64,000 nucleotides of DNA from positions 1 through 64,000 of the forward strand of contig JALQPE010002307.1 of assembly GCA_030407315.1 (NCBI GenBank), written 5' to 3'. Below are positions 1 through 64,000 of the stretch, in pieces. The position numbers were made by a program, and so were the translations under genes. Source of the stretch: Asparagopsis taxiformis. Its lineage: Eukaryota > Rhodophyta > Florideophyceae > Bonnemaisoniales > Bonnemaisoniaceae. Under the pieces are notes generated by a model, which was not told where the DNA came from, searched no databases, and saw nothing but the letters and a program-made list of their open reading frames with translations. Every line of letters begins with the position of its first letter. The stretch's first letter is position 1.

Positions 1-953
1 ATGTCTAGATGCACGATGCTGACGACGCGAGCTGATGGACGAGCGAGAGGAACAAAAGCGCGAAGCGTCTGAGAAGCTTTTTGAAAACGGGAAAGTAACG
101 GTGATTTGGATATGGGGAGGTGGCGAACGGCACCGTTCTCAGAGCTGCGATACAGCAAAGGCTTGGTTCCTGACAGCTTCGAAATGGAAGTGAATGGTGA
201 TGCATGGTTTAACAACCGAGTAGCTGGGAATGTGCTGGACATCTTCAGGGGTTATTCGATACGACCAGAACAAGTAATGGACATAGAGACGAGCATACTA
301 ACGCTGGCGCGCCTGGATGCTTGGCTAGTGACTACTGTGGAGTGTTTGGATGAACCGAAGGGGAAAGGAGGTGCACGGCAGAAGGAGTTTACAAGGCGGT
401 ACAGTCAATATGTGGGGGTAGCTTTTCAGCAATTAGTTGGTATGGTGGTGTACTGCATGTCTTGTCTCCAGGCTCGCAAGCAAGGGAAGAAACGGACGTT
501 GTCGAGAGCGAACAGCGGACTAGTGCACAGTCACGGCATGTGTTTGCAAGCCGTACTGTGACGAGAGAGGCTGTTGAAGTGTGGCAAAGCGGAGAGGGGT
601 CTGAATTGTTCATGTCGTTGATGATGTAAACCGCTGTCATCACTTGTTCTAGTGTCCGAGGATTGGATTCAATCGCATATTACGTCAAACCTCGGTGCTG
701 TAATGGATTGTGTGATTGCGCAAGGACTAATTGGCGCAGAACTTTTCGTCGTTGACCCATATGCTGGACACCTGACTGCCAACCTGAATGTCGAAATCAA
801 TGCCCCACAGTATGGGGCATGGAGCGGCGCCATGCAGCCACTGCTGATAACGGTTTTGGCGTAATGGAGGATGGTTGAAATTAGTGCAGTAAATGTGACG
901 TTGACTAGAAGTTTATCATGTAGTACATTATCAATAGAGTGCTGCGATTTAGA
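1..953. other. decayed sequence left of the transposase remnant
   Basis: No gene is recognised here. A plus-strand frame at 106-561 (151 codons) and another at 652-864 (70 codons) are open but resemble nothing I know. They have no long partner frame. They lie just beyond the 3' end of the minus-strand transposase remnant, so they may be decayed accessory sequence of that transposon. Coding function is unsupported. Confidence 0.3.
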
Positions 954-954
954 T

Positions 955-2224
955 TATTCTTCTTCATTATCATCTGTGAATTGGTAATCAGTGTTGGTGT
1001 AGAAGCGGTTGAGATAGAAACGGTGGTCCGACCAGTGCATTTGTTTCGTAAATGGCTTGACTGGAAAGTTACTTCGTACGATGTGCACGGTGCCAGATAT
1101 AGTATGCAGGAATGAGGTCAAACCAAGGACCACCTGCACTGTGGGATGCAGTGTCATTGCTGTCAACGGATCCGTTGTCCGGGTCCCATGTGGACCACTT
1201 TAAACAAATGCACCCAAGTGATTTTTCCACAGCGGTTTTTGGGGCAAAGCAGGTCATATACTGAACGAAAGCGAGTTCTACAGGTTGAAACAGGTTTGGA
1301 GACTGCAGGCGTACCAGTGCCAGGACGCGCCCTACCCATATGGTTCTGTAGTCATCGGCAGTTCCGGAGATGACGACAAAGGAGTACTGCGATCTCTTTG
1401 CGGGGCCGAACGATGAAGTTGCAAAGACGCGCTGCTGCTTGTGCCTCGACACGTTTGTGGGCGAAGCATGCCACTGTGCGGGTCAAAGTCGTCGGCATCT
1501 GGGACGTACCCTCCCATGACGTAGGCGGACTTTACCACGGTGACGGAAATGTCCATGTCATGTATTGGAGGGCCTTCTGCCGTGGCGCGCAGTCTAGCGA
1601 GGGTGAGGAACGCTTGTGCAGCTGTGTCACCGAGTTGCTGGAATAGCGTTATGGTGCCAGACGGGAACGAGGAGTTGTGCAGCGGCAAAAGAGTGGCAGG
1701 ATCGGGCTGTCCGTCGATATCTGCAACGAGGAGGGTTGCATCGGGCAGCAGGGAGGCAAAGTCGTGCAGTGCAACGGTGAATCCGTCGCGAACGAGTACT
1801 GCACCGTCTGTGGGCGATATCATGCGTGCGTTTCCCAATGTGTTCGATGGGGTATGACCAGTTGGAGTGGCCAGGAGAATTCCATGTGGCGAATAGTCTC
1901 TTCCATGGCTGTGGACGCCTTCGAGAGGTTTTCCTATAACTCTGTTTGAACAGAAGATGCGAGTGTTCGTAGGGCCTGCATCGATGTGTTCCAGGGCGCC
2001 ATATCTCTGCAAGTCACCGGGAGATGGTCTAGAAGATGGAACTTGAAAGTTTTGAACCTGTGGTGTGAATGGGCCGAGGTGGAGAGCATTGATTGTTTGA
2101 AATAGGAAATGGAGTCCTGGAGGCTTTCTATTAAGGCGGCAGTCCAGGCTTGATTTCGACCGCGTTTCATGACCCATGCGACGAGGTCAGAGTATTGCGT
2201 GCAGATGGAAGTGAGGGGGCTGTA
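955..2224 (-). pseudogene. C-terminal half of a Plavaka/KDZ-like transposase, broken
   Basis: Read on the minus strand from 2224, three overlapping frames carry consecutive pieces of one protein. First is a helical segment containing SDLVAWVMKRGRNQAW and FKFHLLDHL (1934-2227). Then comes YGALEHIDAG with a long middle (1332-2177). A C-terminal block holds LGCICLKWSTW and ends HRFYLNRFYTN (954-1452). The order and wording (histidine-rich LxxLxH segment, then YGxxExxxxG, then a C-terminal RFYxN tail) match what I recall of Plavaka/KDZ-group cut-and-paste transposases. At least two frameshifts separate the pieces, so it is non-functional. The N-terminal half lies at 16726-18481 and the 14.5 kb between them is a later insertion. 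Family assignment is by eye and not a search. Confidence 0.6.
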
Positions 2225-2890
2225 CACTACGGTGTTGAAAAGGGGGCCTCAGACAGTACTGCGAGACAGTGATTTTTACTGTCTGAGACAGTAAAAATCA
2301 CTATGCGGCAAATGAAAATTAATGCCACACTTGGAGACAGTGATTTGCACTGTCTGGCAGACAGTACGGAACACTGTCTGCAGACAGTAAAAAACACTGT
2401 CTCACAGTACTGTCTGAGGCAGTGAATGGAGACAGTAAAAATTAATGATTTATTCAATAGTTGGATATGATGTAATTTACTGTACTGGGCAGTGTTGGCG
2501 GATAGTGTTTTGTATTGGCCAAGGCAACATGGCCGGATAGTGAAATACGCTGCCTGGGACAATAGATGGAACCAACACGGTGCACTGTCCTGGGCAGTAC
2601 CTGGAGACAGTGATTTTCACTGTCCTGGGCAGTACCTGTAGACAGTACTTTGTGCTGCCCTGGGCAGTACCTGTAGACAGTATTTCGTGCTGCCCTGGGC
2701 AGCACCTGTAGACAGTACTTTGTGCTGCCCTGGGCAGCACCTGTAGACAGTACTTTGTGCTGCCCTGGGCAGCACCTGGAGATAGTACTTTGTGCTGTCC
2801 TGGGCAGCACCTGGAGACAGTATTTCGTGCTGCCCTGGGCAGCACCTGGAGACAGTAAAAGTAGTGTCCTGATATAGTAAAATTCGGTGT
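2225..2890. repeat. left subterminal repeat block with a 35-bp tandem array
   Basis: The block opens with the 13-bp TIR and short inverted GACAGT/ACTGTC motifs (2255-2440). From about 2575 to 2860 a 35-bp unit repeats roughly eight times. Each unit combines GACAGTACTTT with a self-complementary GTGCTGCCCTGGGCAGCAC. Related GACAGT motifs occur at the opposite end of the element (16355-16725). Such arrays are usual transposase-binding regions of CACTA elements; that role is inferred. Confidence 0.65.
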
Positions 2891-4649
2891 CTGGGAGTGG
2901 TGGATGAGATGGAGCGTCACGCTGTCGTGGGCATCTTTCTGGGGTAGAGGAAGGCAGTTCTAGCGCTATGAGGATGGGGCATGGACGGTATTCATATGGG
3001 AATGGACAGAATAGTACGGCTAGGAATTTTTATTCGTAGTGACTATGAGCTAGCGAGAGGTATACGCGGTAGGATAGGTAGCAATCTAAGAGGGTGCGAT
3101 ATGGGAAGCTTCACTCTGGATTTGTTTATTTGCGCAGGCTACATTGAGAATAAACAATCCCTATGTTAAAAATGCTACTACAACTAACACTATTCCGACG
3201 AGTAAAACTAAAACTACTAGAAAAGTCTAGAAATCTATCAACTGATTGAGCTGCATGAATAAGCTAGGAAATGAAGAGAAGAAGAAAAAATGATGTATAG
3301 AAAGGAAACAAGTTAGTGACGTTGAATTGGAGAGGGAAATTGATGGTGATTAGGAGACTAACGTACCTTAACAAATACCATTGCATCCCAAATTGAGATA
3401 TGTACTCACAGGCAGAAAAGAAAATTAGTGGAGAAGTGGTAAGAGAGAAAGATAAATGAAAGTAGAAGTGGAACACTCACCGACTGGAAACCTGAGAAAG
3501 AGAAAACGAATAGAAAACTGGGTTAGTGGCGTGAGTTGTGGAAACGTACCATCATGGTTCATATCCGTCGGAGACAAAGCAACAACTTTGGCCTTGGAAG
3601 CCGTATTGATGATCTAAAACTTACGCTTTGGAAGCAGTTTAGATGATCTATACGGCTTCCACGGCCAGGGTTGTTGCTTTGTTTCCGACGGATATGAAGA
3701 TGGAAACAGGGATTTCCAGAATCTTTCGTTTAAGTAGTACTCTACGGGCGGAAATGACGTGTAGGAGAACAATAGAGGGATGAGTTTGAAACGGAGCGGT
3801 GCGATGGGAGGCCGAAAAACGATACCTAGGCTGCGAATTACGCTTGGAAGCACATGATCTGGCAGAGGAGGCGCACATTATCGTATCTTCTACCGCCTTT
3901 TATTGTCTAGAATGACGTCATCACTACAGAAATATAGGAAAAACACTAGCATATGGGGCCTACAGGACAGGCGGAGGTGAAGAGTAAGAAAAATGGCGCA
4001 CTTTCCTGGACGAGGAGTCCGCGCTTCCAGTGATGATGTGGATGGTATATATCGATAACGTCATTGTATGCTCCGAGTACACTTGGCAGGCAGTCAAAGC
4101 GGGCCACGTGGATGGTGGCGGTTAGGAAACAGCAGTGTCGAAGAATTTTTATAATTTTCATGTTTCAAGCGAGCAGTGAGTCTGCATTGCAATATAAAAA
4201 TGTATCCTAATTTAAGATATCACACCGAGTACGATTCAACGAGACATCGTGTTTTCACCTTGTGAATAGGGCCGAGAATATGGTAGAGTATACGAGTAGG
4301 AACTACGTGCATGAGAAAATCAGATTCAGTATTAGTGCTTAGAGCATCACTGCGTAACAACGGAAGTGGATACGTCTTGGCCAGGATGGTGTTTAGGGAA
4401 TGCGATACAAGATAGCAAAACGATATTGAGTAGGTCGAGCCCGGATGAAATAGCAATCATTGTGCATAAAGTAATGAGCATAGGAAAAATCATTGTGGTG
4501 AAACAGTTCATTGGATCGAATGAAAGCCAGGAAAGGTTTCTTAATGGTTGAATTTAGTGGCGGAGAAATATAATTCTGCACTATAGCGGAGAAGTAGCGG
4601 AAAAGAGTAAATCTCCTTCAGCAAGCGAGACATGCATCAATATTGCCCA
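2891..4649. other. stretch without a recognisable gene
   Basis: Only short open frames (under about 80 codons) are present on either strand, and none resembles a known family. The sequence is AT-richer than the gene island. One strong structure, an imperfect hairpin at 3559-3697, is listed separately. It lies inside the CACTA-like element and is probably decayed cargo. Confidence 0.5.
3559..3697. repeat. 139-bp imperfect hairpin (62-bp arms)
   Basis: The left arm (3559-3620) begins TCATATCCGTCGGAGACAAA. The right arm (about 3635-3697) is its reverse complement with only a handful of mismatches. The loop is about 14 bp. It could be a small foldback transposon, or a transcribed hairpin able to feed a Dicer-type pathway. 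Nothing in the sequence decides between these. Confidence 0.6.
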
Positions 4650-6907
4650 GTATAGTTCGTCTGAAGTGCAAGTTGAACCTCGCAAAGTGAATATCAGAGG
4701 TCGTTGGCTAGTGGTTGAAGAAGTCTGCAACGATGGAGCAATTCTTGAAAACGGATTTGGCTGCAGAAAACTATTCCGAACAGGCCAGAGTTCGTGCAGT
4801 TCTCTTCGACGGAGAATCTGGCTGGGTGTACGGTGAAATTTTTGTTCAACGGATCGTTTAGGGGTGCTCCGGACGTCCAAAATTGTGTCAACCTCGAGAT
4901 GACGGCGTACTACACTTGTAGCCGTTGGTGGGCCGGGCTGAAACCGAACTCGGTTGGTACCATTGGGCAGGAATGGATTGCTGGTTTGTTGGAAATCTTC
5001 GGGTACGTGAAGGAGGTGGCCGAGTATTGGAACGTTTCGGATGTGTTGAGGATGCTGGATGGCTCCATTCCCAGCGTGGGTGACCCGAGCAAGAGCTTCG
5101 ACATTCACTCACGCGTTGTCGAAGTTTTTGCGCTGATGGTGCCCAAGAAGGGGTTCTGAGCGGACTTACATCCCAAGGAAGGCCCTCCCAATGGCTCCAA
5201 GTTTGAGAACATCTTTCCCAATCGGAAGTCTATGTTTTGAAAGGACGCCAGGAAAATGCTCCTGCGCGTAACTGGCTACCGCGACATGTAAATGCGGAAA
5301 CAATTTTACGTGGTGGACCCACACATCCCACATGCTGCGCTCCCAGTCACATGTGGTTATGATTCCGCCAACCCTTCCCCTTCCATTTCCCTGACCATCC
5401 CTTCATCCTCCATTCCTTTGCCTTTGAAGAATCCAATTTAGGTAGTACCACCTCAATTAGATTCTTCCAGCTATTCCGAGGCTGCCTCTGTTTCTGCCAC
5501 TACCCCTGTCGTGTCTGCATCGTCCGGAGTGGAAACTTCTGGGAAAGTGATGCCCAAAAGGAGTACCTGCCTGAAAGAGAGTCGTTCCGGTCGTGGTGGA
5601 ACAGCGACGGCGGGTGGTGCGAGCCCTGTTCAGGTCGTCGAGCTGGAGAGCGCACCCAAGGATGCGGGTAAAAGCTCCATCCTTGGGAAGCGCAACTGGG
5701 AAACCGCTTCTGCGACGCCCGAGCCCTCTACCAAATTTGGTACTTTTAAAAGAGGAAGCTCAGTGAGACTTCATCAAAGTCGTCGTCAAAGAAATCCAAG
5801 TCGGCTTCCAGAGGACGTTCTCGGGAGCCGATTCTCCAGTTCGACGACGCCCATGAAAATCCTATTCCCGACAGTATCGTCGATGAGAATGTGGCCGCCG
5901 TTCTCCCCAGCGCAATTGCGTCTGGTAGCCCGATGAAGTACTACATGGAAATTACGACGGTAGAGACGGTGCGGGCGGAAATAAAGGCGGCAGCATTCCT
6001 GGCAGCTGCATCGCCAGGTGCTGAGGACTCGGTGGTGGAATAGTACTTTGCGGTGAAGCGGCGTTGCTGGACAACATGGGGGTGGTTGTTGTGGAAGGCC
6101 TCTTGCAGTCGTCCACGGCTGGTAGCGCGACGCATGACCTCTTCAGTCACTTTTCTCGACAGTTCCAGCTGGTTGAGGAGGTTGAAAAGCCACAGAAACC
6201 CTCCCAGCAGTCTGATTCTGATTATGAAGACAGGAAACCACAGGACGAGCCCCCAGATTTCGCCAAGCCCGGTTTTGATACTTCGCCGTGGCATTTCATC
6301 CACAACGTGGGTGCTGCGAAGGACCGCATAGATGGTGGTCGTGGGCGACTCCCCCTGCCGCGGTGTGAATTGTGCGACAAGCTGGAGGAGGGGAATTTGG
6401 ATATGTACAGGAACAAGTTGGTGGCAGAGCTTGCTCTTGGTGTTTGTGCGGATTTCTTGAAGTTGGGAATGGAGGGTGAGGATCCTGTCTTTTTCCCGAA
6501 GACAGGATTACGGCTGCTTCTTAAAACAGATGGGGCTGCGGACCAGGATGGGCACACGGACTTCTGAGTATCCCAATTTTGAGGAGTCGGACCTACCCAA
6601 TCCCCATCCTATTTCATGATGTCGAGCGGATCCGATGGGTTCTTTATAGTAGCTGCACCTTATAGTCATGTATGCCTGGTCCATACGGACGCCGACATGT
6701 GGAAGGTTCCCGTTAACCACTTTTATGTGCCACCCTATTCCGTCTTAGTTGATCGCGGTGACCTTTACCATTACGGGGTCGGCTTCAGGTGAGGAGATCT
6801 TCCTGTGGGAGCAGAATTTAGTCTATGGTCTGCCCACGCGCGGCCACATCTACTTGAAGACTGAGAAGGACGTCCTCACGGACCACATCCACACCGTCGA
6901 ATATTAA
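4650..6907 (+). pseudogene. 2-oxoglutarate/Fe(II) oxygenase-like pseudogene
   Basis: A plus-strand coding trace runs through several frames. It starts near 4720 and includes CTVKFLFNGSFRGAPDVQNC and a Ser-rich low-complexity middle (5470-5930). A segment with GVVVVEGLL follows at about 6070. The C-terminal double-stranded beta-helix region shows DGHTDF near 6550 (the HxD iron ligands), then VLVDRGDLYHYGVGF near 6750 (distal histidine), then RGHIYL near 6840 (2-oxoglutarate-binding arginine position), ending at a TAA at 6905-6907. At least four frame changes and in-frame stops (for example at 5157-5159 and 6565-6567) make it non-functional. Overall fold is a confident inference; substrate is unknown. 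DNA-acting TET/JBP relatives are known as passengers of KDZ transposons in fungi and algae, but this copy cannot be placed there by eye. Confidence 0.55.
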
Positions 6908-7230
6908 AAGTATGACAGGAGCAATAGATAGCATACGAGAAGTATTAAAACCTATGCTATTGTTCCCTGCTATGAAGTTCTGTCTTTCTCATCTCAACAT
7001 TATTCGCTTAGCCCACCTTTCTATTTCATCTATACATCTGACCTTCATGTCATAGTTTAGTGCTACTAAGCCTATTGATTGCTACATTTTTGTATTAGTC
7101 TACAACTTTACATGATTTCACTAGCTAGACCGTAGGGGGGACTAGTTTTAGACCTTGACAACCCGTGAGGTTCGACTATAAGAGACGTTGCTGAGATAAC
7201 ACATGACACAGAATGCTCCTGGAAGCCACT
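6908..7230. other. no gene seen
   Basis: AT-rich spacer between the oxygenase-like pseudogene and the first foldback module. No open frame worth noting and no repeat that I can see. Confidence 0.5.
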
Positions 7231-7884
7231 CACAGCCGTACAAACGTTCTGCTGAGCCATGTTCCTGACTTCCCAATTCCTTGCTCACCCTTCCCTAGGT
7301 GGGAGGGGGACGGAACTCTCAGCCCCTTACAGCGGAAGCCGTTTACCGGGGATTCTTACAGCAAAGTCATCGTTACGATGACTTTGCTGTAAGAAAGCGT
7401 TTCCATTACAGTGGCCAAGAATTTTTTCACCGGGTAAAAAAATCATGGCAGCTGTAATGATTTATTTTCTTACAGCAAAGTCATCGTAACGATGACTTTG
7501 CTGTAAGGAAACGTTTCCATTGCAGTGGCCAAAGAAATTTTACCGGGTAAAAAATCAGCAAGAATTTTTACCGGGTGAAAAATCGTGGCTGCTGTAATGA
7601 TTTATTTTCTTACAGCAAAGTCATCGTTACGATGACTTTGCTGTAAGAAAGCGTTTCAATTACAGTGGCCAAGAATTTTTTTACCGGGTAAAAAATCATG
7701 GCTGCTGTAATGATTTATTTTCTTACAGCAAAGTCATCGTAACGATGACTTTGCTGTAAGCATCCCTGGTAAATTGCTTCCGCTGTAAGCGGCAGGGACT
7801 TCCGTCCTTTTCCGACCTAGGGAAGGGTGAGGAAGGAATTATGAAGTCAGGAAACAGGGTATAGGAATGGTATGGACGGCTGTA
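7231..7884. repeat. foldback module 1 with four 39-bp palindromes
   Basis: Arms of about 150 bp are near reverse complements: the left begins CACAGCCGTAC at 7231 and the right ends GGACGGCTGT near 7883. Each arm contains CTTACAGCGGAAGC followed by a TTTACCGGGGAT-like segment. Between them lie four copies of a 39-bp palindrome (7355-7393, 7469-7507, 7609-7647, 7722-7760). They are separated by spacers carrying ACCGGGTAAAAAA and GCTGTAATGATTTATTTT. The structure resembles Foldback/MITE elements. No coding capacity. Confidence 0.7.
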
Positions 7885-8439
7885 GGCGGCATTAGGTAAC
7901 ACATTGTGTTGTTTACACCCGGTTTGAGCTGGGTGTTGTGTCTAGTATGGTTGGAGGAGTGTACGAAATTTCTACCACGTGGTCGGAAATGGTTCAATTT
8001 TCTCACGACAGAGATTCTGACTTTCGAAATTCAAACTCGTTAAAGTGGGCTGGAGTTGGTGTGAACACCTCCAGGACCTCTGGGAAGGATCTGGTAACAC
8101 ATGTCCTGTGACTGCACGCGGTTATCCTCTCTGAAATCAACCATAGATTATCGGAGGGCAAAATCTACTCTTGGTGCCTTGTGGCACATTGACAATACAA
8201 AACCGTCTGTTTCCAGTTTTTATATACTTTACTCTCGAGTAGATAGGATTTCAGCTGTCCAAGTAAAGAATGGGCCATATAAATGTTTCATTTCAACACA
8301 AGCATTGTGCAATTCAACCTCTTCCAGGTCCAAAAACTTGTCCAGAGTACACTTCCAGGCCATCGCCTGGGAGCGTACTCTGGACAATTTTTTGGACTAA
8401 GTGCACTTTCAAGTGCATGCACTTGGAGGCATCCAGTCC

Positions 8440-8620
8440 AAATCTACGTCGTTCCGACAAAGTTGAATTTTGGCCATGGCCGAAATTCATCATATCTGCA
8501 GTTGTGAGAATCTGATGACCAAAAATCGATGCATTCTGCCAGCCCTAATGCGCAAGCCAGAAGCTTTACGGACAGATAAAACACCTTTCTGTAATCCCCA
8601 GAGCCACTCCAGCCCTTATA
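8440..8620. repeat. single copy of the 170-bp satellite unit
   Basis: This segment (CGTTCCGACAAAGTTGAATTTTGG through GCCACTCCAGCCC in outline) is one unit of the repeat that is tandem at 11050-11735. It ends directly at the internal CACTA TIR copy at 8621. Confidence 0.55.
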
Positions 8621-8690
8621 CACTACGGTGTTGAAAAGAGGGCCTCAGACAGTACGGTGAGACAGTGATTTTTACTGCCTCACTGTACAA
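8621..8690. repeat. internal copy of the CACTA-like left terminus
   Basis: CACTACGGTGTTGAAAAG recurs here, followed by GGCCTCAGACAGTACGGTGA, nearly identical to the first 60 bp of the element at 2225. It too is preceded by TA. It then breaks into unrelated sequence. It is either the left end of a second, nested copy whose right end is the shared 16713-16725 TIR, or a relic of an internal rearrangement. Confidence 0.6.
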
Positions 8691-8919
8691 TGATCTTCAG
8701 GAAGTAGGATATTCTCTAAGCCTAGCACGGGAGAGAAAGATGGAAGCGTAGGCATGCAGAAGTATAGAGGCAATAGTATGTGTAGACTATGGCAGTGGTA
8801 GAAAAGTATTTCATGCACGAAAAGGACTGGTAGAGTGACACTAGAGAAGTGATGCTTAGCAGGAAGGGATGTGGAGATGATGAAGGAGGACAACAGACAT
8901 GAGATCGAGGGTTGAGACC

Positions 8920-9227
8920 AACGGCTTACAGACGGAGCAGTTTACCAGGGATGTTTACAGCAAAGTCATCGTTACGATGACTTTGCTGTAAGAAAACAAT
9001 TCATTACAGTAGCCATGATTTTTTACCGGGTAAAAAATTCCTGGCCACTGTAATGAAAACGTTTTCTTACAGCAAAGTCATCGTAACGATGACTTTGCTG
9101 TAAGCATCCCTGGTAAACTGCCTCAGCTGTAAGCGGCTGGGAGCTTGGTCCCTCCCTCACCTTGGGAAGGGTGAGCAAGGAATTGTGAAGCCGTAAAACA
9201 TGGCAGAGGGATGGTTTGGACGGCTGT
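8920..9227. repeat. foldback module 2 with two 39-bp palindromes
   Basis: A short left arm (GGCTTACAGACGGAGCAGTT) and a full right arm flank palindromes at 8954-8992 (first base changed) and 9066-9104. The spacer carries ACCGGGTAAAAAATTCCTGG. Compared with module 1 the outer left arm is missing. Confidence 0.65.
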
Positions 9228-9820
9228 TAGCGGTGTTGGGGAGCACTCTGCGTCGTGCTAACCCAGTCTGGGCTGGGTGCCCTGCCTGGTACGGCGGGAG
9301 GAGTGCACAAAATTTCAAACACAATTTCCTCAAGAGTGAAATTCTGATTGTCGAAACTCAACCTCCCTAAAATGAACTAGAGCTGGCATGAGCACCTCCA
9401 GGACGTCTGGAAAGGTACTGACAGCACATTTTCGGAGCATTGGCGCAGCTGTTCTCTCTGAGATCAAGCATAGAGTATCCGTGGCCAGATTCTATTCCTG
9501 GTGCCGTGTGGCACAGTGACCACACCAAATCGCCCTTTTTAGCAGACTATAGATTTGAGTTACTAGGAATCTAGCTGCCTTCAATACCAACATAGTTGGT
9601 AAGTAGGCTAGCCTAGGATTGTAGGAAAATCAGGAAGGATGGGAGGGTAGGTATGCAGCAACATGAAGGGGATAGTATGAGTAGATTATGGCGGTGGTAG
9701 AGAAGGATTGCACTCACTGAAGGGTCGGCTGGAGTGACACCGGAGTCGACATAGAAGGGAGGTTGGGATAGGCTGGGATGAAGGAAGACAAGAGACATGA
9801 GAGAGAGGGTGAAGCCAGAC

Positions 9821-10262
9821 CGCTTACAGCTGAGGCAGTTTACCGCGGGTGCTGACAGCAAAGTCATCGTTACGATGACTTTGCTGTAAGAAAAGAAAAC
9901 ATTACAGCCGGCACGATTTTTTACCCGGTAAAAATTCTTCGCCTACTGTAATGTTTCCTTTTCTTACAGCAAAGTCATCGTTACGATGACTTTGCTGTAA
10001 GAAAACGTTTCATTACAGTAGCCACGATTTTTTACCCGGTAAAAAAATTCTTGGTGATTTTTTCACCCGGTAAAATCCTTCGCCCACTGTAATGTTTTCT
10101 TTTCTTACAGCAAAGTCATCGTAACGATGACTTTGCTGTAAGCATCCCTGGTAAACTGCCTCAGCTGTAAGCGTCTGGTACCTTGGTCCCTCTCTCACTT
10201 TGGGAAGGGTGAGATAGGAATTTTGAAGTCGGGAACATTGTGGAAGGATGGTTTCGACGGCT
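9821..10262. repeat. foldback module 3 with three palindromes
   Basis: Palindromes lie at 9852-9890, 9963-10001 and 10104-10142. They sit between a left arm starting CGCTTACAGCTGAGG and a right arm running to GACGGC near 10262. Spacers again carry ACCCGGTAAAAA runs in both orientations. Confidence 0.65.
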
Positions 10263-11049
10263 TCGGGCGGCTTTGAAGAGCAATCTGTGTCTTGTTCACC
10301 CGGGCTGAACTACCTAAAAAGTTCAGTATTGGGAGAGCAGCACGGTAAATTTCGACCACCATTTTCTCACGACAGAGATTCTGGCGGTCGAAATTCAAAC
10401 TCGTTAAAATGGACTAGAGTTGGTGTGAACACCTCCAGGACCTCTGGAAAGGTACTACCTGCACATTTTCCGAGGCTACAAGAAGCCGGTCTCTCCAATA
10501 TCAAGCATAGATTATCGGTGCGCAAAATCTACTCCTGGTGCTGTGTAGCACATTGACTATACAAAACCGTCCGTTTTCCGTTATAATAAACTATACTCTC
10601 AAGTAGGTAGGAATCTAGATATTCACCTTACATCGATGGTTATGAAGTAGGTTAGCCTAGGACTGAAGGACAGAAGGTAAAGGATAGGATGGTAGGCATG
10701 GGGTAAAATGAAGGTGGTGGTATGAGTAGAATACGGAAGTGGTAGACAGGTATTTAATGCACAGGAGGGGCGTGTGAAGTGACACCAGAGGCGCGGTGCG
10801 TCACAGGAAGGAAGACTGGAATGATGAAGGAGAACTAGAGGCATGAGAGATAGGTTGTTGAGGCATGCTTCTAGCTCTATTATATAACTACATTGCTCCT
10901 CTATAGGCTACGCAATCCATTCCAGCAGTTCTAGTTAAAAATGGACTATATGAATGTTTCATTTCAATATCAGCATTGTGCAGTTGAGCCTCTTCAAGGT
11001 CCGAAAACTTGTCCAGAGTACGCTTCCAGGCCACTTGAAGGCATCCAGA

Positions 11050-11735
11050 ACACTTGCACTTCGTTCTTGCAAAGTTCAATTTTGGCTATCACATCTCCAG
11101 TTGTGGGAGTCTGGTGACCAAAAGTCGATGCATTCTGGAATCCCTACCACGCAATTCAACAGCTTTACGGACACATAAAACACTTTTCCGTACTCCCTAG
11201 AGCCACTCCAGCCCTTACGGATCACTTACACTTCGTTCCGACAAAGTTCAATTTTGGCCATCACATCTCCAGTTGTGAGAATCTGGTGACCAAAAATTAG
11301 TGAACTCCGGAAGCTGTACCTCGCAAGCCACCAGCTTTCAGGGCAAATAAACCCATTACAGTACTCCCCAGACCCACTCCAACCCTTACAGACCACTTGC
11401 ACTTCGTTCCGACAAAGTTCAATTTTGGCCATCACATCTTCAGTTGTGGGAATCTGGTGACCAAAACTCGATGCATTCTGTCAGCCCTAATGCGCAAGCC
11501 AGCAGCTTTACGAACTCATAGAACACTTTTCCGTACTCCCTAGACCCACTCCAACCCTTACAGACCACTTGCACATCATTCGGACAAAGTTCCATTTTGA
11601 CCATCACATCTCCAGTTGTGAGAATCTGATGACTAAAAATCGATGAATTATACCAACCCTTCCACGCAAGCGAGAAAGCTTGAGTGCAATTAAAACAAGT
11701 TTTAGTGCTCCCTAGAACCACCCCAACCGTTTCAG
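11050..11735. repeat. 170-bp satellite, about four tandem units
   Basis: Units beginning CACTTGCACTTCGTTCYGACA and ending CACTCCARCCCTTAC repeat at roughly 11050, 11221, 11391 and 11561. They share the core TTCAATTTTGGCCATCACATC. Unit similarity is high but not perfect. An isolated unit lies at 8440-8620. Confidence 0.65.
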
Positions 11736-11815
11736 ACCACTTTGCAGCCTTTTTCGCGAGGTCCGAAATCGTCTCCTTCTTCTTCCCGAGTGAGAAACAT
11801 CAGTCCCTCTCATAT

Positions 11816-12011
11816 GCTTACAGAGAAGTTGGTTTACCATGGTTTCTTACAGCAAAGTCATCGTTACGATGACTTTGCTGTAATGTTTTGTTTTCTTACA
11901 GCAAAGTCATCTTAACGATGACTTTGCTGTAATGTTTTGTTTTCTTACAGCAAAGTCATCGTTACGATGACTTTGCTGTAAGCAACCGGGGTAAACTGCC
12001 TTTGCTGTAAG
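11816..12011. repeat. foldback module 4 with three palindromes
   Basis: Palindromes are at 11846-11883, 11895-11932 (one internal change) and 11944-11982. The spacers are almost identical (TGTTTTGTTTT). Outer arms are short (GCTTACAGAGAAG and its counterpart near 12011). Confidence 0.65.
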
Positions 12012-12200
12012 AAAACTGAATAGCAGTTCCGACAGCTTGTCCTGAGAAAGCAAATCCGCCTTAACGATGACTTTGCTGTAAGAAAACAGAGTACTTACAG
12101 TTCTGACAGCTTGTCCAGAGAAAACAAATCCGCCTTAACGATGACTTTGCTGTAAGAAAACACAGTAATTACAGTTCCGACAGCTTGTCCTGAAAACCCG
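12012..12200. repeat. tandem half-palindromes, period about 75 bp
   Basis: Two and a half units each carry CAGTTCYGACAGCTTGTCC. In the full units this is followed by the right half of the palindrome (AACGATGACTTTGCTGTAAG, near 12062 and 12134). The left palindrome half is missing, so these are degraded derivatives of the foldback array. Confidence 0.55.
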
Positions 12201-15200
12201 TCCTCCCACATAAGTTTATATTCTGTTACCTACCCTAGAGCTCTAATGACGTGCCCAGTCCCAAGTTTCGTACCTGGTGCTGGGCAGAATGGCTAATTAG
12301 CGTACTTCATTCTAAGGATGAAGTCGACATTCTGTCGCGTCTGCAGCCATAACATGCTGTTGGCGCCGATTACAGCGGTGATTACACCGTTTGTGACGTA
12401 GCCATCGGCGCCGATGATTTATGCGCCGTAACACTTCAACGCGCCTACCACACACGCAATGTACTGTCATATTAGGTTTTCTCAAATCCTCGTCCGCCCA
12501 CACGCTCAATTCATGCATGCATTCCCTCACCGCCTTCCACTCGCGTCACACGCACCCTTTCGCCCGTCTAAATGCCCCCTTGCCTTGACATCCCTCATAT
12601 ATCAACTGGTTCGACTCGCACCGCGTTGGTCCACTTAGCATGACCATAGTCGCCGCGCCCATTCTTCGACCACATTCGCCGTCCAGTCGCGCCCAATCCC
12701 AACTGCCGCACACATACATAAACGAGCTTCCCATGATCACTTCCGCCCGGGCTGTCCCAACGGGCATACGATGCCATCCATACTCTGTCCGCAGATGAGC
12801 TCAACTCCCTTGTGCCAATCACTTGACGCCATTCGCACCTTCCACACACCCACCTCGCTGTTTTTTACTATCCTTCACACACACCTCGCTCCTGCCCAAT
12901 CACATCTTCCAGTCTGTCACACTCGGTGATGCCAATCCGTCCCAGTAACGAGGTCGCAATATCGTCGACCTCGCTATTGAGACAATGTAAACAAAGAGGT
13001 TTTTCACCACACCCTGTGATCCATGACTTGACCAACTGAGACCGTGAGCCGGATAACGTTGAAATGTTTATTCTTGAACTGCATCTTGAGATGTATTGAA
13101 CACTTGCACAGCAGTCCCCCATCCCTGGACAGCGAGCCAGTCGTTGCACTCGGGTGTCAATCAAGTGAATGCAGTGTGTCAACGTGCCTTGTACAAAAAC
13201 TTGGACCGGCTCTTGCGCCCCTGCCACTGCTCAAGCGTATCCAGATACTTGAGTGTGCCAGTCCAGAGTCTTAATATTCAGGTTGATGCATGTGAGCTGC
13301 CAAAATAGTCCAAATGGAACATATGACGATTTACGCCGAACAAACATGTTGTCCTGCACAGCGTTGTTCTCTAGTGTTGCGCACTACACCATCTATCCCT
13401 TACTATCTAAACGAACAGCTTAAAAATGCTACATCTACAAGCACCAGTGGTGGACTGGGCTCGTCTGTCTTCCAAGAGTTTCCAGAATGGGATGTGGATA
13501 TGGTTATGACTTCAACGACAACAGCGTGTGGTGAATGATGAGCGAAAAGTTTGTTTACTCGTTGCTTTCACTCGCAGTCTGCCCTGCGTCATGGTGCAAT
13601 GCGATACAAATTGCTACTGGGAAAGAAGCTTTACAGAGTGAGGCAATGGTAAGGTGTCGGATACATACCGACGCTTCTCATACAAAGCTATATTTGTAAA
13701 AGTCAGTAGTATACAGTGTACGTGAGCATTGCATTGCATCGCATCTAGTAAGCGCGCACACGAACGCACAAATACAGATGCACGCACTGGCGATTGATTC
13801 ACAACGAGCGCAACTAGTCCACAACAACCATTTGATTGAAGCTCTCCGGGTGATTCTAGCAGCAACGCATCTGCAATGGTTACGACACTAAGCTGTTGGA
13901 AAGGACCTGCAAGCAAGTTTCAAACACAAGGCCACACCAGCAGCAGAAAGAAAAAGTACATTTGTAATGAAATGCCACCGATATATTGCCTCCATCTTGG
14001 TTTCAGTGTTAGTTTGTGTAGAGCTGCCGCTGTGGTGAATAAGAGCGTTCCGTGTTTCAACAAGCGTATTAAGAAATACATATGTGACTGTGAGCGACAT
14101 GCGGTGGTATGTTGTTGCGTTACAGACGGTTAGATGATGATGTGAGGGAAGCAGCGATGCAAGAACTAGGCGCACATGTAACGCCAACAAAGATGCACAC
14201 TGTGTTGCATTGAGAGTGCTGCGCGATGTTGGGGCGAGAGAGGAGGTCGACGTGGTGCAGACATCACACATCATTCCATTCAATTATATTCCACCAATAC
14301 CCGTCAGGTGTATAGAAACTGTATGATTTCTCCCCAGACTCATCTCCCATCACTCCAGTAATCCCACTATCACCATTCCCACTCACGTTTCCATGGTACT
14401 CATGTACGTCACACATAGCGTAACCCGTCATCTTCTTAGGACCAGGATTGGACAAAGCAGTGGCGTCTTGGAGTCACCGGGACACCATCTGAGAGGTAGG
14501 AGTCTCCCCGACTGGTACTGTGACGAATGTGAACCACATCGGGGGTCATCGTAGTTGACTGTGTAGAGCTCATCGCCATCCCCTCGCTTAGTATCGAGCA
14601 TAGCTTGTGAAATTCTAGGAAGCTTACTTGAATTAGATACATTTTTCAGTCCTAATGTTTGTCCATAAAGCTAGGCTCCTCTTCGGCAGTAGGCACGAGA
14701 CCGAAATGGGTGAATTGACTCGTGAGAAAGCGAGCAGACGTATCAATCTTTCCGTAACTAGTGACATCGTAATCATATCGTTGAAATAACACGTGTGAGA
14801 TTAATGGTGTGACCAGTAAAGATGCATGTACAAACGGATTGCAATGACAGTTGGAAGAACTGCCGGGTCGCTCGAATAGGCCTTCCAGGCTTGCAAAAAA
14901 GTGAGAACGGCACGCGCATTACGCAACGCCGCACGGTTGAGACAGGCGGGAAGATTGACATGCAAAATGGCCAGCATAAACAGGGAGGTCTGCAGAACAA
15001 CGTGGACATTTTGTGCACAAAAGCGGTGCAAAAGCTGTGTCTCGGCGTGTCGAAACTCGAGCACGACCGCCGACATGACGTGAAAAATGTGCACGTGTTC
15101 CTCAGAGAAGACGCGACGGAGGTCGAGCCACCTAGAGTCGCGCAGTGACGATCACACATTTGCCATCGCAAAGTGGCACGCGTGCGCGAAGAAAAAGAGC

Positions 15201-16354
15201 CCGGAGGTGGTGAAGGGGGAGCGCGAGCGCGAGAAGCGGGATTCAAAAGGCGTCAATGCGCTGTGCGTCATCGGTGAACATCAACCAATCGGTTTGGAAG
15301 CGACGATGCAGCGTGGTAGCGACGAACAGAAGCGCGTGTGGCGTCGCATTGGTGTCAATCAATTGCGTGCGTATGGACTGTGCGGATTGCCAACTACGCA
15401 AGGCGATGAGATAACGATCCGCTTGCGATACTTGTTTGCCACGGTCGAGTGTGGTCAATTGACCACACTAGCATTAATGCTACTTGCACATTGGCGAGAG
15501 TGAACTGATGATTGGTTGTCATGAATTGTGGTTGGCGGCTTGATCCATGAAATTTTTTGTTGGATATATTGTTGAAAGCGTGTGTTTTGTGGTGTGAGGC
15601 GTTTGGAAAATCTTGCAATCAGCCTTTCTGTGCGCCAGAAAAACCCATTTCCGAACAGCTGTCTCAACACACGTTCTGCTCGACAATTGGCTGTTTCGCA
15701 TACCGGCGATGTTCACATTGTCAGCATCTCTCACACATGTACAAGTCGCAGGATTCAACATGGAGACGGCACCAGAGGAGATAACAGCTGTTTACGCTTT
15801 GGTTCACTCGGCGCATCGCGACTATGATCGCAAATAGCTCTCGAATTGAGAAAGTAATCAACTACGGAACACTCTTCCGTATCTGTTTCAGTTCCTTCAC
15901 GGAAGCCTCAGTGATTAGCTCGAAAAGCTCTTTCTGCACCAATTTTGTGCATCGCTGCTCCCATTCGTGAACTCCTATTTATTCCCAACTTCCGTTCGGA
16001 AATTGAGGAATATGACGTCACATTCCTCAGCGATTGCAGGCCCTTCAGCACGATTCTAATTGTCATCGCACTAAAATCGATAGTGTCATCTCCTATCCCA
16101 ACTGACATAAACATGATTCTATTCTCTATTGGCAGAATAGGCTTCACTGAGACTAGAAACCTCAATCCCATTCTAGGTCGGTCGATCTGCTATCCTCTTT
16201 CATTTATCCTCCCTCGTACTAACTTCGCTACCTACAAATATCTGTAAAGCTCGACCACAATTACTATCTTCGTATACCACACACCATTACACCATTCCAA
16301 TATTTACCTTCACACCAACACTATGCTCCATATTTCCTCTCAAGTCCACTCCAC
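12201..16354. other. 4.1 kb without a recognisable gene
   Basis: Open frames up to about 157 codons occur on both strands (for example 12868-13227, 13888-14283 and 14773-15246 on minus; 15087-15503 on plus). None shows a motif I know, and overlapping frames compete on both strands. GC content changes along the stretch, suggesting mosaic decayed transposon cargo. I make no gene call. Confidence 0.45.
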
Positions 16355-16725
16355 GAGACAGTGTTGTGAACCAATACACGGTACTACCCGCAGACAATAC
16401 AATTTGCTATCTACACTACTGTCTACAGATTTACCCAGACAGTGCAGTAATACAATACAATGCACTGCCTCAGACAGTAAAATGTACTGTCTGCACATAC
16501 TGTCTGGCGGCAACACTTCCGGACAGTAAAATTTACTGTTCTGGACAGTAAATTTTACTGTTTTTGGTACTGTCCAGATTTCGTGCCAGTTTACTGCTGC
16601 AGCAGTATTCTGAAATTTCCAGACAGTAAATTTTACTGTCTCCGCGCACTGTCTTGGCCAGACAGTAATTTTTACTGTCTCAGACAGTAAATTTACTGTC
16701 TTTTTTCATTCCCAACACCGTAGTG
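16355..16725. repeat. right subterminal repeat block and terminal TIR
   Basis: Repeated GACAGTAAAATTTACTGTC-type inverted motifs fill 16460-16710, and the block ends with the 13-bp TIR complement CAACACCGTAGTG (16713-16725). It mirrors the block at 2225-2890 without the 35-bp array. Confidence 0.65.
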
Positions 16726-18481
16726 TATCTACTTCGTCACAGCATGTGTCAATGAATGCTGCGATGAAAGGGAACACCATGTCGACATGGTGATAGTCTT
16801 TGGCTGCGAGCATGCCGCGTATGCCGTCCTCCGTGAAGAGGCCGTTCAAATTGGTGCCCTTCTCACCCTTGGAGAAGTCGACATGAAGACCGGTGATGTA
16901 GTAGTCGCGTTCGATAGCGGACAGAATGCTGTTTGAGCCGGCGAGGATGGATTTTTTCACCTTCTTGAAGGTGCGAGGTGTCCCGGAATGGGAGGCAGTG
17001 GTGGTGAGGTCTGGGGAGCTGAGGCGGTGGACAATGCACTGTTTGATGAGCTTTGAGATGCCGAGGTGGAGATTGTGCAGAGGCTCGAAGGAGAAAATGT
17101 TGTAGGGGTCTAGGGACTGTTGGTGGGTAAAAGAGCGGTCGATTCGAGGACAGAGTGTTGTTCGAGGAGGGAGAGAGCTTCGAGCGGAGCAGTTGTATGC
17201 TCCTGAGCGCTCTCTTGGCGTGCAGAGCGTGTATCATCGAGGGAGCGGGGCTGGTGTGGCGCGCTGGATTCAAGTTGAGTGGCGGGGATGTAGCAGCGGT
17301 GGCAGGGATGTGTGGTGGTAGTGCTGTTGCGAGTGCATGACAGCTCTTTGGCCTCTGGAAAGTCGCAGCAATAATTGGCTAGGATGGGAAAGCATTGGCG
17401 GGCAGTTGCAGTGGAGTCTGTGCAGGGGAACCCGGAAGAGAACGCGGTGGATAGGGACGAAAACACTTTTCGAGTGCTTTATGAAGAATATCAATTTTGC
17501 GAGCGCGACTAGCAGAACTAGAGGTTGTCGGCATTTCATCACCGAACAAGGCGTTGGACGAAGGGTTAACAATGTACGGAAGATACCCGACGATGGTGAG
17601 GCCGGTACGGATGCAGTGGCGACGGAGGGGGCGGAGAAGTTGAGCAGTGTGACGTGTATGGGGTATGCGACGATTGCGGAGCTCTTGAGGCTTGTGCTGC
17701 TCTTGTCGGAGTACACTTGGAGGAGGCCGGCAAAGGAGGAAGCGGTGGGATCATTTTCCTCTGCCCATACGACCTGTGGATCTTCCGAGAGCTGCACGCG
17801 CTGTCTAGTAACCTGGTGCAGCGTTTTCGCGAATTCTGTGTGTAGGGGATGAGAAAATATTGCGGTGCCGTCTGGGGCGGTCTGCGGGGAGGGGTGGAAG
17901 AGAGTATTTTGGTCGTTAGCCAGTGCTAACTGCCTGCGGAGCATGTCGACTGGGTCGCGGAGGTACAGCTGTGCCGAGTACTTACCAGTTTTGTCTGGAA
18001 TGATGTGGCTCTTGTAACCTTCGGTGCGGAAATGTGTTTCGACCATGGAAGCGGTAACGTGGCGACATTCTTCTACGGTGCGAACGGCGCTGTTGAACTT
18101 TTCTAGGGAGAATGCGGGGTCTTGTAGGATGGTGATGACTTCGCTCACGCGGCCAGCGCCGGCCTTGTACTCGAGGGTTGTGAGACTGGCGGCGAGGGAT
18201 TGCACGAGGAGGTCTGCGCGGGAGGGGGTTGAGGTTGGTGGCAGTGAAGCGTCACAGGGTGAGTCGCTGGAGGAAGCACGACCAGATTCTGGGTCTGGGG
18301 AGCTGGGTTGCGGGGAATCATGGTCGCCGTTTCGAGCAGGCTCATGGGTGACGGCAGGGACACGAGCGTTGTTGAAATGTTGGGGAGAGGGGTTGAAACG
18401 GTAGCGACACGTTCGCTCATGCAGCGCGAGCGCATAAGCATCTACGCAGTAGTAGAAGCATCCTTCATACTTGCATTCCAT
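16726..18481 (-). pseudogene. N-terminal half of the Plavaka/KDZ-like transposase
   Basis: Starts with ATG at 18481. Residues 1-25 form a Cys/His cluster (CKYEGC with HERTC) like the N-terminal zinc finger of these transposases. A central segment reads LQVYSDKSSTSLKSSAIVAY, resembling the SDKTxL(T) block that carries the first catalytic aspartate in Plavaka transposases. In other frames further along come QCFPILANYCCDFPEA, CHRC (about 17330-17400) and PYNIFSFEPLHNLHLGISK (near 17040-17100), typical of the family. The last coding trace is IDTCCDEV next to the insertion boundary at 16725. At least two frameshifts (near 17590 and 17120) break it. The rest of the gene resumes at 2224. Confidence 0.65.
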
Positions 18482-19078
18482 GTCGAGTTTTGACGCAAAA
18501 GGGAGGATTGCGAGCTGAACAGGGGAGACTGTGCCGTCCAGATGCGACCAATTTTATTTTTGTGGTGCTTTCGAGACTTGGAATGTAACGTGTTCGTAGT
18601 TTTTTGGGTAGTAGTTTTGTGCTCACTCCAGCTGACATCCCAACGGTGGAATTTAACCGAGAGTTCAATCATTTCCAACTGTTACATCACATTGCGTGCT
18701 GGCAACGTGTGCATGGAAGGACGAACGACTGCCCTGGGAGATGAATTTTCAATTAATTCATTTGTAATAATAAACTTTTTTATTTCCAAACTTCGTGGAA
18801 TCTGAATGTGCTTTACAGCGGATATGCCACAGATCATGTAAGGAAAGCAAATGGATTCTCATATATATGATTATATGTTTATATTCGTTGTTCTCGATCC
18901 GGATCTCATTGTTCGGGGAATCAGAGACCATGGCTTGGGCCATACTCAATCTCACTGCCGGCGATGATTTCGAGTATGCACAGCAAGACTTAAGCGGACG
19001 CAGAAAGCTGTCCGGTCGACGCCGCAGGCTCCACTCCGCCCTCATCACCGACTGATATTCTTTGACCGACTTTGCTTT
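18482..19078. other. upstream region of the transposase remnant
   Basis: No recognised gene; a plus-strand frame at 18795-19055 (86 codons) is open but unlike anything I know. The stretch probably contains the remains of the transposase promoter and 5' region. Confidence 0.4.
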
Positions 19079-19116
19079 GTACGTGCGCGAATCTTGATCA
19101 AGATTCGCGCACGTAC
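19079..19116. repeat. 38-bp perfect palindrome
   Basis: GTACGTGCGCGAATCTTGA is followed immediately by its exact reverse complement, with no loop. It lies about 600 bp upstream of the transposase remnant start and just before the tandem repeats at 19135. Confidence 0.85.
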
Positions 19117-19134
19117 CTTCGTTCCATCCTCTAC

Positions 19135-20180
19135 CCTCGAGGGTATGCGTTGAGGGAAGCGTGGGTTTTGAGTCTGACTATTTCCGTTGATGCGATATTT
19201 TTCATGGGAAGCCTGTTGACTGATGGTGTGTATTGAGCGGAGGATGGAAGAGAGGTACGTGAAGTTTTGAAAGTATGCTGTGAGGGAAGGTTGATTTTGA
19301 GTCTGACTGTTGTGGTTGATTCCGATGTTGTGTAGATGATGCAGGAATGTTGATGACGGAAGGTAAGTTTCATTGAGTGCCAAGATGTGCTTTGCGAAGA
19401 TATGGACTGCTGACTATGATTATTGTTAATTGCAAGGTTTTGGATCATGGTTTGTATTGTGTGTAGGATGGATGAGAGGTACATTTGCGAGTTCTCAGGG
19501 TATGTAGCGAGGGAAACGTTGGTTTTCAATCTGACTGTTGCGATTGAATCCGATGTTGCGTAGGTGATGGAGGAATAGTGATGACGGAAGGTAAGTCACA
19601 TTGGGCGCCCAGACCGGTTGTGCGAAGATGCGGAATGCTGACTACTTTTCTTGGCTACACGATTACGTGATTTATGGTTTTATTGTGTGCAGGATGGAAC
19701 AGGTAAAGTAAGTGTGCGAGTTTTGAAAGTAAGCAGCGAGGGAAGGTTGGTTTTGAGTCTGACTATTTCCGTTGATGCGATATTTTTCATTGGAAGCCTA
19801 TTGAGTCATGGTGTGTATTGTGTGGAGCGAAGGTAAGTGTGCGAGTTTTGAAAGTATGCTGTGATGGAGGTTGGTTTTGAGTCTGACTGTTGTGGTTGAT
19901 TCCGATGTTGTGTAGATGATGCAGGAATGTTGATGACAGAAGGTAAGTTTTACTGAGCACCAAGACTTGTTTTGCGAAGATATGGACTGCTGACTTTGAT
20001 TATTCATTGCAAGGTTTTTGGATCATGGTTTGTATTTGTGTAGGATGGATGATTCAGTCATCCTCTCGGAGAGGTAAGTAAGGGAGTTTCTAGGATATCT
20101 GTCGTGGTAAGCGTTGCTTTTGAGTCTGACTGTTGTGGTTGATTCTGATGTTGTGTATGTGATGCAGGAGTGGTGAAGCA
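19135..20180. repeat. diverged tandem repeats with GAGTCTGACT core
   Basis: A segment of the form GAGGGAAGGTTGGTTTTGAG followed by TCTGACTRTTNYSGTTGATNC recurs at about 19143, 19273, 19499, 19729, 19853 and 20096. Larger blocks (19143-19440 and 19729-20030) duplicate each other, including GATGATGCAGGAATGTTGATG. Spacing alternates between about 125 and 230 bp, so this is a higher-order repeat. It may be subterminal sequence of the KDZ-like transposon. Confidence 0.6.
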
Positions 20181-20734
20181 GGAACGGCAGGACTGAAGGA
20201 GAGTGAAGAAGGGATGTAGGAAGATGGGGAATGAAGCTGTGAGGTGTTTCTGGTATGTGTATATTTTGGGGCATACGATAGAAGTGAGAGTGCGTTTCAA
20301 GTGGTGTAAGATTTTGCTGACCATGTTCGTGTTTGATGTCTTGATGATTTAATGGGCTGGGGTGGTGTCGAGGAAAGCGGGGATGGTATTGGGAAGGAGC
20401 GTATTTTTTGTAATCTAGGTCGTGAGGGTTCTTGCAGTATGTGCGGATGGTGGTGCATGGCGTTCGGATGGTAGGGAGAACGCGATAGTGAGGGAGATGG
20501 GTGATCGACGATATGCTGACAGGTATTTTGTATTCTGGCTGGATACGTATTTCCTATTCTAACCGGGTATTTATTTCCTATTCTGACCAGATATGTATTC
20601 CCTATTCTAGAGAGACGTATTGTATACGAGCAGTTTCCTAAATGAGAGAATAAAATACGGTCCGATATGGGCCCTGAATTTACCATCCGCTGTAATTTCT
20701 TCCCTCCCGGTTTTCGCTGATATATTGTATACTG
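20181..20734. repeat. spacer with a short tandem repeat
   Basis: No gene seen. Between about 20520 and 20620 a unit of roughly 28 bp (TATTTCCTATTCTRACCRGR core) repeats about four times. The remainder is unremarkable. Confidence 0.45.
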
Positions 20735-20989
20735 GATGTCGGGTCCTAGTATTCCGCCATATGTACTAGAGAAAGTGGATGTCGGGTCCTAGTATTCCGC
20801 CATATGTACTAGAGAAAGTGGATGTCGGGCCCTAGTATTCCGCCATATGTACTAGAGAAAGTGGACGTCCGCATCCAAAAAATTTTTATTTTTTTTGGAC
20901 GCGGACGTTCATTTGTTCTAGTAAATCTCGGGGCCGACTAGGACCCGTACTAGAGAGACTGGACGTCCGCGTCCACTTCCGAAAACACA
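20735..20989. repeat. 43-bp tandem repeat plus hairpin truncating element C
   Basis: Three near-identical 43-bp units (GGATGTCGGGTCCTAGTATT core) end near 20863. They are followed by GTGGACGTCCGCATCC, an A/T run and its complement GGACGCGGACGTTC. A further GGACGTCCGCGTCC lies at 20964-20977. The inverted GGACGTCCGC ends resemble a small TIR element or MITE. Homology of element C pol to element B stops at this boundary, so this repeat marks the truncation point. Confidence 0.55.
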
Positions 20990-23668
20990 GACGTATCGGG
21001 CAATAGTTTTCCGTTTGCGGATGAGTTGTCAAGACGGGTGTACCGTTGCGATTAGGCGCCTCCTCGGCGTGGTCTCTTGCTAGAGAAAGGTCGTAGAACC
21101 AAACATTAGTATCATCATCGAAGGATGTTTCACCCTGCGGTGCGTGCGTAGCCAACAGAGTTGGTATTTCATCGTCAATAGTGACGGGCGTCTCGCCGTT
21201 AGTTTCAACACGCGAAAGGGCGTCTGGTAGTTGGTGAACCCGACCGGGTCGATAGACTATTTGATAGTCAAATTCCGCAAGGCGGAGGCGCCAACGGCAT
21301 AGTCTCCCTGAAGGGTCGTGGATATTCATGAGCCAACGCAGCGCGTTATGGTCCGTCCGGACTACAAACTTTGTTTGCTCCAAGTATGGACGTAGGATAG
21401 TGACGGCCCATACGACGGCTAGACACTCACGCTCCGTAGGGGAGTAACCTTTTTCAGGTTTAGTCAAGGTCCGCGACCAATAGCCAATTGGCTTGAGATC
21501 GTTCTCTTCCCCTTGCTGCTGAAGCAGAGCGCATCCTATTTGGTATGCGGAAGCGTCCGTGTCTACGGTGTAGGGTTGACCCAACTTGGGTAGAGCCAGT
21601 ATCGGCGGTTTGATCATAACCTCTTTGAGAGCGTTGAACGCGCGGCGTTGGTCCTCGGTAGGAGGTTCTTTCCCGAATTTAGGGAGGCTGTCTTTGGTCA
21701 GCATTTCGTTCAAGGGGTGCGCAATTGCGGCATACCCTTTGATGAACCGTCGAAAGACGCCAAAGCTTCCGAGGAAGGATCGCATTTGCGTAGGCGTTTG
21801 CGGAAAGATCGCGTCAGCGATAGCCGAAGTGGCGTTCTGTGCAACAGCTAGCTTTCCTGGCATCACGACATGCCCCAGGTAATCAACCTTCTTTTCGAAG
21901 AAATGACACTTTGTCAACTTCAGGGTGACACCTGCTTCCCGTAGGAGGGAGAGTACTTGGTCCACATGGTGGAGATGTTCGGCCTCGTCCCGAGAGAATA
22001 CGATCACATCGTCTAAGTAAATCAGACAGGTCTGCCAGCGAACGCTGCTAAGAATAATGTCGATGGCACGCTGAAACGTTGCCGGAGCATTCTTTAAGCC
22101 AAAAGGCAAACGCTTGAAGCGATAGGTCCCCAAGTGGGAGGTGAATGCCGTTTTGTCACGGTCGTCCTGTGCAACAGGGATCTGCCAATAGCCAGAATTA
22201 CAATCCAATGTGGTGAATACTTGAGCATCTCCGAGGGAGTCAATACAATCATCCATTCGTGGAAGGGGGTACACATCATCGACAGTTATGTCGTTAAGAC
22301 CCCTGTAGTCGACGCAAAAGCGTAATTTACCATCCTTCTTCGGACAAGAACCACTGGGCTAGCCCATTCGGAGGTCGACGGTTCGATCACTCCTTTTTCC
22401 AGCATGCTGGTTATTTCCTTACGGGCAATCTCTCGGCGAGCGGGTCCCATCCGGTAGGGTTGTTGCCGTCTAGGCTTGCTCCCTTCGACTATGTCGATTC
22501 GGTGTTCCGTAGCGCGGATGTCCCCTAGGGATCCATCCCACATAGACTCGTGTCGAGATAGCATGCTAAGGATGCGTTCCCTCAACGGGATTTGACCAAG
22601 GTGGTCCAGAGAGACTTCTTGCTTCCAGCTTGATGGTTGGGTGGCCTCGGCCTCTTGCTCCTGAGGGAGAGTAGTCACCATAGTGGAGGCCTCTTGGGAG
22701 GAAGGGGTAGAACGGCTGAGAGCCATGGGGCGCATTGGCCGTTCGGGTGCCCGAAGGGCATAGCCTATAATTGTTCCTTTAGGGGGGTACTTGTCGGAGG
22801 TACCGAAGTTAGTTAATATAGTCAGGAATTCCTGTCGCGGGATGACTTCCGCAACCCCATTCGGGATAGAGACACGATGTCGGTGAAGGATCCGATCTCT
22901 CGGTGAGAGTATACTCAAGCCGCCACCGGCGCATACAACAGTAGTTGTTACTTGACTCCGCGGAGGAACATTCACACTTTGTGACAACCGAATGCCATGA
23001 GGCTGGCGGTCTAAGTTAATCCCATTAGAGGGTCGCGAGGCATCCACGTAGCACGAAAGGGTGGGGGATGTTTTACGCGTAGGCGACATCACTAGGATAG
23101 CTATCGACCCGCCGTCGTGAATATCAATTCGTTGTGCCCGGCACCTAATTGCGTCTACGTGGGTATTCATTGCCCCAGTTCCCAAGATGAGGGGTACGGC
23201 CAACTTAGGCGCGACGAAGAATTCTTCCTCAAAGGACTTGTGGCCTAACTGTAATGACAGTATTATCTTGCCTTTTATCCGAAGAGGATTGCCGTTAGCA
23301 TCGGCCAGTTGCGGAACTTTCCCCGTAGGGACTTGGAATTGTTCCCAATTGTGGGGTAAGCTCCTTTCATGGATGACCGATGGTCCGGACCCGGTGTCCA
23401 TCACCATACGCATGGGCGTGAGAATTGACGGATCGAGTCCGATGGAACCCATTACTACGTAATGGGCGGCCTTAAGCAGGCATGAGGCTTTCGGCCTTGA
23501 GGTTCGAGTCCCTGTGGGGGAACCCGAAGGGGTTGGTGTCTGGGAAAGACTTTGGTCCCTAGAGGGAGTTGCAGCCTTTTCCTGCGGAGGTGGTTGTGGT
23601 GAGATGTCCACCGAGTAGCGTAATCGCTCCACCTCCTGACGGGAGTGCGACACCTCACTCCCCGTCAT
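20990..23668 (-). pseudogene. Ty3/Gypsy pol of element C (protease, RT, RNase H; truncated)
   Basis: The frame begins with ATG at 23668 and contains the aspartic protease motif DTGSG (near 23395). Near 22340 one base is missing inside the conserved VLVPKKDGK-type segment, shifting the frame. The RT then continues with FTTLDCNSGYWQIPV, FGLKNAPATFQRA and the catalytic YLDD. RNase H follows with DTDASAYQIG and RTDHNALRWLMN. Homology to element B ends after LTTHPQTE near 21000, so the HHCC and DDE parts of the integrase and the chromodomain are missing. The enzyme would have copied element RNA into DNA in cytoplasmic particles; this copy is dead by both truncation and frameshift. Confidence 0.85.
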
Positions 23669-25592
23669 TAGTTTTCCGACGACGTGTCAGAGTCGTCGGA
23701 GGTTTCCAAGGCGTCGGCAACGTCTTGAGCCGTTACGGAAGATCCGTTACGTTCTAAAACGTCTCGCCTCAGAGGGCCCAATTTGGGATGATTTTCGTCA
23801 TCGGCGAACGCAACCATGCGTGTTGGAGGGTTTGACCGTTGGAGCACGGCTTTAGGTAATCCCTTTTTCGGTTGAACCGATTGGACTGGCGCTGTTGGCG
23901 GCGCATAACCTGCTCCGGTTCTTGCTGGTAAGCGTAGTTCGCAAAGGCGAAGTAAGTTCCCACTGAGGGTGGTAGGTAAGGACAAGTGTATAACACGTGC
24001 CCTGGTTGGCGACAGCCAGAGCATCTCCAAGTAACAGCCCCTTCGGGGATCATACTCTCAGCGAGTTTAAGATGTTCTCCCGTTAGGGTAGGGGCCTGCA
24101 TTGGCGCGCCCATTGGGTTCCCGGTAGGGGAAGGTAAGGTCGGCGGCGGGGTCCGCGGTATCACAGCCGGTTCTCCGGGTACGGTAGCGAGCAACGCTTT
24201 GCGTTTACGTTCCGCGATTTCCCGAGTAGGGTAAGCCTTAGGTTTCGCGGGTAGCGATGCTCTTAAAGAGTCCCCGAGTCCTTTAGCAAGGTTACGGACA
24301 GCAAGAAAATCTTCTCCGCCACTGCGGCCTATAGTCACCTTGACGGTGTGTTTAACCTCTGGGCGTAGGCCCTTGAGGTAATAGTTGACCAAGTCTCTTT
24401 CCGAGAAGACGTTCGCACACAGGAGTGCAGAGTCCTGCAGTCTGTCTGCGTAGGCAGCTTCGTCCTCATCCGGCCCTTGCCGTATACGCGTTACTGCGTC
24501 ATATGCGTCCGCTAGGACATTGTCCGTCGCGTAGCGAGCCAGAAGGGCGTTAACGGCTTGAGGCCAAGTGATCTGCTGGTGCAGGTGGTTGAGAAGCTTG
24601 CGCTTCCGCGCCTCAGCGGCGATAAATCGTTGAGGTTCTCCTTCCAGGAAATACTTGAGTAACTTGGTAGCTTCTCCTTCCGAGACTCCGCATGAATCAC
24701 ATGCATCTTGAAATTCCGCGAGGAACCGGAGGATATCGATGGGTTCCGTACCATCGAACGGCGTGAATGACGCGTTGAAATTACGGATCTTCTCCGTTAG
24801 CTTATACAAGCTTCTTGATTTACCCATTGGGGTATCGGTCGTTAGGGACTTGTTCTTGAGTCGGTAGTACCGATAGGAGACCACTAGGTCGAATGCGGGT
24901 TCGCGGGCCTTCAAAGGCACTAAGCCTTCCTCAAGGGGTCCTTCTTCATCATCCCACGAGGGGTTTTCCGGTACAGATCCGGTGGCACGAGTGTGCTGTC
25001 TCGTGCGAGAGATGTTCCCTGTTTGGGATAGTGATTCGGCGAGGGCGTCGACACGGTCCGACAGGTGTCGGGTTGCTTCCGCGACTTGATCCAATCGGGG
25101 ATCTTCTTCTTCCTCCCTACCGGATGTAGGGTCAGGGAAGTCAGCCGATCGGATGCGGCGAGCAGGAAACTCCTGTTGTCCTAATGGACTGGCACTAAAG
25201 CCGTGAATCGAAAGCTCCTCCAGACGAGTTTCCAAAAGGGACACGCGCTTAGCGAATTCGGCTTTGACCTGATTCCAGGTTTCCACTAGGAACTCGGCGT
25301 CCCGATCTTGGGTGGCTTCTCGGCTGGCGGCCATCAGCTTTGGCTCGACCAGTTCCATGACGGTTTCGACCGTAGCGTCTACGATTTCCGCCCTGCGGTC
25401 TTGAACAGTCTTCTCGACGACGGTGCTGAATTCAGCCTTGAACTCTTCCAACCGTTCGTTGAAGATTCGGTCGGCTCGGTCTTGCAGGGTGTTAATCACC
25501 ACGCCCTCTTCGGCGATCAGATCCGAATCGGATAAGTCGCTGGCAGGCGCTATGTCCTCACTAGAGGGTCCCGCTGTAGGGTTACGAGGCAT
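23668..25592 (-). pseudogene. Ty3/Gypsy gag of element C
   Basis: Begins MPRNPTAG at 25592. It carries an acidic, coiled-coil-rich N-terminus and a capsid-like core (IRNFNASFTPFDGTEPIDIL to NVFSERDLVNYYLKGLRP). A single zinc knuckle CSGCRQPGHVLYTC (CX2CX4HX4C) lies near 24010. A shift near 23865 moves the C-terminal tail, with MVAFADDEN and ending DTSSEN, into another frame. The stop TAA overlaps the pol start as TAATG. Gag packages the RNA and forms the particle. Length (about 640 residues including the shifted tail) is normal for large chromoviruses. Confidence 0.85.
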
Positions 25593-25655
25593 CGTGAAGA
25601 TGATTGTGAAGGAAGATTTCTCTCAAAGAGACTTACCCGAGGGTACAAGGTTCTA

Positions 25656-25668
25656 GGTCGAGAGACCA
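25656..25668 (-). other. primer-binding site of element C
   Basis: TGGTCTCTCGACC on the minus strand, one base inside the LTR end. The TGG start pairs with a tRNA CCA end. It is identical to the site in element B at 29831. It is not the common initiator-Met type; I cannot name the tRNA. Confidence 0.75.
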
Positions 25669-25669
25669 A

Positions 25670-26352
25670 TGTAGCAGGTAGAAAATCCGCTAGAGCGGCA
25701 AACCACCCGACAGGTGTCCCGAGCCTCGGTAGAGGAAGCGGTAGAGCAGATGAACCTTATAGGTACCCGGCGGGTAGTCTCGTGAGGGAGAAGGGATCGC
25801 TACCCGGAGGGGGTTGTGCGATTATAGCGCTCACGCGAGATGCGTATTAATGGAGCAAAATGACGTAATCCGTCGAGCTGTTGGCTAACCCTAAGGTTTT
25901 CCCGGAGAGGGGTTGAACAATAGGTATGCGAACACTGTTCCTGTGGGTCGTAATTCCACTTGAGTTTACGTTACTCTAGAAACCGTGCCTACTGGCTATT
26001 CCAGTGGCCGTTTTATACTAAGTCTACTGTAAGCTAGGGTTAGTGGTTAGGAATAAATATCCAGTTAGTGACCAATCAGAACCCAATTACTGGCGCTCGC
26101 CTACCCGCGAGGTCATTGCCAATAGGCTTACATTGTAATGTATGGCTGATTAGCCTAAGTTAAAATTTGCCCCTTGTGGGGTCTTGGCCGGGGCCGATAG
26201 GCCCGGGTGGGGTTATTTGTCAGCCATAGCTGGTCTTAAGTATAGGAAACACGCCAGTTGGCTGGTGCCTTCTGATTGGCACATCCCGTAAGTGGGTACC
26301 CAATAGGGAAGCGACACGGCTCGATCAGCGAGGACCGCCAGGCGGTACGACA
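25670..26352 (-). repeat. 5' LTR of element C (683 bp)
   Basis: On the minus strand it starts TGTCGTACCGCC and ends CTACCTGCTACA. The layout parallels the 659-bp LTR of element B (starts TGTCATACCACG, ends CTACCTACTACA), including CCCCACAAGGGGCAAATTTTAACT. It is clearly diverged from B, so C is a different, older insertion of the same family. Confidence 0.85.
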
Positions 26353-26375
26353 CTACGAACTAACCTAGGAACGAC

Positions 26376-28553
26376 CTAGTAGCGACGGGAACGCTTGCCC
26401 GCAGGGTCATACGGACCAGGGCCTTCGCCGCGGCTATCGTGGCTGCGGCTGCGAGTGGGCTGAACGAAGCCCGGCGCGTACGGATCGACGGTCTGCGTGG
26501 CCACGGGGGCTCGCTCGCGACGCGACGCGGGATCCCTAGCGTAAGGATCCGCAGTCCCGTGACTGCGCGTATCCGAAGGGTACGCCACCGCGTGGCCATA
26601 CCCAACGGGGTTTCCGTAGCCGCCGCCACTTGCGTATCCATAGGGATCATTACGAACGCCAACGGGCGGCGCGTAACTACGAGTCGCCGCGGCGAGACGC
26701 TCGGAAATCGCGCGTTCCGTTGCCAAGCGGGCAGTCAGGTCCAACGTCTGGGCCCTGAACTCTTCGGCTGCGCGAGCCACGGATGAGATGAGGGAACGAA
26801 TAACCCAGCCGTCCGCACGGGGCGGAGCGGCCATCGACGTACCGAGAAGCCGACGGGCATCTCATCGGAGACGCGGTCGTCCAGGCTAACGAAGCGTGGC
26901 GCGCGTTCGGCCGGCGTGGCCATATCCGAGCGACCGACACGGGCAACGTCGCCCCCTTCCGTGGCCTCGCGAGGCACAATTTCACGAGGATCCGGCGCAC
27001 GCGGCGCTTCATCTTGCTGGCCACGACGGCCAGAACGTGACCCGCGAGGTCGATTACTGCCACCGAGGCCGCCGTAGTAGCCAGAACGATTGCCACGACG
27101 GCGTTCGACTCGGGAAACGTCCCGCGGTACGTACGCGCCGTCGCTGCGTACCTGGACGAACTCTTGGTTGTCCCCGGTCGCGTAATCCGGGCGCACAACG
27201 CGATACTCCGGCCCCAACGCGAGGGCGCCGCGAGTCTCCGCCACCACGCCGGTGACGGAAACGAACATGTCGGAGCCTTCGACCGGCATTGCACAAAGCA
27301 ATTCGTAATCTGCCAGGTAGTCCAGCGTGGACTCCGGCAGTAGGCACGCGCGCCCAAACACACGCCGCTCCACGTAAAGCGAGCAAGCGAACATCGCTGC
27401 GTGCTCAACGTCCACCGCCGTGAGGAAACGTTCTTTCACCTCTGCAGGCGCGTCCTGCATCGTTCCGGTGAAGTAATGTACCACGCGAGGTAATAACGTA
27501 GATGACCCGCGGGGATACGGATACGCGCCTACCACGTCTGGCAGCGTCGGGAAATAATCCCTACCCGGAACACCTAGCGAGGTGGACGCGTGCGACACAC
27601 GAAAGTCGTCCGCGTCGGCGTAACGGAGCGCGAAGTAGTCGTCGTACGATATGACGCGGTTGCCCATAACGCTCAACGAGAGCGCGGTTTTCCACTCGGC
27701 ACGCTGCCGCTCCGTCAATGTCCACGGACACACGTACACGGACGCCAACGCAGTGAACGGCGGTTCCTCGGGCGTCCCCTTCCATAAGTACGCGTCCATG
27801 ATGTCTACGTAGACCGCATCGTCAGCGTCGCGCAACCATGAACGGTCGCAACGAATCGACGCCGGGATCTGGTAACGAACCGATCCCGCGGTCCCGTGGG
27901 CGAAACGACGCCCGGCACGACGCCCCCACGAATCTTCGGCAATGCGCATGTATTCGAGCACTGCGCGTGCGTCCAAACGATCTTTGGCCAGCGTGGCCAC
28001 GTCCTCGTCCGACACAGCCACCCGAGGCAGCACCGCCCACGCGTGGGATAGGAACTCGCGTCGAGTGCGACTCCGTTGCGATCGGAGTTCCGACGGTTCC
28101 CGCGGGAACGTCCAACCCCGACGAGTCCCGACGGGGAGACTGGGGTGAACCCTCACGACGAGGTTCGCCAGCGCGCGACGCTGCCCCGGCACGACGTAAA
28201 CGATCGGCCGCGGCCATCGCAGCCACTCCACGACCAGAGGGCACGACCTCCGGCACTATCGGTGGCTCCGGACTCGAGACAGACGCCGCGGCGTCGCCAT
28301 CAGCAGGGGCAGCGGCCCCTACAGCCTCGACAGGCGGAACGGGAGCCGTCGGGCGTGACGATGAGGCAACGGCCTGCGGAGCAACGGCTTGAACCGCCCC
28401 AACGGACGGGGCGGGCGCGACGGACGCTTCCGTCGCTGGCGGCGCACCGACCCTGGCGAGGGAGGGAGCGCCCTGCGAAGGGTTCCTCGCTCCACCTCCA
28501 GCAGAGCCGGCGGGCCGCGGAGTGTTAGCATCGGTGCTACGGGTCGTAACCAT
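26376..28553 (-). pseudogene. antisense accessory gene of element A (frameshifted)
   Basis: Minus-strand gene opposite to the inferred gag-pol direction. It starts MVTTRSTDANTPRPAG at 28553, the first ATG after a TATTTAAG box. The N-terminus (28553 to about 28130) is a Pro/Ala/Ser-rich disordered tract. After a frame change near 28130 comes a globular region with LAKDRLDARAVLEYM, IRCDRSWLRDADDAVYVDIM and LPRVVHYFTGTM (28130 to about 26830). Another shift follows, then a tail with RAQTLDLTARLATERAISER and a Gly/Tyr/Arg-rich end at 26376. It aligns by eye with the gene at 36920-40089 in element B. The second frame has no ATG near its beginning. I recognise no domain; function is unknown. Confidence 0.7.
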
Positions 28554-28763
28554 CGTGGTTACGCTGTACGCAATATTCACGACGAGTGCAACGAGCACAA
28601 GGACGAAAGCCACGCGGGCAAGGCGAAACGAGAGAACGAGGAGAACGGAAGCAGCCAGGAGTACCCAGCGGGGGAAAAGGGAGTGCGGAAAGGAAAGGCA
28701 ACGGCCTGGATGTCGATGGTGAGAGGAAGGGTGAGCGACGATCGCCAACACGTTAAGCCGCGG

Positions 28764-28771
28764 CTTAAATA
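28764..28771 (-). promoter_or_regulatory. TATA-like box of the antisense gene in A
   Basis: TATTTAAG on the minus strand. The first minus-strand ATG after it is at 28553, about 210 bp on. The same octamer stands before the homologous gene in element B. Confidence 0.45.
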
Positions 28772-29170
28772 GACTTCCGACGACCGTTGTCGTAATGCCC
28801 GTTGGCAGATTCACGAAATGGCCGCGGCCTGCGTGCGTATCACGCTGAATCGAAGCACACCCGCGTGGTGGAATTGGACACTGCATTCGACTGCAAGAAA
28901 CGCCTACGCGGGGCATTGGCGGACGATGCCGACGGGCGGGCCTCGATGATTACGAAAGAGCCGGAGCGCACGCGCGCGCTCCGGCGCCGTGGCGATTCGA
29001 TCAGCCAACCGGGCCGCGTACGGTTAAACGAGATTTTTCGGGACAACTGCCACGTCCGCAGTTGTACCCGAAGAGGCGCCACGGCCCCGTGTCTCAGGCG
29101 CGTCCTGACGGGCCTCGCGTGGCCGGGACGTCCACGTGTGGGGGTGGGGCTGTGTAGTATACGTGGCAAT

Positions 29171-29829
29171 TGTCATACCACGCGGTGGTCTGCCCTGGTG
29201 GGGTCGTGTCAACATCCTATTGGATGACCCCGGGTCGGGACTGACCAATAGAAACAGCCTCGCTGTATCTCGCCCAAGTCAAGGGAATGGACCCACTGGG
29301 ACAATTAAAGACCCCACAAGGGGCAAATTTTAACTAAGCTGACTCAGCTAACTTTACACTGTAACACTAACAGTTGGTGATCTCGCGGGCTTCCGCAGTC
29401 GCCATAATCAGGGATCTGATTGGTGCACATAAGGATATTTATTCCTAACTGTCTACCTACCCTAACTGTTTACAGTAACTTAGACTAGTATAAAACGCCT
29501 CTGGATTAGCCAGAGTGCTTAACCTTTTAGAGGTAACGTAAACTCACGTGGAATTTACGACTCCACTGAACAGTGTTTGCATCGCTCTTTTCTATCCTTC
29601 TAGGACGAATTAGCTTTAGCTATACAGCTCGACGGGTTACGTCTTTCGCTCCATCAATACGCACTTCGTGCGTGAGCACCCCCAACCTTCACCCGGCATT
29701 ACCGGAAGGCCTTTCGTGGTATACACGCCATTGGCGGTTGACGCAAGATTCGCTTGCTCTACCACGCTACCGAAGCTCGGGACACCTGTAGGGTGGTTTT
29801 GCCGCTTTGCGGATTTTCTACCTACTACA
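29171..29829 (+). repeat. 5' LTR of element B (659 bp)
   Basis: Begins TGTCATACCACG and ends CTACCTACTACA, the usual TG...CA ends. A TATAAAA box at 29489-29495 should position transcription of the genomic RNA. It is preceded by target duplication GCAAT (29166-29170). Confidence 0.95.
29489..29495 (+). promoter_or_regulatory. LTR TATA box
   Basis: TATAAAA in the middle of the 5' LTR. The identical copy is at 40917-40923 in the 3' LTR. Confidence 0.7.
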
Positions 29830-29830
29830 T

Positions 29831-29843
29831 TGGTCTCTCGACC
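29831..29843 (+). other. primer-binding site of element B
   Basis: TGGTCTCTCGACC follows the LTR end after one base. It matches element C exactly, so the family uses one tRNA primer. Confidence 0.75.
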
Positions 29844-29945
29844 TAGAATCTTACCGACATCTTAGCCGACCGGCGACACACCGAAACCACTCAAGAAGAG
29901 TAAACTCGTCGTGAGACGTGAGCTCATTGAACAAGAGTAGAAGTG

Positions 29946-31874
29946 ATGCCATCGGACAAGTCTCCGGAACATTCTGACTCCGAGTCAGACCCATCGGGGG
30001 AGGTTCAACCCAAGAATTCGTCACTGAGGAAGGAGTCTTCCGACTTATGCATGAACATGCAGACAAGATTCTCAATGATAAATTGAAAGAGATGCGCGAC
30101 GAGATCAGCCAAGCTGTTGAGGACACCCTCGATGATAGACACGGCGATCTCGTCTCAACTCTCGTGGATCACACGATTGATTTGCTTGCACCCAAGCTAA
30201 AGCCATTTGCCACGAAGTGGTAGATGAGAAAGAAGTAGAAGTCTTCTCGGGAACGTGGAAGTCTATCCGTGTGGATTTTCTACAACGGGTTATCCGGCTT
30301 GAGAAGAAGGTCACCGACCTACAAAGGAGAAGCTACGCTAGTTCTTCTTCCGATCATCAGCACCAAGGGCTGTGGAATCAACAAGACGGCACTGCCGAGA
30401 ACAGCGTAGCTGTGGAAGCCGAGAAGCTCGACAAGGTCGTTGACGTCACCAGACGTTTGTCGGATCGAGTGGATTTACTCAGCGAGTCTCTCGCCCGTCC
30501 GGTACCAAGTCGAAATCCCAACGTGGGTGACCCAGTCTTTGGGTTTGGTGATACACCTTCGAATCCATTCGAAACAGAAGAAGGACCCCTGGAACCAGGC
30601 TTAACTCCTTTAAGAGCCCGCGAACCCGCGTTCGATCGTGTAGTATCCTACCGGTATTACCGGTTACAAGACAAGTCGTCATCGACAGAAGCTCCGAACG
30701 GAAAGAGTAGAAGTCTCTACAAGATAACGGAAAAGATCCGGAACTTCAATGCGTCCTTGACGCCGTTCGATGGAACGCAACCCATCGATATACTTCGATT
30801 CCTTGCGGAGTACCAAGATGCTTGTGACTCCTGCGGAGTATCAGAAGGAATAGCAACAAAGTTGCTACGTTATTTCCTTGAAGGAGATGCGCAACGATTC
30901 ATCGCGTCCGAATCTCGGAAAAGGAAGTTGCTAAATCAACTGCACCAGCAGATAACGTGGCCACAGGCCGTCCATGCTTTACTTTCTCGTTATGCAACGG
31001 ATACAGTTTTGGCTGACGCCTACGACGCGGTCACGCGTATTAAACAAGAACCTCACGAAGATGAGGCAGAATACGCCGATAGACTGCAAGAGGCCGCACT
31101 GTTGTGTGCTAATGTTTTCTCTGAGAGAGACTTGGTAAACTATTACCTCAAAGGGCTACGCCCGGGGTAAAAGACACCGTTAAGGTGACTGTTGGCCGAG
31201 ACGGCGAAGACTTCCTTGCGGTACGCAATTTGGCTAAAGGACTCGGAGATTCCTTAAGAGCCACCACAGCCGACACGGCTAAGCCCAAGATGTACCCTAG
31301 TAGGGAGCTTGCCGAAAGGAAACGCAAAGCGTTATTAGCTACCATGGCTAATGAAGACCTCGGAATGAGGAGAGAAATGTCTACGTCGCAGACGTTACAA
31401 CCACTGACCGTGGGACCGAACGCGGAGACACCGCCGATGGAGGTACCGCCCCTCACAGAGGAACATGTGAGTCTTGCCGAATCCATGATCCCGAAGGGAG
31501 CGGTCAATTGGCGCTGCTCCGGATGCCGGCAACCCGGTCACGTGCTGTACACATGCCCGTACCTCTCCCGTTCCGTGGGAATGTATTTCGCTTTCGCGAA
31601 CTATGCATACCAGCAAGAGCCGGAACAAGTCATGCGCCGCCAGCAACGGCAATTCGACAAGTTCAAGAAGAAGCAGGTCCCTGCTAAAACAGTTCTCCAA
31701 CGGCAGAAACCGTTTCCGCGAATGGTCGCGTTTGCCGAGGACGACAACGTCGTTGAACAAACAAATCTGGCTTCCGGATTGCAACGGAGTATTGGTCCTT
31801 CTCGTTCGGAAGAAACCGCAGTTGATGCTCTAGCATCTTCAGATGAAACATCCGACACTTCGTCGGAAAACTAA
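29946..31874 (+). pseudogene. Ty3/Gypsy gag of element B, three frame breaks
   Basis: Starts MPSDKSPEHSD at 29946. The N-terminal part moves to a second frame near 30010 (EFVTEEGVFRLMHEHADK) and to a third near 30210. The core then runs 30217-31170 (IRNFNASLTPFDGTQPIDIL to YYLKGLRP). After a third break near 31165 it continues as 31185-31874 with the zinc knuckle CSGCRQPGHVLYTC and the tail ending DTSSEN. Each shift fits loss of one base when compared with gag of element C. The product would be the RNA-binding particle protein. Because the LTRs are nearly identical, it either moved using another copy's Gag or the breaks are recent or technical. Confidence 0.85.
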
Positions 31875-31888
31875 CCGGGGGGAGTGAG

Positions 31889-34800
31889 GTGTCGCGCTCC
31901 CGCCAGGGGGTGGAACAGCTTCGCTGTGGGGTGGATATCGCACCATCTACACCTCCACAGGGTGGAACGAAGAAACCAAAACGGTTGAACCGTCCTACCC
32001 AGACACCAACCGGGGATATCCCTTATCCCCTCCCCTCTCAGCCAAAGGCTGCATGTCTCTTGAAGGCAGCCCACTACGTGGTTTTAGGTTCGATCGGAAT
32101 TTCCGAGACACTTCTAACGCCCATGCGTATGGTTATGGACACCGGTTCCGGTCCTTCGGTCGTCCAAGAATCAACCTTACCAAAGGGATGGAAGGCCTAT
32201 GCCGCGCAGACCGGGAATATCCCTCAACTGGCAGACGCCAATGGTAATCCTCTCAGGATAACGGGAAGAATCAAGCTGCTAATACAGCTAGGCCGAAAGC
32301 TTCTGGACGCAGAATTCTTTGTAGCCCCTAAGCTGGCAGTACCAGTTATCCTGGGAACAGGTATCATGAACTCGCATGTAGAGGCAATTCGATGCCGCGC
32401 TCAGCGCATTGATGTGCATGATGGTGGCTCGATAGCCATACTGCTTATGCAGAATGTGAGTAAAATGAACAACTCTTCTTCTTCTTGCTATATACATGAT
32501 TCAAGCCCTTCGCAGGGTACTGACTTGGACCACCAGTCCAACAGGATCCGGCTAGCAAGAGAAATCACCCTTCCCCCCATGAGTCAAGTAACCGCATCGG
32601 TTGTCTGTGCTGGGGGCGGACTAAGCCTCCTCGAGGCGAAGGGAAAACTTTTCCACCGACAGCGGATCTCAATGCCGAACGGCATTGCCGAAATCATTCC
32701 TCGAACAGTCTTCACTGTTATTCTAACGAATTTTGGGTCAGCAGAGAGATACCTCCCGAAGGGGACGGTTGTTGGTATTGCTCGTCGAGCACCCGGCACA
32801 GCCGATCGAAAGCTCCCCAGTGAGTTATCCTCTTCCGGTACAGACCGTATCATCAGTCTGACCAACCCGGCGACGGGAACCAAGGAGAAAGAGAATCCGC
32901 AATGGCGGGAGGATGTATCCTTGGAACACCTTCAGCAACCGCAGTTGAAGGAGAAAATTATAGCGATGCTATCGCAGCATGAGTCCATGTGGGACGGGTC
33001 TCTTGGAGACATTAAAGCAACCGAGCATCGGATCGATGTAATCGAAGGAAGTCGACCTCGTCGACAGCAACCATACCGGATGGGACCCTTGAGAAGGGAG
33101 CTAGCAAGTAAGGAGATTATCTCCATGCTAGAGAAAGGGGTCATCGAACCCTCGAATTCTGAGTGGGCTAGCCCAGTTGTCTTGGTACCCAAGAAGGATG
33201 GTAAGCTACGCTTTTGCGTTGACTACCGCCGTCTCAACGATATCACAATATCGGACGCTTATCCGTTGCCTCGTATGGACGATTGTATAGACTCCTTAGG
33301 AGATGCACGCGTGTTCACCACGCTTGATTGCAACTCAGGCTATTGGCAAATACCCGTTGCCTCCGAGGATCGGGATAAGACGGCCTTTACATCGCACCTT
33401 GGAACATATCGATTTAAACGATTGCCCTTCGGGCTGAAGAATGCGCCCGCCACGTTCCAACGTGCTATCGATATTATCTTAAGCAGCGTACGCTGGCAAA
33501 CTTGTCTCATCTATCTTGACGACGTCATCGTCTTCTCACGGAGTGAGGAAGAACACCTTCATCAGGTGGATCAGGTACTCACACTGTTGAGGAAGGCAGG
33601 GGTAACCCTAAAACTGGCCAAGTGCCACTTCTTCGAAGCGAAGGTAGATTACCTTGGACATGTGGTTATGCCAGGTAAGCTGGCGGTCGCCCAAACGGCA
33701 ACGGACGCTATTGCGAAAGCAACTTTTCCGACCACACCTACGCAAATGCGTTCTTTCCTCGGGAGCTGCGGGGTCTTCCGCCGTTTCGTGAAGGGGTACG
33801 CGGATATCTCCCACCCCCTCAACGCGATGTTGACTAAGGAAAACCTACCGAGCTTCGGTTCAATGCCTCCAACAGAGGAACAACGCCACGCGTTTGAACA
33901 ACTCAAGGAATCCTTGGTGCAACCACCAATATTGGCTCTGCCAAGAGTGGGTAAACCCTACATCGTAGACACGGACGCTTCTGCGTATCAGATAGGGTGT
34001 GCGCTGTTGCAACAGCAGGATGACGACGACTATCGTCCTGTAGGATACTGGTCGCGGACCTTAACCAAACCCGAACGGGGATATTCTCCGACAGAGCGCG
34101 AGTGTCTCGCTGTAGTATGGGCAGTCACTACCCTCAGACCATACCTTGAGCAAACAAAGTTTGTGGTACGATCCGATCATAACGCGTTGCGTTGGTTGAT
34201 GAACATCACCGACCCATCCGGGCGCCTTTGCCGTTGGCGACTCCGCCTTTCAGAGTTTGACTACACCATAGTCTATCGCCCCGGTAGGGTTCACCAAGTA
34301 CCAGACGCGTTATCGCGTGTTGAAACAGAAGGGTTAGACCCACATCCGGTGGATGACGAAATTCCCACACTCTTCGCGTATGATCTTACCCAGGAAGTAC
34401 CTGTTACAGAAGAGATGAACCCTTGGTTCTTTGATGTGCTCATCGCGCGGAATTACACTGACAAATCCCTAACGGGAATAAACCCAGCTGTCCTAACGAC
34501 ACACCCTCAGACAGAGGGTTCCGAACCGATAACACTCAACGAGTGGATTGAGGAGCAACGCTCTGATGACTTTTGTCAACAAGTATTGACAAGTCAGAAG
34601 TCTGACACTGTCTTCTTCGAAGATGACAAAGGTGTCTTGCGACGTAAATCCACCCTTGACAATTCCCACCAAGTGGTGGTACCAAGAACACTCAGGCCCC
34701 GCCTGTTGAAGATGTGTCATCACGACGTACTCGCGGGTCACCCCGGACAAAACCGTATGTATGAGACTATGCGTCTCTCGTATTATTGGCCTGCCATGGC

Positions 34801-35908
34801 CGCGGATATAACCGCTACGGTTGAACGTTGTCAGGCTTGCGCCAAGAACCGCCTCAAGTTGCGTAGACACGCAAACACATTGAAACTATTCCCAGCTTCA
34901 GCACCGCTGGAAGAAGTCTCTATAGACTTATTAGGCCCGTTGCCTAAAACAAAGAAGGGTAACCTTCACCTTTTAGTAATTACCTGTCGCTTCACGAAGC
35001 TTACTCAGGTTGTACCATTACGCAGTATCACTGCTTACCATGTGGCTGTTGCCTTTTGCACCCACTGGGTTTTCAAGTACGGTCCCCCTAGGACGTTGCT
35101 TTCCGATAATGGACCTCAGTTTGCTTCCAAACTTTTTCAGGCTGTTTGCCTGCAACTTGGAACAAAGAACTTGTTCACAACAACCTACCACCCTCAGACC
35201 AACGGTCAGGTGGAACGGTATAACCGTACGTTGTTGAACATGTTACGCAACTACGTAAACGAAAACCAGAATGACTGGGATGTATACGCACCAGCGTTGA
35301 CTTACGCGTATAATACGCACGTGCATCGCACGACAGGGACGACACCCTTTGACCTTATCCTAAGTCGACCCCCACCACCTTACTCCCTTCATCACTCGAC
35401 GAGATCACGGCAAAAACCGGACGCTTTCTTGAAACAGGATTTCCTGCAGCGGATTGCTCACGCAATTGAAAAGGCCGGTCAACGGCTACAAGCCACGCAA
35501 GCGCGTTATAAGCGAGACTTTGACCGGAGAGTCCGGAAGACCAAACGACTCCTTCAGGAGGGTGACTACGTCTACCTTGACAACCCCGAAGTACGGGAAC
35601 GAAACAAGTTGACGCCACTGGCGCAAGGACCTTTTAAGGTTGCTAAAGCCGGTAGGCGTACCGTCCATATTGAACGTGATGGACTTGTCGAACAAGTTAG
35701 CCACGACCGCGTGACGTATGCGCCACAACCTGAACCGGAAATACCGCACTCACGGTTAACTTCTAACGGAGCACCCGTACCTGCGGCAAGAACCGACGAT
35801 CAAGCCGCCAACACGGTGCCGACTATGGCGGAAGAACGACTACGTCGCGAGACATCAGGTCCGCAGCGCGTACCTCTTCACACCGGACAACCCGAGGTCA
35901 CCCTGTAA
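31889..35908 (+). CDS. Ty3/Gypsy pol polyprotein of element B
   Basis: An uninterrupted frame of about 1340 codons. Domains in order: aspartic protease with DTGSG at residues 84-88; reverse transcriptase with FTTLDCNSGYWQIPV and YLDD at about residue 542; RNase H with DTDASAYQIG near 694; integrase zinc finger (HHDVLAGH with CQAC) near 942. The integrase core triad lies in SIDLLGP, LSDNGPQ and QVERYNR (about 1011, 1071 and 1107). A GPF-type C-terminal module follows with QGPFKVAKAGRR. There is no ATG at the front: the frame opens right after the gag TAA in the -1 frame, so it needs frameshifting or reinitiation. The chromodomain that should follow sits in another frame just downstream. All catalytic residues I can check are present. 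Confidence 0.93.
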   Translation: MSRSRQGVEQLRCGVDIAPSTPPQGGTKKPKRLNRPTQTPTGDIPYPLPSQPKAACLLKAAHYVVLGSIGISETLLTPMRMVMDTGSGPSVVQESTLPKGWKAYAAQTGNIPQLADANGNPLRITGRIKLLIQLGRKLLDAEFFVAPKLAVPVILGTGIMNSHVEAIRCRAQRIDVHDGGSIAILLMQNVSKMNNSSSSCYIHDSSPSQGTDLDHQSNRIRLAREITLPPMSQVTASVVCAGGGLSLLEAKGKLFHRQRISMPNGIAEIIPRTVFTVILTNFGSAERYLPKGTVVGIARRAPGTADRKLPSELSSSGTDRIISLTNPATGTKEKENPQWREDVSLEHLQQPQLKEKIIAMLSQHESMWDGSLGDIKATEHRIDVIEGSRPRRQQPYRMGPLRRELASKEIISMLEKGVIEPSNSEWASPVVLVPKKDGKLRFCVDYRRLNDITISDAYPLPRMDDCIDSLGDARVFTTLDCNSGYWQIPVASEDRDKTAFTSHLGTYRFKRLPFGLKNAPATFQRAIDIILSSVRWQTCLIYLDDVIVFSRSEEEHLHQVDQVLTLLRKAGVTLKLAKCHFFEAKVDYLGHVVMPGKLAVAQTATDAIAKATFPTTPTQMRSFLGSCGVFRRFVKGYADISHPLNAMLTKENLPSFGSMPPTEEQRHAFEQLKESLVQPPILALPRVGKPYIVDTDASAYQIGCALLQQQDDDDYRPVGYWSRTLTKPERGYSPTERECLAVVWAVTTLRPYLEQTKFVVRSDHNALRWLMNITDPSGRLCRWRLRLSEFDYTIVYRPGRVHQVPDALSRVETEGLDPHPVDDEIPTLFAYDLTQEVPVTEEMNPWFFDVLIARNYTDKSLTGINPAVLTTHPQTEGSEPITLNEWIEEQRSDDFCQQVLTSQKSDTVFFEDDKGVLRRKSTLDNSHQVVVPRTLRPRLLKMCHHDVLAGHPGQNRMYETMRLSYYWPAMAADITATVERCQACAKNRLKLRRHANTLKLFPASAPLEEVSIDLLGPLPKTKKGNLHLLVITCRFTKLTQVVPLRSITAYHVAVAFCTHWVFKYGPPRTLLSDNGPQFASKLFQAVCLQLGTKNLFTTTYHPQTNGQVERYNRTLLNMLRNYVNENQNDWDVYAPALTYAYNTHVHRTTGTTPFDLILSRPPPPYSLHHSTRSRQKPDAFLKQDFLQRIAHAIEKAGQRLQATQARYKRDFDRRVRKTKRLLQEGDYVYLDNPEVRERNKLTPLAQGPFKVAKAGRRTVHIERDGLVEQVSHDRVTYAPQPEPEIPHSRLTSNGAPVPAARTDDQAANTVPTMAEERLRRETSGPQRVPLHTGQPEVTL

Positions 35909-35916
35909 CCAAGCCT

Positions 35917-36588
35917 TTGTCATCCCGCCCCGCGGTTGAAGGTAATTCCGTAACTAACACACCGAGTATCGGTCCGAGACGAACCGTCTTTGAGGAGGGG
36001 GCCCAGGCTGACATACGTCGTAATAACAATGCTGCTTCACAGCCAATGCCCACTCAAATTGACCTCGCCGAGGATGAAACTCTTGACACAATGCAGGAAC
36101 CTGCTTCCCAAGACGCCAACAAGACGTTCTCCCGGCTACGCCGATCAACCCATAAGGCACCAACCGGAACAAGTCCGCAGAAGAATAGTCGCTCTCGTCG
36201 ACAAACAAGAATAAGCCGACCACAAGGCATGGAAATATCCCAAGAAGCCACTTCGGCTGAGCCGATAAACCCTGCGGGTGACACGGCCAACACCGGAAGC
36301 AGAGGACGCTCGTTGAGCCAAGAGGTTATACCCGAACCGGGAACTGTCTCCCACAACCTGGGACCACCTGAGGAACAGGAATTCGCCATAGACGACTTGA
36401 TCGATTATGTCGTCGACGACGATCAGGAGGAATGGTTCCTCGTGAAGTGGTACGGGTATCGTGACCCTACGTGGACGCAACGGCACAACGTGCCAGACGA
36501 GCAAATATCTCGGTACTTCCGGAAAGTTGACCGCCAAGCGGGTAAGAAAACGATTAAACGACGAACGGCCAAAAGGCGTGGTAAGTAG
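35917..36588 (+). pseudogene. C-terminal chromodomain part of pol, out of frame
   Basis: This frame has no ATG start and lies 8 bases after the pol stop, shifted as by one lost base, so it is best read as the detached pol C-terminus. After a low-complexity stretch, about residues 155-215 form a chromodomain: FAIDDLIDYVVDDDQEEWFL, VKWYGYRDPTWTQRHNVPD and a C-terminal helix. The aromatic VKWYGY core is well kept. In chromoviruses this domain directs integration to methylated-histone chromatin. A basic tail ends the frame. Confidence 0.8.
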
Positions 36589-36919
36589 AACGGCAGAGCT
36601 GCCCCACAGCGAAGCTGTTGTACGCAAGAGCGTCAGTAGGAACGGCTAGTGATCGCGGCGTCACCGCTAATGACCACAAGGTTGAGCCGGTAAGACCCCA
36701 CGAACAGCACCCGTCGGGTTGGCCAAATAACAAAAACCGCGAGTGGTAGAAATATGAAGCCAATCGGCGGACGAAAAATTCCATAAAAACAACAAAAACA
36801 TTCCAAATTTTAATGGGAGACATGACAAAGCCGCACACGGCGCATGGATGAACGATCTAACATGAGAGTGAAACGCAAATGCGTATAAGAAGGTAAACCC
36901 GGTTACGGAAGTAAGACGT

Positions 36920-39900
36920 CTAACGTCGGAAGTTGTCGGAGGGACGGGGGCGCTGATGCGAAGGGTAGGAAGAGGTTGGCCTCAATGACCGGTTGGTCGG
37001 ATGTTGAGCCGTAGAACGACGAGTGTCGCAAGGACGAATGCGTCCAGCATCCCGACGGGAAGTGGTTAAACGAGCCGGTGGGCGATGATGAGGCACAGCA
37101 GGGACTGAAGGAACCGATACCGTCGGAGAATTAGTGACCACCTCATCGGACATATCCGGAGACTCCTCCCTCACGGGATCCCGTGATTCGATGCGCTGAA
37201 GCAACGGCGGAGTCGTGTTAACTGGAGAAGCGCGCCGGGGGCGGACATTTCGACCATCGTCGCGCTCAGCGGGAGAACGATCCCGACGACGACCGGATAT
37301 CCCTCCTCGAGGTTGAATACTAGCTGGAGTCTCCAGGGCGTGTGTCGTATCCCTACCCCGCTCATGCGGTATGCTCCTACGCGCTAAGCGCAATTCTTCC
37401 TCAAGCTCTCGGACTCTTGTCACTAGTTCATCGAACGTCTTCTGCCTCGCAGTTAAGTCCTTTTCCAATTTTGACACCTTCTCTTCCGCTAAGCGGCGAC
37501 CTGTACGCTCTGCGCGATAGCGCGTTACTGCAGCATCCCGTCGCTCGCGACTTTCCTTGTACCGAGTACCCAACGTGACACACGTTAACGCCAAAGTATC
37601 CAACGCATTGCGAACGGGGTAACCGTCATCCCGTGGATGAAACACCGACGAAAGTTGGCCATCACCAAGACTATCCGCCAATTGGCGCACATTCGTAACC
37701 GATAATAACTGCGCCGCAGACAAACTGGATCCAAGAACATCCGCGCGAGCGGTAGCACGACCGACCGTACCGTCATCCTCGAGTGACTGACCGGATTGAC
37801 GGTCTGGTGACAGAAACGGCGCTGCCGTAGAAGCCGGAAGACCCGGACGGGTAGAGCGAGAAAGATCCAGTGGGGCTGGTGGAGGGACAACTGCCGGGGG
37901 TTCCATCGCTTCGTAAGAAGCTGGCTCTACGGGAGCAGTTGGATGAGGAGAGACGCCGGAATCGGCTGGACGATAATGACCAGCAGGTGTCGGACGCCCA
38001 GGGCGTGGAACGTGCATCTCCCGTTCGGGTTTGTACATGTAGTCCTCCAAATCTCCGTCGGAGTAACTTGGCGGGTCGACCGTAAGATAGCCGTCCTCGG
38101 CAAATTCACCGTCCCGACGAAACGGAGGAGTCTCAACCACAGTCCCGTCCCGGGTAGTATACGCCGCGGCCTTCGCCGGTTTGAAGGGCAAACTCGGATG
38201 CGAGTAAAGGAAGATCTTCTCGGGCGCAACGCCTTCGATTGTACAAGCAATCTCCTCTATACCATCGGTGGTCTTGTAAGAAGCCTCGAGGAGGTCGATG
38301 ATAACCTTCACATCTACGCTACGCGTCTTCGGTACAACCGGTGATAACGGCATCTCATGGAATGTCTTCCACGTCGTGATAGCCGACTCTGCCAAGTGTT
38401 TGGCCAATACCGGGAGGAACCCTCTAGTCTCTACGAGACGAGCCAATTCCAAACCAATCATGAGCTCTCGCTCTAACAGGACATAGTCCAAAAACCGAGG
38501 CTTCACCCAAGGACGGGGATCCGCCTCGACCACACTGTGGAAATACAGCATCGCTGGTGTATCCCCAATGGGCAAACACAAGGGCGGTGAGTTCTCGCCT
38601 TCCCATCGGGAATCTTCCAACGTCGAATTCAGCTCTGCTGTAGGTACCACCAAGTTCGCAGTGCGATGGTCTATGCTCCGATTAGCTCGGTAACCGAACA
38701 CTCGGTAGTCAAGTGACGACACTTGCAAACCGGTAGTCCGGGTTAGGTGACGCGCGTGTACACGCATGTGATGTTCCAACATACCGGTATCCGGGCGGGG
38801 CGGATACGCAAACCATCTTGACCTAACGATAGGTAAGTCGGGGACGCTCCCTTGATCCGAGTGTGACTCGAACAATCGACGGTTCATCCGCTCAACGTAC
38901 AAGGCATCGCCTGGGTGGAGAAGAAAGGTGCGGTCGCACAGCAACGTGTGTGGTACACGGAAATGTCGCATCGGCCGACACGACGGCAATTGGGCATAAG
39001 CCGACCAGCTGTTATGCAGCGCATGGGTATCACGGTGTTTAACACCTGCCATGAGACGGAGGTCTCGACGTAAGTCGGTAACGTCCTCGCTTAAAAACTC
39101 CCGTAGGGGCAGGCGCGAAAAGGGTAATACTCCCACGGAGCTCTCAAATACCTTGAAAAAGGCAACTCATGTGAGTCAAAGACCATGAGCTCCGAAGCAT
39201 TCGAAGGATAAAATTCGCCTTCGCGACGCCAATCGGCGGAAGGAGCCGGAACCCGCTTGGGCGATGAATAAGTCGGCGCAGCCGTAACAGCAGGAGCTGG
39301 TTTTTGGTACGGATCTACCAACTGACCTTGTCTTCCTTGCGGTTGCACCGTCTCATATCCACCGGACCCATACGCGGCTCGCGTTGAATTGCTGGCAACC
39401 AGCCCGCGACCCGCTTCTTCGGCCGCCTTGCGGTTTCGCGCATCGATGATGAATTGCCGATTACGGCTGTATAAGTCCTCGTAAGGATTCTTGGACTTAA
39501 CCGGTTCAGCCGTAACGGGATTCCGTGTGGACGAGCGAGGGTTCGCATAAGGATCCGGATACTCCGATGGACGGGGGACGATGGAACGGCCTGTGACGGC
39601 AGGAGCGGCAGAAGTCGCGGGGGTCGAACTGGGCTGCGAAGCCGCAGCAGCGTCAACGATAATTTCTGCCGGTTCCGGCGTGCGGCGTGAAGGCTGGGGA
39701 GTCCCTTGCTTGTCCGATGGCGGTGAACGCGGGGTATCCCGTTGAACTTCAACTTCTTCTACCTCAGGATGAGGATCGCTTGGGGGCGGAACTACCGAAG
39801 GCAGCACAACCGGTTTACCGGGATTGTCTTTACGAGGCGTAACCTCAGGTGAGGGACTCGGCGGATGGTGAGCGGCCGAAGGTGTCTTCGCCTGTTCTTG

Positions 39901-40089
39901 ACCAGTCCCTGTAGAGGGTTTAGCCTGCGAACCGGAATCCGGTGGTTGAGAAGAAGAAGCTGGAACGCCAGCAGCGGAAGCGGAAGGGTTAGTTGTCGGC
40001 GTCGCCGGGGTTGGAGTCGAAGGTGCGCGCGACGCCTGATGGCGGGTGGTTTGACGGCGGGAGGCCGCCCGCGTAGAACGTGTTGGCAT
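36920..40089 (-). pseudogene. antisense accessory gene of element B (about 1050 codons, one frame break)
   Basis: Runs opposite to gag-pol between the chromodomain and the 3' LTR. It starts MPTRSTRAASRRQ at 40089 (an ATG at 40122 is also possible, but lies only 18 bp from the TATA-like box). Residues 1 to about 300 are Pro/Ser/Thr-rich and disordered. A frame change near 39115 follows APWEYYPF. The second frame (GTG as first start-like codon, 39136) holds a globular region with EDVTDLRRD, TLLCDRTFLLHPGDALYVER and YFHSVVEAD. A linker rich in Pro follows, then a coiled coil (LAEEKVSKLEKDLTARQKTF through RVRELEEELRLARR) and an Arg-rich tail ending DNFRR at 36920. The gene of element A matches it in order and in several blocks. 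No known domain is recognised; it is neither envelope-like nor a polymerase part. Confidence 0.75.
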
Positions 40090-40139
40090 GTTGCCTGTCG
40101 GGCTGTTAATGCGATCGACCATGCTGAGTAACAGCAGTT

Positions 40140-40147
40140 CTTAAATA
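40140..40147 (-). promoter_or_regulatory. TATA-like box of the antisense gene in B
   Basis: TATTTAAG on the minus strand, 50 bp before the ATG at 40089. Element A has the same octamer before its copy. Confidence 0.5.
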
Positions 40148-40586
40148 CTCCACTGGAGTCAGAAGCAACGCAACAGACAAGTCGTACGGTCGCCACAGGC
40201 GTGAGGTCTTGCTTGAATCCCGAAGGGACGCCGCGGAAGAACGCAAGGTGGGTATTACCCTTAACGCAAGAAAAATCGCGTATCACGCGCGCAAACCTCA
40301 GCGAGGCACAAGACTTGAATCGCCAGGCGAGATCGCTTCGCAAACCGGCAGGACCGGAGGGAGAACAAGGTTGGACAACACGGCAAAGCCGGTGAAAGGA
40401 CGCAAACCTGAAAGGTCGCTACTCAGATGATGAGCGACGCTCGGGAGTGGAACCGTGTGCACGGGTAAATATCAGCCAAATTTTGGCGGTCAAAATTTTT
40501 ATCCGGTTGGCCGGCCACGGCGGTGGAAATAATTTGGGAATTTAAAATCAGTAGATTTTTGGAATTGTCGGGACGACAATTGGCTT
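40148..40586. other. spacer between antisense gene and 3' LTR
   Basis: Non-coding stretch holding the presumed upstream region of the antisense gene. A/T-rich runs and inverted GCCAAATTTTGGC-like motifs (about 40476-40488) are visible. No gene seen. Confidence 0.5.
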
Positions 40587-40598
40587 AGGAGGGGGCGA
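40587..40598 (+). other. polypurine tract of element B
   Basis: AGGAGGGGGCGA lies directly before the TG that starts the 3' LTR, the expected place for plus-strand DNA priming. One C interrupts the purine run. Confidence 0.75.
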
Positions 40599-41257
40599 TG
40601 TCATACCACGCGGTGGTCTGCCCTGGTGGGGTCGTGTCAACATCCTATTGGATGACCCCGGGTCGGGACTGACCAATAGAAACAGCCTCGCTGTATCTCG
40701 CCCAAGTCAAGGGAATGGACCCACTGGGACAATTAAAGACCCCACAAGGGGCAAATTTTAACTAAGCTGACTCAGCTAACTTTACACTGTAACACTAACA
40801 GTTGGTGATCTCGCGGGCTTCCGCAGTCGCCATAATCAGGGATCTGATTGGTGCACATAATGATATTTATTCCTAACTGTCTACCTACCCTAACTGTTTA
40901 CAGTAACTTAGACTAGTATAAAACGCCTCTGGATTAGCCAGAGTGCTTAACCTTTTAGAGGTAACGTAAACTCACGTGGAATTTACGACTCCACTGAACA
41001 GTGTTTGCATCGCTCTTTTCTATCCTTCTAGGATGAATTAGCTTTAGCTATACAGCTCGACGGGTTACGTCTTTCGCTCCATCAATACGCACTTCGTGCG
41101 TGAGCACCCCCAACCTTCACCCGGCATTACCGGAAGGCCTTTCGTGGTATACACGCCATTGGCGGTTGACGCAAGATTCGCTTGCTCTACCACGCTACCG
41201 AAGCTCGGGACACCTGTAGGGTGGTTTTGCCGCTTTGCGGATTTTCTACCTACTACA
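40599..41257 (+). repeat. 3' LTR of element B (659 bp)
   Basis: Same length and ends as the 5' LTR, with two substitutions noticed. It is followed by GCAAT (41258-41262), the second target-site copy. Confidence 0.95.
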
Positions 41258-41262
41258 GCAAT

Positions 41263-41817
41263 TCCGAAATTGCCAATATTTACGTTTTCCGCGGAATTCG
41301 AATTTCGGCGGACACGACCGGCGACAGCAATGCACGAACATTGCTGGCGCGTGCGCGCGCGCAACTGGCACACGTGTGCAACGAACGTACTGGCAACGGC
41401 CAACGGACCAACGGGTCCCTACGTGTGACCCACAAGGTCCTTTCCCATTCGGGGACGTTACGAACAGTGTTTACACTGTAAAGCGATGCCATCGTGGCCA
41501 TATAGGTATTGGCATCGCGCCGGGAGGGAAAGGGGACAAGACAACGATCGGGCAACGTGCTCTAGTCTACGACTGACTTCTACGTTACGTATTACGTTTT
41601 CGCCTAACGAGGCTTCGTCTCCGTCGAGCTGCGTACTCCCTACCCATCGCCACACGTGAGGCTGATCGCGTGTAGTGCCTACGGGCTTGGTTGAGAGCGC
41701 CTCCGGTGACGTGCCACCTCGTTCGTTAACGTAGTCCACGCGTGGATCGTTCGTCGTGACGCCCGTGTCTACCTGCTAACCTATTCTCTACCCTATCCTC
41801 TATCTGCTACCAAACAT
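41263..41817. mobile_element. probable downstream remainder of element A
   Basis: Joins 29170 once element B is removed. It has no coding frame of note. A purine run GGGAGGGAAAGGGGACAAG near 41522 could be a polypurine tract. The end (CTACCTGCTAACC through CTATCTGCTACC near 41771-41813) resembles the LTR 3' end style of B and C. I cannot fix LTR borders, so the call is tentative. Confidence 0.35.
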
Positions 41818-41969
41818 ACAGTCAAAACACCAGCGGGTGGACTTATTCGTTTCGTTAAGGACAGCGTGTCCGTGGCTCGTACCAGCTACTTCTAGAACTA
41901 ACGTCGTTCCACAGACACGTTCAATGGACAACCCAATGCGACAACCCGCGATGGCTCTCAAGCGAATGA

Positions 41970-44900
41970 AGCAGACAAGGATTTTCGAATTTAGGGTCAG
42001 GTTTACTGCCACCTGATCCTAACCCCATACTAGATACTGGTGCACCACGGAGCATTGGTGGAACTGCAAATGCAGCAGCATTGTGTAGTGCACTGGGAAT
42101 ACAGCTCGAAATGACACCTCCTACAGAGCAGTTCATTCATGGATGGGGACCTGGTATGCATAATGCAAAACCTACATGTGCAGTATGGCAATTACCGGTT
42201 CAGCAGGTTGATGGAAGTATGACTATGTTTACCTTCAACTTGATAGAAGGAGAAGAACCGCTGATTATTGGTTGTGATGTAACTGAACGATCTCATATTG
42301 ACAACATACATGGTCTGTTGCACGTATCCAACGCCAATGGATCACGTAATACTTTCCATACATACTTCAATGATGGAGAAAGCCGCAGAAGATTATCCGT
42401 AGTACCCCCACCAATCATCCCATCTGTTATTGGTGTGAAAAATTCCTGCTCATACCTTATATCAAGCAATGATTACCTCTCAAGAATAGGACCAGCGCGT
42501 TTTGCAAAGCGCATACACCAATATTCACGTGCCACGGTGCACGAGATGAAGCGCATTTGCAAAATGGCTAACGTATTAGACTGTGAACTTGCAATTGCAC
42601 TTGAGAATGAAGTGTCTGCATGCGACATATGCTGCCGCACTGGCAGACCAAAGCGATCCCGACAGGTATCTATCACCCATATAGGTTCCAGCTTCAACCA
42701 ATCCGTGCAGGTGGATTTTATGTTCATGAAGTTACGATATACTACTCGAACGATCCTGCATATGCGCGACCGCGGCACTGGTTATTCTGAAATTGAAGTG
42801 GTGCCCTCACGTGATCTTGATGACACAGCACATGTGTTTGATAGGGTATGGATCTCCCGCCATGGCGCACCAGTCACTGTCAGTGGAGATCAAGAATTCA
42901 ACCACGAGGCGTTTAAAAAGCTACTGAAATATCACAATATCAGTTTTGAAGTGCGTCTAGCTTGACGGCACAATAAGTTAGGCTCTGTCGAACGTAAGAA
43001 TGCTATCATAAGATTGATCTTACAACGCCTTGAGTTGCAATGCCACGATATCACTATGGCATCTCTGGTTGCGCGTGCCTCCTTTCTTAGTAATCTACTA
43101 TCAGGCTCGAAACTTGCCAGTTCTTTCGAGCAAGTACGTGGATACTCCCCTGGGTTGTGTGGTTTACGACACAATGTCATACCTCATGACTTGATCACTG
43201 CCCACCAAGAACAAATTGCTAATCGAGCAATACACCGCATGCTATCTACAAAAGCGCCAAAACTACTAACTGCCGACGCACTGCCCAGCGGTACACCCAT
43301 CTGGGCATTTCTGCAGAGTGGAACTTGGGAACCACTAGTCGTTTCCAGCGCTACTCCACATTACATCGTCGCAAAACGGAATGGCAAAGGCAAGTCGCTG
43401 AATATAGCATATGAAGATGTGCGATTGGCTCCCCGCACTAAGCTCAACAATTCTATACTCTCTTTTGAGCTTGGTAATACCAATCTAACATCAACAGACG
43501 CTGCCGAGGATTTGGGGGGTGATGTAGTCATCCACGGACTGGACAACTCAAATCCTGGCAGCGCTGACATCATAGACACTGAAATGCCAAGTCCTGACAA
43601 CAATAATGCAGTCACAGCTTTAATGGTGCAACATCAAAATGCAGAATGCACTGCAAAAGATATTGGTCAGGTATCATCACTGAATGAACCAGCTCATGGC
43701 ACTTGTATGCAATCAAATGAACTACATATTCTACAAGTTATCTTGGACACTATAGGCCCAAACCAAGTTTCTGGCTCCAAACTTAGATTCGCTCCTGACT
43801 GGATCATCAGCAACTCGTTTGCGCGAGAGTTAGATAACTGGAAAGATGTATACACAGAGATACATGAACATTCTGTCCCGAAACATGCGAATATAGTGCG
43901 CTCTCACACTGTTTTCAAAGTGAAAACTGATGAATCGGGCAAGCTATCTCTAAAATCTCGTATTGTGGCTCATGGAAACGAGGATCGAGAGAAAGATTCG
44001 ATCCGAAAGGACTCTGCAGCAGCCCAATTTGTTGTCATACGCATACTACTGTCACTTGCAGCAATTCTCGGACTCAGACTAGCCAAGATAGATGTCAAGA
44101 AGGCATATCTCCAAAGTGGACCTATCTCACGTGACATATACGTATGTCCTCCTAGAGAGTGGTTTACACTGTCAGCTGATGATGGAAATAACTGACGAAG
44201 CATCTTATGGAAACTGGAAAAACTCCCCTATGGAATCGTCGAGGCTGGGAGACAGTGGCATCTTGTTGCTGAGAACTGGATACTTTCCAAGCTGAAGTGT
44301 ACCAAGGTGCCTGGTCTATCCCAGATATTCGTCAAGCGCACTGATAACATGATATCACATATTCTGGTTAAGGTGATTTATGATTTTTTGATAGCTGGAC
44401 GTCTGGATGCACTCAACAGTTTTGTCACTGACGCTCGAGCTCAATTTGAGATTGGCACAGTGGTTGTCGATGACGTCATCAAATTTAATGGGGCAGAGAT
44501 TGCTCAAGCGGATGATGGCTCAATTAAGCTCAATATGAAAGAGTATTGCAATCGAATTGAGCCTATTCCACTGACGCGAGCACGAAGAGCACAAACAAAC
44601 ATGCCAGCCTCAAAACAAGAACTATCTTCATATCACCACCTCGCTGGTGTCCTCAATTTTCTTGGAAAAGGAGTATTACCACATGCATCCTATGTTGCAA
44701 GCTATATGCTTCAGAAAATAGCACCATTGAAAGTATCAGGGCTTGTTACAGAAAATGCAATGCTCAGAGAGATAGAGAAGCTATCTCCATCACTAACTTT
44801 CCTTGCACCGGAGCGGAATTACGCACCAGATGCTTATCTATGCACTTTCTCTGATGCATCTTACAACATCAGCTCAAAGCAAAGCTACGGTCAGACAGGT

Positions 44901-45374
44901 GTCTTTACCGGTTTAGCCATCCCCGAAGGTGATGTTCATGCATTCCACCCGCTTGATTAGACATCATCAAAGCAGAGACGTGTCACCTATTCATCATTTG
45001 GCTCTGAAATTTTGGCGTGCGCTGAAGCTGACGATCGCACATTCTGCGTACGCCAGGCTCTCCGGTACATACTGCACCGACCTACACTATAGTCGCACAT
45101 TAACGTCGACTCGCGGGGCCTGTTCGATACAATATCAACGTTACATGAAGGGAGAGACAATCGTCTGAGACAGCCTGTGCAACGCATCAGAGACAGTTTT
45201 GAAGCCAGAGATTTTGATGTCCTCCGCTGGATAAAAGGGTCACTGAATATTGCTGATGCCCTAACTAAGCGTAACATTGTGCTCTACAAGCTTCTGAATG
45301 ATATCTGTATTGACGGCCGGCTACATGTTGACTTGAAAAAAGGATCCAACATCAAGAGTAGTGAATGGTGCTGA
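41970..45374 (+). pseudogene. Ty1/Copia pol (protease, integrase, RT, RNase H) with in-frame stops
   Basis: One continuous frame of 3.4 kb in Copia order. Protease: ILDTGAPRSIGG near 42035. Integrase zinc finger: HQYSRATVHEMK and CDICC near 42520-42640. Integrase core: VQVDFMF, SGDQEF and SVERKN. Reverse transcriptase: AKIDVKKAYLQSG and LWKLEKLPYGIVEAGRQW; the usual YVDD box is not obvious and reads LVKVIYDFLIAG. RNase H: FSDASYN, SKQRRVTYSSFGSEILA and NIADALTK near the end. Four stops interrupt it (TGA 42963, TGA 44193, TAG 44958, TAG 45090), with no frameshift between them. Gag and the 5' LTR are not visible on the left. Confidence 0.85.
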
Positions 45375-45400
45375 AAGCGTTTTGTTTTGTTCCAAGTCAA

Positions 45401-45407
45401 TGGGGGG
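45401..45407 (+). other. polypurine tract of the Copia element
   Basis: The AATGGGGGG run directly before TGTGTGATTGG, 30 bp after the end of the pol frame. Confidence 0.55.
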
Positions 45408-46432
45408 TGTGTGATTGGTGCTAAACATGCATCAATCTGATTGGCACATGAGGAGCCAATCAGTGGTTCTAATACACGGCAATGACGTGTAACTTGATGG
45501 AAGATTATCTTCCAGCATGCCCATACTGCATTTAGGTTATGTAGTGGAATCTGTCATTCCGTACTTCCCTATCAGTGGATAGTTACATAACGCTTGGGTT
45601 TGTTTGGCAGAAGCATAGCCCTATCACTTGACTATGCCATGATGGCCAACAGTTACTTCTTCATTTGCTATGGCAGTGATTGATAGAGGAAATCAATCTG
45701 AGCGAGCAGCTCAGAAGCGATTCCTTTATGCGATTCTATCAGGATCACAGACAGCTTTTGCTGTATCTGCAATCTCAAAACCACCGGGCGGTTTCGGGAT
45801 TTGATGACTTGCGGCTAATGTGTTATGCGTGGGCCAAAACGTGATTTCGCCTACAATAGCATATCTCAATGTAATCGCTATTGAGTAATGTCGATTAGCT
45901 AGCCACGAATTAGTCTATAAAAGAGCACAATCTGCCGCGGTTGTGCACGGGAAGAGGCAGTGAGACACAGAAGCAGCCATCCTCTTCCCCAGCTGTGCTG
46001 AATAGTTCTCCAACGCTAACCATCTGTGATTGGAGCTTGTGTGAGGATTGTCACTAAGAAATAACTACTTTTACCACAGTCTGAAAACGTCCTCCTCCTT
46101 CATAAGCCGGAAGATACACCTAATGGAGCTCCGAGCATTCACAGCATGCCTATTACAGTATCCAATCCTTTCTTACCTGAGGCTGTTGCTTTCGCTGAAG
46201 GGGATACTTCAAACTAGATAGTTCTCTATGCAATCGCTCTCTTTACCTCTTCTTCTACAACCGTATCTAGCTGATACGTAGGTATTAGTGTCCAGCTTTC
46301 ATTCAATGATGTTGTTCTCCTCTCTTTCTCGCGTATCTAGCCGATGCGTACTCATATGTGTCCACGTTTCAAAATAAAATGTCGTTTCTCATCTTTTTGA
46401 AAAAAATCCAAATGTCTACTTCAACCAATGCA
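45408..46432 (+). repeat. probable 3' LTR of the Copia element
   Basis: Begins TGTGTGATTGG after the polypurine run. A TATAAAA box is at 45916-45922 and AATAAAA near 46373. The 3' border (CA near 46431) is a guess because no 5' LTR is present for comparison. Confidence 0.5.
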
Positions 46433-47618
46433 GAAACTCTGGTGTGTCGCGCGCGCGAAGCGCGCGCCAGCGCGCCTTTAGCTCTTGTTAGACTATAAAG
46501 AATGTTGTGCCTGCGCAGACACTAGAGTTGGCATGTCGCCTGGTTATATGGATATCCCAACACAATTTGATATCAGTGTGCTGGTGGTGTATGGTGATGT
46601 TTTGGAAATCTATCAGAGGTGGAAATAGGCGCAGAGAATCGCTGTGATGCTCATGGAGACTCGCGGCCGCAGCGGATAGCACAAGAGGTTTGCACTTTGA
46701 AGTGGACAAGTGGAGGTAGCGCAGGTCGTCTCAGTGCAACAATTTATAAAAAGCGCAACAAGTTGTACACTTGATTCAACTCACGAAAGTTGTGTATTTC
46801 GTGTATGCATGTCCACATTTGGTGTATGAGAAAGGCCCTGGAACTGCTGGACAATTGGATGGAAACGGATGCGATGGGAGTGGTGCAACATTATAACTTG
46901 GCACAGTACTCATCAAAATTTATTGTGCATTGTGGTTAATTTCCAAATTAGGTAGCGTCCTTGGACCTCTGGATGAATTCCATTCTTTGCAGCTGTTCCT
47001 CGATGAGTTGAGCATATGTCAAGACATCCTCTGCAAGATTCAGACACATCGAGGAAGCAAACATCCAAGTGTCACTATGACGGCAACATGTGGAACAGTC
47101 TTACGTACTTAATTGCCGACTCACTGCACATCCCTTGGAAGCATTGACTACAGTACGAAGAGATGCGTTTCTTACCCTCGACATGTCATCAGGGCAGTCG
47201 GATTACAGGCTTTCAAAAGAGCGTGACGAGGAAACGGCAAGTAGAGCCATCAATCGATGGAGCGGGTTAATCTGACACGATCATATTCACTGGAATCTTT
47301 ACAACCCTAACACCTCACAAGCTGCCCAAGTGTATCGCTTAATTTCTCGATCTTGGCAAACGCATAATACACGACTGTAATCGACGGCGACTTATGCGCT
47401 ACACGTGTACAATTATATCGACGAGCTCAGTTGACATCATCTCGCGGCGATATATCATCATGACGTGTCCTGTATGATATATCGCGTGCTAGGGGAGCAC
47501 AACGCCTGTCGACGAAACTGCATCGCGGCTGCAGCCGAGTATGAAGTTTGGTGTAACCGCAGAACAAACATACCCTTGTAAACGCCACGTAAATCGCGCA
47601 CGCATGTGCCCCGATCGC
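46433..47618. other. intergenic, transposon block to gene island
   Basis: No gene is recognised; open frames are under 75 codons on both strands. A GC-rich CGCGCGCGAAGCGCGCGC self-complementary run is at about 46449-46467. An inverted repeat at 47447-47485 is listed separately. Confidence 0.5.
47447..47485. repeat. short inverted repeat upstream of the vWA gene
   Basis: GCGATATATCAT and ATGATATATCGC face each other across about 14 bp. They lie roughly 190 bp upstream of the start codon at 47675. Could be a regulatory site or a cruciform; unproven. Confidence 0.5.
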
Positions 47619-47625
47619 TATAAAT
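47619..47625 (+). promoter_or_regulatory. TATA-like box of the vWA gene
   Basis: TATAAAT lies 50 bp before the ATG at 47675, giving a short 5' leader. Confidence 0.5.
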
Positions 47626-47674
47626 CCTAGCCGATCACCAGCGGCTCGTCCACCAATCTCCGCATCAAACCACA

Positions 47675-48811
47675 ATGATCTCCATCGGCCATCTCATCAG
47701 CGCCGCGCTTCTCGCCGTGACGATCGCGGCGCAACCGGTAGCCAACCTGCCCACAGCTGCGCGCCAAACCTGCCCGATCAGTAGCGTGTGCTTCGCGATC
47801 GATCGCAGCGGCTCGATCTCGTCCACCGAGTATGCCATCGCGCAGCGATTTGTGATCGGCATCGCGCGCGAGATCGCCGTGCGTGCACAAAACGCTCGAT
47901 ACTCCGCATATGGATTCGAATCCAGCTCGGTGTTGATCCAGCCCGGCACGCGTAATCTCACCACCTTTATCCGCGCTGTGCGCGCACCGGTCGCGACCGG
48001 CGGCGGCACCAATATCGCCGCCGGATTGGCCGCGTGTCGAAACGAGGTCCTCGCCGATACGGGCGATCGTGTCATCGTGCTCATCACCGACGGACAGGGC
48101 GACGATAACGGCGTCGCCGATGCGATCAACGCCGCCGGTATCGCTTTGGTCACCGTTGGGGTTGGGAATGGTATCGATACGGATTTCCTTCGTAGAATTG
48201 CAACACGTCCTCGTTTCTTCATTTCGTCAACCTTTGACGCGTTGCCGTCCGATGTCGCTCGTGTCGCCGTGTCGTCGTGCAGGGTCACCGATGTGATGCC
48301 GGCGCGTCCGACCTCGGCGCCGCCGACATCGCCACCAACAACGACGCCGATGCGCTCCAGTTGTCAGCGTGCTTTTGATCGGTGTATGTTCCGATTCGAG
48401 GCGTCGCGCTCGCTGCCGACGTTTAATGTTGGTGGGCGTGCCGATGTCAGTTTCACGTCGAGGATTGTTTCAAAGCGATCCAATGTACGTGTCGGTGTCG
48501 CGAACACGAATGACGTGACAGCAGAGTTTGTGCAATCCAGTGGTGCTGCGAGGGCTATTACCATGTTTGGCAGTCCGCGATTGACAAAGTCGCACTTCAA
48601 GCCGTTCTATATCATGCCGGCAGCAATGGGTATGGCCGGGGGATCGGGCATCGGTCATCAGACGTTTGAAGGCAACCAATTGAGCGTTTCGCGTCGGAGA
48701 TGCGTGCGGGTGTTCTTCACTCGATTCCAATTGTTGTCGAGGAGGGGCGATGTAATTTCTAACGAGCGTGCTGGTAGGCCTACAAACTGTGTGGTATTCC
48801 GAACGATGTAA
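47675..48811 (+). CDS. secreted von Willebrand factor A-domain protein
   Basis: 378 residues. Residues 1-20 form a signal peptide (MISIGHLISAALLAVTIAAQ). A vWA domain spans about 36-205 and keeps a full metal-ion adhesion site: DRSGS at 43-47, the threonine in GGGTN at 112 and the aspartate in ITDGQGDD at 139. A Pro/Thr-rich linker (about 215-235) leads to a cysteine-containing C-terminal region of roughly 140 residues that I do not recognise. It is probably an extracellular or wall-associated adhesion or matrix protein; the ligand is unknown. Single exon. It converges on the next gene, with 160 bp between stops. Confidence 0.8.
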   Translation: MISIGHLISAALLAVTIAAQPVANLPTAARQTCPISSVCFAIDRSGSISSTEYAIAQRFVIGIAREIAVRAQNARYSAYGFESSSVLIQPGTRNLTTFIRAVRAPVATGGGTNIAAGLAACRNEVLADTGDRVIVLITDGQGDDNGVADAINAAGIALVTVGVGNGIDTDFLRRIATRPRFFISSTFDALPSDVARVAVSSCRVTDVMPARPTSAPPTSPPTTTPMRSSCQRAFDRCMFRFEASRSLPTFNVGGRADVSFTSRIVSKRSNVRVGVANTNDVTAEFVQSSGAARAITMFGSPRLTKSHFKPFYIMPAAMGMAGGSGIGHQTFEGNQLSVSRRRCVRVFFTRFQLLSRRGDVISNERAGRPTNCVVFRTM

Positions 48812-48971
48812 GGCATCGATACAAGTTTGATAGAAAAGTGTGCGCGACTACTACACGCAGTAAACCAAAACGACGTTTGAATTGCAACGACTTGAATTTT
48901 TCAAAAAAAAACATCATTTCAAATGGTGCCTCTCGATTGTTTTACTGCCGTCAATTCATGTTATGTACACT

Positions 48972-51725
48972 TCAAACTTCGCCGCGCCACGCACGCAACA
49001 CGCCTCTTAACCGTCGAATGGGAGAGCTCGCCTGCGCTTGCTGCTCCTCATCCTCCGCCACTTCGACCTGCTCCTCCGCGCCACCAAGCGACCCAAAGCT
49101 CAGCACCCGTTTAATCGCCCCTTTCTTCCCGCTCGTGCGCTCCTTGCCCGTGCGTGTCCAGAACGCCATACGCGGTGAATGACTCTTCGAACCTACAGCT
49201 TCCCCTTCGCGCCGCGCATGTCCGCTAAACGTTCGTCGCATTTTCGCCGACTTGACCCGCCGCATTGTCGGCTCTTTCTCTCGGCTAAGCCCGAAATTAC
49301 GACGCGCCATGCGCTGATTCTCTCCCACACTCTCGTGCGGCAGCTCTTCCACACCAACTTCCTTGCTGCCACCGGGTAGTCGAACTGATGTTCGTCGACG
49401 AGTCGTCAAGTCCATAGCCCCAAAGCTATGCGAACGTCTCGACTTGCTTCGACCATCCACCGCACAATCCATTAGAGTGCTGGGTAGAGAAACTGTCCGC
49501 TCCCCAACACTCTTTTGCGGTTCGAATGCCCCGCCGCGAGATTCTTGTTCTGCGGCCGATACTACTGCTTTGCCGTTGTTCATGGTGTGTCGATGAGTTG
49601 TTATCTGCGATGATTCGTTTCGCGGAGGCGTCTTTCTTGGGATTACTTGACAGACCGTCAATGTTTCTAGCCCGGAGCCATCTTCTTTCTCTCTCTTCAT
49701 CACTCGTTTCACTACTACGTCTCCATTCGGAAGTACAGCTTCAGGTCGCATGCGCACACGAGTTGACACGATTTCCTCGCTACCATCAATTTTGATGCGT
49801 CGAATAACACGCCGGATAGTCACAAAGTCCGGCACAGCCTCGGGAACATGCGTAGAGTCACATGGCGATTGCGATACTTCGGTTTCGGCTGGTGCCGAGC
49901 TCACTGCACCAACTGATATTTCTGGACTGCGAATACTGGTCGACGGTGTAGAGTCATTCTCCTCATCTTCATGAGTCACATCCGGGCTATTCGGCACACG
50001 CGGCTCTAGCGGAGTTGCACTTTTGATAACCGTGGCCACTGGCACTTCATCATGAACTGGTGGAGTATCCGTGTAATCTGTCTCATCGGATGGCACCCCT
50101 CTCTCAAATGATTGTGGTGAAACAGGAGCTTTTGGAGATTCCTTCCGCCGCGGAGAATACCCCGTTCGATCTCTCTCCAATGAGAACTTGAACCGTGACA
50201 GACTGGCAGCTCGCGGCAGCTTTTTGGCAACGGCAACTATACCGACACTCGCATCTCTTGCTTGGGAGATACGTTTGTAGAAGACTGACTTTGTTTTGCG
50301 AACCTCAGGAGGAGATGCCTCACCCAACTCGGGGACCTTGAGATGGTTATAACTGAAAGGTGACGGCTCCCGTAGTATAGGTTCTTCGAGCGAATGTATG
50401 AAAGCGTGATGGGAATCCCGTCGCCGATGAGATCTTTCGACAGGATATTCTTCGTCACGACCTGGATGTGTAGGCCCGACCAGGAACGAATGGGCAGTTA
50501 CTGACCGAGACGATGTAGACGGAAACGTTGGTAGAATGCTCATCGGTGAACTGAAGGCTTTGGTATGATTAGACGTGTCCGAAGGGATTGTACGGCGACT
50601 AGTTGTGGACAAGGCCTCTCCATTGTGAGCACCGGGATGTGATGGAACACATTCTCCATTGGAGAAGCCTGATGAAGACGTTGTGATGCTCTCTACTGCA
50701 GGCTCTAGACAGAGCGGACGAGTGTTTGCAAGTTGTCTAGAAGACACTGAAGCTGGGGTTTTGGGGACATGGTCGTGGTTTGACATGTAGGACATGTTAC
50801 CCTGGCACGATTCCACAGAGCGTAGGTCTCGCACGCGAGTCGATGCAGATGGTGAATAATGGCGAGTGGGCAGACTGGGCGTCGATATCTTGCAGGGGAC
50901 AGGGCGGAAAGGCTCACTCAAGTTTGCAAAATCACGACACAATGGTTTGCGTGGCGGGGAGAGTGCACGAAACTTTCCAAAATGCTCTGTATGCAGGAAC
51001 TGCTCTCCTGGACTCTCGGAGACGCTTTCAAAACGTTCGAGAGTGGTTGTTGCCGTAGTTGGTGTAGTCGGATTGTTATCAGCGAGGCGACGATATCTAC
51101 TGGTCGAATGGGGCGGTTCTTCCACAGTTTCATCTGCCATGTCTGAAAGCGAGTCTGCATTTTGACTCGAGTACTCGAGGCTGTCGTTATCGGAGTCGGT
51201 TGGAGATATTGTGAAAGAAGTAGGAGTGAGTGCGACGCGAAGCTCCGACAGGGAGCGGAGGGCGGTGTTGAGGGATTTGGTGTGAGGGGTGGGCGGACGT
51301 ATGCTGTTCATACGACGCGAAGTCGGACTGCGCATTGGAACGCGGGCGGGCGGATCTGGCGGTGGCGGCACGGTGTACGGGACGGGCGGGGGCGGAACGG
51401 GCGGGGGTGGCGGGGAACGATTGCCGCCATCAGCGAACAGAAAGTCGCGAATGACATTCTGCGCGGCGGCGAATCGGAGGGCGGACGGGACGAGCGGGGA
51501 GAGGATTGGATGGTTGAGATCTGGCAAACCGAGTGCTTCGAGATGGGAGAGGTTGTGGGCGGTGAGAAAACGAGTATTACGAGTGAACGAACTGGATCGT
51601 TGCACATCTCGCAGAGCTGATGGCGAGGCTGGTGCGGACAATCTGCGACGAACTTTGGTCTGCAACGGCGTCTCGCCTTGCACGGAGGAAATGCTGTAGC
51701 GACGAGCGTTGCGATCGGCGTGCAT
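48972..51725 (-). CDS. 917-residue disordered protein of unknown function
   Basis: Starts MHADRNARRYS at 51725. Composition is dominated by Ser, Pro, Thr, Arg and Glu. There is a polyproline run (about residues 105-130) and many SP/TP and RxxS sites. Two short ordered-looking segments stand out: LTAHNLSHLEALGLPDL with AAAQNVIRDFLFADGG near the N-terminus, and FYKRISQARDASVGIVAVAK in the middle. A basic C-terminus contains KGAIKRVLSFGSLG and RRLRGVLRAWRGEV. No catalytic motif, membrane segment or known domain is seen. The pattern suits a phosphorylated scaffold or cytoskeletal adaptor, but that is inference only. An uninterrupted frame of this length with no strong competing frame makes it a real gene. 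Confidence 0.75.
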   Translation of the reverse strand: MHADRNARRYSISSVQGETPLQTKVRRRLSAPASPSALRDVQRSSSFTRNTRFLTAHNLSHLEALGLPDLNHPILSPLVPSALRFAAAQNVIRDFLFADGGNRSPPPPPVPPPPVPYTVPPPPDPPARVPMRSPTSRRMNSIRPPTPHTKSLNTALRSLSELRVALTPTSFTISPTDSDNDSLEYSSQNADSLSDMADETVEEPPHSTSRYRRLADNNPTTPTTATTTLERFESVSESPGEQFLHTEHFGKFRALSPPRKPLCRDFANLSEPFRPVPCKISTPSLPTRHYSPSASTRVRDLRSVESCQGNMSYMSNHDHVPKTPASVSSRQLANTRPLCLEPAVESITTSSSGFSNGECVPSHPGAHNGEALSTTSRRTIPSDTSNHTKAFSSPMSILPTFPSTSSRSVTAHSFLVGPTHPGRDEEYPVERSHRRRDSHHAFIHSLEEPILREPSPFSYNHLKVPELGEASPPEVRKTKSVFYKRISQARDASVGIVAVAKKLPRAASLSRFKFSLERDRTGYSPRRKESPKAPVSPQSFERGVPSDETDYTDTPPVHDEVPVATVIKSATPLEPRVPNSPDVTHEDEENDSTPSTSIRSPEISVGAVSSAPAETEVSQSPCDSTHVPEAVPDFVTIRRVIRRIKIDGSEEIVSTRVRMRPEAVLPNGDVVVKRVMKREKEDGSGLETLTVCQVIPRKTPPRNESSQITTHRHTMNNGKAVVSAAEQESRGGAFEPQKSVGERTVSLPSTLMDCAVDGRSKSRRSHSFGAMDLTTRRRTSVRLPGGSKEVGVEELPHESVGENQRMARRNFGLSREKEPTMRRVKSAKMRRTFSGHARREGEAVGSKSHSPRMAFWTRTGKERTSGKKGAIKRVLSFGSLGGAEEQVEVAEDEEQQAQASSPIRRLRGVLRAWRGEV

Positions 51726-52108
51726 GTTGACGACGGATGGCGGTTGGACTCGCCTCGGGGTGACGGGCAGAGTGATGGGCGGTTGACGCGACGACTGTAA
51801 CTTGACTTACTAAATGAGATTATGAAATGCGAGGGCGGCTGCGGATGCGCAAAAAGATGGCGTGTGTGTGGGCCGAATTTGAATTTGGAAAATTGTACTC
51901 TACGCCGAGTATCTTGTTTCCACTCTCTGTGCGATCTGTCGTAACGGCACAACGCACAGTTACGCGTACCACACGCACCGCCTCAACTTGAACTATGTAT
52001 TCGACAATCCAATCCTTCGACCAGATCCCTGCTCAGTCTACACAGTTCAGTTCAGTTCAGTTAGCCATAGTCTCAATCTCGATCGTCCGCACGTCCGTTC
52101 GCTCCGAC
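51726..52108. other. intergenic, tandem minus-strand genes
   Basis: Presumed promoter of the disordered-protein gene and 3' region of the next one. A short CAGTT tandem (CAGTTCAGTTCAGTTCAGTT) lies near 52040. No further gene. Confidence 0.5.
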
Positions 52109-52999
52109 CTACCTGTTAACAATCACACGCGTGCCCTTTCCACGCGCATGCGTCGCCGAAACAAGCACTAAAACCTTGTTCAATCTCCCCTGTCCAACCG
52201 CCCTCTCGCGCACCTGCACCGCGACCATCTGCACACCGGACCGCGCGTACACCCGAATCCTAACCCCATCCTCCACCATCTCCGTCGCGATATCGGGCAC
52301 ACTATCCCAAAACCCCACCGTCAATCGCGCGCCAAACTGCACGCGCGCCGCCCATTGCGCCACAAACCGTCGCACCGTCGCGACACACACGCCCCCAACC
52401 TCCCCGACAAGCACTGTCACCGGCACGCCGCGCTGCGCAGCATCGCGTCGCAGTCGAATGTACGCCGGCTTATACACGGTGCTCACCTCGTCGAATCGCG
52501 CGCCAATCGCCGAAAACAACGCTCTGATAATCCGTCTCTCGCCGGGTAGCGTCGCGCTATACTTGCCGCGCGCATTGACAAAGCGCGACGCAGATGTCAC
52601 GCGTAGTACAACATCCCCCGCGTCCGAAGCCTCCACCCCAAACGCCAGCCGTCCGCGCGCCGCGCCGTCCGCCGCGTAGAAGTAGACCAGCGAGCGACGC
52701 GTGTCAAAGTCCAGCGACACCGGCACCGGTAGCGCGCCCTGCGAGCTGAAGATGAATTCGCCGAGCCAGTCGCCGATGAATGCGCCGATGCTACGCGTGT
52801 CCGTGTCGCCGATTTGCAGCACGAGCGAGGTCGTCGAGGGCGGGAATTGTGGCGCGTCCGATGGCTGTATGCACGCTCGTGTGCGCGTGAGCCCGATTAT
52901 ATGGCGACGGTTGGTGCTGACGATTCGGCGTCGACTGTGCGGCTGTTGTGTAATCGGCGATGCGTTTGGTATAAAGGCAAAGCGTGATGATGTGCTCAT
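52109..52999 (-). CDS. 296-residue protein of unknown function
   Basis: Starts MSTSSRFAFIP at 52999. The first 50 or so residues are basic, Ser/Thr/Arg-rich and poor in acidic residues, like an organelle-targeting extension. The rest is an alternating beta-rich sequence (TSLVLQIGDTDTRSIGAFIG, SLVYFYAADG, VAQWAARVQFGARLTVGFWD) with no motif I know. Strong GC bias at third positions supports real coding. No partner in the neighbourhood hints at its role. Confidence 0.65.
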   Translation of the reverse strand: MSTSSRFAFIPNASPITQQPHSRRRIVSTNRRHIIGLTRTRACIQPSDAPQFPPSTTSLVLQIGDTDTRSIGAFIGDWLGEFIFSSQGALPVPVSLDFDTRRSLVYFYAADGAARGRLAFGVEASDAGDVVLRVTSASRFVNARGKYSATLPGERRIIRALFSAIGARFDEVSTVYKPAYIRLRRDAAQRGVPVTVLVGEVGGVCVATVRRFVAQWAARVQFGARLTVGFWDSVPDIATEMVEDGVRIRVYARSGVQMVAVQVRERAVGQGRLNKVLVLVSATHARGKGTRVIVNR

Positions 53000-53543
53000 T
53001 GTGGTTTCAATCTACTGCGCCTTTATCCGCTCGCTGTCGAGCTCGCTCGCATCGCTTCGCATATCGATAATCGGATGTGCTCGGTTTCCTGCGTGTGACA
53101 CGTGTCATGACGCAGTGCCGCTTGATCATGAAGAGGAAGCATCGGTGTTGTGCTCCTTCCTTGTCCGGTGCCATCGGCATTTGAATTGTTGGTCTTGTCG
53201 ATCCACACTCGTTGCTTGCATGAAATTACAGTACCATCTTCGCAGTCGTCTCCAACTCGCGTGCACGTGTGAGGCACGTGCGTGTAATGAGATTGTTACA
53301 ATGCAGCATGTTACAGAAATAGTTACCAGTTTCCAGCGACTCGAGTTGATCAAGGTGTAATCGTTACCGCCATTTGTGTTACAACACCGATACATACTAA
53401 CATAGCCAACAATAACTATCAGCAACCGTCAACTACGTAGTTTGCGCACAATTACAACGCAAGAGTGTAAATCTCAAATGTAAATACGTTACTCGGCCAT
53501 CGTCATTCCAGTTGATAAATAAGTTTACACCCATTATACGCGT
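53000..53543. other. intergenic, no gene seen
   Basis: 544 bp between minus-strand genes. It should contain the promoter of the 296-residue gene and the 3' end of UTP7 transcripts. No repeat or conserved motif identified. Confidence 0.5.
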
Positions 53544-55172
53544 CTACTTTGGAAAGAAGCGATTCAGCGCCTCTGGAACAATGGCCGCCTGTGATAAGCC
53601 ACCTTCCGCAATTCCAGCCGCCCCATCTGCCGCTCTTTTGTCCGCAATAGCTCTGGCCGCCTCAACCGTCTTCTTATTTTTCTCAATCTCTTCCTTCAAT
53701 TTCAGCTGTCGTGCATCAATAATGTTATTCTGTTTCTTTGCCAGTCTCTTTGATATCTTACTCTTCCCTTTGGCCTTCTTCTTCTCACCCTTTTTCAATT
53801 TCTTTTCCTCCTTCACCTCTTCTCTTCTTTCCTCAACCTCCCGCCGTCTTTCCTCTGGATCTTCGTCCACCCCGCCTACAGACGACACATCTAGCATAAT
53901 TGTAGCCGGCGGCAGCTTGTCCAGCAGCGCACGTACCTCCTTATTCGACCGTTGTTTCCTCGTTTCATACGGATTGGGTTCTGACGAGTCAAACATAGCT
54001 TCCCCAGCGCCTGGAACAACCATCGTCTTCATACCAGAATCATGACATACAGAGAGCAAATCCTCGAATGGACAGAAATCTAGCGCTGTCACCGGACTGC
54101 CCGGATACTTTTGACGCATGTACGGCTTCGATTGCCACCCCTTGAATTCAATATCACCATCCGTGATCGGTGCATTTTCATGAGCAAAAAGCTCAACCGT
54201 CGACCCATATGAGAGCGCAATAAGACCCCTTTGTGAAACAGTGAGCGCAGATGTCTGTGTAGGAAGTCGCCAGTGATTTAGCAGCTTGTATGTGCGAAGA
54301 TCCCAGGTCTTGAGCATGGAATCGGCTCCAGTTGTCACCATGTAGTTGCCGTCTGGCGTGACGGCAACGTTTCGCACGCCGCCGGTATGCGTGAAAATGC
54401 GTGCGAGCGGACGAGAAAAGACGGGCGACCATAAACTGACGACACCATTGGAGTGAGAGAGGTGAACAACGCCGTTCTGATAATTGACACAAGATTGTGT
54501 AGCTGATGATAACCGAAAAGTTCGCTGGCCGTAATCCAAATTTGCGATCACCTCACCGGTCGACGTATCCGTATAGACGAGCCTATCCATGGGAGCGGCG
54601 GGCATGGTTGCAGTGACAAGTAGTAAATGATGCGGTAGAAACTGTATGAAAGCGGGCTCGAGATGGTGTCTCAATACATGTATCTCAGTTCCGGTGCTAT
54701 CATATATGTAGGCATATTTCTTTTGGGCGGTCGCGAAAAAGGAGTCATCGTGCAGAAATGTCGCGTCACGAATGGTTTCCTTGAGGCAAATCTCGCCGCT
54801 GAGAGTGGCAGTTCGCCAGTCGGAGACGGCGACATGACCTTTGCGACTGGCGATGAGCAGGGATCGACCGGAGCGCGAGTATTTAGCGCAGATGTACGGG
54901 GCGAGTCGGGTGTCGGATAAATCGAGTTGGAAAGCGGCTTTAGCGACGGTAGCTTGATCCAAATGCGGAAGGATATTGGATTGATCGAGCTTGAACGTTC
55001 TCTCAAGCTCGGTTTCCGGCTGCAAAAGCCCTGGCGTGTCGGTTTGAAGAACGGCCTTTTCAACGGCGGTATTTTCCCTAAACGCCTTGAGACGGGCGGC
55101 CGACTCGAGCGCCTTTATCACCCGCTGACGCTTACGCGGCTCGATATGTTCAAGGTCGTACTGCGATATCAT
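53544..55172 (-). CDS. UTP7/WDR46-type WD40 protein of the small-subunit processome
   Basis: The first ATG is at 55172 (MISQYDLEHIEPRK); the frame is open a little further but only through non-ATG codons. About 542 residues. The N-terminal helical region is followed by WD40 repeats (for example GRSLLIASRKGHVAVSDWRT and YMVTTGADSMLKTWDLRTYK). A BING4 C-terminal region follows with GAGEAMFDSSEPNPYETRKQ near residues 385-405. A Lys/Glu-rich coiled tail ends it. The BING4CT block is diagnostic for Utp7, a nucleolar factor for 18S rRNA maturation. Length matches the family. It is divergent with the PP2C-fold gene, the two starts being 419 bp apart. Confidence 0.92.
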   Translation of the reverse strand: MISQYDLEHIEPRKRQRVIKALESAARLKAFRENTAVEKAVLQTDTPGLLQPETELERTFKLDQSNILPHLDQATVAKAAFQLDLSDTRLAPYICAKYSRSGRSLLIASRKGHVAVSDWRTATLSGEICLKETIRDATFLHDDSFFATAQKKYAYIYDSTGTEIHVLRHHLEPAFIQFLPHHLLLVTATMPAAPMDRLVYTDTSTGEVIANLDYGQRTFRLSSATQSCVNYQNGVVHLSHSNGVVSLWSPVFSRPLARIFTHTGGVRNVAVTPDGNYMVTTGADSMLKTWDLRTYKLLNHWRLPTQTSALTVSQRGLIALSYGSTVELFAHENAPITDGDIEFKGWQSKPYMRQKYPGSPVTALDFCPFEDLLSVCHDSGMKTMVVPGAGEAMFDSSEPNPYETRKQRSNKEVRALLDKLPPATIMLDVSSVGGVDEDPEERRREVEERREEVKEEKKLKKGEKKKAKGKSKISKRLAKKQNNIIDARQLKLKEEIEKNKKTVEAARAIADKRAADGAAGIAEGGLSQAAIVPEALNRFFPK

Positions 55173-55591
55173 GGTGAGCAAGCGGCGTGGCGCGGTGCGG
55201 CGCGGCAAGATGATGGCGGCGGTGGCAAAAGCAAATGATAAAAGAGTGGATGGCGAATAGCAGTGTATTGTGTTTCTTAGTGTCGGATCAAAGTGTAATT
55301 ACGTACGACGGCGACAATAACTGCGTTTTCATACGCCAAGAGTTGTATGTCAAGTGCGGCTCGCTGATCAAGTTACACGTCGAGTCCACTGTATTACCAA
55401 ACGTCGGAGAATCTCCCAATCGGTTTCATCGCCTTACTGCCTCATCGCCACAACAATCGATCGCGTCGCTAGCGTCTTGCTCAAAACCTCGAGCCACTCA
55501 TCTACAATGTTATTCTCTCAACACTATTTATTCACACATCCACCAACACCATCGTGTACCACCTTAATTTCTATACATCCTCATCATCATC
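55173..55591. promoter_or_regulatory. divergent intergenic region, UTP7 and PP2C-fold gene
   Basis: About 420 bp between two start codons pointing away from each other, so it should hold both promoters. CATCATCATCAT-type pyrimidine-rich sequence lies just before 55592. No clear TATA box is seen. Confidence 0.45.
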
Positions 55592-57391
55592 ATGACTTCC
55601 AAATCGCCCGCTATCCACACCTCTCGTTCCTTCCACAATTTTTCACGCAATCCACGACCTTCCACTCCGTCCCCGACTTCCTCCTGCTCCACCCTTCCCT
55701 CCGTTGTTGCCCCAACCACCTGCATTCGTTGGACACAAGCACTCAACAACTTATCGTGCAACAACACCTTGAAGCGTGCCATGAGTCGCACCCGTGAAAA
55801 ACATCGCCGAATCCTCCAGCACCATTCCGTCCAATCCGGCACATGTACCATTTCCAAACATCATAACCTCTCCCAGCACATCCGCGTCTTATCAGAATAC
55901 CATCTCACGCCCCCACTGTCCGCCCATGCCATTTTTGCAGCACACGGCGCCTCGGTAGCATCGCATCTCTGCGCGCGCAACTTTGTCCCCACCCTCTTGG
56001 AAGATGCCTCCATTCATCACGATCCCGTCACCGCTATTCGAAACGCATGCGCAGCCATGGAGGCCTTCGTTCTCGCCAAATCCGCAATCGATCGCTCCTA
56101 TTACGGTACAACATTGCTCTTCGCACTCCTCAAACATCGCACTCTTTTCATTGCCAATATCGGCAATTCGCGCGCGATCCTCGTCTCTCACGACGCTACC
56201 ATTCTCCCACTCACCCAGCCGCACGACGCGTCCAATCCGCACGAAGTCTCTCGCGTTCAAGATGCTGGTGGCTTCTTTCAGAACGACATGGTCAACAATC
56301 TCGTGCGTGTCACCCGTTCGATCGGTGACATGGAGTTTAAACAAAGAAAGCATCTAACGTTTCCGAATCACAATATTACACAGGACATCATCATACCAAC
56401 ACCGGACATCTTCACCCATAATCTCTCCTCAAATCATCATTTCCTCGTCATGGCAACCGCAGAAGTGTGGCAATATCTATCCGATTCCACCGTGACCAAT
56501 CTAGTAAAACACTCGCTCCGTCGCAAGGAAACTCCGAATACATGCGCCAATAAAGTCGCCGAAGCCGCCATGGCAGCCGGTGCATCCGGTCCACTAGCCG
56601 TCATGATCGTTCTATTCTCATTCGACAAGACAATGCCATCTACATCGCCACCGTGCAAAGCGGCCCGACCCAGTTCCCTCAAGCGGCACAGCTCCAATGC
56701 CGAGCAGGAACTGCGCACATTCAACATCATGAACAACATGCCAGCCTTTGTTCGTCACGCGCAGGCGCAACATCAATCTCGTCAGGCGATGGGTCAACCA
56801 TCACGTGACACCCATCATCGACTATCATCTTCATATTCGGGTACATTTACAACCAATCTATCGCCGCCTACGTCACGGATGCTGCCGTTGAAGCCGTCCG
56901 ACGCGACTACAACACGGCCGTACCGTCCGCTCGATGGCATACAGGACGATCCTAGGGAGCCTGCATCCGAACAATCAGATCGTCTCGCCGTGAAGAATAA
57001 GTGTGGACGTGCGCAGACGCAGCTTGCTACATGGGATGAAGCAGTATCGGATGCTTCACCGTCGCGTACGCAGATCGATCGCAATCGAACTGAAGCTGTG
57101 CAGATGGAGCAGAGCGTGTTTTGTGACAGAAATTCAGCAGCGTCCACTTCGGTCATTGCCAAAGTCGCGTCACGGCTGTCGGAATTGACGGCCAGTGGTA
57201 CGACAGGTGTGGCCGATTCGTCGATTAAGGCCAAAGGCGAAACTGATACGTCGCCAGAATTGGAGTCGGACACTGTCGACTACAATCCGACGGGGCCGTC
57301 CAAAGTGCGCTACAGGGAGGACGGCTCGGTGCAATCGGGCAAGTTTGCGTTTCTGAAAGAGTTTGGCAAGTCGTTTGTTCGACGGAGATAA
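55592..57391 (+). CDS. PP2C-fold protein, probable pseudophosphatase
   Basis: 599 residues. Residues about 85-355 follow the PP2C phosphatase motif order. The catalytic metal ligands are largely gone. The DGHGG site reads AAHGAS (116-121). The GDSR site reads GNSR (191-194). The SDG site reads ATAE (288-291). The final DN before the last strand is SGPLAVMIV. GTT (172-174), the AGG motif (225-227) and SIGD (243-246) are kept, so the fold is likely intact. The C-terminal 240 residues are Ser/Thr/Asp-rich and disordered. The family normally dephosphorylates Ser/Thr; this member more likely binds or regulates a partner. The frame is intact, so this is not random decay. Confidence 0.8.
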   Translation: MTSKSPAIHTSRSFHNFSRNPRPSTPSPTSSCSTLPSVVAPTTCIRWTQALNNLSCNNTLKRAMSRTREKHRRILQHHSVQSGTCTISKHHNLSQHIRVLSEYHLTPPLSAHAIFAAHGASVASHLCARNFVPTLLEDASIHHDPVTAIRNACAAMEAFVLAKSAIDRSYYGTTLLFALLKHRTLFIANIGNSRAILVSHDATILPLTQPHDASNPHEVSRVQDAGGFFQNDMVNNLVRVTRSIGDMEFKQRKHLTFPNHNITQDIIIPTPDIFTHNLSSNHHFLVMATAEVWQYLSDSTVTNLVKHSLRRKETPNTCANKVAEAAMAAGASGPLAVMIVLFSFDKTMPSTSPPCKAARPSSLKRHSSNAEQELRTFNIMNNMPAFVRHAQAQHQSRQAMGQPSRDTHHRLSSSYSGTFTTNLSPPTSRMLPLKPSDATTTRPYRPLDGIQDDPREPASEQSDRLAVKNKCGRAQTQLATWDEAVSDASPSRTQIDRNRTEAVQMEQSVFCDRNSAASTSVIAKVASRLSELTASGTTGVADSSIKAKGETDTSPELESDTVDYNPTGPSKVRYREDGSVQSGKFAFLKEFGKSFVRRR

Positions 57392-57722
57392 GTAGTTGAC
57401 TATATAATAGTGGAGTTTGTTCTATATTCGTCTCTTGTAAAGGCTGCTTTATTTAAGCTGAGCGAAGCCGTCTCATGAATATATATGTCACCAAGGAACA
57501 TACATGGAAAGGTATGGTTTACACTCGGTGCAGCAGAGGTGATGTGAGATCAACTATTGGTGTTATCATCTCGTCGAATGGTTGGATTCCATCTGTATGA
57601 TGCCTTCGCACAACGATTGCTGGAAGATGTAGCGCAACAATCCAAAGGCCGAGACGAAGACAATGTCGCACAACGCATGACGGAATTTTAAATCTGGTAC
57701 AAATACTCGAGTATCAACTCTT
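57392..57722. other. convergent intergenic region
   Basis: 331 bp between two converging genes. A TATATAATAG motif just after 57391 is probably part of the 3' region. No gene seen. Confidence 0.5.
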
Positions 57723-60080
57723 CTAATTTTGGCCACCACTGCCACCTTCGTCCTTCTTCGGTTGCTCATCTCTCCTCTGCTTGGCAGCCGAATCCTGCAT
57801 GGAAAGTCTGATAGCTTCTTGCAGCAAACGGTCCTCCTCTTCGGCCGTGGTTGGCGCACCGGGTATGTGCGGCGGTGCCGCTGTTGCATTTGGTGTTTGT
57901 TGGAAAGCGCCTCCAGTTCCACCCGTGTTGGTCGGGGGCTGCATGCCTGCACCATTCTGTGCGCCCATGCCCGGCATTCCGCCCATGCCCGGCATGTTGG
58001 GCAAACCGCCATTGGCCGTCATAAATCGCAGCATATTCGCGAGCAAGTCCGGGTTAGTTTCGAACGCCTGTTGAATACGCGCCAATGCAGGGTTGTTCTG
58101 CAGCTGCTGGACGGCTGCATAATCACCGTTGGCCATGGCCGTCTGTACCTCCATCAGAGCGGCTGTCGCTTCCGGGTCCGCAATAATATCCTGTGCTATC
58201 TGCATAATGGCCGGATCGGCCATCATTTCGTTTATCATTGCCGCGTTGGGCATGTCGCCCATACCTCCCATCCCGCCCATGCCACCCCCTGCACCAAACG
58301 GACTCGGACTGGGCGTTGGCTGCGTAGGGGCAGGGGCAGGGGTAGGAGCAGGAGTTGTTGAGGGCGCCCCGCCAGGTGCAGCAGAGCCTGAATGAACCGA
58401 CAACGCTTGTTCAAGCTGTGTCTTAATGGTGCCAAGTTCTGGATTTGCTGCTGCTTCAGCGGGGAGAATGAGAAAGTTTTCTCCATTTTCCATGCGCGGT
58501 TCAAAACCAAACGCATACATACATTCAACACCGCCGGTTTTCGACGCCAACCGTGTTTGGAATGCAGCGTTAGCCGTGCGGACCTTGCGGTATTTCTCCT
58601 GTCCAGGATGGTTGACGACATTGCGAACAAATGTCAAAAGTGTGCGCACAGCGGTAATGAAATCTGCGCGTGGAACATTGTTCTTCAGACGGTCTAGTGC
58701 CGCAAAGACACGGGACGTGAGTGTGTAAGATGTCGGCGCAGGCGTTGAAGGAGCCGACGGTGCTGCACGGGATGATTGCTGCTGCTGTGTGACGGCCATC
58801 GTGCGAGTTCTTTTGATACCTGCCTCAAGGGTGGAGGCGCTTGCACCAGATAGCTGGTGAACAATGACACCGTCAATATAAAAGTGAAACGTCGGATATG
58901 AAGAAATGCCTTTCTGAGCGGCAAGCTGCGAATTCGCCGGCGAGGCTTCTATATCTACCTTGACAAATGTTACGTCGGGGAATCTGTTTGCTAGACGCTC
59001 AAAGGCAGGTGTTATCGCTCGGCACGGTGCACACCAGGAAGCGGACCAGTCCACGAGCAGGACGCGCGAAACGCATGACGCTGAAATGCGACTAAACTCT
59101 TGAGAACCGTTGGTAAGATTGCACACAGTTCCAGGTGGGACCACAGGCTTGGTGGTGGGAGCGCTTGATGCGGCGGGTTTTTGCTTTTCGACAAGGTGGA
59201 CAGCGCATCCAGCGGCGATCTTGTAACTGCCGATAGTTTTGGAGTCGTCGAGAAGACGGCCTTGGAAGATGAGACGCTGCGTTTCTGCGGGAATTGAATG
59301 CTGCTGCTCGACGAGTTGTTTGAGGTCTGCAACAGTTGTGGCTGGGGATGCAGCGGAAAGTGGGAGCGATTTGCCCTTGGAGGTCTTAATGGTGATGTTC
59401 ATGGCGTCTGTCGATTCTTTCACGGCGGCGGCGTTTCGTTCCTTTTCAGCCTGTTCTGCGGCGAGACGCTTTTGTTGCTGTTCCTTTTCTTCAGCTTCCT
59501 TCTTTGCAGCCTCTTCAGCACGAAGACGCTCTGCCTCTGCTTGAGCTGCAAGTTTACGCTGACGCTCCTCCTCCTCACGCTTCTTCGCAGCTGCTTGCTC
59601 GGCCTCCCTCTGTGCTTGCTCGCGTTGCTGACGCTCATTTTCGATGCGCGCCTGCTCCTGTTGGCGCAATTTTTGCTCCTCAAGACGCTGCTGCTCGTCT
59701 TGTTGCTCTCTTTCGAGACGCTCTGCTTCCAGCTTTTTAGCGGCTGCCACGTCACGCGCTGCAACAAATTGCTCGTAGAGGGGATCTATACTGGCGGCTG
59801 CATCATCGAGCTGGGTGGAAATTTGCGACAGGGTGGTGTTGACGGCACGGATCTTGGTGACCATCGAGGCGCCATAGAGTCGTTTATATGGGTCTGCCTC
59901 GCCCGCATCGGCCTTGCTGACAAATTTTTGTACAACTGGGAGGATTTCATTGTACGTATTCTGCAGGGTGGTGAGGCCAGTCTTGCGCGATTCAATGGGC
60001 GCAGAATCATCAGAGAGGAAGGTTTGCAACGAAGCCTCAAGCGCCTCGACTTGAGACGCTGTGCGTTTGAACAGAGACAT
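57723..60080 (-). CDS. ubiquitin-like, thioredoxin, PUB, STI1 and UIM fusion protein
   Basis: Start chosen at MSLFKRTASQ (60080), because the open frame upstream runs into the divergent LIN9 promoter. 785 residues. 1-110 is helical, perhaps BAG-like. 110-222 is a charged Gln/Glu/Arg coiled coil. 227-298 is a ubiquitin-like domain (MNITIKTSKGKSLPLS, AETQRLIFQGRLLDDSKTIG). 325-425 is a thioredoxin domain with active site WCAPC at 349-353 and the cis-proline in SYPTF. 455-545 is a PUB domain (EKYRKVRTANAAFQTRLASK), which in known proteins binds the p97/Cdc48 tail. 610-690 is an STI1-type repeat rich in Asn/Met/Pro, and a UIM follows near 755 (EEEDRLLQEAIRLSMQD). The parts suggest a redox-active shuttle linking ubiquitinated clients, Cdc48 and chaperones. 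Each domain is clear; the joint function is inferred. Confidence 0.88.
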   Translation of the reverse strand: MSLFKRTASQVEALEASLQTFLSDDSAPIESRKTGLTTLQNTYNEILPVVQKFVSKADAGEADPYKRLYGASMVTKIRAVNTTLSQISTQLDDAAASIDPLYEQFVAARDVAAAKKLEAERLEREQQDEQQRLEEQKLRQQEQARIENERQQREQAQREAEQAAAKKREEEERQRKLAAQAEAERLRAEEAAKKEAEEKEQQQKRLAAEQAEKERNAAAVKESTDAMNITIKTSKGKSLPLSAASPATTVADLKQLVEQQHSIPAETQRLIFQGRLLDDSKTIGSYKIAAGCAVHLVEKQKPAASSAPTTKPVVPPGTVCNLTNGSQEFSRISASCVSRVLLVDWSASWCAPCRAITPAFERLANRFPDVTFVKVDIEASPANSQLAAQKGISSYPTFHFYIDGVIVHQLSGASASTLEAGIKRTRTMAVTQQQQSSRAAPSAPSTPAPTSYTLTSRVFAALDRLKNNVPRADFITAVRTLLTFVRNVVNHPGQEKYRKVRTANAAFQTRLASKTGGVECMYAFGFEPRMENGENFLILPAEAAANPELGTIKTQLEQALSVHSGSAAPGGAPSTTPAPTPAPAPTQPTPSPSPFGAGGGMGGMGGMGDMPNAAMINEMMADPAIMQIAQDIIADPEATAALMEVQTAMANGDYAAVQQLQNNPALARIQQAFETNPDLLANMLRFMTANGGLPNMPGMGGMPGMGAQNGAGMQPPTNTGGTGGAFQQTPNATAAPPHIPGAPTTAEEEDRLLQEAIRLSMQDSAAKQRRDEQPKKDEGGSGGQN

Positions 60081-60395
60081 TTGAGCAAAGTTGGAGAACG
60101 GAGTGGAGTGGGGGAGGAAAGCAGCGAGGTCGAGCGCAGGAATTGTTAAAGATAGTCGGAAAATGCTGGAAGGTCGACGTCTATGATGCCTTCCAACACC
60201 GCCATCTTTTTTTTCATTTTCCAAAATATTTCGCACCAATTTATCAAACAAATGCAAACGCAATTCAATTTTGCCGCGTAAATCGCAACAGCCCAACATC
60301 TTCTCAAGCATCAAGTCCCCACCACCACCACCGTCCGGTTCCATCCAATACATCGCCATGTCTTCTTCCATCTGATCCCTCTTCCTCGCCCCGAA
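60081..60395. promoter_or_regulatory. divergent intergenic region, ubiquitin-fusion gene and LIN9
   Basis: 315 bp between the two start codons. It must contain both promoters. No TATA box is obvious. An open minus-strand frame crosses it, but its residues are low-complexity and unlikely to be coding. Confidence 0.45.
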
Positions 60396-61922
60396 ATGCC
60401 GACACATCGCAAGCGCAAGCCGCTCAAACGCGCCCGTTCCGTTCCAGATGCTTCCCCACTTGCGCACTGGAGCAATCCGGCCACCCTCACATGGGCGCAT
60501 GCCGAATGGTTCCTGCCCTATGTCGACGAAGCCTTCTTCACACCCTCCGAATTTCAAAAGGTCATCACCGCCGACATGGGTCTCACCGCCCTGGTAGAAA
60601 CCCCGACGACCCGCGCCGAATGGTCCCGCGTCCGCGCCGCAATGTGCAATTCCTTCCCGGGCGGTTTTGCCAAACCGCGTCGTCTATCCGCCGCCTTTCT
60701 AGACGCCGAATTGAGCGAACTCGAAACCTATCGAACCGATGCACGCGCCATCATGCGCGAAGCTCCCCTACAACCAGCTTGTGATTCGTCGACAGGCGTC
60801 CCCCTCCCAGACCATTGGTGGGGACGCTATCGCTGTCCGCAGCCCTTTGCGCCAGCACGCGGCTCCGCCATTATTGTTCGCGTCGTGAGTAACGACCCTT
60901 TGCAGCGATTTCGTCTTCGTCCTGCCGTGTTTCTCGCACTGACAGGCCCCGCTGCCAATCGCGTCCGCTTCTCAGATGACGATATCGAGGCCATTGTCTC
61001 CGACCTTGACGTTATGCTCGCGTCTCCACACACTGTGTCGCAACAAGAGACTGCAGGTTTGTTACCATCCCCTGCCCAATATTCACCCCTATCGTTCAGT
61101 CCGTCCCTCGCGCTTGATCCCATCTTTGAAATGACACATGTTTCGGATGTACCTCCTCCCCTCGTCAATCTCTCAGCATCTCCTCAGCCCGCACTCGTCT
61201 TTGTTTCCCCGAAAAACAATGCAGCTGCCAAGCTACCTATTGAGGACTCTATGGAATGCGAAGTAGATTTGAGACGCGTCGCAGAATCCATGCGCCTATT
61301 AGAGCGGAAAACAGATCTGGTACAGACGCTCTCTCGTCTCAACGATACCACAGCCGCAGCGGGCGTCAATGCTCGTCAACAACTCGATGAAAAACTCGTC
61401 ACCTCCTATGAAGGCGTCATGCGAGAACTGCATGCAGTCGACACCGACTTGACCATGCTTCTCCATCCGCGACAGGAACCACTAGATCGTCTCCGAACTC
61501 CCGATCAATTCCGAACGCCGGACCGGACGCCTCTCATGCGACCCGGCCTCATTTCGCCGCGCACACGTCCGGCGCGCATTGCACCGGCACGACTTCGACC
61601 GGAGCATCAGGCAAAAAATGTGGACTTTCGTAATGCCAACGGAGCTGCATTGCTTGCCAAAACGCTTACGCGAGCTGCACTCGCCGATCTCGGGCCTGAA
61701 AGTACGCTCAAGTCAATTCCAACAAACGTCCGTGCAGACGTCATGGAATGCGTCAGTGCGTGTGTCGCCGTGTTGGTTCGCGCGCGCGTCACAAGGGATT
61801 TCAAGAGTATACAAGAGGTTGTCAATGATATACGCGTGCGTTTTCCGGACAATGAGGATGCACTTGATGCCATCCATACAGCTGCGCGCACGTTCGATGA
61901 CAGCGATAGTGACAATCGATAA
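60396..61922 (+). CDS. LIN9: LIN9/ALWAYS EARLY-type DIRP-domain protein (MuvB/DREAM subunit)
   Basis: 508 residues. The DIRP domain begins near residue 28: AEWFLPYVDEAFFTPSEFQK, then TRAEWSRVRAAM and the signature KPRRLSAAFLDAELSELETY. A Tudor-like stretch follows (PLPDHWWGRYRCPQPFAPAR to NRVRFSDDDIEAIVSDLDVM). A coiled segment (ECEVDLRRVAESMRLLERKT) comes after it. A conserved C-terminal helical region (DVMECVSACVAVLVRARVTR) ends it. LIN9 is the scaffold of MuvB, which represses or activates cell-cycle genes with E2F or Myb partners. The animal and plant proteins are usually longer; here the N-terminus is only about 25 residues. There are 30 bp between its stop and the converging RIT1 gene. 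Confidence 0.85.
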   Translation: MPTHRKRKPLKRARSVPDASPLAHWSNPATLTWAHAEWFLPYVDEAFFTPSEFQKVITADMGLTALVETPTTRAEWSRVRAAMCNSFPGGFAKPRRLSAAFLDAELSELETYRTDARAIMREAPLQPACDSSTGVPLPDHWWGRYRCPQPFAPARGSAIIVRVVSNDPLQRFRLRPAVFLALTGPAANRVRFSDDDIEAIVSDLDVMLASPHTVSQQETAGLLPSPAQYSPLSFSPSLALDPIFEMTHVSDVPPPLVNLSASPQPALVFVSPKNNAAAKLPIEDSMECEVDLRRVAESMRLLERKTDLVQTLSRLNDTTAAAGVNARQQLDEKLVTSYEGVMRELHAVDTDLTMLLHPRQEPLDRLRTPDQFRTPDRTPLMRPGLISPRTRPARIAPARLRPEHQAKNVDFRNANGAALLAKTLTRAALADLGPESTLKSIPTNVRADVMECVSACVAVLVRARVTRDFKSIQEVVNDIRVRFPDNEDALDAIHTAARTFDDSDSDNR

Positions 61923-61952
61923 CCACATTTGTTGGGTTGTTTGTACAATATT

Positions 61953-63626
61953 CTATTGTAATTCGTGTCCGCTTCGAGCACTACCTACCTCCGATACTGT
62001 TGATGACGGCGCAGGTGAGGAGAAGAAACGGTTCAATTGCTTCAGCGTCGCGCGCGAGATTTGAAACTGGGGATATGCCGATAAAAAATGTAACATAGTC
62101 GCATGAATTCGTTCTTTGGGTACATCTTGTACACAATTTTTCCTCTCTTCATCGATACTATACGCTTCTAATGGCATAGATCCATGTCGCTCGGCTGAGC
62201 AATGCCATGCCAACCACGCAATTGCGAGACCAGCAGACCAGTCTCCATTCTTCTGGGTACTGCATATCAGAGCGGACTGTTTCTTGTCCACACAACAATC
62301 TCGTAATTGCGAAAGGCAAGGACCAAGCGCACGTCCAAACGCATATTTATGATCAATCTTCCCTTTTCTGTCAGTAAGTGGAAGCCAATGAACATTACGC
62401 TTCTCATCCACCTGTGCAGGCTTTATGCATCCAAGGACAATCACGCATCCAAACCGTTTCGCAGCAGCCAGCACAAATGCCGACGACGAAGCGAGTGCAA
62501 TGCGCTCGAGATGAATGCAGGAGTTCCAAATCGGAACGCCGATCACGGAATCAGTCGGCTGCAATGCACCACCAGTGCTACCTGAAAGGACGGCTTCATT
62601 CGCAAGGATGTTTGCAATCGTGTTTCGAAGATCATCCTCGATATGAGCGGCACGAACATTGTCGGCACACTGAGCGACATTAAAAATACGCTCACGAAAT
62701 CGCCAGAAGAGTTGTGGCGTGAGACCACGACACCATGCCTCTTCATCATCGCCAGCGCCCTGCACATATGGAAAGCCGACTGCAACGGCTGGAAAATGAA
62801 TGCCGCAGCATGACTCTGCATCGCGAGGCTCGATAAACGATCGATGACCGGACGGTATCGGTGTGCTGGCTGATATACATATGATCGGGGTAAAGTCCAG
62901 TTGTGACAGGGAAATTGCATCATCCCACAGCAGTCTGCCCGGTTGCAACCAGAGTGCACGCAGTGGTTTGAGACGTTTGTTTCGTGCCTCGATAAAACTG
63001 GGAATAAAATTCTGTAACTGAGTATCCGATCTAGTCCAGTGTTGAATCCAATGTGGAAGTCTCTGACGAATTTGTTCACGCTCGGACGGCGGTACATGTT
63101 TGTGCAAATGCAGTGGAATGCAGTCTGGACAAACATCGGGGAGCGGGACAGGATTGACACATGTGCATTTGATCAATCCAGCAACGATGTTCATAACAAC
63201 GCACCATATTGGAATTGTCTTTGTCAAACTATCGGGAAAGTGCTTTCCCGCTCGGGTGACATCCACTATAACGACGGATGCATGCGAAACAGCGGCTTGA
63301 AATACATGAACGTTTGGTCGACGCAATGAACTGGACCACTGTCCATAGTGACCGTCGGCACTCTTGAAATAGCACGTGTGCGTTTGCACGGGTGATTTAT
63401 CGCGGTAGAGCTGCGGCGGAACGTACCAAGATCCGGCTCGAGAATTGGCGAACAAAGGCAATGGCGCGACAGATGAGGATAGATGGTCGTAGATACGTAG
63501 TGCACGTAGCGTATCGTGAAGTATAGAGTTGAAGCGAGCACGAAGCCCCTGCTCTGTGGTTCGCAGTTGCTTGAGGATGTGATTTTGACGAAAGGCTGTT
63601 GCGTCTAGAGGAGACGACGAGTCCAT
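61953..63626 (-). CDS. RIT1: initiator tRNA A64 2'-O-ribosyl phosphate transferase
   Basis: 557 residues from ATG at 63626. The N-terminal catalytic region carries THTCYFKSADGHYGQWSSSL near residue 85, and VVIVDVTRAGKHFPDSLTKT with IPIWCVVMN after it. Both are hallmark Rit1 blocks. A middle segment has PIICISAS and YVQGAGDDEEAWCRGLTPQL. The C-terminal DUSP-like domain has the loop ICSTQKNGDWSAG where relatives have a CxxGKDLS-type phosphate loop. Rit1 adds a phosphoribosyl group to A64 of initiator Met-tRNA so that it is excluded from elongation; it is known from fungi and plants. It converges on LIN9. Confidence 0.92.
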   Translation of the reverse strand: MDSSSPLDATAFRQNHILKQLRTTEQGLRARFNSILHDTLRALRIYDHLSSSVAPLPLFANSRAGSWYVPPQLYRDKSPVQTHTCYFKSADGHYGQWSSSLRRPNVHVFQAAVSHASVVIVDVTRAGKHFPDSLTKTIPIWCVVMNIVAGLIKCTCVNPVPLPDVCPDCIPLHLHKHVPPSEREQIRQRLPHWIQHWTRSDTQLQNFIPSFIEARNKRLKPLRALWLQPGRLLWDDAISLSQLDFTPIICISASTPIPSGHRSFIEPRDAESCCGIHFPAVAVGFPYVQGAGDDEEAWCRGLTPQLFWRFRERIFNVAQCADNVRAAHIEDDLRNTIANILANEAVLSGSTGGALQPTDSVIGVPIWNSCIHLERIALASSSAFVLAAAKRFGCVIVLGCIKPAQVDEKRNVHWLPLTDRKGKIDHKYAFGRALGPCLSQLRDCCVDKKQSALICSTQKNGDWSAGLAIAWLAWHCSAERHGSMPLEAYSIDEERKNCVQDVPKERIHATMLHFLSAYPQFQISRATLKQLNRFFSSPAPSSTVSEVGSARSGHELQ

Positions 63627-63758
63627 AGCGTGTTTCTACTGTTGTTTATAAATGTGGCGGATGTGTCGAGGCAACGAGTTTAAAATACGATTTCGAATGG
63701 GAAATTTTGATTTTAGATCCAACCGTACAACTGCAAATGCTATTACAAACATCGATCG

Positions 63759-64000
63759 CTACACAGCTTTCTTCACATCATTGCTTGCACTAGCGCGCCG
63801 CCGAGCAAGACGAGTGGTGACCGCCGCAATGGATCCGACCAGCGGCACGGCAAAGGTGAGAGATTTCTTGACATTGCGCACCTGCAAACTTTGGGCCACA
63901 CCGGTGACACACCAGCGTGCAAAGCTCTCACAATTGAACACGAACACATGATAGCCACCATCGCCGAGACGACTTTCGGCGCGTTGTTGCACCACGTCGG
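63759..64000 (-). CDS. LRAT-domain-like protein, 3' part only
   Basis: The frame is open through the right edge, so the start lies outside the window; about 80 C-terminal residues are visible. ESRLGDGGYHVFVFNCESFARWCVTG matches the NCEHFxxWC block of the LRAT / NlpC-P60-like papain fold, where the cysteine is the nucleophile. The following SLQVRNVKKSLTFAVPLVGS continues as in family members, ending in a hydrophobic stretch and basic tail. Relatives are thiol acyltransferases or phospholipases. The catalytic histidine would be outside the window. The gap to RIT1 is 132 bp, same strand. Confidence 0.7.
   Translation of the reverse strand, partial: DVVQQRAESRLGDGGYHVFVFNCESFARWCVTGVAQSLQVRNVKKSLTFAVPLVGSIAAVTTRLARRRASASNDVKKAV

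Follow-up and report, generated by a model that had tools for sequence, protein, structure and literature searches.

The window described here, a 64,000-nucleotide stretch on contig C2181 of a 141.5-Mb Asparagopsis taxiformis assembly (the genome that was searched), contains a nest of LTR retrotransposons in which the elements here termed A and B have each inserted into an element termed C (Table 1). Element B is complete: its LTRs have TG...CA ends and are 99.7% identical across 659 bp, a 5-bp target duplication (GCAAT) is found on either side of it, and contig C1967 carries the site without B, with GCAAT present there as a single copy. The large minus-strand gene that is the main subject of this analysis, which occupies positions 36920-40122 and is followed by the 3' LTR of B and preceded by its chromodomain ORF, therefore lies inside a mobile unit.

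Table 1. Retrotransposon features of the window, in order of position
Feature	Position	Strand	Basis
Element A (B3 group): 5' LTR, gag, pol to RNase H; 3' part missing	20886..26352	-	LTR, Pfam and gag comparison; identity to C1804
Element C (a different chromodomain Ty3 family), remnant from antisense gene to first bases of 3' LTR	26353..29170	+	98% to C1967:10048-12870
Antisense gene of C, diverged homologue, frame broken here	26376..28553	-	
Element B, complete chromodomain Ty3 insertion	29171..41257	+	LTR pair, TG...CA, GCAAT, empty site in C1967
5' LTR of B	29171..29829	+	LTR pair comparison
gag-like region of B, two frames in the window copy	30253..31634	+	63-68% identity to element A gag
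pol ORF of B: reverse transcriptase, RNase H, integrase	32123..35908	+	Pfam
ORF with chromodomain-like segment, frame differs from pol ORF	36046..36588	+	PF00385
C-terminal part of the B antisense gene, 710-aa ORF with core, coiled-coil-like segment and basic tail	36920..39052	-	
N-terminal part of the B antisense gene, 343-aa ORF, frameshifted versus remainder	39091..40122	-	
Leader, antisense ORF to 3' LTR; purine-rich tract directly abuts LTR	40123..40598	.	sequence
3' LTR of B	40599..41257	+	LTR pair comparison
Remaining 3' LTR of C, displaced by B insertion	41258..41914	+	97% to C1967:12865-13521; LTR pair in C1967

The Pfam order in the pol ORF of B is reverse transcriptase (RT)-RNase H and then integrase, with a weak protease match that falls below the cut-off. 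The chromodomain match (E 4e-4, 20.6 bits) is also under its Pfam cut-off of 25.1, and the chromodomain-like segment recurs in all four of the groups into which related copies fall (B1, to which B belongs, B2, B3 and C). The assignment of B to the chromodomain Ty3 elements is built from its LTR pair, the order of RT-RNase H and integrase, and this sub-cut-off chromodomain. The chromodomain ORF of B is out of frame with pol; in the B3 copy on contig C1804, both form one ORF of 1,360 codons.

Element C is seen at greater length in C1967, where LTRs at 2-655 (clipped by the contig end) and 12858-13520 are 96% identical and enclose pol (in several broken frames) and chromodomain segments on one strand, with an antisense ORF of 847 codons from the first ATG on the opposite strand; this arrangement recurs in the C copies of contigs C1568 and C12. 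As read, B would lie about 18 bp inside the 3' LTR of C, provided that this LTR starts with TGTAG. The sequence-only reading of the window had assigned the second, diverged copy of the antisense gene (26376-28553) to element A; its homology to the B gene has held up, whereas its assignment has not, and the gene belongs to C. On the minus strand, the LTR of A starts at 26352, 23 bp past the stop of this ORF, which therefore lies outside A, and no purine-rich tract is found between the two; the boundary of A and the arrangement in C1967 together exclude the ORF as a sense-oriented part of A. Element A is nearly identical to the B3 element on C1804 (98.5% in a gag-pol stretch of 1,923 bp and 99.4% in 166 bp of LTR), in which the antisense ORF is intact at 1,088 codons. 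Thus, the group of A carries the antisense gene too, and the copy of A in the window has lost its 3' part. Of the C-type loci L009-L038, 30 in all and each covered for 1.5 kb per side, only that of the window adjoins the gag and LTR of A; another (L032) adjoins a B-type LTR.

Several further features were recorded. Directly after the LTR of element C, a Ty1/copia-like reverse transcriptase fragment (PF07727, ORF 43056-44195) and adjacent ORFs occupy 42111-44960, and positions 2514-12075 are densely packed with direct and inverted repeat arrays whose units measure 35 and 100-300 nucleotides (parts of them recur at C1967:17936-18374). A more distant Ty3 pol, about 31-50% identical to that of B, lies on the minus strand of C1967 at 14115-17732 (L040). 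Host-like genes are found in long unbroken ORFs at 53.5-63.6 kb of the window, including a 925-residue ORF (57723-60500) that unites ubiquitin, thioredoxin and PUB domains. Elsewhere in the assembly there are 13 matches to the phycobiliprotein family, nine of them near full length on contig C469; one of these is a phycocyanin beta chain, with PDB entries 5y6p and then 6kgx as its best matches, entries that represent the red-algal genera Griffithsia and Porphyridium, so that the gene content, too, points to a red-algal host.

Copies and reading frames of the antisense gene

From the letters of the window, a minus-strand gene of about 1050 codons had been proposed in a fully bounded element, downstream of pol and ahead of the 3' LTR. 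Its location and orientation are confirmed, whereas the window copy is split by one frameshift into ORFs of 343 and 710 residues in different frames. Both a near-identical database protein (P0003) and the sister copies are continuous across this frameshift, and the continuity of the sister copies rules out an intron between the two ORFs. A single ORF of 1,067 codons, beginning at an ATG, is present in six of the seven B1 sister loci (L002-L008), that of L006 being 755 codons long; overall, the gene measures about 1,060-1,090 codons in B1-B3 and about 730-740 in C. Many copies, including both in the window, are broken, as judged by reading frames alone. A frame that arose by chance is ruled out: the antisense region stays open for as many as 748 codons, whereas the longest open stretches of 300 dinucleotide-preserving shuffles averaged 179 codons and never exceeded 361. 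In L010, and likewise in some other copies, the C-type frame is also open upstream of MVTTRST (upstream of 3198, minus strand), where it reads through a hydrophobic segment; L048 has a stop 66 codons before MVTTRST, DNA identity in this part is 60%, and the upstream segment may not be coding.

The layout of pol, chromodomain, opposite-strand gene and LTR is common to B1, B2, B3 and C. The order of the first three was found in all eight B1 loci (L001-L008, including that of the window), read with 1.5-kb flanks that leave the LTR outside view; in the one B2 copy (C856) and the one B3 copy (C1804) that were read out to pol; and in all three C elements. The LTR beyond the antisense gene was seen in B of the window, C856, C1804 and the three C elements. 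Searches of the genome gave at least 68 rows with the 710-residue part as query, at least 103 with the C-type protein of the window, and at least 92 (group B3) with the database protein P0002, all three counts being lower bounds in which some copies contribute two rows. Among the 38 rows of the first search that span residues 1-710 (the other 30 of the 68 are shorter and were excluded from this count), 27 combine an open frame of 1,000 codons or more with a match free of stops, comprising 17 of 21 in B1 (95-100% identity) and 10 of 17 in B2 (76-78%). The same is true of 50 of the B3 rows. Family members without the frame had been named in the sequence-only reading as evidence to the contrary; many members keep it.

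Divergence and selection

The antisense genes of B1 and B2 (L002 versus L042) differ with a dN of 0.151 and a dS of 0.745 (dN/dS 0.20), and those of the C copies C1 and C2 (L010 versus L048) with a dN of 0.114 and a dS of 0.462 (dN/dS 0.25). In the former pair, 173, 133 and 403 of the 709 differences fall at first, second and third codon positions, respectively, and the five alternative frames contain 17-42 stops per sequence, with dN/dS above 1 in four of the five and 0.30 in the minus-1 frame. In the latter pair the gene frame alone is free of stops; the others have 4-21 and ratios above 1, except for the minus-1 frame (0.31). That frame shares the third positions of the gene and has 20-41 stops. 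Along the B1-B2 alignment, 75-codon windows have ratios of 0.06-0.11 in the core (positions 301-600) and reach 0.57 outside it, with a short final window at 0.09; the last C1-C2 window has a ratio of 0.88 with very few changes. Close pairs within groups mostly lie between 0.15 and 0.40, with 0.63 for L044-L045 (18 and 10 changes). Selection thus acts on the antisense protein, beyond the mere maintenance of an open frame, as had been read from the preservation of order and frame in two diverged copies; a dN/dS near 1, the contrary outcome named at that point, was not obtained.

The pol genes of B and the B2 element, by comparison, have a dN of 0.026, a dS of 0.31 and a ratio of 0.08, and their chromodomain ORFs a ratio of 0.40. 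Given dN/dS of 0.20-0.25 against 0.08, the antisense protein is constrained, yet less so than pol. Silent divergence between B1 and B2 also differs by region, the dS of the antisense module (about 0.74) exceeding that of pol, and the LTRs share 95% identity. When L042, L046 and L047 are set against 32187-41257 of the window, B1 and B2 look like mosaics (pol protein 95%, LTR DNA 95%, antisense module dS 0.74). Exchange of modules between B subfamilies by recombination is a likely explanation of the higher antisense dS, and this possible exchange weakens the case for simple joint descent of the gene with pol.

The antisense protein and its relatives

The B and C proteins are remote homologues by sequence comparison, matching one another at a BLASTP E of 2e-7 and, as profiles, with 95% probability over 207 columns (E 4e-8). 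A block common to both has the sequence RVPHTLxCDRTFLLHPGDALYVERM in the B proteins and QIPASIRCDRSWLRDADDAVYVDIM in those of C; at a BLASTP threshold of 1e-3, the B3 protein matches that of C2, with no match to that of C1. The antisense protein is 75-78% identical to B1 in B2, 41-54% in B3 and 24-28% in C, and RT gives a like ranking of divergence from B1 (95% in B2, 79% in B3 and 65-66% in two C copies; the RT of the third, in C1967, aligns piecewise at 50-79%).

The anatomy that had been proposed for the protein is largely recovered in composition for B1-B3, which have an N-terminus rich in proline, serine and threonine (38-47% of the first 200 residues), a hydrophobic middle and a basic tail (charge +12 from residue 1001 to the end, 62-88 residues, in each group), whereas the C proteins have a weakly basic tail, with a charge of +3 or +4 in the last block. 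The coiled coil is a putative one, judged from the sequence. A Pfam search of the proteins gave no meaningful domain and only chance-level matches, to Filament (E 0.25, residues 838-917 of B1) and DIMCO_N (E 0.28, the database protein P0004), in agreement with the proposal of an element-encoded antisense protein that lacks a recognised domain. No relative was found by sequence in the PDB up to an E of 1, or among viral contigs. Both AlphaFold models are of low confidence (mean pLDDT 38.5 and 34.6) and lend no support to any biochemical activity. A search of 5.8 billion proteins, scored in part over just the 8,000 candidates with the greatest word overlap, gave four matching proteins in all. 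P0002, considered as a protein of another species, was instead identified as the B3 group of the same genome. P0004 may come from another organism, because no close copy of it is present in the rows for the Asparagopsis taxiformis assembly, where its identity is 33-37%.

Interpretation and relation to known systems

The location and orientation of the gene, its many copies and their open frames, the selection upon it and the homology of its B and C forms support a reading that we hold with considerable confidence: a group of chromodomain Ty3 elements is ambisense, with gag-pol on one strand and a large gene on the opposite strand between the chromodomain and the 3' LTR, and this gene predates the split of the lineages, changes more quickly than pol and is kept by purifying selection at the protein level. 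It has probably descended together with pol, and its protein would be made from a minus-strand transcript initiating in the leader or the 3' LTR. The anatomy of the protein suggests, far more tentatively, a nuclear accessory factor of the element, in which the disordered N-terminus and basic tail might bind nucleic acid or chromatin and confer nuclear entry, the coiled coil might form multimers, and the conserved core might bind a partner. Such a factor could regulate expression of the element or passage of its integration complex, as has been proposed for the gene23/TRP28 proteins of plants.

Other origins and roles can be imagined for a gene of this kind. It could have been taken up from the host in a single capture and then transmitted with the element, in the manner of retroviral transduction, and it does sit in the usual place for extra genes and has no convincing Pfam domain to tell its origin; however, it is present in four groups with RT divergence of up to about 35%, the genome searches gave at least 68, 103 and 92 rows, and each of the 13 contexts that were followed to pol is an element, so that a single capture is very unlikely. 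No host gene, which the sequence-only reading had proposed to look for, appeared among the contexts read, most copies being read over short flanks (1.5 kb per side for the other C-type loci among L009-L038); an old capture that preceded the split of the groups is possible. An antisense RNA might instead be what matters, for example in silencing or limiting the element, with the open frame incidental, and non-coding antisense RNAs are known for other elements (PMC7264820). The concentration of B1-B2 differences at third positions, the dN/dS of 0.20-0.25 and the failure of every shuffle to give such a frame make this extremely improbable.

An envelope-like or second structural (gag-like) protein is likewise unlikely, if less so. 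A disordered start, a mostly helical core (in the low-confidence models) and a basic tail would suit a nucleocapsid-like protein, but neither protein profile matches the gag of element A. For an envelope, the peak 19-residue mean hydropathy of five proteins (1.02, 1.05, 1.37, 1.28 and 1.71) reveals no clear membrane segment by hydropathy scan alone: C2 has one window, within the core, that accounts for the value of 1.71, whereas the peaks of the other four, including C1 (1.28), reach only 1.0-1.4, and the gene is antisense rather than sense to gag-pol.

The ambisense arrangement favoured here has precedents. The gene has the position and orientation of an antisense ORF of the aORF-3R type (between pol and the 3' LTR, on the opposite strand), occurs in many copies, and in this respect resembles the antisense ORFs of the plant elements Grande (gene23, maize), RIRE2 (rice) and Retand (Silene), which encode TRP28 (PF04195) proteins, likewise occur in many copies and in divergent elements, and include a protein, that of Grande, that is nuclear (PMC11963269, PMC7264820). 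Unlike the plant TRP28 proteins, the antisense proteins have no PF04195 match in any of six proteins at an E up to 1, and their host is a red alga; Retand, moreover, belongs to a non-chromovirus lineage, unlike the chromodomain elements described here. The sequence-only reading had cited plant Ty3 elements as precedent, which is correct and yet narrower than the literature, since a fungal case also exists. A Boty-like element of Botrytis cinerea has CHROMO among its gag-pol domains and carries brtn-106 (PMC4227169), and Zhao 2011 is cited on the Boty antisense gene brtn (PMC8365987). As far as descriptions allow comparison, Boty, too, is a Ty3 element with a chromodomain and an antisense gene, in a fungal host, unlike the B and C elements; neither antisense orientation nor its combination with a chromodomain is therefore new. 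HBZ of HTLV-1, an antisense-encoded nuclear protein of a retroelement, has been named as a comparison (PMC11963269); it is a gene of a human retrovirus, and its likeness to the B and C protein is offered as an analogy only.

The word 'antisense' is absent from the main text on the oomycete Chronos elements (PMC5348765), the consulted passages on brown-algal elements describe no antisense gene (PMC12477816), and among the papers listed by the literature searches no title or abstract opening mentions this protein or an antisense gene of a red-algal element. Within the reach of these searches, the novelty lies in the protein family, the host group, the co-occurrence of four divergent groups in a single genome and the selection that was measured. 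It is conceivable, as a tentative extension, that red-algal chromodomain elements are ambisense as a clade and that an ancient, otherwise unknown family of minus-strand proteins serves as their own nuclear regulator; if so, antisense regulators would have arisen independently in four settings, namely retroviruses and the elements of plants, fungi and red algae. In the consulted portions of these papers, antisense accessory genes of LTR retrotransposons are without an established function. A constrained core, together with four divergent groups in one genome, provides a comparative handle on that function, and the phenomenon of antisense genes is extended to a red alga, with selection on the protein.
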